Origin: an uncultured beta proteobacterium
Lineage (GTDB): Bacteria > Pseudomonadota > Gammaproteobacteria > Burkholderiales > Burkholderiaceae_B
Direction of reading: 5' to 3'
Length of the DNA: 39,460 nt
Assembly: GCA_903932425.1 (NCBI GenBank)
Contig: CAIZGG010000327.1
Location: 1-39,460, forward strand
Part shown: positions 1-39,460 of the stretch, one piece after another
Numbering within the stretch: the stretch's first letter is position 1
Layout of the letters: every line of letters begins with the position of its first letter
Made by a program: the position numbers and the translations under genes
The notes under the pieces: generated by a model
Databases searched by the model: none
The model's input: the letters and a program-made list of their open reading frames with translations, nothing else
Told to the model about the DNA's origin: nothing

Positions 1-729
1 CGCTTGAGCGTCTTTTGCCGCCTGCAGCGCTCTTGCTGCTTGCGCCTCTTGCGTCGCTTGCGCCTCTTGCGTCGCTTGCGCCTCTTGCGTCGCTTGCGCC
101 TCTCTCGCTGCTTGTGCAGCTCGAATCTGCTCCGCAGCCTGAGCAGTCTGAGCCTCTTCAACCTCTTTCGCTGCTTCTGCCGCTAACTCAGCTTGCTCTT
201 GGGCTGCAGCTTCGAGGTCATGCTGAATCTGTTCCTCTTTCGCAGCTTGCGCCTCTTTAATAGCCTGCGCTTCGTGGGCAGCTGCGGCAGCTTGCGCAGC
301 CTGCGCCGCCAATTCAATCTGCGCCGGCGTGCGTTCTGGCGCGATCCAGCCGGTTTCAATGAGATCTTTTGATGGTTCTGAGCTCACTACTGGCGGCGCG
401 TCGTGCATGGCCGGCGCCCACGTGGGAGTCAACGCAGGGTCTGCCAAAAGCTCAATCGCCTTAACCGTTTCCACACGCTCGTGATAATCGTGCGCTCCCA
501 CCTCAAGTTCGTTCTCATGCTCAAGCACAACTAAGGGCGCACGCTCGCGTGGCCCACGCTTCTTTTGATCGACGGGAGGTGGTGAAAAATCCGAATCGTG
601 CATTGCCGCGATCAACGGCCAGCGCTCATTAGCCTGAGCAAGCTCTTCATCGCGCACAACTTCCTGATACTGGTTAGGATTTTGTCCTAAAGTTTTGTAT
701 AGATTCGCAATGTCATTTGAATCTTTCAT
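1..729 (-). CDS. BcsR/BcsP-like cellulose biosynthesis protein with repetitive Ala/Gln-rich tail (partial, 3' end outside window)
   Basis: The reading frame is open from an ATG at 729 to the window edge (243 codons, no stop). An AAGGG element lies about 10 bases upstream of the ATG. Residues 1-50 resemble the small protein BcsR: NDIANLY near the start, then a Tyr-x-Glu-Val step, EELAQA and RWPLIA, compared with NDI..L, Y.DI, EQLA..L and RWPLLAE in enterobacterial BcsR. After an acidic, Pro-containing stretch, the chain from about residue 150 is almost wholly Ala, Gln and Glu with EAQATQ repeats, and probably forms a helix or coiled coil. It follows bcsD on the same strand, so it belongs to a bcs operon that continues left, where bcsQ/bcsA would be expected. 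BcsR-like proteins act with BcsQ in assembling or regulating the cellulose synthase. A BcsP name is possible, since betaproteobacterial bcs operons carry a longer low-complexity protein of that name. The N-terminal similarity is seen; the function is inferred. Confidence 0.7.
   Translation of the reverse strand, partial: MKDSNDIANLYKTLGQNPNQYQEVVRDEELAQANERWPLIAAMHDSDFSPPPVDQKKRGPRERAPLVVLEHENELEVGAHDYHERVETVKAIELLADPALTPTWAPAMHDAPPVVSSEPSKDLIETGWIAPERTPAQIELAAQAAQAAAAAHEAQAIKEAQAAKEEQIQHDLEAAAQEQAELAAEAAKEVEEAQTAQAAEQIRAAQAAREAQATQEAQATQEAQATQEAQAARALQAAKDAQA
40..93. repeat. Three perfect tandem 18-bp repeats inside the bcsR/P-like gene
   Basis: The unit TTGCGCCTCTTGCGTCGC occurs at 40-57, 58-75 and 76-93 without mismatch, with degenerate copies on both sides. 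The unit is a multiple of three, so gain or loss of copies changes the length of the Ala/Gln-rich tail without a frameshift. Confidence 0.95.
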
Positions 730-800
730 CAGCACTACCCTTTCGAAAATCGACCGACCACTCGCAATGTGAGGCCTTGCCGACGCGACTCTGTATGTGT

Positions 801-1268
801 TTAGAGACTCAGTTGATACTCGATACTGCCAAACTCATCAGGCTCGCCTATCTGCACAACGCGTAACGCATCGCCGGCGCCCAGCGTTGCCAACCATTTT
901 TGATAGACACCCTCGAGACAGGCAGGCGCCCAGGTTGCCGTCGCATCACCGAAGGCGCCAGACATCAGGCTGCCATGATTCGAGTCGTGGTGCACGATAC
1001 GCAGCACACGCTCATGCTCTTCTAGATCGACGCGCCCCCAGTCCATGTCTTTCCAGACTTCGCGCATCGCTTGCTGTAACTGCTCAAGATTTTCACAGGG
1101 CGCCAAAGGCGTTTGGGTGGCAAAACGCATGCCAATACGGCGCATCAACTCACGCGGTTCAATTGGCTCGGTTTGGGTCGTGCATTCTTGGGCTAATGCT
1201 GCCAGCAAACTACGCCATTGGCGTGAACATTGACGCTGAATTCGATAATCGACTTTTTCAGGCTTCAC
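801..1268 (-). CDS. bcsD: Cellulose synthase subunit BcsD
   Basis: BcsD is a periplasmic cellulose-synthase accessory protein; in Komagataeibacter it forms a ring-like octamer that guides nascent glucan chains. The C-terminal two thirds match the family: MRRIGMRFA, an APC segment, a central DWGRVDLE-like strand, LRIVHHD, then WAPACLEGVYQKW. The frame extends upstream to a TTG at 1313, but I chose the GTG at 1268. A GGAG lies 10 bases upstream of it, the N-terminus then aligns with the Acetobacter protein, and the length becomes 155 residues (family about 156). The gene is first in a minus-strand operon, 71 bases ahead of the BcsR-like gene. BcsD is a marker of class I cellulose operons. Assignment is strong; the start is probable. 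Confidence 0.85.
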   Translation of the reverse strand: MKPEKVDYRIQRQCSRQWRSLLAALAQECTTQTEPIEPRELMRRIGMRFATQTPLAPCENLEQLQQAMREVWKDMDWGRVDLEEHERVLRIVHHDSNHGSLMSGAFGDATATWAPACLEGVYQKWLATLGAGDALRVVQIGEPDEFGSIEYQLSL

Positions 1269-1401
1269 AGTCTTAAATCTCCAATTAAATATAAAAGGCA
1301 AATGTCGAAGCAACTGAACTGTCGCAACTCGATCGCACTGGGTACAAGGTCATTTTGCTTGGTTGTCGAGAACTGATCGACCCTAAATTTGCAAGTCTCA
1401 A

Positions 1402-1448
1402 CCAAAAAGCGCAAAACCAACTAAAACTTTACTAGCCAAAAAATGCAA
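1402..1448. promoter_or_regulatory. Two copies of a CCAAAAARYGCAA motif upstream of bcsD
   Basis: CCAAAAAGCGCAA lies at 1402-1414 and CCAAAAAATGCAA at 1436-1448, 34 bases apart start to start. Both are in the 192-base gap between the end of the proximal araC gene and bcsD. The second copy is identical to a 13-mer upstream of the distal araC gene (3608-3620, opposite strand). This is a candidate AraC-family operator for the cellulose operon. The repeats are seen; the binding role is inferred. Confidence 0.4.
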
Positions 1449-1460
1449 AACTGAACTGCA

Positions 1461-2477
1461 CTAGCGATTAAGGGCGCGCGCTAATGTGACCGAGGGCAGT
1501 TCGCCAAACTGCAGTTGGTAATAGCTCGCAAACCGCGCGGGCTTAGTGAAACCGCAAGACAGTGCAAGAGCGGTAATCGAGGTTCCGCGCGTTGCAATCG
1601 CAAGCTGACTACGAGCCAAACTTAACCGTTCTTGTCGCACCCATTGCATCGGAGTTACGCCAAAGCGATCTTGAAACGCATAATGCAAACTGCGTTTTGA
1701 CATCCGTCCAACTTGCTCAAGGGCAGTCAATGAAATAGGTTGATTTAACCGAGCCAGGATGTATTGACAGACGTGATCCAGTTTGCGCCGGGCAAAGCCG
1801 CGATCGGGCTTGACATCGACCTGCTCTAAAAACAACAAGGGTTTAAGCATCACTGCAATTTGCCGGTAAAAGCAATCGTCTAGCCCCGCAAACTCTAATA
1901 AATCTGGTTCAAACAAAAACTGATCAAGTACCGTCGTGAGTTGACGCATCACGATTTCAAAGGAGACTCGCCCCACCTGAAGCTTGACTTCGCGCGAGCT
2001 CAACAAGTCCAGTACGGGCGCGTGGTCGCCTTCTAAACCAAGCATCGTTTGAGCAACGCTTTCGAGCTTTACCGGGTCAATATCGATCATCATGAAAGAG
2101 CGCGTACTAGCCTCTTCACTGCGCGCGCATGCCGAGAGATAAACCGCCGTCGCGCCCGCCTCAGCTCTCAAAGAGCGCCCGGCAGCAAAAATGGTCGAGT
2201 GCCCGACGCAGGGAATCACCAACGTATGATTCTCAGTCTGCTCAGAGCGCGCACGCCAGGCGGTACCAGCGCTCGCGGCAAGTTTCATGCCATTGAGCGT
2301 TAGCATCGAAGAGCGATGCGCAAATTCACTGTCTGGCACAAGAGACTCGCACTCTTTCAAACCAGGCACAATAAAGCGCATGCGTTGGCTCATGTCTTGC
2401 ACGTTACCGTCAAGATGTGAGATTCGGCCTCCGAAAGGCAAGCCGGGCAAAAGATCCGAAGCGTGAGAAATGGCCAT
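1461..2477 (-). CDS. AraC-family transcriptional regulator (paralogue 1, proximal to bcs)
   Basis: The C-terminal 100 residues form an AraC/XylS double helix-turn-helix domain: LDHVCQYILARL, LTALEQVGRMSKRSLHYAF, the hallmark GVTPMQWVRQERL, and a second helix-turn-helix ending in CGFTKPARFASYY and FGELPS. The N-terminal 220 residues look like a cupin-type sensor domain of the AraC_binding class; no ligand can be read from it. I placed the start at the ATG at 2477, not at 2501, because the resulting 338-residue protein aligns from its first residue with the neighbouring paralogue, also 338 residues. It lies between the paralogue and bcsD, all on the minus strand. It is a plausible regulator of the cellulose operon; the target is inferred from position and the shared upstream motif only. 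Confidence 0.85.
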   Translation of the reverse strand: MAISHASDLLPGLPFGGRISHLDGNVQDMSQRMRFIVPGLKECESLVPDSEFAHRSSMLTLNGMKLAASAGTAWRARSEQTENHTLVIPCVGHSTIFAAGRSLRAEAGATAVYLSACARSEEASTRSFMMIDIDPVKLESVAQTMLGLEGDHAPVLDLLSSREVKLQVGRVSFEIVMRQLTTVLDQFLFEPDLLEFAGLDDCFYRQIAVMLKPLLFLEQVDVKPDRGFARRKLDHVCQYILARLNQPISLTALEQVGRMSKRSLHYAFQDRFGVTPMQWVRQERLSLARSQLAIATRGTSITALALSCGFTKPARFASYYQLQFGELPSVTLARALNR

Positions 2478-2553
2478 GAGTGTGCCGAATATAAGACTCA
2501 CTCATTGTGGGGTTCAGTCGCCAACAATGCGACCCAGATCTTGCAACCGAGCA

Positions 2554-2566
2554 CCAAACAACGCAA
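2554..2566 (+). promoter_or_regulatory. Degenerate copy of the CCAAAAARYGCAA motif upstream of araC paralogue 1
   Basis: CCAAACAACGCAA lies at 2554-2566 in the gap between the two araC genes, 11 of 13 identical to the exact motif at 1436-1448. A poorer match (9 of 13) begins at 2520, again 34 bases away. It may be an autoregulatory or cross-regulatory site. As a single degenerate match it is weak evidence. Confidence 0.25.
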
Positions 2567-2589
2567 ACTAACGACTTAGCGCATTGAAC

Positions 2590-3606
2590 TCAGCGTGCGA
2601 GGGCTCTTGCCAGTGTGGCAGAAGGTAGTTCACCAAATTGCTTGTTGTAATACTCAGAGAATGTGGTGGTTTTACTGAAACCGCAGTTCAAAGCCACATC
2701 GGTCACCGTTGTACCGACACGCGCCATCACAAGGTGGCTATGGGCAAGAGTTAGACGCTCTTGGCGTACCCACTGCATAGGGGTACAGTCATAACGCGCC
2801 TGAAAAGCGTAGTGCAGGTTTCGCCGGGACATAAACCCGACTCGCTCTAAATCGGTCAGATTTAACGGCTGACCTAAATTTGCCAAAATATATTGACAAA
2901 CACGGTCTAGGCGCCTGCGCGCATAGGCCGCACCGGGGCTTGCCTCGTCGATATCCAAAAATAGGGCGGGATGCAACATCATCGCCACGTTGCGATAAAA
3001 ATTGTCATCAATACCGCTATAACGCAAGAGCTCGGGCTGAAGGACAAATTGATCAACGACGCTCGCGAATTGGCGAAAAATAGTTTCAAACGACACTCGA
3101 CCAACTTGCATGAGCACTTCGCGAGGGGTTTGAAGCTCTTGGTCTAACGACGCATCAGGTGTCAAGCCCAGCATGGTGCGGGCGACTCGCTCGATCCGAT
3201 TCGTGTCAATGTTTAACACCAACATTGAACGCATCACACCCTCATCGACGAAGGCGCAGCGAGGTAACCACACTGCAGTCGCGCCAGCTTTCCAGCGCAA
3301 CGTTTGATTTTTAACGCGTACCGACCCGTTACCCACCAACGGCACTAACAAAAGATTATCGGCCTTGGCTGAGGCTTGTAACCGCAGCGGGCTACAAGAC
3401 AGTGCCGTCAACTTTAAGCCGTTGACATCGACAAAGGCACTAGTATGAGAAATCGCAGCGTGACCCGAAGGCAACGCGCAGTGATCGATGCTCGGCGCCG
3501 ATAGCTTGAGTTGCTCACACAAATAGTCGAGGCTATCGCTTAGTTGCGCCGCGCGACCGCCAAAAAGCAGAGGAGGAAGCGCCGTAGGTGTCTTACGTGT
3601 GACCAT
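2590..3606 (-). CDS. AraC-family transcriptional regulator (paralogue 2)
   Basis: This is a close paralogue of the preceding AraC protein over its whole length: LPPLLFGGR near the start, LQVGRVSFE-type and VCQYILA blocks in the middle, and the double helix-turn-helix signature CTPMQWVRQERL, CGFSKTTTFSEYY, FGELPSATLARAL at the end. The start is taken at the ATG at 3606 (338 residues). The in-frame GTG at 3633 adds nine residues that the paralogue lacks. The 5' region is shared with the divergent GGDEF-EAL gene and contains a near-perfect palindrome and a tandem repeat, so this regulator may control itself and the c-di-GMP enzyme. Divergent sequence outside the DNA-contacting helices suggests different effectors for the two paralogues (inference). 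Confidence 0.85.
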   Translation of the reverse strand: MVTRKTPTALPPLLFGGRAAQLSDSLDYLCEQLKLSAPSIDHCALPSGHAAISHTSAFVDVNGLKLTALSCSPLRLQASAKADNLLLVPLVGNGSVRVKNQTLRWKAGATAVWLPRCAFVDEGVMRSMLVLNIDTNRIERVARTMLGLTPDASLDQELQTPREVLMQVGRVSFETIFRQFASVVDQFVLQPELLRYSGIDDNFYRNVAMMLHPALFLDIDEASPGAAYARRRLDRVCQYILANLGQPLNLTDLERVGFMSRRNLHYAFQARYDCTPMQWVRQERLTLAHSHLVMARVGTTVTDVALNCGFSKTTTFSEYYNKQFGELPSATLARALAR

Positions 3607-3607
3607 G

Positions 3608-3620
3608 TTGCATTTTTTGG
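3608..3620 (-). promoter_or_regulatory. CCAAAAAATGCAA motif directly upstream of araC paralogue 2
   Basis: The minus-strand 13-mer is identical to 1436-1448 upstream of bcsD. It ends one base before the chosen ATG at 3606, so a bound protein would block translation initiation or the start of transcription. The identity is seen; the role is inferred. Confidence 0.35.
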
Positions 3621-3668
3621 GTTGATTTTGCACAAATGCGAAAACGCAAGCTGAGCACTTGTGCGATT

Positions 3669-3688
3669 ATTACACCAATTGGCGTAAT
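3669..3688. promoter_or_regulatory. Near-perfect 20-bp palindrome between araC paralogue 2 and the GGDEF-EAL gene
   Basis: ATTAC-A-CCAATTGG-C-GTAAT is self-complementary except for one base pair (positions 3674/3683). It is centred in the 232-base divergent spacer, as expected for the operator of a dimeric regulator. The T/A-rich arms could also overlap a promoter. No terminator-like T tract follows. Confidence 0.45.
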
Positions 3689-3739
3689 ATGCAGCACAAT
3701 ACGGCATGAGAGATAGTTGGTTAATTCACAAACCGCTCA

Positions 3740-3781
3740 AATAATCAGAAACTCACCACGAATAAGCAGAAACTCACCACA
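3740..3781. repeat. Tandem 21-bp direct repeat upstream of the GGDEF-EAL gene
   Basis: Two adjacent 21-base units (3740-3760 and 3761-3781) differ at only two positions; the shared core is CAGAAACTCACCAC. The 21-base period equals two helical turns, so two proteins would bind the same face of the DNA. That suits a direct-repeat operator for an AraC-type or response regulator. It lies about 60 bases upstream of the GGDEF-EAL start. Confidence 0.55.
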
Positions 3782-3838
3782 CGCTGCACTCGCGCCTTCA
3801 ATCCGTCGAGTAAGCACCAGTTGCACCACCATCAGCAT

Positions 3839-6814
3839 ATGACTACAAAGCTTGAACTGATCTTCGCGCTCAAGAGCAACATCACGACAGCCGGGCTAAG
3901 AAAAGCACTTTTGTTCTCTCTGGCTGCATTTCTATTGCAGTGCGGCTCTTTTTATGCGGGCCAGGTGAACCCACACGTTGTCAATATTTACGCCTTTCCC
4001 ATCGCATTTTGGTGTGCTCTGCTGTTTTTTGCCGGGCCACAGTACTGGTTCGTTTTACTAGGCGCAAGTTTTTTCGGCCTCGTCTTATTTGGAGCGCAGG
4101 TCAGTCTTGCGGCCACTTACGCCTTCACGCTCACCGCCGGCGTTTTTGTGATCGTTCAAATTGACCAAGCGATCAACAAGCGGCCACTCGCAGTTGACTC
4201 GATGTCTGCGATCTTAAGATTAGCGCTCTGCTCGATCGCCGTCGGGCTGCTGGCAACGTTCCTGTTATTCCTTAGCCACCTTGCCTCTCCCTCCGTGGTA
4301 CCAAAAGTCACGATGGCGACCTGGATCGCCACCTTTGAACGGGCAACATTGCGCTGTTTTCTGGTCTTTCCCACCCTGATTGTGTGGCGCACACTTCCAA
4401 AAGATTGGGTAAGTCTCAATAAGGCTTTAAAACTTGTTTTATTTATCGCGATTTGGAGCAGCCTAGCTTACATGATGTTTGGTATGCAGGCCACACCTCT
4501 CACACAGCCTTTTGCAAGAGGCTATTTGCTTTTCGTACTCCTGCCTTTTGTCGGACTTTATTTAGGTGCTCACGGCGTGACACTCTCGATCACCCTCTTG
4601 TACTTTAGTGCGATGTGGGGCTCGTTTTCATACACAGGAAGCTTTTATCAGTCGAATGACATCGACTTTACCCAAGTACGCTTTTTTATGACGTGCTATG
4701 CGAGTACAGGTTTGACCACAATCGTTGTGATCGAGTGGCTCAGACAACAAAAAGAGCGCTACACCACCACCGAAGAGGTCTTCCGGCAGGTGATTGACGC
4801 AATCCCAATCCCGATTGCCGTGATGACTCAGGATGCCCAACCAGAGCGCTTAGCAGCTGAGACTCGGATGGACTTTGTCAATTTAAGCTTTACTCACCAA
4901 ACGGGTTACACCAGCGAAGAGCTTCCTGATCTGAGCACATGGTGGCGCCTGGCTTACCCAGACGAAGCCTATCGCCGTTCGATGATTGAAGACCGGGCGA
5001 AATTTTTTTCGACCAACCCTTACGCCCCCTCAATCATAGAGTCTTGGGTCACCTGCCGCGATGGTTCAAAAAAATTATTTAGTTGGAATTCTTTCAGTAC
5101 GAAAGGTCGCACTTTCTCGCTCGGTCAGGATTTGACCCAAATCCATCACCAACAAAATAGTTTAAAAATCGCAGCAAGCTTGTATCAGGCGATTGGAGCA
5201 ATGGTCGCTATCACCGACCAAGACAATAAGATTATTGCGGTGAATCCTGCCTTTCTCGCTGAGATTGGCTTGACCGAGCAAGAGTTGCTTGGCCATGGAA
5301 TCACCTCTTTCGTCTCGTTGAGTTCAGAGAGCGACTCGTTTAAGAACATCTGGGAGCAACTGAATCATCACGATCATTTCGAGGGTGAAATCCAAATTCA
5401 CCCTAAACACAGTCAAACCCCTGCCTTACGCCACCTGTCCATCTACACAACCCCAAGCGACGACGCTGACGCTACCCAGCGCGTTTGGCTTTTTTCACAT
5501 TCAAACGATGCAAAAAGGGCGCGCGCACAAACACAGCGACAAGCGCAATATGACCCGCTCACGGGGCTAGCAAACCGAAGGCTGTTGACCAATCGCCTTG
5601 AGTCGGCCATTGATCGTGCTTCAAAAAATCAATCGAAATTTTGTCTTATCTTCATTGATCTTGACGACTTTAAAGATATTAATGACACGCGTGGACACGA
5701 CGTTGGCGATGACGTTCTGATCGCCGTTGCCAACCGACTGCAACGTTTGCAGCGTACCAATGATACGACGGCGCGCCTTGGCGGAGACGAATTTACGCTG
5801 ATCTACAACGACCTTGCCTCTGACAAGCAACTCGAAACCAGGGTCGACTTGCTGCTTAAAGAATTTGAACAGCCGTTCAACATCAAAAATACGGTTTATC
5901 AAATTTCAATCAGCGTGGGCGTGGCCCAATACCCGCGCGATGGTCAAACGAGCAGAGAAATTTTGATGCACGCAGACCAGGCCATGTACGCGGCCAAACG
6001 AGACGGAAAGGGACGCCACAAGGTCTTTGATCCTGCGCTTCAACGGCAAGCCAACGAGAAGCAACAAATCATTTCCGAGATTAGACAAGCGCTCGAGAAA
6101 CAAGAATTTGAACTCTATTTTCAACCCATCTTTGCGCTAGACACACACAAGATTGTTAAGAGTGAAGCCTTGTTGAGGTGGAATTTTCCCGATCAGGCAT
6201 TGCGTATGCCAGCAAGTTTTTTAGAACATGCAGAGGCCTCAGGCTTGATTGTGCCGCTCGGCGACTGGGTGTTTACCCAGGCTGCTCGCGCGTGTCAGCA
6301 ATTTAATCAAACCAAGCCAGGCTTTTCAGTGACGGTCAATGTTTCAGCTAGTCAACTAAGCGCGCGGGAAGACCGCACAAAGGGATGGGTTCAAGAACTT
6401 GAAGATCGTGAACTCGCACCCGAGTTGGTGACCTTAGAAATTACAGAACATGTGATGCTGCATTCTTCTGCCGTTGTGCGCACGCGGATCGATCAGCTTA
6501 AAACGGCTGGATTTCAATTTAGCATTGATGACTTTGGAGTAGGTTATTCATCGCTGGCAGTCTTACAAAACACGCGATTTAATTACCTCAAGATAGATCA
6601 GCACTTTGTGGCTACGCTTGACGACAACCCAAAAAGCCAGGCAGTTGTTCGCGCCATCATTGAGCTTGCACACGGTATGAATATGCAAGCCATTGCAGAA
6701 GGAATCGAGACACAGACGCAGCTAGAGGTGCTACAACAATTGGGCTGTGACTTTGGTCAGGGCTACCACTTGTCGCGCCCCATGACGCAGCAACAACTAA
6801 ACGAACTTCTCTAA
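3839..6814 (+). CDS. Membrane-bound MASE1-like/PAS/PAS/GGDEF/EAL c-di-GMP enzyme
   Basis: The N-terminal 290 residues hold about eight hydrophobic segments resembling a MASE1 sensor. Two PAS-like regions follow (about 310-435 and 440-560), then GGDEF (about 570-730) and EAL (about 745-990). The diguanylate cyclase site GGDEF is intact at 648-652. The product-inhibition I-site RTND sits exactly five residues ahead of it (639-642). The phosphodiesterase domain keeps EALLRW (776-781), NVSASQL, LEITEHVM, DDFGVGYSSL, LKIDQ, an AIAEGIET motif and QGYHLSRPM. Both activities are therefore possible, and one may dominate. I prefer the ATG at 3839; the frame also opens at a TTG at 3821, and neither has a clear ribosome-binding site. 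Next to cellulose genes, it could tune BcsA through c-di-GMP. The motifs are seen; the cellulose link is inferred. Confidence 0.92.
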   Translation: MTTKLELIFALKSNITTAGLRKALLFSLAAFLLQCGSFYAGQVNPHVVNIYAFPIAFWCALLFFAGPQYWFVLLGASFFGLVLFGAQVSLAATYAFTLTAGVFVIVQIDQAINKRPLAVDSMSAILRLALCSIAVGLLATFLLFLSHLASPSVVPKVTMATWIATFERATLRCFLVFPTLIVWRTLPKDWVSLNKALKLVLFIAIWSSLAYMMFGMQATPLTQPFARGYLLFVLLPFVGLYLGAHGVTLSITLLYFSAMWGSFSYTGSFYQSNDIDFTQVRFFMTCYASTGLTTIVVIEWLRQQKERYTTTEEVFRQVIDAIPIPIAVMTQDAQPERLAAETRMDFVNLSFTHQTGYTSEELPDLSTWWRLAYPDEAYRRSMIEDRAKFFSTNPYAPSIIESWVTCRDGSKKLFSWNSFSTKGRTFSLGQDLTQIHHQQNSLKIAASLYQAIGAMVAITDQDNKIIAVNPAFLAEIGLTEQELLGHGITSFVSLSSESDSFKNIWEQLNHHDHFEGEIQIHPKHSQTPALRHLSIYTTPSDDADATQRVWLFSHSNDAKRARAQTQRQAQYDPLTGLANRRLLTNRLESAIDRASKNQSKFCLIFIDLDDFKDINDTRGHDVGDDVLIAVANRLQRLQRTNDTTARLGGDEFTLIYNDLASDKQLETRVDLLLKEFEQPFNIKNTVYQISISVGVAQYPRDGQTSREILMHADQAMYAAKRDGKGRHKVFDPALQRQANEKQQIISEIRQALEKQEFELYFQPIFALDTHKIVKSEALLRWNFPDQALRMPASFLEHAEASGLIVPLGDWVFTQAARACQQFNQTKPGFSVTVNVSASQLSAREDRTKGWVQELEDRELAPELVTLEITEHVMLHSSAVVRTRIDQLKTAGFQFSIDDFGVGYSSLAVLQNTRFNYLKIDQHFVATLDDNPKSQAVVRAIIELAHGMNMQAIAEGIETQTQLEVLQQLGCDFGQGYHLSRPMTQQQLNELL

Positions 6815-6850
6815 ACCTCAGAGAACGCGACAGAAATCACGCTCTTACTC

Positions 6851-6877
6851 AGGCGATCGATTCGAGCGCGATCGCCT
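6851..6877. terminator. Nine-bp inverted repeat between convergent genes
   Basis: AGGCGATCG (6851-6859) and CGATCGCCT (6869-6877) pair perfectly around a nine-base loop. It sits between the stops of the GGDEF-EAL gene (plus) and the HlyD gene (minus). There is no U-tract on either side, so it may be a weak or Rho-aided bidirectional terminator, or a protein site. Confidence 0.4.
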
Positions 6878-6936
6878 CCGACCAACAGAGCTCAATCCAC
6901 ATTGAACACGCGAACCAAGGCATCGCTACACCCCGA

Positions 6937-8145
6937 TCAACGTTCGCGCATGCCTTGCGTTAACGCGTAATAAATGGGTCGCATTAAATAACGCAGCACC
7001 GACTGCCGATCTGTAATGATGTCTGCATCAAGTGTCATGCCGGGTTCAACGGTCATCACGCCGGCCTGCTGCCCAAGATGTGTTTTAGAAATATCAATGA
7101 GCACTTTAAAGTAAGGTGCGCGGCGTTCGTCCATCGTACTGAAGGGCGAAATCATCGTGACCTGTCCGGGTATCGTGCCATAGCGCATAAAGTCGAACGC
7201 ACCAAATTTCAAACGCGCAGTCTGGCCTATTTTTACAAAGCCTATGTCATTGGCGGCAATCTGTACCTCGGCGTGCACCTTGCCGTCTGAAGGAACTAGG
7301 TTCATCACCGTTGCCGCCGGTGGAACCACACCGCCAACCGTACGGAATTTCAGATCTTGCACAGTACCTGCCACAGGCGCAACAATATCCACGCGCTCAA
7401 GTCGATCGAGCAGTTTCAACATCTGACTTTCAACTTGAGCCAACTCGCTGGCTACGCTGTTGAGGTCGTCAAGATTTTTTCTTTCGAATCGCAAGAGCTC
7501 AGACTCTGACAGGTTCAGGTTTTTGTTCGCCTCAAGAACCTGCACCCGCGACACTAATTTTTCTTTTTCAAGATCCGTTCGAATCGTGCGCAACTCTTTG
7601 TAGATGCGAATATCCTCTTCGAGAACGTCACGCTGCTCGCGTGCCATCGTCAAGGTAAGCAACTGCTCTTTAATCAAAATCGAGTAGCTTGAGGGGATTT
7701 TTGTAAAATCTGGAGTCTGGTCACTAATTAAGGCACGCAACCTTTGTGCACTCGCCCAAAGCGACCAGTATCTGGCTTCGAGTGTCTTGTACTCTGAGTT
7801 GGCCTCGGTTGGATTTAAGCGCATCAGCAGTTGCCCTTGCTGAACCACCTGCCCATCAAGCACATCGATGCTTGCGATGCGTCCGCCATCAAGGTGCTGG
7901 ATGACTTTGACAGCCTGAACGGGTACGACGACGCCTTTGGCTGTGCTCACGACATCTAATTGCGCAAAACCGGCCCAAACGATGAAAGCAAATATTGCAG
8001 CGACCACCAGCCAAATAATATGCCGTACCAACCTCGCTGGCGCAGCCTCTTCAAGCAACAACGACTTTGACAAAATCTGATCGGTCGCTTGCCCAATGGC
8101 TAGCGGCGTTGCACTGACATTTTTTTTAATGCCTGAAATATTCAT
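6937..8145 (-). CDS. HlyD-family periplasmic adaptor of a type I secretion system
   Basis: This is the inner-membrane-anchored adaptor joining an ABC exporter to an outer-membrane channel. It has a cytoplasmic N-terminus of about 42 residues and one transmembrane helix (about 43-62). A first lipoyl/biotinyl-like half follows (HLDGGRIASIDVLDGQVV, 84-101), then a long helical hairpin rich in Leu/Glu/Arg (about 110-265), the second lipoyl half (VDIVAPVAGTVQDL) and a C-terminal beta-barrel. This is the HlyD/PrtE/LapC layout, 402 residues. Its ATG overlaps the stop of the ABC exporter gene by four bases (ATGA), indicating translational coupling. It is the last gene of the operon. Family assignment is strong; the exported substrate is unknown. 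Confidence 0.9.
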   Translation of the reverse strand: MNISGIKKNVSATPLAIGQATDQILSKSLLLEEAAPARLVRHIIWLVVAAIFAFIVWAGFAQLDVVSTAKGVVVPVQAVKVIQHLDGGRIASIDVLDGQVVQQGQLLMRLNPTEANSEYKTLEARYWSLWASAQRLRALISDQTPDFTKIPSSYSILIKEQLLTLTMAREQRDVLEEDIRIYKELRTIRTDLEKEKLVSRVQVLEANKNLNLSESELLRFERKNLDDLNSVASELAQVESQMLKLLDRLERVDIVAPVAGTVQDLKFRTVGGVVPPAATVMNLVPSDGKVHAEVQIAANDIGFVKIGQTARLKFGAFDFMRYGTIPGQVTMISPFSTMDERRAPYFKVLIDISKTHLGQQAGVMTVEPGMTLDADIITDRQSVLRYLMRPIYYALTQGMRER

Positions 8146-11100
8146 GACCTCGACCCAGTGCCCACGGTGGGTGGCTTAAGTAAATCGTTGGGCGCACCTG
8201 TTGCACGCAAATAGCCATTTTCAAACACCATTAAGGTATCAGCCAAGCGGATATGCGAGGGCTTATGGCTAACGAAAATAACGGTGATTTTTCCCTTCAC
8301 AGCGGTCAAGAATTCAGCAAACTTTTGGTCAGCCATAGGATCCAGACCTGAAGTGGGTTCATCTAGCAGCAAAATTGACGCACCCGCCAAGTAGGCCCGA
8401 GCCAGTGCGAATTTTCTACGCATACTAATCGACAAATCTTGTTTGTTATCGCCACTTCGATAGTCTAGCTTATTGGGCAGGCGCAACACTTGCTCGAGGC
8501 CCCCCGCCAGCTCTAGCGCGGTAAGAATATCGTCATCCGTTGCGTCAGGCCTGACAAGCCGCATATTTTGAGCGATCGTTGCCCGAAACATATGCGACCG
8601 ATCCTCTGGCATGTAGCCGATTCGACGGCGAATTTCGAAAGGAGTCAACTGACGGATATCGATGCCATCGATCAAAATGGCGCCACTCTGGGGCGGATAC
8701 AAGCCCAGTAACAGCTTGAACAATGTCGATTTGCCTCCGCCATCTGGACCAGTAAGTGCAACAGACTGCCCGTGGCGCAATGAAAAATCAACCCCCACAA
8801 GGGCGGGGTCTGCACTTTGAGCATAGCGAAACGACACCTTTGAAAACTCAACCTTACCGGCCATCAGCCTGGATACAGCATTGGTGGTGTCGAACCGCTC
8901 TCCTTGGATCGCCATTAAACCGTCGATCTGCCGCACCGCAGCCGTAATATTGTTGAAGCGGCGTAAATTCGAAAAGAACATCTGGATGGGCGTCAGGATT
9001 CGCCACATTAACATCGTCGAGGCAACTAACGCGCCCGACCCAATCGACCCCGCGATCACAAGTGGCACTGAAATAGCAATAATCATCAGCGCCGAAAGCA
9101 TCATGAACAAGTGAGACAGTGCGCCAATCCGCGCGGCAGTCTTTTCAGACTGGTACATCAGCATACTCGCCTCAGCCGAAATATCTTTGAAGCGTTTAAA
9201 CCAGATTTTCTCGACGCCACACTCTTTAATTAACCGCATCTTGTGAGCCGACTCGGTCAAAAACTCACTGCGCGCGTTCACTGCAAATCCAACCCTTGCA
9301 CTTTGCCTCGATACCATCGGCTCGTAGATCAAATACAAGAACGCGTAGGCAATAACCGCTGCGACGCACACCAACAACGCCATCGGGTTCACAAGGGCGA
9401 GGACGATCAAAAAGACAAGCGTGACAGGTAGATTAAGGATTGTCGCGGCGAGCGGGCCGCTAAACATATCGCGTATCGCCTCAAAGCCATGCAGCCTGGC
9501 GGTTTGCGCGCCGACTGAAGCACTCTCGGTATAAGCGACAGGCATTTTTAATAGCTGCCCCGTGACCATCGTGCCGAAAAGATAATCAATGCGGCCCGTG
9601 ACTAAACTTAAAATCGCAATCCTGTAGCGCGTGAACAAAAAGGACAAAGCGATGGCTAGCGCAGTCCCGACACCAAGATACAAAAGTGTATCGGTCGCAC
9701 CCGAAGGTATCACTGCGCTGTAGATCGCCATCGAGAATAACGGGCTTGTGACCAGCAACAGCCCGGCGAACAGCTCAGCCACGCCCGATTGTAAAAACTG
9801 CGCAATAAACCGCCTCAAAACGGTCCGGACGGGCTGTCTTTCGTTGACGGCAATATCGACGGGATGGATGAAGTAAGCGTGTCCAACCAGCATCGCATTG
9901 GCATGCAGATAGGGCTCTTGATCGATCGAGGTCGTCACTCGAACCCCGGCTCCCACTCGGCCGAGCACGACAAAACTTGAGCCACCGGCAGGCACAAACA
10001 AACAAGGCAACGCACTTTCTGGAATATCCGTCAACGCACAAGCGACTGTTGTCGCTTTAAACCCTAACCGCGCCAGACTATTCAAAAACTCCGACAAATC
10101 CATGTGCTCTTCGTAGTAAGGCAACACCTCAGCGATTTCGCGCGACGAGTGCCTAGCATTGAGCAGTTTTAACAATAGACTGAAACAATTTGAAAAATCG
10201 TTAGCCCCTTTTAAGAATTGTTGAGTGACGGTTGCCTCAACGCGTTGCCATTGCGTAAGCCCCTTGTCGCTCGAAGCCATCGAGGCCTGCAACTTATCAA
10301 AATATCCGTCAAAGCGTCTGGTCGAGCTTGCCACTGCAGCGTTCACGTTGCCAGAGGAGTCGACTTGCTGAGACTGCCAGTCTTGCAACGTCAACTCAAC
10401 AACCTGGCCGTGCTCAATCGCAAGCAAGCGGTCAGCCAACGTTTGAAAATCTTCGCGCTGCGTCACCATCAAGACCGTCACACGCCCTTTGATCGAACTC
10501 AAAAACTCAAGCAATAAACGATCGCCAAGTAAATCGACTTCAGCATTGGCGTCATCAAACAGCACGAGATTTGGCTGACTCGCAAACGCACGCACAATGG
10601 CTAAACGCTGTCGATAACCCGGCGGTAAGGTTTCGTTCGCCGTATTGCCCACCACAGTATCCCAACCTCGGGGCAAATTCGAAACGAACTCGGTCAAGCC
10701 CAAGGCTTGCGCAATTTGCAAGGCGGCATTGACAAGCGTAGGGTTAAACGCCGTAATGTTTTCTAGCAACGTTCCGTCAAACATTTTTGCCGCGGTCGAC
10801 AGATACACCACTCGGCCGCCCGAACCATTTAACTCTGCCTCTTGCGCGTCTTGCTCATCAATTTTGATGCTTCCTGCCTCGGGCCGCAGCAACCCCGCCA
10901 CACATTGCATCAAGGTCGTTCGGCCGCTTCCCCCTCGACCAACCAGCGCAATAAATTCGCCCGACTTCACTTCGAGCGACATGTTGTTAAACAGCATAAA
11001 CGGGTCAGAAGACCGCACAAAACGGTAGCTCAGGCCCGAGATATGTATCGAAGCGCCCACATGTGTTTCGTCAAACACGGTTGCGCTATCTGCCACCTGA

Positions 11101-12083
11101 GCCTCAGACGACTCAGCAACTACCAGCGCAGGCTTTAACAGCAGGGTGTTTAAATCGATTGCCAAGAGACGATCTTGCCGCAATTTGGCAAATAGCCCTG
11201 TCAGCTTTTGTAAGGGAGAGAGTGATCGCATGGCTAAAAAGGTGCAGGCTGCCAGTTCGCCAACTGACATCGATTGATGGATCACCATATAGGCCCCCAA
11301 ACCAATCACAAACACCGTCACCAAGGGATTTAAGGTCGACCCAAGCGCTGTTGAAAGGTCCGAACGATAAATGAGTTGGGTCAAGGCCTTGGCGCAGGTA
11401 TTTTGCAAGCGTTCATAACGTCTGAGCATCGGGAGCTCCATCGTCATGGACTTGATCGTATGAATATTGTTTAACGTTTCGTGAATAAAGTTACCGCGCC
11501 TTTGATCAGCGGCCGCTTTATTGCCCATCAGCCTCACATTGACTTGACTAAACCACCAACTAAAGCCAGCAAAGCAAAGCTGCGACACCAACAACACCTG
11601 ACCCAGAACTGGGTTAATGATCATAATAATCAGTACGTACAACAAGCTAAAGGGCAAATCTGAGAGTTGCTGATAACTACTGCCTGCGTACAAACTCTTT
11701 AGACCACTAATTGATTTCAACGTGTGAGTGATTTCACCTGTGCCCTTCTGCTCAAAATCCTGAATCGGTTCTCTTAAGAATCGACTCATCGCCTGTGTCA
11801 TTGCAGCGTGCTCAAATTTTGCCGCTACCCAGGCTGTGAGTGAGCTACGTGCCATCATGGTTAAGGCTTCAAGGCATAGCGCGATCGCAATGCCCACGAC
11901 AAAAAGGGTCAGGGTACTTAACGACTGGCTGGGTAGAATGCGATCATAAAGTTGCAACATCAACAATGGGAAGGCCAACCCCAAGAGGTTGATCACGATC
12001 CCGGCTGCGATCACCGTAACGCGAGATTGCTTAAAGGTACTCAGCTGGGAGACCTGATGATCTAGATCCTGAACACTAGCCAC
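8142..12083 (-). CDS. Fused two-half type I secretion ABC exporter (1313 residues) with asymmetric ATP sites
   Basis: One chain carries two complete half-transporters. Half 1 has a membrane domain (about 20-310) and NBD1 (about 345-565). Half 2 begins with a C39-peptidase-like domain (about 615-745) lacking a recognisable catalytic Cys/His pair, as in HlyB/LapB, then a membrane domain (about 755-1040) and NBD2 (about 1075-1300). NBD1 is degenerate: Walker A GRGGSGRTT with Arg388 for Lys, Asp511 for the catalytic Glu, and Gln542 for the H-loop His. NBD2 has GPDGGGKST, LLLDEP with Glu1242, and His1273. The signature facing intact NBD2 is LPPGYRQR (Gly kept); the one facing degenerate NBD1 is LSISMRRK. 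That gives one consensus and one degenerate site, as in heterodimeric ABC exporters. The start is a GTG with AGAGG upstream, overlapping the outer-membrane gene by eight bases. Substrate unknown. Confidence 0.9.
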   Translation of the reverse strand: MASVQDLDHQVSQLSTFKQSRVTVIAAGIVINLLGLAFPLLMLQLYDRILPSQSLSTLTLFVVGIAIALCLEALTMMARSSLTAWVAAKFEHAAMTQAMSRFLREPIQDFEQKGTGEITHTLKSISGLKSLYAGSSYQQLSDLPFSLLYVLIIMIINPVLGQVLLVSQLCFAGFSWWFSQVNVRLMGNKAAADQRRGNFIHETLNNIHTIKSMTMELPMLRRYERLQNTCAKALTQLIYRSDLSTALGSTLNPLVTVFVIGLGAYMVIHQSMSVGELAACTFLAMRSLSPLQKLTGLFAKLRQDRLLAIDLNTLLLKPALVVAESSEAQVADSATVFDETHVGASIHISGLSYRFVRSSDPFMLFNNMSLEVKSGEFIALVGRGGSGRTTLMQCVAGLLRPEAGSIKIDEQDAQEAELNGSGGRVVYLSTAAKMFDGTLLENITAFNPTLVNAALQIAQALGLTEFVSNLPRGWDTVVGNTANETLPPGYRQRLAIVRAFASQPNLVLFDDANAEVDLLGDRLLLEFLSSIKGRVTVLMVTQREDFQTLADRLLAIEHGQVVELTLQDWQSQQVDSSGNVNAAVASSTRRFDGYFDKLQASMASSDKGLTQWQRVEATVTQQFLKGANDFSNCFSLLLKLLNARHSSREIAEVLPYYEEHMDLSEFLNSLARLGFKATTVACALTDIPESALPCLFVPAGGSSFVVLGRVGAGVRVTTSIDQEPYLHANAMLVGHAYFIHPVDIAVNERQPVRTVLRRFIAQFLQSGVAELFAGLLLVTSPLFSMAIYSAVIPSGATDTLLYLGVGTALAIALSFLFTRYRIAILSLVTGRIDYLFGTMVTGQLLKMPVAYTESASVGAQTARLHGFEAIRDMFSGPLAATILNLPVTLVFLIVLALVNPMALLVCVAAVIAYAFLYLIYEPMVSRQSARVGFAVNARSEFLTESAHKMRLIKECGVEKIWFKRFKDISAEASMLMYQSEKTAARIGALSHLFMMLSALMIIAISVPLVIAGSIGSGALVASTMLMWRILTPIQMFFSNLRRFNNITAAVRQIDGLMAIQGERFDTTNAVSRLMAGKVEFSKVSFRYAQSADPALVGVDFSLRHGQSVALTGPDGGGKSTLFKLLLGLYPPQSGAILIDGIDIRQLTPFEIRRRIGYMPEDRSHMFRATIAQNMRLVRPDATDDDILTALELAGGLEQVLRLPNKLDYRSGDNKQDLSISMRRKFALARAYLAGASILLLDEPTSGLDPMADQKFAEFLTAVKGKITVIFVSHKPSHIRLADTLMVFENGYLRATGAPNDLLKPPTVGTGSRS

Positions 12084-13641
12084 GGCTACCCTCTTTCAAG
12101 CATCGATCCTCTTTGTCAGCCACGCCGCCGCCGAGCGATTTGTACAAATCCACCGCGGCCTTTAACTGATCGCGGCGCGCGCTAATAATGGCATCTTCCG
12201 ACGCCATCACGGTCTGCTCAATGGTCAGCAGTTGCACGAAATCAATCGCACCGCGTTCTAACAACTTGCGGGTATTGCTCGCAAGCTGTTGCGCCTGATC
12301 CAGACTGATCGCCAAGGCTTGATGTCTCAACTTGGTCGTTTCGAGCCCATTTAGTGCATCTTCCACATCACGCAGCGCAGCCTGTACCGTGCTGGCATAG
12401 GCCTCAAGCAACTCAAAGTTTCTTGCACGGGTCGCACGAATATCGGCGTCACGTCTGCCGCCATCGAAGATATTTTGCAATAAATTACTCGTGATATTAA
12501 AGAAAAAGCTTTGGGGACTTAAGATTGTCGATAAGTAGTAGCTGCCCATGCCGCTTTGCCCAGACAACGAAAACGCCGGCAACAGGCTCGCGCGCGCGGC
12601 ATATAAGTCTGCCTGTGCCGACAACAGACTTGCTTCGGCGGCCTTGATATCAGGTCGTCGGCATAACAGCTCAGAAGGCAGACCTGCGCTCAAATCCACC
12701 CGTTTAAATGAATCGATCGAAGTCGCTTGTACCTTCAGCGTACCAGGAACGAGCCCTTGCAATTGCGCCAAACGATTGAGTTCACGCACTCGCTGACCGT
12801 TCAATAAAGACAAGTTTGCCTGAGTATTTTTTTCAAGAATACGCTGTTGCGCTAAATCAATCACGGTCGAATCGCCACGACTCACTCTGCGGGCGATCCC
12901 CTCTCTGACTTTGGTAATTGACTCAAGATTTCGGGTGCCTACGGCAAGACGCTCTGTCAGCGAGACCACTGAAAAATATGTACTCACTACGTCGGCAGCA
13001 AGCAATAACGCAACGCTGTCACGCGAGTACTGACTGACAAGCGATTTTTGGTACGCCGACTCAGTGTTAAACCCCAGCTTGCCCCAAAGGTCAACCTCAT
13101 AGTTGACCCTCAGGCCCCCCTGATAAATCTCTTGGGTACGCCATGCTTCAGTGGTCGGGGCGGTTGCAACCCCGTTCCAGGGGCCTTGATTCTGATACCC
13201 AGCCACGCCATCTATCGTTGGGCTTTGCAGGGCACGGACCGCATCGGCTTGCGCGCCAGACTGGGCCACGCGCGCAATCGCCGCCTTGAGGTCGTAGTTG
13301 TTTTTAAACGCGTTTTCGACAAATCCGTCGAGTTCCGCGCTCCCGAAGCTGCGCCACCATTTCTCTGGAACGGTTGGAAGTTTTAAGGCCTCGGCGTCTC
13401 CCGCCTCAGCATAGGACGCAGGCATCCATTTGACATAAGCTGGGCCAGCAGGCGCGTCACCGTCTTTGACGATCGGCTTAGAGCACCCGATGAGCGATAC
13501 AGTCACGCAGGCTCCGACCAGACACCTGAGCACATTGCACATGCCGAACCATTGAAGAATGCGCGTCGCCGCAGGAAATTTTGGTAGGGATGGCACGTGT
13601 TCCAGTTTTTTAGGACTCAGACTACAAGACAGCATCATCAC
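12076..13641 (-). CDS. NodT/TolC-family outer membrane factor lipoprotein
   Basis: This is an outer-membrane channel protein, first gene of the type I secretion operon. After a hydrophobic segment and the lipobox SLIGC (Cys53 from the first start), it has the NodT-family features: PEKWWRSFGSAELDGFVENA, LKAAIARVAQSGAQ, long alpha-helical repeats, a central RRPDIKAAEASLLSAQADLYAARA-type block (RRPDI...A..L..A.A....A), LLPAFSLSG and a C-terminal LLERGAIDFVQLL. The first start (13641) gives an unusually long 52-residue pre-lipobox segment. The in-frame ATG at 13542 would give a normal 20-residue lipoprotein signal and may be the real start; neither has a good ribosome-binding site. NodT proteins usually pair with RND pumps, so a lipoprotein channel with an ABC/HlyD pair is slightly unusual but known. 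Confidence 0.85.
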   Translation of the reverse strand: MMMLSCSLSPKKLEHVPSLPKFPAATRILQWFGMCNVLRCLVGACVTVSLIGCSKPIVKDGDAPAGPAYVKWMPASYAEAGDAEALKLPTVPEKWWRSFGSAELDGFVENAFKNNYDLKAAIARVAQSGAQADAVRALQSPTIDGVAGYQNQGPWNGVATAPTTEAWRTQEIYQGGLRVNYEVDLWGKLGFNTESAYQKSLVSQYSRDSVALLLAADVVSTYFSVVSLTERLAVGTRNLESITKVREGIARRVSRGDSTVIDLAQQRILEKNTQANLSLLNGQRVRELNRLAQLQGLVPGTLKVQATSIDSFKRVDLSAGLPSELLCRRPDIKAAEASLLSAQADLYAARASLLPAFSLSGQSGMGSYYLSTILSPQSFFFNITSNLLQNIFDGGRRDADIRATRARNFELLEAYASTVQAALRDVEDALNGLETTKLRHQALAISLDQAQQLASNTRKLLERGAIDFVQLLTIEQTVMASEDAIISARRDQLKAAVDLYKSLGGGVADKEDRCLKEGSRG

Positions 13642-13752
13642 CGTTCGGGTAAGTACTTGTCTAGTCGATCATTATGTTTCACCGCACAATTGCTTACTTT
13701 GCCCGCCGATTGCATTTTTAGGCGCAGGCGCGTGCCAAAGACAGTCTTAAAC

Positions 13753-13765
13753 CCAAAAATAGCAA
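13753..13765 (+). promoter_or_regulatory. Weak match to the AraC-region 13-mer upstream of the secretion operon
   Basis: CCAAAAATAGCAA matches the CCAAAAAATGCAA motif at 11 of 13 positions, about 110 bases upstream of the first start of the outer-membrane factor. The sequence is A-rich, so a chance match is quite possible. Apart from this, I see no gene or terminator in 13642-13834, which must contain the operon promoter. Confidence 0.15.
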
Positions 13766-13834
13766 TTGATAAACGAACCGCCTAAAACGCTAAAGGACTG
13801 TAAAACTGAACATCTCAGCGGCTCAGCGAACGCG

Positions 13835-14851
13835 CTACGATCCCGACATACTTTTAAAATGTCGATTGATTTTTGCGCTTATGTAATCCCCCGCATTGAC
13901 CGGTTGGTATTTTTTTCCGTGGTTTGCGTCCACACAAGTGGGTATGCAGTCAATCAGTGCATCAGGGTTAGGCTGATGAAAAAACACCAACGAGAGGCGA
14001 CGGCTGCTCAAGGCCTGCCCTGGGGCTGGGTTTGCAACCCGGTGCACTGTGGATACCCAACGGTCATTGGTCCATTGCGCCATCATGTCGCCAATATTCA
14101 CCACAAAGGTGCCTGGCTCAACGCTCACGTCCTGCCACTGCCCACTTTTAGTGCGGATTTGTAAGCCGCCCGGGGCCGCAGTGGGTGCAACAATGGTCAA
14201 CGTGCCGTAATCCGTGTGCGGTCCGGCTCGCAACTGCCCAGGCAAAGCTGGTTCAGTCTGAGCGGGGTAATGATTGAGCGCCAGCGACGCCATACTGTGA
14301 TCCACTTTGTTCTTAAACCAGTCTCGCTCTAAACCAAGCGCCAACGCAAACACACCGAGTAAGTCTTGCGCCAGTTGATTAGCTTGCTCATAATAAGACT
14401 GCATGAGCGCTGCAAAATCAGAAGGCTGTTTGGGCCAAATATTTGGTGCGTAGGCTGTCTGACCATATTGCTCGCGCAAACTTGCAGAAAACTCTGCAAC
14501 AGGCCCGATTCGATAACGCTCAAAGAGATCTGCCGGCGCTCGACGGTCTTGTTTTAAATCACTCGCGTCCATCGCGTACGACAGGCCAAGTTCAGCCAAA
14601 CCCGTGTAGCCTCGGTGCGCAAACTTGGCAGCCTTCACTTCATTTTTTTCTTGTAAGGGCAAGTCAAAAAACGCAAGCGCTGCGGCCTGTGCGCGCTTAA
14701 CCAGCTCTTCTGTCAAAGGCGTGCCTTTTACACAGAGAAAGCCGATTTCACACAAGGCCTGATCGACTTGGCACAACAATTGCTTTAAATCATCGGTATT
14801 ACCCGCAGCTTGGTAGTAAGCCGAAAGGTCTAGCAAGGGAATCTGCTGCAT
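13835..14851 (-). CDS. Isopenicillin N synthase-like 2-oxoglutarate/Fe(II) oxygenase
   Basis: This is a non-haem iron oxygenase of the IPNS/gibberellin-oxidase class. From the start at 14851 (338 residues), the N-terminal DIOX_N-like part begins IPLLDLSAYY and contains CEIGFLCVKG. The double-stranded beta-helix core carries the iron ligands His212 and Asp214 (GPHTDYGTL) and His270 (TVHRVANP), and the 2-oxoglutarate-binding Arg285-x-Ser287 (RRLSLVFF). The frame extends 46 codons upstream, but the ATG at 14851 has GGAG ten bases before it and begins exactly at the conserved domain. It is transcribed away from the HAAT importer gene, sharing a 173-base spacer. Members hydroxylate or desaturate small molecules; the substrate cannot be read from sequence. 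Enzyme class sure, role unknown. Confidence 0.88.
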   Translation of the reverse strand: MQQIPLLDLSAYYQAAGNTDDLKQLLCQVDQALCEIGFLCVKGTPLTEELVKRAQAAALAFFDLPLQEKNEVKAAKFAHRGYTGLAELGLSYAMDASDLKQDRRAPADLFERYRIGPVAEFSASLREQYGQTAYAPNIWPKQPSDFAALMQSYYEQANQLAQDLLGVFALALGLERDWFKNKVDHSMASLALNHYPAQTEPALPGQLRAGPHTDYGTLTIVAPTAAPGGLQIRTKSGQWQDVSVEPGTFVVNIGDMMAQWTNDRWVSTVHRVANPAPGQALSSRRLSLVFFHQPNPDALIDCIPTCVDANHGKKYQPVNAGDYISAKINRHFKSMSGS

Positions 14852-15024
14852 CGTCGTTGTGCTCCGGTAGGTCAAAGGGCTAGGTCTAAAGCGGGTCAGC
14901 CACGAAGCTCCGGTCAAACCATCAGATGCTTTCAAGCTGCGCCCAGCCCCGGAGTCAAGCAAATTTCGTGCCGAGAATGCTTGACGCACTCGTGCTTAAC
15001 CGTTGAATTTTTAAGGATCTTGCT

Positions 15025-16191
15025 ATGAAACATTCACGCTTTATTCGACTTGGCGCCACACTCGCGGCCTTTGCCGCGTTTAGCCTATCTGCAAGCGCGC
15101 AAGCTGCTGAGCTCAAGATAGGGTTGGTCGCTGCACTCACCGGTCAGTCCGCCCAATCAGGCGAGGCGATTACGCGGGGCTTGACCATAGCAATCGACGA
15201 AATCAACGCCAAAGGCGGCGTACTTGGCCAAAAACTTGTTCTGGTTAAGCGTGACGACGAATCGAGCCCACCCAAGGGGGTGACTGCTGCGCGCGAGCTG
15301 ATCTCTAGCGAGAAGGTCGTTGCCTTATTTGGCGGCATCGATACGCCAGTCTCTTTAGCGATCGTGCCGATCGCAAATCAAAACAAGAAGCCCTTCATGG
15401 GTGTTTGGGCTGCAGGCACGAACATCACAAAAAACGGCGCGTCACCTAACTACGTATTTCGTGTTTCGGCGCAAGACGATCTCGTTGACGTCGCTTTAAT
15501 TAAGTACGCAATGAGTCAATACAGTGCGAAGAAGCCCGGCTTGATCCTGGTGAACAACCCATGGGGTGAGTCGAATGAAAAAGGTTTGAAAGCTGCTGCT
15601 GCGGCCGCTAATCTTCCTATCGCTGGGGTCGAAAAAATTGAACAGTCAGATATCGATGTGACGCCTCAATTGAATCGCCTAAAAAGTGCAGGCGCTGACA
15701 CAATCATCTTGGTGGCCAATGCAGGGCCTGGTGCTCAGATGATGAAATCGCGCGAGCGTATGGGCTGGTCAGTACCAGTCGTTTCTCACTGGGGAATTTC
15801 AGGTGGGCGCTTTGACGAACTCGTTGGACCGACTGCCGGTGACGTGCATTTTATTCAGACGTATAGCTTCTTTTCGCCCCCAACACCCGTCTCTGAAAAA
15901 ATCATGTCTGAATTGACCAAGCGCTACGGGATCAAAACAGCTGCAGACATTATTGCTCCAGTGGGCACAGCCAACGCCTACGATGCCATGCAGTTACTTG
16001 CGCTTGCGATTGAAAAAGCAAAGAGCACAGACGGTGAGGCCATTCGTGCCGCGCTCGAGCAAATCGAGTCGTATCAAGGCCTGATCAAAACATACAACAA
16101 ACCCTTTGAGAGCGCAGCCCATGAAGCGCTTGCACCAGAGGACTATGTGATGGTGCGCTACGACGCGGGCAAAATCGTCCCAGTGAAATAA
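15025..16191 (+). CDS. LivK-like periplasmic substrate-binding protein of a HAAT ABC importer
   Basis: It captures the substrate for the importer encoded next to it. A classical signal peptide (Lys/Arg start, hydrophobic core, cleavage near AQA-A, about residue 28) is followed by the Peripla_BP_6 fold: LKIGLVAALTGQSAQSGE, INAKGGVLGQKL and LVKRDDESSPPKGV, a GGIDTPVSLAI region, then VNNPWGESNEKG and ILVANAGPGA. The length, 388 residues, is normal. AAGGA lies seven bases before the ATG. A TTGACG at 14981 could be the -35 box, though the -10 is poor. livH follows after four bases, so this is the first gene of the transport operon. Ligand specificity within the branched-chain amino acid/amide/urea/aromatic group cannot be judged by eye. 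Confidence 0.9.
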   Translation: MKHSRFIRLGATLAAFAAFSLSASAQAAELKIGLVAALTGQSAQSGEAITRGLTIAIDEINAKGGVLGQKLVLVKRDDESSPPKGVTAARELISSEKVVALFGGIDTPVSLAIVPIANQNKKPFMGVWAAGTNITKNGASPNYVFRVSAQDDLVDVALIKYAMSQYSAKKPGLILVNNPWGESNEKGLKAAAAAANLPIAGVEKIEQSDIDVTPQLNRLKSAGADTIILVANAGPGAQMMKSRERMGWSVPVVSHWGISGGRFDELVGPTAGDVHFIQTYSFFSPPTPVSEKIMSELTKRYGIKTAADIIAPVGTANAYDAMQLLALAIEKAKSTDGEAIRAALEQIESYQGLIKTYNKPFESAAHEALAPEDYVMVRYDAGKIVPVK

Positions 16192-16195
16192 CGCA

Positions 16196-17077
16196 ATGGG
16201 CTTACAAGAATACGTTTCTGCGCTCATCACGGGCGCAGGCATTGGCAGTATGTACGGCTTAGTCGCGCTAGGCTACTACACCACCTATGCCGTATCGCGT
16301 ACCGTGAACTTTGCGCAAGGCGCATCCTTAATGCTTGGCGCAGTAATGACCTTCACGCTCAGCACACAATGGCATTGGCCCGCGTGGCTCGCTGTGCTTG
16401 TTGCGCTGAGCTGCTGCGGACTCTGGAGCTATTTCGTCGAGGTCATCGCTGTACGCCCCTTCGTAAAAAGAAGTTCAGATGCCTGGCTGATGGCGACCGT
16501 GGCCTTAGGCTTGATTCTTGAGAATGTTGTGCTGTTTAGCTTTGGCAAAGATCCCAGAGGCCAAAGCTCATCTTTGCTACAACAAGGTTTCGATCTTGGC
16601 GGACTGCGACTCAATGCTTTGCAAGTCTTAATCCCTCTGGCGGGTTTTGGGCTTGCTTTGCTCTTAGCGCTAAGCATGCGCCTCACCGCGACCGGAAAAT
16701 CCTTGCTCGCGATCGCCCAAAACCGCAATGCTGCACGTCTGATGGGGATCAATTCAGAAAAAATGATTGGGCTTGCGTTCGCGTTGGCCGGGGTATTTGC
16801 TGGGGTCGCGGGTATTTTGATTGCACCCCTCTACACGGTGTCGGCCGGCATGGGTACTATTTTTGGGATCAAAGCGTTTGCCGCCGCGATCTTAGGCGGT
16901 ATCGAAAGTGCCGCAGGCGTGATGGCTGGCGGATTGATTTTAGGCATCCTTGAGGCCCTCTTGGTCACCGCAGTTGGTTCAACATACGCACAGATGTTTT
17001 CGTTTGGCCTGACGATTGTTGTCTTAGCGGTTCGGCCAGTCGGCCTTTTTGGAAAACGCAGCATTAACAAAGTTTGA
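16196..17077 (+). CDS. LivH-like inner-membrane permease
   Basis: This is the first permease subunit of the HAAT importer (BPD_transp_2 family, 293 residues). Features are an N-terminal GAGIGSMYGLVALGYYTTYAVSR-type segment, NFAQGASLMLGAV, and a central signature GKSLLAIAQNRNAARLMGIN (the EAA-like coupling loop that contacts the ATPases). The C-terminal helices read FGIKAFAAAILGGIESAAG and VAVRPVGLFG-like (VLAVRPVGLFG). About eight transmembrane helices can be counted. It starts four bases after livK. The next gene supplies the second permease and both ATPases, so the importer is complete within three genes. Confidence 0.9.
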   Translation: MGLQEYVSALITGAGIGSMYGLVALGYYTTYAVSRTVNFAQGASLMLGAVMTFTLSTQWHWPAWLAVLVALSCCGLWSYFVEVIAVRPFVKRSSDAWLMATVALGLILENVVLFSFGKDPRGQSSSLLQQGFDLGGLRLNALQVLIPLAGFGLALLLALSMRLTATGKSLLAIAQNRNAARLMGINSEKMIGLAFALAGVFAGVAGILIAPLYTVSAGMGTIFGIKAFAAAILGGIESAAGVMAGGLILGILEALLVTAVGSTYAQMFSFGLTIVVLAVRPVGLFGKRSINKV

Positions 17078-17149
17078 CCTCGTTAACTTCAAAGGCGAGG
17101 CTTGACGATAACAGTTTGACCCCTCGCTCTGCATAGCGAGGTTTGACGG
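17072..17149. repeat. Duplicated hairpin unit between livH and the livM-G-F fusion
   Basis: Two units about 42 bases apart share the plan GTTTGACC..TCG, a loop, then CGAGG(C/T)TTGACG (17072-17107 and 17114-17149). The first overlaps the livH stop codon. The second contains a seven-base-pair hairpin, CCTCGCT (17122-17128) with AGCGAGG (17135-17141), loop six, ending 15 bases before the next ATG. It could be an RNA processing or attenuation element that sets subunit ratios, or a small repeat family. The structure is seen; the role is inferred. Confidence 0.6.
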
Positions 17150-17156
17150 AAAACTC

Positions 17157-19688
17157 ATGAATACCTTACGCTCGGCGAATTTGATCGGCTGTTTGTGGCT
17201 CTGTATTGGCTCGGTCGCAGTTTTTTTTATCAATGACTACCAGTCATTGGTGTTAGGGACTGTTGCCATCACGGCCATCGTGGGCGTAGGTTTAAATATC
17301 TTGATGGGTTTAGCCGGCCAAACGTCTCTTGGGCATGCCGCGTTTTATTCCATTGGCGCGTACGCAGGTACGCTTCTCACCATCAAATTTGGTGTGCCCT
17401 ACGTTGTGGCGATGGCAGGTTCGGCCTTGATTGCAGGTTTAGCTGGCGCCCTGCTTGCGCTGCCAGCCTTGCGCGCCAAAGGCCCTTACCTTGCCATGAT
17501 CACGATCGCCTTCGGCTATTTTGTTGAGCAAGGTATCGCCGAATGGAAAGACCTGACTGGTGGCTGGAATGGGATTATGAACATTTCACGACCGATGCTT
17601 GCTGGTACAGAGATCAGTGGTTTGCAACTGACCTGGTTTGCCGTATTGCTCAGCGCGGCCTTGATCCCCGCCTATGCATGGTTTGCGCGCAGTCGTTGGG
17701 GCATCATTATGCGAGCCACGCGCGACGCAGAAATTGCGGCAAGTGCTCTGGGTGCCAAACTTTTGGTCATTCGCGTCATTGCCTTTAGCCTGTCGGCAGC
17801 GCTCGCTGGTATCGCAGGATCTCTTTTTGCAAGCATGAACGGTTTTATTAGCCCTGAGTCATTTCCATTTTTTCAGTCACTCATTTTTTTATTGATGCTG
17901 ATGATCGGTGGCGTAGGCTATTCTGCCGGTCCGCTACTTGGAGCACTTGTCGTCATTTTGCTACCCGAGTCGCTCTCCATGCTGGCAGAATACCGTTTGA
18001 TATTTTTTGGCGGCTTACTTCTGGTGGTGCTGCTGATCGCACCCAATGGCATGGCAGGGGCTGCGCTCAAAGCTAGCCAAGCGTTCGCCGCCCGCTTTGC
18101 CAAAAGTGGTGCGATTCTTGCACAAGGTTCTACGGAGCCCACCTCGTTGCAAGCGCTTCTGAACACCCACGCGCGCGCACGCGCCGCCCAGGCCTCACTT
18201 ACACTCAAAGACCTTGGCGTGACTTTTGGCGGAAATCACGCCTTGAAAGAAGTCACCCTCAGCGCCTTGGGCGGACAAGTCACAAGCTTGATCGGCCCCA
18301 ATGGTGCCGGTAAAACAACCTTGATTAATCTGGTAACAGGGTTTTATCAAGCAACGCAGGGATCGGTCAGACTCAATGACCTACCGCTCACCGGTCTGAC
18401 TATGGCCGATATTGGCCGCAACGGATTGAGTCGAACCTATCAAACTTCACAACTTTTTGGTTCGTTGAGCGTGTTAGACAACGTCTATTTTGGGCTACTA
18501 CAAGGTCGTTTGTGGGGCTCAATACCGGTTGCGTCGCGCGACGATTTCTGTGCGCAGCTTTTGCGTGTTGTGGGTTATCAGGGCTCTGTTACACAGACTG
18601 CCGACGCACTTGCGCATGTCGATCGTCGCTTGGTTGAGATTGCACGTGCGCTTGCAGCGCAACCTGCCTTTGTTTTACTCGACGAACCCGCGGCGGGCTT
18701 AAGCGCTGAAGAAAAGATTCAGCTCGCAGTCGTGCTCAAACATATTGCCGGGGCTGGCATCGGGGTCTTGGTCATCGAACACGACATGGCCTTGGTGATG
18801 AGCATTTCAGATCGGATTCACGTACTGGATTCAGGACGACTGATCGCCTCGGGCACACCTGCTGAGATTCAGCAAAGCGCTGTTGTCAGAGCGGCCTACC
18901 TGGGTAGCGGCGAATCAACGTTTTTAAAACAAGCAACGAAGCAGCCTTCTTCTCTTGTTGAGACTAGTGAACCAGCTCGAGCGCAAGATATCCTGGTGAT
19001 TGGCGACATCTCGGCACACTACGGGGCCGCCAATGTGTTGACCGACGTGGGCTTTGCCGTCAGACAGGGTGATACCGTTGCCGTGCTTGGTGCGAACGGC
19101 GCTGGCAAGTCAACCTTGATGCGTGTGCTGTCAGGCCTGCATCAGCAGTTTTCTGGAGCAATCGGCTTTGATGGTCGCGACATCAGTCACCTCGCCGCAC
19201 ATCAGGTCGCACGCCTGGGGCTGCTCATGGTGCCTGAAGGAAGACAAGTGTTTGCAGAGCTCAGCGTCGAAGACAATATTCGCATTGGGGCCTACGCTCG
19301 CGCAGAATTAACTGCTGAAAAATTGCAAGCGATTTATGCAATGTTTCCAAAGCTCGCAAGTCTAAAAACTCGACGCGCTGGCTTGCTATCGGGTGGTGAA
19401 CAACAGATGCTCGCAATCGCACGCGGTCTTGCCGGTGAACCGTTGGTGCTCTTATTAGACGAACCCTCGTTAGGCCTAGCGCCCGCCATTGTTGAAGATT
19501 TATTTTTACGACTGGCAGAGCTCAAAGCACGAGGCTTAACACTATTGCTGGTCGACCAGCGCGCGGACATGGCCCTGGCTTTGTCGGATCGCGCCAATTT
19601 ACTGGCTGCTGGTCGCATGATTTTCAGCGGCACCTCTGAGGCTTTGCAAGAGTCAGGAAAGTTAACGGAAGCTTATCTTGGCGCTTAA
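17157..19688 (+). CDS. Triple-fusion HAAT importer protein: LivM permease + LivG ATPase + LivF ATPase
   Basis: One 843-residue chain joins three normally separate subunits. LivM-like permease, about 1-310: NILMGLAGQTSLGHAAFY, LRAKGPYLAMITIAFG, and the coupling loop RSRWGIIMRATRDAEIAA. LivG-like ATPase, about 345-588: Walker A GPNGAGKTT (380-388), Walker B LLDEP, His542. LivF-like ATPase, about 612-843: Walker A GANGAGKST (645-653), LLSGGEQQ, LLLDEPSLGLAP, with Gln801 at the H-loop, as is usual in LivF. In the LivG part the ABC signature, usually LSYGQ-like, reads LAHVDRR (485-491), though the following LVEIARAL is kept. Linkers are short, about 35 and 25 residues. With livK and livH this makes a full importer. 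LivM-LivG fusions are known; a three-way fusion is less usual. Confidence 0.92.
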   Translation: MNTLRSANLIGCLWLCIGSVAVFFINDYQSLVLGTVAITAIVGVGLNILMGLAGQTSLGHAAFYSIGAYAGTLLTIKFGVPYVVAMAGSALIAGLAGALLALPALRAKGPYLAMITIAFGYFVEQGIAEWKDLTGGWNGIMNISRPMLAGTEISGLQLTWFAVLLSAALIPAYAWFARSRWGIIMRATRDAEIAASALGAKLLVIRVIAFSLSAALAGIAGSLFASMNGFISPESFPFFQSLIFLLMLMIGGVGYSAGPLLGALVVILLPESLSMLAEYRLIFFGGLLLVVLLIAPNGMAGAALKASQAFAARFAKSGAILAQGSTEPTSLQALLNTHARARAAQASLTLKDLGVTFGGNHALKEVTLSALGGQVTSLIGPNGAGKTTLINLVTGFYQATQGSVRLNDLPLTGLTMADIGRNGLSRTYQTSQLFGSLSVLDNVYFGLLQGRLWGSIPVASRDDFCAQLLRVVGYQGSVTQTADALAHVDRRLVEIARALAAQPAFVLLDEPAAGLSAEEKIQLAVVLKHIAGAGIGVLVIEHDMALVMSISDRIHVLDSGRLIASGTPAEIQQSAVVRAAYLGSGESTFLKQATKQPSSLVETSEPARAQDILVIGDISAHYGAANVLTDVGFAVRQGDTVAVLGANGAGKSTLMRVLSGLHQQFSGAIGFDGRDISHLAAHQVARLGLLMVPEGRQVFAELSVEDNIRIGAYARAELTAEKLQAIYAMFPKLASLKTRRAGLLSGGEQQMLAIARGLAGEPLVLLLDEPSLGLAPAIVEDLFLRLAELKARGLTLLLVDQRADMALALSDRANLLAAGRMIFSGTSEALQESGKLTEAYLGA

Positions 19689-19808
19689 TCAAAGAGTCTT
19701 CTTTTATCTATTCAACAGCCATCAAGTTCTTCGGAAGAGCCAAGCCACTCCGTACGAATGCCTACCAAGTGAACTCACTTTAACCCTTCGACCACAACTT
19801 AAACTGCA

Positions 19809-20708
19809 ATGAACTCATCCAAAGCTACAGCCCCTCTTGCCTCGCACGGACGTTTTGCCTATCAGGCGATTACCCAACGCCCTGACTATTGTTGGCCGAA
19901 CAAGAGTCGGCTAGCGGTCTATTTAGGCTTTAACGTTGAGCACTTTGCGTTTGGCGCTGGGCTCGGTGCCAACCTCGGTCCAGCAAGCCCACAACCCGAC
20001 GTGCTCAACTACAGTTGTCGCGAGTACGGCAATCGCGTTGGCGCGTGGCGCTGCCTATCGCTCTTTGACGAACTGGCTTTGCCCACTGGTGCGTTGATTA
20101 ATACAGCTTTATATGATCATTGCCCTGAACTAATCTCAGCCCTGGTCAAGCGTGGCGATGAACTCATCGGACACGGCCACACAAATGCCGAACGCCAAGG
20201 GGAGTTCAGCGAAGCTGATGAACTGACACTTCTGGCAGATTGCCGAGCACGCATCCTCAGCGAAAGCGGTATCGCGCCAAGTGGCTGGCTCTCACCATGG
20301 ATTTCTGAGAGCGCGCTGACACCAGATCTGCTGGCTGAAGCAGGCTACGGCTACACCTTAAACTGGTGTCACGATGATCAACCCGTTACGATGCAGACAC
20401 GATCGGGCAAAAACCTGTGGTCAATCCCTTACCCGCAAGAAATCAACGACATCCCGATGCTGATCGGCCGCCAGATGGATATGGCACCTTTCGCGCAAAT
20501 GATCATCGATCAGTTTGAGGAAATGCTCAGACAATCTGCCGAACAACCTCTGGTGATGGGGATTGCGCTGCATCCTTATCTAGTCGGCCAACCCTACCGC
20601 CTCCTTCATTTGCGGCGTGCGTTACAGCATATAGCCGCTGCACGTGAGCGCGGTGAGATCTGGTTCACAACCCCCGGCGAAATCCATCGCCACGTCAGCA
20701 CGTTGTAA
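19809..20708 (+). CDS. Polysaccharide deacetylase-family (NodB/PuuE-like) hydrolase
   Basis: The 299-residue protein belongs to the carbohydrate-esterase-4 superfamily, in the cytoplasmic branch that includes PuuE-type allantoinases and amide hydrolases. There is no signal peptide. Features are FNVEHFAFG (in place of the usual TFDDG first motif), the SCREYGNRVGAWR block, IGHGHTNAERQ (second-motif histidines), GWLSPWISES (RSP-like motif) and GIALHPYLVGQPYR near the end (catalytic His). That pattern resembles PuuE-like proteins more than chitin or peptidoglycan deacetylases. It lies 120 bases after the importer fusion and 46 bases before ridA on the same strand. A role in hydrolysing an amide or ring bond of the imported compound is inferred from context. 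No good ribosome-binding site is visible, so the start is less sure. Confidence 0.8.
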   Translation: MNSSKATAPLASHGRFAYQAITQRPDYCWPNKSRLAVYLGFNVEHFAFGAGLGANLGPASPQPDVLNYSCREYGNRVGAWRCLSLFDELALPTGALINTALYDHCPELISALVKRGDELIGHGHTNAERQGEFSEADELTLLADCRARILSESGIAPSGWLSPWISESALTPDLLAEAGYGYTLNWCHDDQPVTMQTRSGKNLWSIPYPQEINDIPMLIGRQMDMAPFAQMIIDQFEEMLRQSAEQPLVMGIALHPYLVGQPYRLLHLRRALQHIAAARERGEIWFTTPGEIHRHVSTL

Positions 20709-20754
20709 CATCTGCGAGGTGCTTCATCTCACGAACTTAAAAAAGGATATCGCA

Positions 20755-21150
20755 ATGGGCCCTCTTCAATTTCATATGATTGCTGGCGCACCCGATCCGG
20801 TTGCACCGTTTAGCCATGCCGTTGAGGCCGACGGCTGGGTCTTTGTCACGGGGCAGATGCCCTTTGTCGATACCTCAATCGACACGCCCTACCCTGAGGG
20901 GATTGAAGCGCAAACAAAGCAGGTCATGAAAAATCTGACAAACGTACTTGAGGGGGCTGGCCTCACCCTCAAAAATGTGGCCTCTGTTCGCATTTTTCTG
21001 ACACACTTTTATGAAGATTACGACTTGATGAACGCGGTCTACGCCACGTACTTTGAACCGGGCCAACGCCCTGCTCGCACCTGTATTGGCGTCACAGGCC
21101 TGGCCAAGGGTGCGCGCGTAGAAATTGATATGATCGCCAAACGATTTTGA
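20755..21150 (+). CDS. RidA/YjgF/UK114-family protein
   Basis: The 131-residue protein belongs to the RidA family, whose archetype hydrolyses reactive enamine/imine intermediates; other members (RutC type) act in nitrogen-heterocycle breakdown. The FSHAVEADGWVFVTGQMP start, the QVMKNLTNVLEGAGLTLKNV helix and the C-terminal QRPARTCIG (Arg108) and VEIDMIA (Glu123) correspond to the family fold and its anion-binding Arg. The frame opens 37 codons upstream inside the deacetylase gene, but AAAAAGGA precedes the ATG at 20755, which also starts at the domain edge. It probably handles an unstable product of a neighbouring enzyme; this is an inference. Confidence 0.9.
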   Translation: MGPLQFHMIAGAPDPVAPFSHAVEADGWVFVTGQMPFVDTSIDTPYPEGIEAQTKQVMKNLTNVLEGAGLTLKNVASVRIFLTHFYEDYDLMNAVYATYFEPGQRPARTCIGVTGLAKGARVEIDMIAKRF

Positions 21151-21185
21151 ATTCTTTTAAACAATAACAATTCGAGACACTCCAC

Positions 21186-22178
21186 ATGAAAAATCAACAC
21201 GTCATTTTGGTTAGCCGCCCAACAGGTTGGGTGACCCCTGAAAACTTCAAGCTCGTTGACGCCGATATGCCTGTGCCGGGCAACAATCAAGTCTTGATTC
21301 GTAACCAGTGGTTATCGCTTGACCCTTACATGCGCGGTCGTATCTCGGATGCAAAGTCTTATGCGCAAGGCGTCAACCCGGGCGAGGTCATGGTGGGCGG
21401 CGCGATTGGTGAAGTGATTGAATCAAACTCGCCAGACTTTAAGGTTGGTGAAACTGTGTTGGCTGCTACGGGCTGGCGACTGTATGGTGCGATCAACGCC
21501 AAAGGCGTCACGAAAATCGACACCAGCAAAGTTAGCCCTACCGCATACCTAGGCATTCTAGGTATGCCTGGCATCACAGCCTGGACTGGCCTCATCGATA
21601 TCTGCCAACCCAAAGCTGGCGAAACTGTTGTGGTCGACGCCGCCTCGGGCGCGGTGGGTAGTGTGGTCGGGCAGCTGGCCAAACATGTTGGCTGCCGAGT
21701 CGTTGGAATCGCGGGTGGTGCAAAAAAATGTCAGTACGTTGTAGAAGAACTGGGGTTTGATGCTTGCATTGATCACCGTTCAAGCAATTTTGCCGATGAA
21801 CTCGCTGCGGCCTTACCTCAGGGTATCGACTGCCTGTTCGAAAACGTCGGTGGCGAAATCTTTGAACGCTTGCTAACTCACATGAATACCTTTGGTCGTA
21901 TCGCGCTTTGCGGAATGGTGTCCGAGTTCAATCGCGATGCCCATGCCTACCGCACCTTACGCGCCATCTTAGTCAGTCGCCTGCGCGTGCAGGGCTTTAT
22001 TGTGTCAGACAAGCTTGAAACCTGGCCCGGAATTCGGCAGCAACTCTACGACCTGGTTGTGGCGGGCAAACTAAAGTTTCGCGAGTCGGTTGCGGTGGGC
22101 CTGGGCAGTGCACCCGAAGCTCTGGTCGGCATGCTCAAGGGTGAGAACTTTGGTAAACAACTTGTAAAGCTGGTGTAA
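21186..22178 (+). CDS. CurA-like (zinc-lacking MDR) NADP-dependent oxidoreductase
   Basis: The medium-chain dehydrogenase/reductase is of the leukotriene-B4-dehydrogenase/CurA (YncB) branch: 330 residues, no zinc-ligand pattern. Landmarks are VSRPTGWVTPENF, the substrate-domain motif QWLSLDPYMRGRISD, LGMPGITAWTGL, the nucleotide-binding VDAASGAVGSVVGQLAKHVG and GCRVVGIAGG, and FENVGGEIFE. The family reduces activated C=C bonds with NADPH. It begins 35 bases after ridA and ends four bases before the tctC-like gene. It may act in the same pathway as the oxygenase and deacetylase, or in detoxifying enal/enone products; the sequence does not decide this. Confidence 0.88.
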   Translation: MKNQHVILVSRPTGWVTPENFKLVDADMPVPGNNQVLIRNQWLSLDPYMRGRISDAKSYAQGVNPGEVMVGGAIGEVIESNSPDFKVGETVLAATGWRLYGAINAKGVTKIDTSKVSPTAYLGILGMPGITAWTGLIDICQPKAGETVVVDAASGAVGSVVGQLAKHVGCRVVGIAGGAKKCQYVVEELGFDACIDHRSSNFADELAAALPQGIDCLFENVGGEIFERLLTHMNTFGRIALCGMVSEFNRDAHAYRTLRAILVSRLRVQGFIVSDKLETWPGIRQQLYDLVVAGKLKFRESVAVGLGSAPEALVGMLKGENFGKQLVKLV

Positions 22179-22182
22179 CGCC

Positions 22183-23208
22183 ATGCAAGGCACTGCCAAG
22201 ACAACTTGGCACGCATTCGCCCAAAAGGCGAGCGCCCTTGCAAGCTTTGCCTTCGCGGTACTGCTGAGCGTTGCCGCCACGGCTCAAAGCACGAGCCCGA
22301 AGCCGGGCGCAACCTATCCTGAACGCCCAATTCGCTTTGTAGTGCCCTTTGCTGCAGGCGGCGCAACCGATGTGGTCGCGCGCCTCATTGCGCCCGGTCT
22401 GTCGAGTGCACTCGGGCAAACTGTCATCGTTGAAAATCGCCCAGGGGCTGCAACGGTGATCGGTACGGCGCTGGTTGCGCAATCCGCACCAGACGGCTAC
22501 ACCATTCTTCAAGGTTCAGCCAGTTTAGCGATTACTGCCAGCACGATGGCCAAACTGCCCTACAACGTGACACGTGACTTAATCCCGGTCATACAGACCT
22601 CATCCCAAGCCTATCTGGTGTTAGTACGTCAGTCGTCTCCTATCAAATCAATTCGCGATCTACTGTCTTACGCGCAGCAACAGCCAAAGAAGATCAGTTA
22701 CGGCACGCCCGGCCATGGCAGCAGTGGTCATCTCTCAATCGAACAATTTTGCCTTGAAGCTGCGGTTCAAATGACGCACGTTGCGTACAAGGGCGACAAC
22801 CCGGCGCTCACAGACTTACTTGGCGGTCATATTGATTTGGTGTTCGCGACAATCTCGGCAGCCTACCCTCACCTACGCTCGGGGCAATTGCGCGCAATCG
22901 CCATCACAGCGCCGCAACGTTCAAGCCGCTTTCCTGAACTGCCAACGGTCTCTGAGTCGGGTGTGCCTGGTTATGAGGCAAGCTCTTGGAATGGTGTCTT
23001 AGTGGCCGCCGGTACGCCACAAGTCGTCGTCGACCGTCTTGAAAGCGAGATCGCAAAAGTCTTAAAGTCGCCTGAGCTTATTCAGTGGTACACAGACAAC
23101 GGCGCTGACCCAGGTGCGCAAAGCTCAGCGCAGTTCAAAGAAGTCATCCGCGTACACCTAGAAAAATGGGCGCGACTCGTCAAAACGATTGGTCTAACAC
23201 CCGAGTAG
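22183..23208 (+). CDS. Bug/TctC-family tripartite tricarboxylate transporter substrate-binding protein
   Basis: This periplasmic binding protein belongs to a family greatly expanded in Bordetella and relatives. After a signal peptide with a long n-region (hydrophobic core about 17-33, cleavage near ATA-Q), it shows YPERPIRFVVPFAAGGATD, a GQTVIVENRPGAA motif, DGYTIL, YGTPGHGSSGHL and a GVPGYEASSWNG segment near the C-terminus. All are standard Bug motifs. Length is 341 residues. No TctA or TctB membrane genes are present, so it is an orphan, as most Bug proteins are. It probably supplies a shared permease elsewhere or has a sensing role. It starts four bases after the curA-like gene and closes the plus-strand run. 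Confidence 0.9.
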   Translation: MQGTAKTTWHAFAQKASALASFAFAVLLSVAATAQSTSPKPGATYPERPIRFVVPFAAGGATDVVARLIAPGLSSALGQTVIVENRPGAATVIGTALVAQSAPDGYTILQGSASLAITASTMAKLPYNVTRDLIPVIQTSSQAYLVLVRQSSPIKSIRDLLSYAQQQPKKISYGTPGHGSSGHLSIEQFCLEAAVQMTHVAYKGDNPALTDLLGGHIDLVFATISAAYPHLRSGQLRAIAITAPQRSSRFPELPTVSESGVPGYEASSWNGVLVAAGTPQVVVDRLESEIAKVLKSPELIQWYTDNGADPGAQSSAQFKEVIRVHLEKWARLVKTIGLTPE

Positions 23209-23251
23209 CGAAGCCGCGCCAAGAGCCAAAGGGACATCACAAAGGCTTCAC

Positions 23252-23716
23252 TTATAAAAATCTGTCGAGAATACGGCGACTATTCTTATCAAGTGCTTGC
23301 ATGTCAGGCAAGATAAACCTCAAACCATGACTGTCAGTAATGATCAGCGTTGAGCCGCTTAAACGTCGGATATCTTCTTCGCCCTTGAGGATCAACTTGG
23401 TTGCACCCCGGTCAGTGACGACGTCCCAAGTACTTGGCGTTGACAGCGTCGAGACGCTCACGATCCGTTGAATTGTCGGCATCATCTCGCGCAATGCAAT
23501 CTCTTCATTCACTAAAGCACGCATCTCTTCGGGCAGTGTGCTCAAGTCATCCACCCAGGCAACCTCTTTACCCTCAAGACTCATAAACGCGACAAACTCC
23601 CCAGGTGCTTGCAGCGGAAATGCACGCACAGGCACCACGCCTTCGTGCGTGCGCCCGTCTTGCAAGGTCAGCAGCAGGCGACCAGCTTGATTGCGCGACA
23701 ACAAGAAATCAGACAT
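23252..23716 (-). CDS. DUF1854 protein associated with cyanophycin metabolism
   Basis: The 154-residue cytoplasmic protein has the DUF1854 pattern: SRNQAGRLLLTL, GVVPVRAFPLQAPGEFVAF, VAWVDDLSTLP, a conserved REMMPTIQRI helix, a WDVVTDRG-type strand and ITDSHGLRFILPD. The frame continues upstream, but I place the start at the ATG at 23716, preceded by AAGAGG at the right distance and overlapping the ABC transporter stop by eight bases, so the two are translationally coupled. The pair sits divergent from the cyanophycin synthetase genes, an arrangement I recall as typical of Burkholderiales. Molecular function is not known. It might be a cytoplasmic partner of the ABC protein. Confidence 0.85.
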   Translation of the reverse strand: MSDFLLSRNQAGRLLLTLQDGRTHEGVVPVRAFPLQAPGEFVAFMSLEGKEVAWVDDLSTLPEEMRALVNEEIALREMMPTIQRIVSVSTLSTPSTWDVVTDRGATKLILKGEEDIRRLSGSTLIITDSHGLRFILPDMQALDKNSRRILDRFL

Positions 23717-26069
23717 CGGTTGCCTCTTGTCGGGTGTCAGGCGTGGCAACTGGCGGAGAAACAGCTTTGACTTCACCTATGACCTTAGTTGCGGCCACCT
23801 CTGCCGGGCTCGGGGCCACTTGATCCACCCCAGTCAGACGCGACTGAGCCTGATACAAGTCATGGTAAGCGCCGCCGCGGGCAAGCAAGTCGTCATGATT
23901 ACCAATCTCGACGATCTCGCCACGATCGAGTACAACCAACCGATCGGCCTTACGCAGGGTACTCAAGCGATGCGCAATCGCAATCGTGGTACGGCCTTGG
24001 ATCAGATTATCAAGCGCCTCTTGAATCTCCATCTCTGTGGTGGTGTCAACCGATGAAGTCGCCTCATCCAGAATCAGAATACGGGGATCAATCAGCAGGG
24101 CGCGAGCGATTGAAATACGCTGTCGCTCGCCACCCGACAAGGCTTGTCCGCGTTCACCCACAAGCGAATCGTACCCCTGCGGCAAACGCAAAATAAATTC
24201 ATGCGCGCGCGCTGCACGCGCAGCCGCCACAATCTCTGAGCGCGTGGCTTCAGGTTTTCCGTAGGCAATGTTTTCAGCAATTGTTCCGAAAAACAAGAAC
24301 GGTTCTTGCAACACCAAACCAATATTGCGCCTGAACGAGGCCAGCGAATACGAGCGGATATCAACGCCATCGACCCGAATCCCACCTTCGGTCACATCAT
24401 AAAAACGACAAATCATGTTGACCAGCGAACTCTTGCCCGAACCGCTGTGACCGACAAGCCCAATCATTTCGCCCGCACCAATACTTAAATTGACGTTACG
24501 CAATACGGTTCGGCTGCCGTAGCGAAAGCCAACGTTGCGCAACTCAATGCGGCCTTCAACACGTTCGAGTGGCACCGGGCGCTGCGCATCAGGTACGCTC
24601 GAAACGTGATCCAAAATATCAAAAATCCGCTTCGCACCGGCCGCCGCCTGCTGAGTATGTGACACGATACGGCTCATCGAATCAAGGCGAGTGTAAAACC
24701 GGCCAATGTAAGCCAAAAAGGCCGCCAACACCCCCACCGTGATCGTGCTGCTTGCAACCTGTGAGATGCCGAAGATCCAGACCACCAACAAACCAATTTC
24801 AGTCAAGAACGTCACGGTCGGCGCAAAGAGCGCCCACACTTTGTTGATGCGATCGTTCACCGCAAGGTAACGGTCGTTGGCTTCACGAAACCGAGCGACT
24901 TCGCGATGCTCTTGCGCAAACGCCTTCACCACCCGAATACCCGGAATCGTGTCGGCCAGTACGTTGGTGAGTTCGCTCCAGGAGCGATCAACTTTTTCAA
25001 AGCCAAAACGCAACCGATGACGCACCATGTGAATCATCCACACGATGACCGGCAGTGGGATTAATGTGGTGAGTGCCAACCACGGATCAATTGAGATCAA
25101 GATACACGCCGTCATCATGATCATCAACACGTCGTTGGCAAAATCAAGTAAGTGCAACGAGAGAAACAGATTGATTCGATCGGTTTCACTGCCAATACGC
25201 GCCATGAGATCGCCGGTACGCTTGCCGCCAAAGTATTGCAACGACAGAGTTTGCAGATGCGTAAACGTTGCAGTGCGCAGATCAGCACCGATTCGCTCGC
25301 TGACCCAGGCGAGCAGATAGGTACGCGCCCAACCAAGCAGCCAAGCCAGCAAGCCAGCGACCACCAAACCCGTCAGGTAAAGCGCTACCAAGTCATAGTT
25401 GATCGGCTTACCATTTTGAAATGGAATCAAAATCTGATCCATTAAGGGCATAGTCAGATACGGTGGCACCAGCGTTGCCGCAGTCGAGAGCAGGGTCAGG
25501 ATGAAGCCGACAATCAGAGGCAGCTTGTACGGTTGAGCAAAACGCGCCAAACGCAACAGCGCCCAGGTATCGCTTGGCCCCGTCTGATCACCGTCACAGA
25601 CGGCACACTCGTCTTGGTCGAGTGCGTAAGGCGTGCCACAGGTTGGGCACGCGGCGGCGTTGGCCTCGGGTGCGTGGAGGGGATCCGCCAGCTTTTGTTG
25701 AAGCTGAGCGAACAGTTCGCTCAGGCGACCGACAGCGGGTGCCATGCCCAGCGTGTGGCGCCAGACACCCAACCGATTTGATCCTTCAAAAAGCTCGATG
25801 GTTCCAACCCCTGCATGGTCCCGATGCTGCAAGGACTGTACAGAGGTGATCGGGAACACAGCCCAGCTATGGGCCTTGGATTCGCGCGACACCAACCGAC
25901 TAGGCGTCAACAATAAAATACCGCTCGAAAAGAACAGATTGGAATCGAGGTCGGGCTCTAGCCAAGCTAAAACCCTTTCGCCGGGTTCTAGCAGAGACTT
26001 GATCTCAACGGCCCAGGCCGTCGGCAGCGTTGACTCAAACGCGGTTTCGGCGATTGAAAGGGCTGTCAT
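23709..26069 (-). CDS. Cyanophycin-associated ABC exporter with PH-like and zinc-ribbon N-terminus
   Basis: The 786-residue half-transporter has an unusual soluble N-terminus. Residues 1-125 look like a small bacterial PH-like beta-domain (GERVLAWLEPD, SSGILLLTPSRLV). Then comes a zinc ribbon with Cys141, Cys144, Cys155 and Cys158. The ABC exporter membrane domain spans about 180-480. The nucleotide domain is fully canonical: GHSGSGKSS (540-548), ALSGGERQR (643-651), ILILDEATS with Glu669, and His700. It should work as a homodimer. Cyanophycin is an intracellular granule, so what the transporter moves is unclear; Arg/Asp dipeptides or granule-linked cargo are guesses. It is divergent from cphA' across 225 bases and coupled to DUF1854. 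Confidence 0.9.
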   Translation of the reverse strand: MTALSIAETAFESTLPTAWAVEIKSLLEPGERVLAWLEPDLDSNLFFSSGILLLTPSRLVSRESKAHSWAVFPITSVQSLQHRDHAGVGTIELFEGSNRLGVWRHTLGMAPAVGRLSELFAQLQQKLADPLHAPEANAAACPTCGTPYALDQDECAVCDGDQTGPSDTWALLRLARFAQPYKLPLIVGFILTLLSTAATLVPPYLTMPLMDQILIPFQNGKPINYDLVALYLTGLVVAGLLAWLLGWARTYLLAWVSERIGADLRTATFTHLQTLSLQYFGGKRTGDLMARIGSETDRINLFLSLHLLDFANDVLMIMMTACILISIDPWLALTTLIPLPVIVWMIHMVRHRLRFGFEKVDRSWSELTNVLADTIPGIRVVKAFAQEHREVARFREANDRYLAVNDRINKVWALFAPTVTFLTEIGLLVVWIFGISQVASSTITVGVLAAFLAYIGRFYTRLDSMSRIVSHTQQAAAGAKRIFDILDHVSSVPDAQRPVPLERVEGRIELRNVGFRYGSRTVLRNVNLSIGAGEMIGLVGHSGSGKSSLVNMICRFYDVTEGGIRVDGVDIRSYSLASFRRNIGLVLQEPFLFFGTIAENIAYGKPEATRSEIVAAARAARAHEFILRLPQGYDSLVGERGQALSGGERQRISIARALLIDPRILILDEATSSVDTTTEMEIQEALDNLIQGRTTIAIAHRLSTLRKADRLVVLDRGEIVEIGNHDDLLARGGAYHDLYQAQSRLTGVDQVAPSPAEVAATKVIGEVKAVSPPVATPDTRQEATDV

Positions 26070-26245
26070 CTAGGCGACACGCGTTGCCCATCAGTCGGTA
26101 CGAACAACTGCAGCGGGAAGCGCTTCATTAGGGGGCCAACAAAGTTCGATTGAATTTCGATTGAAGTGAATCCCTGAAGTATAACGACCTACGCCCGCCG
26201 AAACTACTCTTAGCCTCTTAAGTTGCTCAGGTTTCGCGATTTTGC

Positions 26246-26254
26246 TGCGATAAT
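26246..26254 (+). promoter_or_regulatory. Extended -10 promoter element for the cyanophycin synthetase genes
   Basis: TGCGATAAT fits an extended -10 (TGn plus GATAAT). Transcription would begin near 26261, leaving a leader of about 34 bases before the ATG at 26295, which supports that start over the TTG at 26223 and the ATG at 26253. No convincing -35 is visible, as is common for extended -10 promoters. Confidence 0.35.
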
Positions 26255-26294
26255 GACGGATTCAAGGCATTGTTGCATCGCAACAAATAACGCA

Positions 26295-28463
26295 ATGACA
26301 AGCAAAAGTAAGATCGTGCTCGAGCAGGTGGTGACTTTGCTTGGGCCCAACAGCTGGACCTATCGCCCGGTGCTCGAGGCCTGGGTAGATTTTTCTGCGA
26401 TTGAACAACACGCGCACAAGACCGAGGCCTTAACCCGATTGCTCAGCTGGGTGCCTGCGCTTGCACAATCGCACTTGAATCCCGACGCGTCGGGCGGCAC
26501 CGAAAGCACCTTGGCGGTGGGCAGGTGGTCACCCCAAGTGCTCGAGCATCTGGCGCTCACGCTGCAATCGTTGGCCGATCTGCCCGGTGGCTTTGGCGAT
26601 ACGCATCAAACTTCCCAGCCAAATTTGTATAAGGTTGTGGTGCGCGCCTGGCATCCGCAGGTCACCAGCTACGCGCTCCACGCCGCTCGAGACCTGATTG
26701 AGGCCGCTTTTAACGACACGCAGGCTGATCTGAAGGCCGTGATCGAGCGCCTTCAAGACCTGCGTCACAAACATTGTCTGGGCCCGAGCACGGCCTGCAT
26801 CGTCGACGCAGCCGATGACCGCGATATACCGGCCATCAGGCTGAACACGGGCAACCTGCTGCAGCTAGGCTACGGCATCAATCAGCGGCGCATCTGGACA
26901 GCAGAAACAGACCGCACTGGGGCCATTGCTGAAACCATCTCACGCGATAAAGACCTCACAAAATCTTTGTTGCAAGCCTGTGGCGTGCCCGTCCCCACCG
27001 GCCAGGCCGTTGAATCGGCGCAAGAAGCGTGGGATGCCGCGCAAGACCTCGGCGTCCCTGTTGTCGTCAAACCTAGCGATGGCAACCACGGACGAGGGGT
27101 CTTCACCAACCTCAGTACGCAACCAGAAATCGAACAAGCCTACAGTGTGGCCGTTCAAGAGGGCTCTGGCGTGTTGGTCGAGCGTTTCATTCGGGGGCAA
27201 GAGCATCGGTTGCTCGTGGTGGGTGGCCAGTTGATTGCCGCGGCCAGAGGTGAATACGCGCAGGTGACGGGTGACGGTATCCATCCGATCGAAACGCTGA
27301 TCGATACCCAACTTAATACCGACCCGCGCCGAGGCCACGAGGAAGATCAGCCTCTAAATTATGTACGACTCGACTCAGCGGCTCAGCTAGAAATCGCCCG
27401 CCAGGGCTACACACCGCAAACAATCTTGCTACCGGGCCAGCAGGCAGTCATTCAGCGCAACGGCAACGTGGCGATTGACTGTACCGACCTCGTTCATCCT
27501 GAAGTCGCAGCGGTGGCTTGCACCGCTGCGCGGGTCGTGGGCTTAGATATCGCCGGAATCGACTTGGTTGCGCTCGACATCTCGAAGCCATTGCACGAAC
27601 AAGACGGTGCAATTGTTGAAGTCAATGCGGGCCCGGGCTTGTTGATGCACCTCAAGCCCGCAACGGGCAAGCCGCGTCAAGTGGGGCGCGATATCGTTGC
27701 GCACAGTTTTGCCTTGGGCGACATGGCGCGTGTGCCTGTGATTGGCATTACGGGCTCGCAGGGTAAAACCATGACAGGCAAGCTCTTGTTTCGCCTCTTG
27801 ACACTACACGGCTGGCGCTGCGGGCTCGCGAGTAGCGATGGATTGTTTGTAGATAAGCGCCTGTTGCATCGCGGTGACTGCGCCAATTTTGAAAACGCGC
27901 GGCGCGTTCTGATGAATCGCGAAGTTCAAACAGCAATTATTGAAAACGGTTCGCACCAATTACTTTGCGAGGGCTTGGCTTACGAGCGCTGCGAGGTTGG
28001 CATCATCACGCAGATTGATTGGGCAGAAGACTTAACTGCCTACAAAGTTGACAGTCACGCCGAGCGCGTGAAAGTCTATCGCACACAAATGGATGTCATC
28101 CTGCCCAAAGGTATGGCAGTGCTTAATGCGGACGATCCTCACATCGTTGAGCTTGCTCGCCATTGCGATGGTCAGATCACCTGGCTTTGCCTGGCGACCG
28201 ACAGCCCGCTGATCCAAACGCACCTTGCGCAAGGCCAGCGCGTGGTGTCGCTCAGCGCAGGGAAGCTGACATTGTTTGAAGGCTTGCAGCAGCACGTGCT
28301 TTGCGCAGTCGAGGCGATTGGGATCACCAGGCGCGGAGCAGATACGACTCAAACTTATAACGTGCTGGCCGCTGCAGCAGCTGCCTGGGCGCTTGGCCTG
28401 ACGCCAGATTTAATTCAAGCTGGTTTGCTCAGCTTCGACCCTGATTCCGCAGTGCCTCAATAA
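26295..28463 (+). CDS. cphA': Truncated cyanophycin synthetase paralogue (CphA')
   Basis: It shares the N-terminal and ATP-grasp domains with CphA: GPNSWTYRPVLEAWVD, LGPSTACIV, VVVKPSDGNHGRGV, FIRGQEHRLLVV, then VEVNAGPGLLMHLKP. The Mur-ligase-like domain is altered and cut short. Its P-loop is GSQGKTMT (CphA: GTNGKTTT). The Mur-type block read as ETARGG in CphA is ENGSHQ here, and GDHLG is AEDLT, so conserved catalytic positions are lost. The protein stops at residue 722, where CphA continues for about 143 more residues, so the Mur_ligase_C domain is missing. This recalls cyanobacterial CphA2, which also lacks a working second ATPase site and joins beta-Asp-Arg dipeptides. A comparable activity is only a hypothesis. 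The start is at MTSKSK, which aligns with the family. cphA follows 15 bases later. Confidence 0.88.
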   Translation: MTSKSKIVLEQVVTLLGPNSWTYRPVLEAWVDFSAIEQHAHKTEALTRLLSWVPALAQSHLNPDASGGTESTLAVGRWSPQVLEHLALTLQSLADLPGGFGDTHQTSQPNLYKVVVRAWHPQVTSYALHAARDLIEAAFNDTQADLKAVIERLQDLRHKHCLGPSTACIVDAADDRDIPAIRLNTGNLLQLGYGINQRRIWTAETDRTGAIAETISRDKDLTKSLLQACGVPVPTGQAVESAQEAWDAAQDLGVPVVVKPSDGNHGRGVFTNLSTQPEIEQAYSVAVQEGSGVLVERFIRGQEHRLLVVGGQLIAAARGEYAQVTGDGIHPIETLIDTQLNTDPRRGHEEDQPLNYVRLDSAAQLEIARQGYTPQTILLPGQQAVIQRNGNVAIDCTDLVHPEVAAVACTAARVVGLDIAGIDLVALDISKPLHEQDGAIVEVNAGPGLLMHLKPATGKPRQVGRDIVAHSFALGDMARVPVIGITGSQGKTMTGKLLFRLLTLHGWRCGLASSDGLFVDKRLLHRGDCANFENARRVLMNREVQTAIIENGSHQLLCEGLAYERCEVGIITQIDWAEDLTAYKVDSHAERVKVYRTQMDVILPKGMAVLNADDPHIVELARHCDGQITWLCLATDSPLIQTHLAQGQRVVSLSAGKLTLFEGLQQHVLCAVEAIGITRRGADTTQTYNVLAAAAAAWALGLTPDLIQAGLLSFDPDSAVPQ

Positions 28464-28478
28464 TCACAGGAAATTGTT

Positions 28479-31052
28479 ATGGAAGTCTCTCGTATTCGCG
28501 CCCTTCGTGGTCCAAACTTATGGACCCGTTTAACCGCTATTGAAGCGGTCGTGACTTGCACCGAACAAGAAGCGAATTTAGACCAGATCCCAGGGTTTTT
28601 GACGCAACTACGCGCGCGCTTTCCAGACGTCAAACCTTTGCGACCCTTCGGACACAAAGATCCGATCACCATGGCGCATGCGCTCGAGGCAGTCGGTTTA
28701 GGCTTACAGGCTGCCGCCGGCTGCCCCGTTGCGTTTGGGCAAACGATGTCGACCCCTGAACACGGCGTCTTTCAGATCGTCTTTCAGTTCACTGAAGAAC
28801 CAGTAGGCCGGTTAGCCCTTGATCTCGCTCAAGACCTCTGTATGGCGGCGCTCAATAACGAGCCCTTTGATATCGCACTGGCGTTATCACGTTTACGCGA
28901 ACTCGACGAAGATGTTCGACTCGGCCCCAGCACGGGGTCGATCGTGAACGCCGCGACTGCGCGCGGGATTCCATACCGTCGTCTTACTGAAGGCAGTTTG
29001 GTGCAGTTTGGCTGGGGTAGCAAACAACTGCGTATTCAAGCTGCAGAAACTGGCAACACCAGCGCCATCGCTGAAGCGATCGCGCAAGATAAAGATCTGA
29101 CCAAAATGTTGCTCGAGGCTGCCGGCGTACCGGTGCCAAGAGGCTTTGTCGTTGAAGACGAAAATCAAGGCTGGGACATCGCGAACAAAATAGGCCTACC
29201 CGTGGTGGTCAAGCCGCGCGACGGCAATCAAGGTAAAGGCGTCGCCGTCAATATCGAAACGCGCGAACAACTGAATGCCGCTTTCAAAGTGGCCTCAGAG
29301 ATCAGCCGCGATGTGATCGTTGAACAATATATCCCCGGACACGATTTCCGGATGCTGGTGATCGGCAATCAACTTGTCGCCGCAGCCAGACGCGATCCAC
29401 CCACCGTCATCGGTGATGGCAAACACACCGTGACACAACTCGTGGATCAGGTCAACGCAGATCCTTTGCGCGGAGACGGTCACGCGACGGCATTAACCAA
29501 AATCCGTTTTGATGAAATCGCCTTGGCAACGCTCGCTACTCAAGGCCTAAACGCGCAGTCTATTCCCGAAAAAGGTAAGCGCGTCTTACTGCGCAACAAT
29601 GCAAACTTAAGCACTGGGGGCAGCGCTACCGACGTCACCGATGAAGTGCATCCTGAACTCGCGGCCCGCATGGTTACGGCCGCGCAAATGGTCGGCTTAG
29701 ATATTGCGGGCGTCGACCTTGTTGCCGAAACCATCTTAAAACCGATGGAAGAACAACGTGCTGGCATTGTTGAAATCAATGCGGCACCGGGCTTACGCAT
29801 GCACTTGAGCCCTTCTTTTGGCAAACCGCGCCAAGTGGGTGAGGCCATTATTTCAAGCATGTTTGCCCCAGGTGAAAACGCACGTATCCCCGTCGTTGCA
29901 GTCGCTGGCACGAATGGTAAAACCACCACTGTGCGTTTGACCGCGCATCTGCTAGGTACCAGTGGAAAACGGGTAGGCATGACCAATTCAGATGGTGTGT
30001 ACATCGAGCAGCGCTGCATCGACACCGGCGACTGCAGTGGGCCGCGCAGTGCGCGCAATGTGTTGCTGCATCCTGACGTTGACGCCGCGGTGTTTGAAAC
30101 GGCTCGAGGTGGAATTTTGCGCGAAGGCTTGGCCTTTGACCGGTGCGATGTTGCGATCGTCACCAACATCGGCGTGGGCGACCACTTGGGCATGAACTTT
30201 ATTAATACTGTTGACACGCTTGCCTTGGTCAAAAGAGTCATCGTGCAAAACGTGGCGCCTCACGGAACAGCAGTCTTAAACGCTGCCGACCCCATGGTTG
30301 CAAAAATGGCAGACGCCTGCCCCGGAACTGTCATCTTTTTTAGTCTTGGTCGACATCATCCGGTTCTAAACACTCATCGCGTACAAGGCAAGCGCGTCGT
30401 GTTCTGCGATAACGGCCATATCGTCTGCAGCGAGGCTGGACAAGATCATCAAATCGCCTTGACTGCGATCCCACTCACACGCAAGGGCACGATCAGCTTT
30501 CAGATTGAAAACGCCATGGCAGCGGTCGCTGCAGCCTGGGCACTCGGCCTTGACTGGAAGACGATCGAAACTGGTTTGGCCACGTTCGTCAACGATGCTC
30601 AGACCGCCCCCGGGCGCTTTAATGTATTTGACTATCGCGGCGGCACTATCATTGCCGACTACGGCCATAACCCAGATGCCGTACAAGCACTTGTGCAGGC
30701 TATTGAAAGTATGCCTGCCACCAAACGTACTGTGGTCATCAGTGGCGCTGGTGATCGACGCGATGAAGACATCTCACGCCAAACCGAAATTTTGGGTGAG
30801 ATTTTTGACGAAGCTATTTTGTATCAAGACCAGTGCCAGCGCGGACGAGAAGATGGCGAAGTTTTGGCGCTGCTGCAATTGGGCTTAAAAAATGTTTCGC
30901 GTACGAAAGAGATTCAAGAGATTCGCGGTGAATTTCTTGCGATTGACACGGCGCTAGCTAAACTTCAACCCGGTCAGCTTTGCCTGATCTTGATTGATCA
31001 AGTACAAGAGGCACTTGATCACATTGCTAAAAGAATCGCTGAAGATCAGTAA
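28479..31052 (+). CDS. cphA: Cyanophycin synthetase CphA
   Basis: It polymerises aspartate and arginine into multi-L-arginyl-poly-L-aspartate with ATP. The 857 residues carry all domains. The N domain (about 1-160) begins with RALRGPNLWTRL. The ATP-grasp domain that adds Asp spans about 210-465: VVVKPRDGNQGKGV, EQYIPGHDFRMLV, VEINAAPGLRMHLSPS. The Mur-ligase-like domain that adds Arg starts at the P-loop GTNGKTTT (477-484), continues with FETARGGILREGL and NIGVGDHLG, and ends with the C-terminal domain including APGRFNVF and DYGHNPDAV. AGGA precedes the ATG by about nine bases. It is co-transcribed with cphA'. No cyanophycinase gene (cphB) is in the window, so mobilisation genes lie elsewhere. 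Confidence 0.95.
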   Translation: MEVSRIRALRGPNLWTRLTAIEAVVTCTEQEANLDQIPGFLTQLRARFPDVKPLRPFGHKDPITMAHALEAVGLGLQAAAGCPVAFGQTMSTPEHGVFQIVFQFTEEPVGRLALDLAQDLCMAALNNEPFDIALALSRLRELDEDVRLGPSTGSIVNAATARGIPYRRLTEGSLVQFGWGSKQLRIQAAETGNTSAIAEAIAQDKDLTKMLLEAAGVPVPRGFVVEDENQGWDIANKIGLPVVVKPRDGNQGKGVAVNIETREQLNAAFKVASEISRDVIVEQYIPGHDFRMLVIGNQLVAAARRDPPTVIGDGKHTVTQLVDQVNADPLRGDGHATALTKIRFDEIALATLATQGLNAQSIPEKGKRVLLRNNANLSTGGSATDVTDEVHPELAARMVTAAQMVGLDIAGVDLVAETILKPMEEQRAGIVEINAAPGLRMHLSPSFGKPRQVGEAIISSMFAPGENARIPVVAVAGTNGKTTTVRLTAHLLGTSGKRVGMTNSDGVYIEQRCIDTGDCSGPRSARNVLLHPDVDAAVFETARGGILREGLAFDRCDVAIVTNIGVGDHLGMNFINTVDTLALVKRVIVQNVAPHGTAVLNAADPMVAKMADACPGTVIFFSLGRHHPVLNTHRVQGKRVVFCDNGHIVCSEAGQDHQIALTAIPLTRKGTISFQIENAMAAVAAAWALGLDWKTIETGLATFVNDAQTAPGRFNVFDYRGGTIIADYGHNPDAVQALVQAIESMPATKRTVVISGAGDRRDEDISRQTEILGEIFDEAILYQDQCQRGREDGEVLALLQLGLKNVSRTKEIQEIRGEFLAIDTALAKLQPGQLCLILIDQVQEALDHIAKRIAEDQ

Positions 31053-31065
31053 AGACAAGCTCTTT

Positions 31066-31103
31066 AAAAAGCCACGTAACCTTCGTATAGAAAATTACGT
31101 GGC
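31066..31103 (-). terminator. Rho-independent terminator of the pha operon, in the cphA/phaR convergent gap
   Basis: GCCACGTAA (31071-31079) and TTACGTGGC (31095-31103) form a perfect nine-base-pair stem with a 15-base loop. On the minus strand the stem is followed directly by TTTTT, so it terminates phaR transcription. On the plus strand no T-run follows, though the hairpin may still protect the cphA mRNA end. Confidence 0.8.
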
Positions 31104-31127
31104 AAGTAGGTACTTAAACGTTAAGAC

Positions 31128-31697
31128 TTAAGATTTCGCTTTTTCAGCAGCACCACCGGCAGCAAACGGAAACGCCGGAAACATTGCACGAGCTTGCTCT
31201 TGCAGTTTGTCTTGCATCTGCCCGAACAAATCTTTGCTCTGCTCAACATAAGAATTCATCATGTTTTGCATGACGGGCGTTTGCCCACTCATAAATTGAG
31301 TCCAGGCCTCAGGAGACATTTGGTTGTTACCGAACAAACCTTTCGATTGGTCCGCAAGACGATCTTGCACTTCCATAAAGGTTTGAATGTTTTTTTCGAG
31401 ATACGTACCCATCATCCCTTGCATGGCGTGACCATAAAACCGAATCACCTGAGCCAGCATGACCGACGAAAACATCGGCATACCGCCACTCTCTTCTTCG
31501 AGAATAATTTGCAGCAAAATACTACGCGTCAGATCTTCTGCAGATTTAGCATCAACGACCTTAAACACTTCATTTTTAAGCACCAACTGCTTGACATCAG
31601 CCAAAGTAATGTAGGTGCTGGTTTGCGTGTCGTACAGACGACGGTTAGGGTATTTCTTAATCAGACGTACGGATGCGTCTGTTGCCGCTTCGGTCAT
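31128..31697 (-). CDS. phaR: Polyhydroxyalkanoate synthesis repressor PhaR
   Basis: It represses phasin and PHA genes and binds PHB granules, so it senses polymer level. The N-terminal DNA-binding domain carries the hallmark LIKKYPNRRLYDTQTSTYI and LADVKQLV. The PHB-accumulation repeats follow (LTRSILLQIILEEES, VIRFYGHAMQGMMGTYLEKN), then a Gln/Met-rich C-terminal helix with SPEAWTQFM and two SKDLFGQ/SKGLFGN-like repeats. I use the ATG at 31697 (189 residues) because GGAGG lies five bases upstream; the ATG at 31709 overlaps that site. It is the last gene of phaC-phaB-phaR, 65 bases after phaB. Confidence 0.95.
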   Translation of the reverse strand: MTEAATDASVRLIKKYPNRRLYDTQTSTYITLADVKQLVLKNEVFKVVDAKSAEDLTRSILLQIILEEESGGMPMFSSVMLAQVIRFYGHAMQGMMGTYLEKNIQTFMEVQDRLADQSKGLFGNNQMSPEAWTQFMSGQTPVMQNMMNSYVEQSKDLFGQMQDKLQEQARAMFPAFPFAAGGAAEKAKS

Positions 31698-31762
31698 GCA
31701 TGCCTCCAATAACTATGTAATAGCAAACTATGGGCTGTCGACGGAGCCAACAGCCCGTCACT

Positions 31763-32500
31763 TCAACCCATGTGCAAACCACCATTCAACGAAAAGTCAG
31801 CACCTGTTGAAAACCCTGACTCTTCAGAGGCAATCCAAGCAACAATCGAGGCTATTTCTTCAGGACGCCCAAGTCGCTTAACGGGTATGGTCGAAACAAT
31901 TTTTTCAAGGACGTCAGGGCGAATCGCCCGCACCATATCAGTCCCAATATAGCCAGGCGATACTGTGTTGACTGTCACGCCCTTACTGGCAACTTCTTGG
32001 GCCAGCGACATCGAAAATCCATGAATCGCTGCCTTTGCGGTTGCGTAATTCGACTGTCCAAACTGACCTTTCTGACCATTGACCGAGCTGATGTTGATGA
32101 TGCGCCCAAAACCACGATCGACCATGCCTTCAATGACTTGTTTTGTGACATTGAACAAGCTGTTTAGATTGGTGTCCATCACTGCCCGCCAATCATCAGA
32201 AGACATTTTACGAAACACGCCATCGCGAGTAATCCCGGCGTTGTTCACAAGAACGTCGACTGGGCCATGTTCAGCGACAACAGTTTTAAAGGCGGCTTCG
32301 CACGAATTCCAGTCTGCCACGTTGCCGACAGAGGCATAAAACTTATAGCCAAGCGCTGCCTGTTCAGCCAGCCATTGACCATAGTCGCGGCTTGGTCCAC
32401 ACCCCGCCACAACCGTCATTCCTTCTTTTGCCAAACGCTGGCAAATAGCAGTCCCGATCCCGCCCATCCCACCGGTTACATACGCTAGCTTTGCACTCAT
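31763..32500 (-). CDS. phaB: Acetoacetyl-CoA reductase PhaB
   Basis: It reduces acetoacetyl-CoA to (R)-3-hydroxybutyryl-CoA with NADPH, the PHB monomer. It is a short-chain dehydrogenase: the nucleotide motif TGGMGGIG is at 9-16, NNAG at 86-89, and the catalytic Ser138, Tyr152 and Lys156 lie in INISSVNGQKGQFGQ and NYATAK. The SVNGQKGQFGQSNY block is typical of PhaB rather than FabG. Length is 245 residues from the ATG at 32500, which has AAGGAG six bases upstream; the frame opens 13 codons earlier without such a site. It lies 41 bases after phaC. Confidence 0.95.
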   Translation of the reverse strand: MSAKLAYVTGGMGGIGTAICQRLAKEGMTVVAGCGPSRDYGQWLAEQAALGYKFYASVGNVADWNSCEAAFKTVVAEHGPVDVLVNNAGITRDGVFRKMSSDDWRAVMDTNLNSLFNVTKQVIEGMVDRGFGRIINISSVNGQKGQFGQSNYATAKAAIHGFSMSLAQEVASKGVTVNTVSPGYIGTDMVRAIRPDVLEKIVSTIPVKRLGRPEEIASIVAWIASEESGFSTGADFSLNGGLHMG

Positions 32501-32541
32501 CCTCATCTCCTTTTGCCGTCTTACCACGGCATTGACCAACG

Positions 32542-34164
32542 CTAGACTGCTCGAACTTTTACATAAGACCCTGGTGCCGCCTCAAGCACGGGATAGGCTG
32601 GATTCCCGAGTATTTTTGACGCTTTGACGCGCTTGCCACTTTGCGCAGCCAGCCACTCACCCCAGTCACGCCACCAACTACCTGGATACTCGGTCGCTTG
32701 CTCAAACCACTTCTCGGCCGCTTGACCTTTTACAGGTTTGTCACCCACCCAATAGTTGCGCTTGTTTTTTGCAGGAGGGTTGATCACCCCTGCAATATGC
32801 CCCGAAGCCCCAAGCACAAAGCGATTAGGGCCAGGAAAAATCGCCGTCGAAGCAAAGGCAGAGTGCCACGGCACGATATGGTCTTCGCGCGAACCATAGA
32901 GATAGGTAGGCACTTTGATTTTGCGCAGATCGATGGGCACGCCACAGTTGGTCAGTGCGTTGGGTTGGCTTAATTTATTTTCGAGGTAGGTATTTCGAAA
33001 GTACCACGTAAAAAATGGCCCAGGCAGATTGGTGCTGTCGCCGTTCCAGAACAGTAAATCGAAGGCAACTGGCGACTCGCCTTTTAAATAATTTGACACA
33101 ACGTAGTTCCAGACCAGTTCATTGGGTCGCAGAAATGAAAACGTGGTGCCAAGCTCGCGCGCTGACATCAAACCACCGTGTCCGATTTGTTGCTCACGCA
33201 GGCTAGCGTGCTGCTCATCGACAAACACACCGAGCGGGCCCGTGTCTTTAAAGTCGACCATTGAAGTCAGTAAAGTAAGCGAGGCCACTGGACTTTGGCC
33301 TTTTGCCGCAGCAACAGCCAAACCTGCCGCAAGCATGGTGCCGCCCACACAAAACCCCAGCGCATTAATCTTGCTTTGCCCAGAAATTTCTTGCGTCACC
33401 CTTAACGCTGTAAGGATGCCCTCTTGAAGATAATCATCCCACGTTGCCCGTTCAATGCCATCGGTGTCTTCTGCCAGCGGATTACGCCAAGACATCAGGT
33501 ACACCGTAAAACCCTGCGCGACGGCATCACGTACAAACGAGTTTTCGGGCTGTAGGTCAAGGATATAAAATTTATTGATACAAGGCGGCACCAATAAGAT
33601 CGGCCGCTGATAAACCGTCGAGGTAGTCGGCGCGTACTGTAATAATTGAAAAAACTTATTTTGAAAAACAACGGCCCCTGTGGACGTCGCAACGTTTTCA
33701 CCCACGACAAACTTGCTTTCGTCGCTTTGTGAAATGCGCCCTTTTTGAATATCACCGATCAGGTTCGAGACGCCCGCAACGAGGGTTTCGCCACCAGAAT
33801 CAATAAGCGCAGCTTGCGCATCAGGATTAGTCGCTAAAAAATTAGCAGGCGACATCGCGTCGACCCACTGCATCACCGAAAAATGTAACCGGTCTTTCAG
33901 TTCTGGCGCGGCGTCTGACGCATCAACAAGCTTTTGCATGGCGTTTGCCGACAAAAGATATAAGTGCGCCATAAGCAGATGAGGTGGGCTTGAGGCCCAG
34001 GCCGGCGCAGCAAACCGGCGGTCTTTAATCGCAGGCAAATGCCCCTGAGTCGCCTCTTGGGATAAGCGCTGCCATGCTTGCATGAAGTCGTGCTGAACCG
34101 ACTCGAGCGCCTCTTTTGAAATCCCGGGTGGCGGCGCCATCCCCTCTGGAAACGAAAAATTCAC
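32542..34164 (-). CDS. phaC: Class I poly(3-hydroxyalkanoate) synthase PhaC
   Basis: It polymerises (R)-3-hydroxyacyl-CoA into PHB at the granule surface. The alpha/beta-hydrolase fold shows the lipase-like box GFCVGG with nucleophile Cys272, Asp428 (SREDHIVPW) and His456 (GASGHIAGVINPP). Further family blocks are PANFLATNPDA, a RPILLVPPCINKFYILDL segment, MSWRNP and WYFRNTYLEN. At 540 residues it is about 50 shorter than the Cupriavidus enzyme, mostly in the N-terminal domain. The start is a GTG at 34164; AGGT lies a few bases upstream, and the nearby ATG (34166-34164) is out of frame. It is first in the phaC-phaB-phaR operon. No thiolase gene (phaA) is linked. Confidence 0.95.
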   Translation of the reverse strand: MNFSFPEGMAPPPGISKEALESVQHDFMQAWQRLSQEATQGHLPAIKDRRFAAPAWASSPPHLLMAHLYLLSANAMQKLVDASDAAPELKDRLHFSVMQWVDAMSPANFLATNPDAQAALIDSGGETLVAGVSNLIGDIQKGRISQSDESKFVVGENVATSTGAVVFQNKFFQLLQYAPTTSTVYQRPILLVPPCINKFYILDLQPENSFVRDAVAQGFTVYLMSWRNPLAEDTDGIERATWDDYLQEGILTALRVTQEISGQSKINALGFCVGGTMLAAGLAVAAAKGQSPVASLTLLTSMVDFKDTGPLGVFVDEQHASLREQQIGHGGLMSARELGTTFSFLRPNELVWNYVVSNYLKGESPVAFDLLFWNGDSTNLPGPFFTWYFRNTYLENKLSQPNALTNCGVPIDLRKIKVPTYLYGSREDHIVPWHSAFASTAIFPGPNRFVLGASGHIAGVINPPAKNKRNYWVGDKPVKGQAAEKWFEQATEYPGSWWRDWGEWLAAQSGKRVKASKILGNPAYPVLEAAPGSYVKVRAV

Positions 34165-34195
34165 ATTCAGACCTATTTATACCCTCGGCGTTGCC

Positions 34196-34224
34196 ATCGT
34201 GCGCTGCAAGATGGCGATTGTCAA
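34196..34224 (-). promoter_or_regulatory. Candidate sigma-70 promoter of phaC
   Basis: On the minus strand a perfect TTGACA (-35, 34224-34219) is followed after 17 bases by CACGAT (-10, 34201-34196, three of six matches). Transcription would start near 34189, about 25 bases before the GTG. The weak -10 leaves room for activator dependence. Confidence 0.4.
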
Positions 34225-34261
34225 CCCCTAAAGCCACGATTTCACTCGCGAGCGGAAAGGG

Positions 34262-35047
34262 TCAACGTGCGCCTAGCCACGCCAACGTCGCCATCCGCCC
34301 CGTCTCGCGGTCACGGCGATACGAAAAAAACTGCCTCAGGGGGTCGTTTACCGTACACAGCCCACTACTTTCAACCTGAGTCACGCCCATTTGGGTCAGG
34401 CGCCAGCACGCAAGGCCCGCTAAATCAGCACGCCATTTGCCTGACTCAAGGGGATCCGGCACAAAATGCCCTGCCTGCTCGGCGCCTTTACCCTCGAACG
34501 CTACCCTTACCTCATCACCGACTTGAAAAGCTTGAGCGCCGATTCCAGGGCCAATCCAGGCACGCCAACCTGAAGCCAATGGGCGCTTGGCTTGCATCAA
34601 CTGCAGCGTGGCCTCTAAGACACCAGCCGCAAGGCCTTTCCAACCGGCATGCGCAACCCCAACCACAGTACCGGCCTGATCAGCAAGCACTACCGACAGG
34701 CAATCTGCCGTCAAGACAGCCAAGACACGCCCAGGCGTAACGGTGACCGAGGCATCCGCAGCAGGAGGCTCTAGCGTTGACTTGAATAACTGGGGGTCGT
34801 CGGCGTCAACCACACGAGTACCGTGCACTTGCTTGAGCCATGCCGGTTCGTTGGGCAGCACTTGCGCCAGGCGCCTGCGATTTTCATGCACGCTAGTGGG
34901 GTTTTCTTGGGTACCAAGACCCAAGTTAAAGGAGTCGTAGGGCGGCTCTCCCACGCCCCCTGCACGGGTCGTACAAAAGAGCTGAACGCCCTGCCAAGTT
35001 TGCCTTGGACGGATCACAGGGAGAACGGACTGAGTGATTGACGGCAT
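34262..35047 (-). CDS. pgeF: Purine nucleoside phosphorylase/multicopper-oxidase-like protein PgeF (YfiH family)
   Basis: The family (DUF152, also called polyphenol oxidase or YlmD/LACC1-like) is linked to peptidoglycan editing in E. coli and to purine nucleoside phosphorylase activity. The zinc-binding catalytic residues are present: His75 (LKQVHGT), Cys116 (LTADCLSV) and His133 (VAHAGWKGLAAGV). FNLGLGTQENP, the IGPGIGAQAFQVGDEV block and the C-terminal FFSYRRDRETGRMA complete the signature. Length, 261 residues, is normal. It lies between phaC and rluD on the same strand, with 87 bases to rluD and 97 to phaC. This is a common housekeeping order in betaproteobacteria and does not imply a role in PHB. 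Confidence 0.93.
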   Translation of the reverse strand: MPSITQSVLPVIRPRQTWQGVQLFCTTRAGGVGEPPYDSFNLGLGTQENPTSVHENRRRLAQVLPNEPAWLKQVHGTRVVDADDPQLFKSTLEPPAADASVTVTPGRVLAVLTADCLSVVLADQAGTVVGVAHAGWKGLAAGVLEATLQLMQAKRPLASGWRAWIGPGIGAQAFQVGDEVRVAFEGKGAEQAGHFVPDPLESGKWRADLAGLACWRLTQMGVTQVESSGLCTVNDPLRQFFSYRRDRETGRMATLAWLGAR

Positions 35048-35134
35048 GATAGGCGCTGAAGAGAGTGGGTTGCGGCAAGGGCTGTACGCTGGGCACTGAA
35101 AGTGTGACTTGCTACGCTGGCCGCAGCGCGAACA

Positions 35135-36094
35135 CTAAGACTTCCAGGTGATGTGCTCGATGACCTTTAGCATATCAGTTGCAGGAGCGGCCGTAAATTC
35201 GACCATCCCTGCCCCTCCCGGATCCTCAAATCTCAACTGATGCGCGTGCAGCATCTGTCTGGCTGCCCCTTCAATCACCCGCCCACCGTACAAGGTGTCG
35301 CCCAAAAGAGGGTGCCCCAAACTCGCCAAATGGGCACGAATCTGGTGGGTTCTTCCGGTTTCTAGCCGACACGTCACTTCAGAAATATTCGAGCCACCAT
35401 ACTCTCCAACCCGGACAAGCTGGTAGTGCGTTACCGCCGCTTTGGGCGCGCTCAGACTTTCTACCGACATTCGTACGGGCACTTTTGGATCTCGGCCGAT
35501 CGGGCGATCAATCGTACCCTGCTCGAGCATCCGTCCGTGCGCCAGTGCCAAATACTGGCGCCCCATGGTACGGGCTTGCAATTGACGCACTAAATGGGTT
35601 TGCGACACCTCGTTACGGGCAATCACCAGCAAACCAGAGGTGTCTTTATCCAGACGGTGCACGATGCCGGCACGCGCAACGTGCGTTAGCTCAGGATAAC
35701 GGTGCAGCAAGCCATTGAGCAAGGTGCCCGACCAATTGCCTGCCCCGGGGTGCGTCACAAGCCCAACCGGCTTGTTGACCACAATCCAGTCGACCGTCTC
35801 ACCTAGTACATCAAATGCAACAGGTTGCGGCACAAAAGCGTGATCTTCCGGTGCTGGTTGCTCGTAGACAGTTATCACATCGTCTTCGCGCAAAGTTTGC
35901 CTAAGTTTGGCGACTTTGCCGTTTACCAGGACATGCCCCCCTTGAATCCACGTCTGCAATCGGCTTCGCGAGTGCTGCGGGACTAACTGCGCCAAGACTT
36001 TGTCGAGCCGCTCAAGTGGCATTTCATCCGTGACGAGAAAAACCTGCGGTTCGTCCTCAGGCGTAATATCTTCAGAAATTGGGGTGTCGGTCAT
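35135..36094 (-). CDS. rluD: 23S rRNA pseudouridine synthase RluD
   Basis: It makes pseudouridines 1911, 1915 and 1917 in helix 69 of 23S rRNA. An S4 RNA-binding domain (about 25-80: PLERLDKVLAQL, SRSRLQTWIQGGHVLVNG) precedes the catalytic domain. The catalytic Asp149 lies in HRLDKDTSGLL (146-156). WIVVNKPVGLVTHPGAGN, GRMLEQGTIDRPIGRD, and the C-terminal RTHQIRAHLASLGHPLLGD confirm the RluA/RluD family. The 319 residues and the acidic N-terminal extension are normal for the order. The gene is divergent from bamD with only 53 bases between the starts, an arrangement also seen in E. coli (rluD beside bamD and yfiH). Confidence 0.93.
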   Translation of the reverse strand: MTDTPISEDITPEDEPQVFLVTDEMPLERLDKVLAQLVPQHSRSRLQTWIQGGHVLVNGKVAKLRQTLREDDVITVYEQPAPEDHAFVPQPVAFDVLGETVDWIVVNKPVGLVTHPGAGNWSGTLLNGLLHRYPELTHVARAGIVHRLDKDTSGLLVIARNEVSQTHLVRQLQARTMGRQYLALAHGRMLEQGTIDRPIGRDPKVPVRMSVESLSAPKAAVTHYQLVRVGEYGGSNISEVTCRLETGRTHQIRAHLASLGHPLLGDTLYGGRVIEGAARQMLHAHQLRFEDPGGAGMVEFTAAPATDMLKVIEHITWKS

Positions 36095-36106
36095 TGGGAC
36101 TCGTCT

Positions 36107-36112
36107 TATAAT
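36107..36112 (+). promoter_or_regulatory. TATAAT -10 box in the rluD/bamD divergent gap
   Basis: A perfect TATAAT lies 36 bases before the bamD start. No good -35 is found at 16-18 bases. The reverse strand reads ATTATAAG at the same place, so the element may serve either gene. Confidence 0.35.
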
Positions 36113-36147
36113 CAGCAGAGAATGCTAACACCAAGGATCATTTCGTG

Positions 36148-36993
36148 ATGGGTCGCAACACTTTTTCTTTGTTTCAGTCGCGCACTGCAACCACCTGGGT
36201 CGGCAGACTCTTAGTTTTATTTGTCGCTTTACTGATCGCAGGTTGCGGCACCAAAGGGCCCGAGTACGACCCTACCGCCAGCTGGAACGTCGAACGTCTG
36301 TTTGAAGACGGCAAAGCCGAAATGAACTCGGGCAACTGGCGACTCGCCAAAGAGCGTTTCATCGCGGTCGAAACGCGCTTTCCGTATGGCGCCTATGCAC
36401 AACAGTCTATGTTGAACCTGGCCTATGTTCAATGGAAAGACAAAGAGCCTGAACTGGGTTTGGCCACCCTTGGCCGCTTTCAGCAGCAATACCCTAGCCA
36501 CCCAGCTGCAGACTATGCGCTATACCTGCGCGGCTTGATCGACTTTACGCCCCCAAGTGCAGTCTTTGCCAGCGTGACGCAGCAAAACCCTGGCGAGCGT
36601 GATCCTAAAGCGTTGCGCCAGTCGTACGCGGCCTTCAATGAACTGGTTGAACGCTTTCCTGAAAGCCGCTATGCAACCGACGCGCGTAAGCGGATTGAAT
36701 GGCTCATCAACACGATGGCCGAAAACGAAATGTTGATTGCACGTTACTACTACGAAAGATTCGCGTATGTGGCTGCGATTAATCGTGCTCAAGTTGTCAT
36801 CACCGAATTTCAAGGTGTGCCTTCGGCTGAGCAGGCGCTCTACATCATGATGATGTCGTACGACAAACTTAAAATGACCGATTTACGCAACGACGCCGAA
36901 CGCGTGCTACTGACCAACTTTCCAAACACAACCTTAATCGCTAAGGGCTTTCCAGGTAAATACAGCGCCTGGAATCCGTTGCGGTTGTTTTAA
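36148..36993 (+). CDS. bamD: Outer membrane assembly lipoprotein BamD
   Basis: It is an essential lipoprotein of the BAM complex that inserts beta-barrel proteins in the outer membrane. A signal peptide ends at the lipobox LIAGC, with the lipid-attachment Cys at residue 33. Five TPR-like repeats follow (SWNVERLFEDGKAEMNSGNW, AKERFIAVETRFPYGAYA, LATLGRFQQQYPSHPAADYA, FNELVERFPESRYATDA, YVAAINRAQVVITEF). The start could be the ATG at 36148 or the adjoining GTG at 36145; AAGGA lies seven bases before the GTG. The stop codon overlaps the stop of the helicase gene on the other strand, with both TAA codons read from one TTAA. Confidence 0.93.
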   Translation: MGRNTFSLFQSRTATTWVGRLLVLFVALLIAGCGTKGPEYDPTASWNVERLFEDGKAEMNSGNWRLAKERFIAVETRFPYGAYAQQSMLNLAYVQWKDKEPELGLATLGRFQQQYPSHPAADYALYLRGLIDFTPPSAVFASVTQQNPGERDPKALRQSYAAFNELVERFPESRYATDARKRIEWLINTMAENEMLIARYYYERFAYVAAINRAQVVITEFQGVPSAEQALYIMMMSYDKLKMTDLRNDAERVLLTNFPNTTLIAKGFPGKYSAWNPLRLF

Positions 36994-38975
36994 GACTCTT
37001 GCTCGGCGTGGCGTGTATAAAACGCCACGGCCTCATCCAGTGAACGGGTGCGTGCAAAGGGTGGCAAACCACGCCAAAGCTGCTTGCCGTAAGGCTTATC
37101 AACAAGCCGCGTATCACCCACCATCAACACGCCCCAGTCGGTTTCGCTACGAATCAAGCGACCTGCACCCTGCTTCAGAGCAATTGCCGCTTCTGGTAGT
37201 TGATATTCCATAAACGGATTACCACCGCGACTGCGGCAGGCTTTCAAGCGTGCCTCAAGTACGGGATCATCGGGTGGCGCGAAAGGTAATTTATCAATTG
37301 CCACCAAGGTCAAGCGGTCACCCTGCACATCAATGCCTTCCCAAAAGCTTGCGCTTCCTACCAACACAGCATGATCCAGCGTGCGAAACCGTTCAAGCAA
37401 GTCGCGGCGCGTGCCATTACCCTGACGCATGAGCGGCCACGTGATGCCAAGGCGATCATAAGCATCACCAATCAAACCGGCCACGCGTTCGACTGCACGC
37501 AGCGTGGTGCACAGCACCAGCGCCCCACCCTGACTCGCTTGAATTAAGGGCATTAGCGTATCGACAAAGGCTGGCAAAAAATCAGCAGATTGTGGTGACG
37601 GCAATTGTTGCGGCACGTAGAGCAACGCTTGTGTTGGATAATCAAACGGAGACTCAAGGCGCAAGGTTTGCGCATCTTCCAATCCCAAGCGGGACGTGAA
37701 ATGTGAAAAATCACGATGCACGGATAAGGTTGCAGAGGTAAATATCCAAGCTTGCCCACCCTGCCGGTAACGCGAAAACGCTTCTGCAACCGATAACGGT
37801 GCCGCATGCAAACGCACATGATGCAAGCCACACTCGACCCATCGCACCACCTGCTGCAGGTCGTCGATCGGAGCACGAGACTCGCGAGCAGGCTGGCCCC
37901 ACTTTGCTAAACGTTCAGCCAGCTCTTGGCAGGTGCGCGCTGCCGCAGCAAGATCGGGGTGTTTTTCTTCGACGCTTGAAAGCATCTTGCCGATTTCATC
38001 AAGCGCGAGCTGTAAGGTTGCCCGCGCAGCGTCAAAGACCTCGGGTTCAGGAAACGCCTCAAAGGTGACCCGCTTAGAGGGCATGTGTTCAAGGCCCGCG
38101 CAGGCCAGGCGCAACTCACGCGCGGTGTGCTCAACCCGACGCGCCTGTTCAGACCAGTTGGTCAGCTCGCGGGCGTGCGCCAGACCAGCGAGCTCGATGA
38201 GCTTAGCCAAATCTAACAACTGGTGGGTTGAGAGACTACTGCCTAGAAAACGCGTGGCGGTGTCGGGTAATTGATGCGCCTCGTCGAACACGACTGTGTC
38301 AGCGGCAGGAAGCAAGTCGGTGATACCCTCATCGCGCAGCATCAAGTCGGCCATAAACAAAGCGTGATTAATCACGACTACGTCGGCCTCTTGAGCTTGT
38401 CGGCGCGCCTTCAACACAAAGCAATCGCGCACATTGGGGCAGTCTTGACCCAAACAATTTTCGCGTGTTGAAGTCACACGTTGCCAGATTTCGGCTTCTT
38501 CGGGCACTGTGGGCAAATCGGCACGATCACCCGTAGTGGACTGTTGCGCAAAGGTGTGAATATGCCGCAACTGCTGCACCTCGGCCCGCGACTTCAAGCC
38601 TCGATCTTCGGTTTGAAGTTTTTCAAGGTGATAGTGGCACACATAGTTGCCACGCCCTTTGAGCAAGGCAATTGACGCGGGCACGCTAAGCGCCTCGCGA
38701 ACGCGCGGCAAATCGCGTGAAAACAACTGATCCTGCAAGGTACGCGTACCTGTCGACACCAGCACTTTGCCGCCACCCAACAAGGCAGGTACTAAATAGG
38801 CCCACGTTTTACCGGTACCCGTGCCGGCCTCTGCCACCAGGGTTGAACGTTCAGCAATCGTACGTTCAACCATCTGGGCCAGCTCGATTTGCGACGATCG
38901 CACACGAAAGCCCGGCGCAATGGCGGCAAGCGGCCCTTCGAGCGAAAAAAGCTGAGAAATCGACTGTTCTGACAT
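36990..38975 (-). CDS. DinG/YoaA-family ATP-dependent DNA helicase
   Basis: This XPD-like superfamily 2 helicase unwinds DNA 5' to 3' and uses an iron-sulfur cluster. From the ATG at 38975 (661 residues), Walker A is EAGTGTGKTWAYLVP (Lys56), and four cysteines suited to a 4Fe-4S cluster are at 113, 174, 179 and 185. DEAH is at 231-234, then WIFTSATL, and motifs V and VI are SFWEGIDVQGDRL and QGAGRLIRSETDWG. The frame reaches 39014 upstream, but the conserved protein starts at MSEQSI; no strong ribosome-binding site is seen. Length is closer to YoaA than to DinG. It is divergent from tex across 103 bases. A role in replication-fork or damage tolerance is inferred from the family. Confidence 0.9.
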   Translation of the reverse strand: MSEQSISQLFSLEGPLAAIAPGFRVRSSQIELAQMVERTIAERSTLVAEAGTGTGKTWAYLVPALLGGGKVLVSTGTRTLQDQLFSRDLPRVREALSVPASIALLKGRGNYVCHYHLEKLQTEDRGLKSRAEVQQLRHIHTFAQQSTTGDRADLPTVPEEAEIWQRVTSTRENCLGQDCPNVRDCFVLKARRQAQEADVVVINHALFMADLMLRDEGITDLLPAADTVVFDEAHQLPDTATRFLGSSLSTHQLLDLAKLIELAGLAHARELTNWSEQARRVEHTARELRLACAGLEHMPSKRVTFEAFPEPEVFDAARATLQLALDEIGKMLSSVEEKHPDLAAAARTCQELAERLAKWGQPARESRAPIDDLQQVVRWVECGLHHVRLHAAPLSVAEAFSRYRQGGQAWIFTSATLSVHRDFSHFTSRLGLEDAQTLRLESPFDYPTQALLYVPQQLPSPQSADFLPAFVDTLMPLIQASQGGALVLCTTLRAVERVAGLIGDAYDRLGITWPLMRQGNGTRRDLLERFRTLDHAVLVGSASFWEGIDVQGDRLTLVAIDKLPFAPPDDPVLEARLKACRSRGGNPFMEYQLPEAAIALKQGAGRLIRSETDWGVLMVGDTRLVDKPYGKQLWRGLPPFARTRSLDEAVAFYTRHAEQES

Positions 38976-38993
38976 AAGTAGCACCAAGAATCT

Positions 38994-39011
38994 AGGCGGA
39001 TCATACCGCCT
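38994..39011. promoter_or_regulatory. Short inverted repeat between the helicase gene and tex
   Basis: AGGCGG (38994-38999) and CCGCCT (39006-39011) pair across a six-base spacer, ATCATA, 19 bases upstream of the helicase start. It could be an operator or a leader hairpin. It has no T tract, so it is not a terminator. Confidence 0.25.
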
Positions 39012-39078
39012 CAAATGAACAAGAATCCTGAGTGTGGCAAAATCGTCCGTTTGCCTTAGTTAAAAAGCCACTATTCCA

Positions 39079-39460
39079 ATGACCGAATCGATTTCTGCTA
39101 AACCTGCCACCTCTGGTAACGCATCCTCAACTACGCCCACCTCTGCAGCGGCTACCGCGTTCAGCGCCCCTGTATCCTCGCAAGAAGCTGAGGTGCGGAT
39201 TGTGGCTCAGTTGGCGCAAGAGCTTGGCATCCGTGCCGCGCAGGTGCTTGCCGTGATTGAATTGCTCAATGACGGCTCGACCGTGCCCTTCATCGCCCGC
39301 TATCGCAAAGAAGCCACCGGCGGTTTAGATGACACCGTATTGCGCAACTTGGATACGCGTCTTTTGTATTTGCGCGACCTCGAAGAGCGTCGTGCAGCGA
39401 TCTTGGCCTCGATTACTGAACAAAACAAACTCACGCCTGAACTTGAAAAGGCAATCCAAC
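39079..39460 (+). CDS. tex: Transcription accessory protein Tex (partial, 3' end outside window)
   Basis: The frame is open from the ATG at 39079 to the edge (127 codons). After a low-complexity Ser/Thr/Ala leader of about 35 residues, the Tex N-terminal domain begins: [18 protein letters not shown], then the diagnostic [17 protein letters not shown] and [18 protein letters not shown]. Tex is an RNA-binding, S1-domain protein of about 780 residues, first described in Bordetella pertussis as affecting toxin gene expression. The YqgF-like and S1 domains would be beyond the window. The Ser/Thr/Ala leader is longer than in E. coli YhgF. Confidence 0.93.

Follow-up and report, generated by a model that had tools for sequence, protein, structure and literature searches.

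The window, i.e., the whole stretch of 39,460 nucleotides from an uncultured beta proteobacterium analyzed here, contains a minus-strand operon that encodes an outer-membrane protein, an unusually long ABC exporter and a periplasmic adaptor. The genes and the features of the exporter are as follows:

3821..6814, plus strand: MASE1-PAS-GGDEF-EAL c-di-GMP enzyme, convergent neighbor of the operon
6937..8145, minus strand: HlyD-type periplasmic adaptor, 4-base overlap with the exporter stop
8142..12083, minus strand: fused type I secretion ABC exporter, 1313 aa, GTG start at 12083
12076..13641, minus strand: outer-membrane NodT/TolC-type protein, first gene of the operon, 8-base overlap with the exporter
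10392..12053, minus strand: half 1, TMD1-NBD1, about residues 11-564, LssB-type, without C39-like domain (TIGR03375 positions 142-680)
10239..10388, minus strand: linker, residues 566-615, without stop
9804..10238, minus strand: C39-like domain, about residues 616-760, placed by TIGR03375 and by alignment to family exporters and one single LssB exporter
8175..9803, minus strand: half 2, TMD2-NBD2, about residues 761-1303
10911..10940, minus strand: Walker A1 GRGGSGR388TT, residues 382-391, Lys replaced by Arg388
10614..10628, minus strand: signature 1 LPPGY, residues 486-490, Gly kept at position 4
10551..10556, minus strand: Walker B1 LFDD511 (Asp510-Asp511), Glu replaced by Asp
10458..10460, minus strand: H-loop 1, His replaced by Gln542
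within half 2, minus strand: Walker A2 GPDGGGK1118ST, Walker B2 LLDE1242 and H1273
within half 2, minus strand: signature 2 LSISM, residues 1217-1221

The exporter gene listed in the earlier note is real; its strand, however, is minus, running from 12083 to 8142, and stops abound in the plus frame. Residue numbers given previously agree with the translation of the minus-strand ORF. As had been proposed, two TMD-NBD halves lie in a single 1313-residue frame, in which Pfam identifies ABC_tran and ABC_membrane twice each. Since the sequence comes from a fragmented draft genome of 508 contigs and unfused pairs of such genes do exist, a sequencing or assembly error might have joined two genes artificially. 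Yet no missed stop was found at residues 565-615, and the reading frame continues through the join in 49 non-redundant full-length ORFs, window included. With the identical join in the 48 others, and with three Azospirillum plasmid records among the homologues that each annotate a single CDS, we reject an artifact, the probability of which we regard as negligible. Compared with an 83% relative, the whole exporter gene had a pN of 0.098 and a pS of 0.759, which indicates strong purifying selection. Homologues of the HlyD-type adaptor were found at 76 of 86 loci and of the NodT/TolC-type protein at 34. A 2OG oxygenase gene that also adjoins the window operon had a homologue in none of the 86 loci and was taken as unrelated.

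For both halves the top family model was TIGR03375 (LssB), with 316 bits for half 1 and 415 for half 2. The HlyB model reached 287 bits for half 2, and half 1 was not among its matches at E<=1e-80. The curated TIGR03375 cut-off is 693 bits, and the exporter attains 722 only when the two stretches are added, either half alone remaining below. These profile scores place both halves with the LssB/LapB type and not with HlyB. The match to the model begins at profile position 3 in half 2, but not until position 142 in half 1, in agreement with the proposal that only the second half carries a C39-like domain. Pfam Peptidase_C39 gave no match in the exporter up to E=1. The catalytic motif was judged from an alignment to family exporters and one single LssB exporter, by the places of the catalytic Cys and His in C39. 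C633 is unchanged across the first seven full-length homologues; a Cys, however, occupies the equivalent place in four of five single exporters, and C633 hence is no evidence of protease activity.

When half 1 was aligned to the solved HlyB (7sgr), R388, D511, Q542 and LPPGY fell opposite Lys, Glu, His and LSGGQ. The loss of these three residues from NBD1 is confirmed, as is the retention of K1118, E1242 and H1273 in NBD2. One of the two ATP sites is degenerate and the other near-canonical, with the Gly retained in signature 1 and missing from signature 2. As signature 1 is itself odd, with Pro in place of Ser, the better site is also non-canonical.

How far this degeneration extends depends on the part of the family considered. 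NBD2 is nearly invariant across the fused proteins (Lys 49/49, Glu 49/49, His 47/49). In the clade of 24 to which the window belongs, and within which identity to the window protein drops to about 41%, NBD1 keeps none of the three residues in 23 members and one of them in the remaining one. Full degeneration of NBD1 therefore holds for this clade but not for the fused family at large: the other 25 proteins have the Walker A1 Lys, with the H-loop His absent from 22 of them, and the Walker B1 Glu is retained in 26 of 49. The earlier note had weighed its proposal against homologues of this length being common and symmetric in their ATP sites. They are fairly common, but only three of the 49 have Lys, Glu and His in both NBDs. 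With Walker A1 Lys in 25 of 49 and all three residues in three, a dead site is no necessary consequence of fusion.

The same counts might speak for an ordinary fusion that fixes stoichiometry, where both sites turn over ATP and the NBD1 changes reflect drift under relaxed constraint. The lower conservation of NBD1, seen in 276 of 276 pairs of the window's clade, would fit this as well, though it is also in line with an asymmetric exporter. However, all 24 members of that clade have R388 together with a signature of the form [LM]PPG, and 23 of the 24 have D511, which is conserved replacement and not scatter. Moreover, the NBD1 H-loop His is absent from 46 of the 49 fused proteins, and Gly4 of signature 2 is absent from 22 of the 24 that have lost the Walker A1 Lys, although these replacements are common by descent and thus represent few independent events. 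We hence consider drift with two active sites rather improbable and favor an asymmetric exporter.

The fused family of 49 non-redundant ORFs is not a rarity. Not counting the window's own genome, 19 of 397 genomes sampled from the phylum have a fused open frame, as do 6 of 398 from the order. Furthermore, we found 28 unfused neighboring gene pairs with the halves in the same order; starts were read for 12 of these pairs, and 9 of them overlap by 4 bases. In the tree, all 20 first halves fall into one clade, while a second clade unites all 20 second halves with one orphan second half. Both clades have a support of 100 and stand apart from the single exporters. The window halves group with the respective genes of the unfused pairs. 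By gene structure and trees, two ABC half-transporters that elsewhere are neighboring LssB/LapB-related genes are here a single chain. One change on the tree suffices to explain the fusion (support 70), and a test for association between fusion and H-loop loss had only one independent pair. A search of the open-licence literature for a fused or tandem LssB-type exporter found no description. Such fused exporters make up a fairly widespread and, as it seems, hitherto undescribed branch within a known family of pumps. Of the suggestion that it forms a distinct class, a lineage of its own thus stands, while it is less exceptional than supposed.

Giant cadherin-repeat RTX adhesins are the likely cargo, judging from the genes that accompany the exporter in related genomes. 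Of the 11 congeners that have the exporter, 9 gave cadherin-repeat matches, compared with 1 of the 14 that lack it. The exceptions are this one exporter-less congener and, besides the window, genome G001, which has the exporter without repeats; the link is a correlation among related genomes. In one relative, whose exporter is 92% identical, a cargo candidate combines a T1SS C-terminal domain with eight cadherin stretches and an RTX repeat. Giant cadherin- or Ig-like genes adjoin the exporter gene, or are no more than a few kb away from it, in Limnohabitans, Zwartia, Polynucleobacter and Azospirillum. The exporter might instead serve another cargo, e.g., a smaller RTX enzyme or peptide. Beside the window operon there is no cargo candidate, and the window's own genome, which is 84% complete, gave no RTX repeat, cadherin repeat, T1SS target domain or relative of the G007 cargo candidate. 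In addition, only 17 of 76 screened loci have a giant repeat gene in the stretch fetched and 59 have none, but many of the 76 loci stop at contig ends. Given the giant genes near the exporter in several genera and the co-occurrence at genus level, we regard a different cargo as unlikely and retain the adhesin. Viral contigs gave 71 pattern stretches, none of which was confirmed. The c-di-GMP enzyme encoded next to the operon is a possible regulator of the system. As the same 84% complete genome had no match to a LapG-type protease (PF06035), a LapD/LapG-like circuit is unsupported.

From sequence, we consider it probable that this protein powers a type I secretion system from the inner membrane, as an asymmetric pseudo-heterodimer formed by the two halves of a single chain, and that it exports a giant cadherin-repeat RTX adhesin. 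In the hydrolyzing site, Walker A, Walker B and H-loop would come from NBD2 and the LPPG signature from NBD1. The site of R388, D511 and Q542 with signature 2 might bind ATP without turnover and hold the sandwich together. With hydrolysis at the NBD2 site only, each cycle would consume about one ATP. Cargo would dock solely at the one C39-like domain, that of half 2. Together with the HlyD-type adaptor and the NodT/TolC-type protein, the exporter would most likely secrete the adhesin, perhaps under control of c-di-GMP. We may further speculate, at about even odds, that Alpha- and Betaproteobacteria and other orders of the window's class possess obligate heterodimeric LssB-related motors with a single C39-like docking domain. 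One fusion event would have been followed by progressive silencing of the first ATP site. The window's clade would then mark the final stage, in which each exporter has one working site and is dedicated to giant cadherin adhesins.

In type I secretion the ABC dimer usually consists of two copies of one half-size protein, and with identical copies one can hardly decide if the pump requires both of its ATP sites and both of its C39-like domains. Type I secretion cores hold a dimer of an ABC protein according to PMC6959600. The window exporter has two different halves at a fixed 1:1 ratio, with a single C39-like domain and only one ATP site that is near-canonical, and it can be compared with relatives that are unfused and less degenerate. 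How many ATP sites and docking domains are needed hence becomes a directly testable question.

Known LssB/LapB-type exporters are single half-size proteins. The window exporter shares with them the operon with HlyD and outer-membrane genes, the C39-like N-terminal domain (of half 2) and the suggested adhesin cargo. Instead of being a half-size protein, however, it has two unequal halves in one 1313-aa frame, one of them without the C39-like domain. The single exporters that were read have LSGGQ in five of five cases, whereas both signatures are altered in the window exporter. The unfused LssB-type pairs (e.g., L094, L096, L099, L170 and L184) resemble the fused proteins in clades, half order, C39-like layout, two altered signatures and a HlyD gene at the locus. 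They differ in having two genes and in more often keeping the Walker A1 Lys (25/28) and the H-loop His (13/28).

These neighboring pairs are a nearer precedent than RtxB/RtxE, which the earlier note had named as the closest. MARTX has one RTX exporter served by two different ATPases, and RtxB is described as an analogue of HlyB (PMC3034196). Both RtxB and RtxE are needed, with a heterodimer suggested (PMC4316617, PMC3034196), and their genes flank that of the adaptor (PMC4316617). The two different ATPases for one RTX exporter could make the window protein a fused member of this four-component system. However, both of its halves score best as LssB-type and not HlyB-type, which weakens the proposed precedent. 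Moreover, the window has one gene, and the ABC genes of its unfused relatives adjoin before HlyD. With RtxB/RtxE compared by description, we consider such membership very unlikely, chiefly on the LssB-type scores. The NHLP pair NHLM_micro_ABC1/ABC2 also has two ABC proteins per locus, one with a C39 peptidase motif, according to PMC6959600. The window protein reached 416 and 369 bits against these models, with cut-offs of 853 and 709, and thus belongs to a different family.

Asymmetric ATP sites are a feature of TM287/288, TAP and CFTR. They are also described for TmrAB in PMC8277102. Like these four, the window protein has by sequence one consensus site, with Lys, Glu and His, and one degenerate site without them. 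In contrast to the window protein, these exporters are not part of type I secretion, and its better site carries a Pro in the signature.

In the window, the genes of the outer-membrane protein, the exporter and the HlyD-type adaptor overlap and hence form a complete type I secretion operon, with neighbours as listed:

13641-12076, minus strand: outer-membrane NodT/TolC-type protein, upstream gene, 8-base overlap with the exporter
8142-12083, minus strand: fused ABC exporter, 1313 residues, GTG start, frame open on the minus strand only
8145-6937, minus strand: HlyD-type adaptor, downstream gene, 4-base overlap with the exporter
3821-6814, convergent with the secretion operon and adjoining it: MASE1-PAS-GGDEF-EAL gene
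17157-19688: 843-aa protein in which a branched-chain amino-acid permease domain is fused to two ABC ATPase domains
23252-26069: half-size ABC exporter and DUF1854 gene
26223-31052: two tandem cyanophycin-synthetase-like genes, adjoining the half-size ABC exporter and DUF1854 gene

Pfam assigned two ABC_membrane and two ABC_tran stretches to the exporter. With the LssB family model TIGR03375 of NCBIfam (cut-off 693 bits) the whole protein scored 722 bits as the sum of two stretches; scored singly, the first half reached 316 bits and the second 415 bits, and LssB was the best model for each. The alignment started at profile position 142 in the first half and at position 3 in the second, so that only the latter has the C39-like N-terminal part, as the earlier note had proposed. 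Two close relatives, at 81% and 75% identity, share the position of the MASE1-PAS-GGDEF-EAL gene next to the operon; in Polynucleobacter a related gene lies about 5 kb upstream. Because matches occurred in 23 of 86 loci, some via a GGDEF or EAL domain only, c-di-GMP control of the exporter operon is a guess.

An assembly artefact joining two genes, for which the earlier note had advised a check, is ruled out by recurrence of the same join in other genomes. In a survey of 41 genomes (the window's own, 24 of its genus and 16 of its order), six other congeners carried both halves within a single frame, and four further congeners had close matches cut by contig ends. A search of genome contigs yielded 37 loci, 21 of them with a whole fused frame and 5 with a frame that spans the join and is cut by a contig end; the remainder were shorter pieces, two distant exporters and two unfused pairs from Sphingomonas and Acetobacteraceae draft genomes. 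Named hosts were Polynucleobacter, Limnohabitans, Sheuella and Zwartia. In Azospirillum, three plasmid records each have one CDS annotated, 1354-1375 aa long and about 32% identical, and Azospirillum lipoferum 4B is a fourth match from this genus. In evenly spread, non-random samples, in which some families are heavily represented, 8 of 399 genomes of the order matched at E<=1e-125 (the window's own, six with fused frames of 1287-1405 aa and one unfused), as did 53 of 398 genomes of the phylum at E<=1e-115, 19 of them besides the window's own with a frame of 1306-1484 aa. Six Polynucleobacter and Limnohabitans exporters (L026, L027, L030, L032, L034, L039) have an N-terminal extension of about 110-230 residues before TMD1, absent from the window protein; the three extensions read (L026, L027, L039) contain hydrophobic stretches.

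A similarly chosen sample of 369 genomes of the class was searched with a first-half profile built mostly from fused proteins. Besides the window's own, 8 genomes matched at >=499 bits, and in all 8 a 535-711 aa frame has another ABC frame, 713-791 aa long, directly behind it. The next matches (<=391 bits) were for the most part 700-800 aa long and, where read, group with single exporters on the tree. Among 12 unfused pairs with start codons read, nine overlap by 4 bases and one by 14, and two are separated by a 10-base gap.

In a quickly computed, midpoint-rooted tree of 73 half-protein sequences with SH-aLRT support and several long branches, all 20 first halves, fused or unfused, fell into one clade (support 100) and all 20 second halves, together with the orphan second half L093, into another (support 100), with 32 single exporters outside both. 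A concatenated tree (72 entries, five long-branch pairs excluded) required one change for loss of the Walker A1 Lys, six for loss of the H-loop 1 His and one for the fused state; as the latter has a support of 70, one fusion event is the most parsimonious interpretation, not a firmly shown one.

The residue numbers of the earlier note agree with the translation. NBD1 reads GRGGSGR388TT, FDD511 and Q542, equivalences upheld by alignment with HlyB (7sgr), and NBD2 reads GPDGGGK1118ST, LDE1242 and H1273. In the ABC sandwich, the Walker A motif of each NBD lies opposite the signature of the other. The near-canonical site would thus combine the NBD2 Walker A with signature 1, LPPGY, which has its fourth-position Gly, and the degenerate site the NBD1 Walker A with signature 2, LSISM.

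For the family, open reading frames of fetched loci were classified by HMMs of each half. Besides the window's, this gave 54 fused frames, of which we removed 5 truncated at contig ends, along with 29 unfused pairs; first halves without a partner (4) and second halves without one (6) were excluded, and L174 and L175 hold both halves outside the 600-base pairing rule. Clustering at 95% identity left 49 fused proteins, window included, and 28 unfused pairs. Among the fused, Walker A1 has Lys in 25 and Arg in 24, Walker B1 Glu in 26 and Asp in 23, and H-loop 1 His in 3, and NBD2 keeps Lys and Glu in 49/49 and His in 47/49. Signature 1 always has Gly4, its Ser2 being replaced by Pro (47 proteins) or Ala (2); the fourth position of signature 2 is Gly in 23, Ser in 24 and Thr in 2. 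The unfused NBD1 has Lys in 25, Glu in 21 and His in 13 of 28, and 22/28 unfused NBD2 have all three. Among the 24 fused proteins with Arg in Walker A1, the window's clade, 23 lack all three NBD1 residues and one (L043) keeps Glu; signature 2 Gly4 is absent in 22. Judged by its residues, the fully degenerate first ATP site is a feature of this clade, and the window exporter would work with one hydrolysing site. The other 25 fused proteins retain Lys and Glu in NBD1, which counts against the one-site reading, and three (L165, L166, L168) have all three residues. The unfused pair L063:8235-12025 of Phaeobacter piscinae plasmid pP36_f has lost Walker A (SDAIWQTQA and GRDTASRAA) and has the Walker B Asp replaced in both NBDs, an exporter pair without an intact ATP site; the pairs L186 and L187 also lack NBD2 residues.

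The exporter gene is under strong purifying selection. Against L021, a relative with 83% identity, pN was 0.098 and pS 0.759, so saturated that no ratio is given; pN was 0.121 for NBD1 and 0.053 for NBD2. NBD2 was the better conserved domain in 276/276 pairs of the window's clade, 288/300 of other fused and 369/378 of unfused proteins.

Cargo candidates lie near the exporter in several relatives. In Limnohabitans the operon comes after a 2561-aa piece with 18 cadherin-like and 4 RTX stretches. In Zwartia (L037) a contig end truncates a cadherin-like gene situated about 4 kb downstream; the repeat-rich gene that begins about 7 kb downstream in Polynucleobacter is also cut, and its L026 piece has no Pfam match. 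In Azospirillum oryzae a 5461-aa Ig-like gene is divergent from the exporter. A giant neighbour, defined crudely as >=800 aa with >=60% of residues among G, T, V, D, N, S and A, was seen in 17 of 76 loci, many of which are short. In L026:15210-23406, 3' of HlyD, genes for a LuxR-type (GerE) protein, a 309-aa unknown protein, a TPR protein that weakly matches a beta-barrel model and a FecR-domain protein precede the repeat-rich gene, which the locus end truncates; these middle genes may serve adhesin handling.

Within the genus, Cadherin_4 (E<=0.001) occurred in 9/11 genomes with whole or cut exporter copies vs 1/14 without (Fisher p=0.00024), or 8/11 vs 1/14 above the Pfam cut-off (p=0.0021), both p values being optimistic since the genomes are related. 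The two exporter-bearing genomes lacking it are the window's own and G001. Congener G007, with exporter pieces 92-93% identical to the window's, encodes a 5'-cut protein of 1375 aa in which eight cadherin stretches accompany an RTX repeat and a T1SS C-terminal domain; an EAL gene is adjacent. G007 alone among the 11 matched the T1SS target model (E<=0.01). Relatives of this protein occur in G024 and G013, and none was found in the window's genome. The sole congener with cadherin-repeat matches among the 14 without the fused exporter is G018 (contig C183; 14 matches, 2634-aa frame), which carries a single LssB-type exporter (L020), on the tree a sister of L016 (692 bits with TIGR03375).

In the open-licence papers searched, we found no description of a fused T1SS exporter. 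Passages of PMC6959600 place a dimerised ABC protein in the T1SS core and mention that one NHLP-type locus contains two ABC genes; the asymmetry of TmrAB is described in part of PMC8277102. The precedent named in the earlier note was MARTX export, which, according to sections of PMC3034196 and PMC4316617, needs both RtxB and RtxE, a suggested heterodimer encoded by separate genes around the adaptor gene; an excerpt of PMC9558359 restates that RtxB, RtxD and RtxE form a T1SS. That the exporter is a fused RtxB/RtxE-type system appears very improbable to us, judged from family-model scores and gene arrangement. As a whole, the exporter is probably best explained as an asymmetric two-half motor related to LssB/LapB with one hydrolysing site. 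The distinct exporter class suggested earlier is broader and differently rooted: the family is a two-half branch related to LssB/LapB exporters and fused in a large subgroup.
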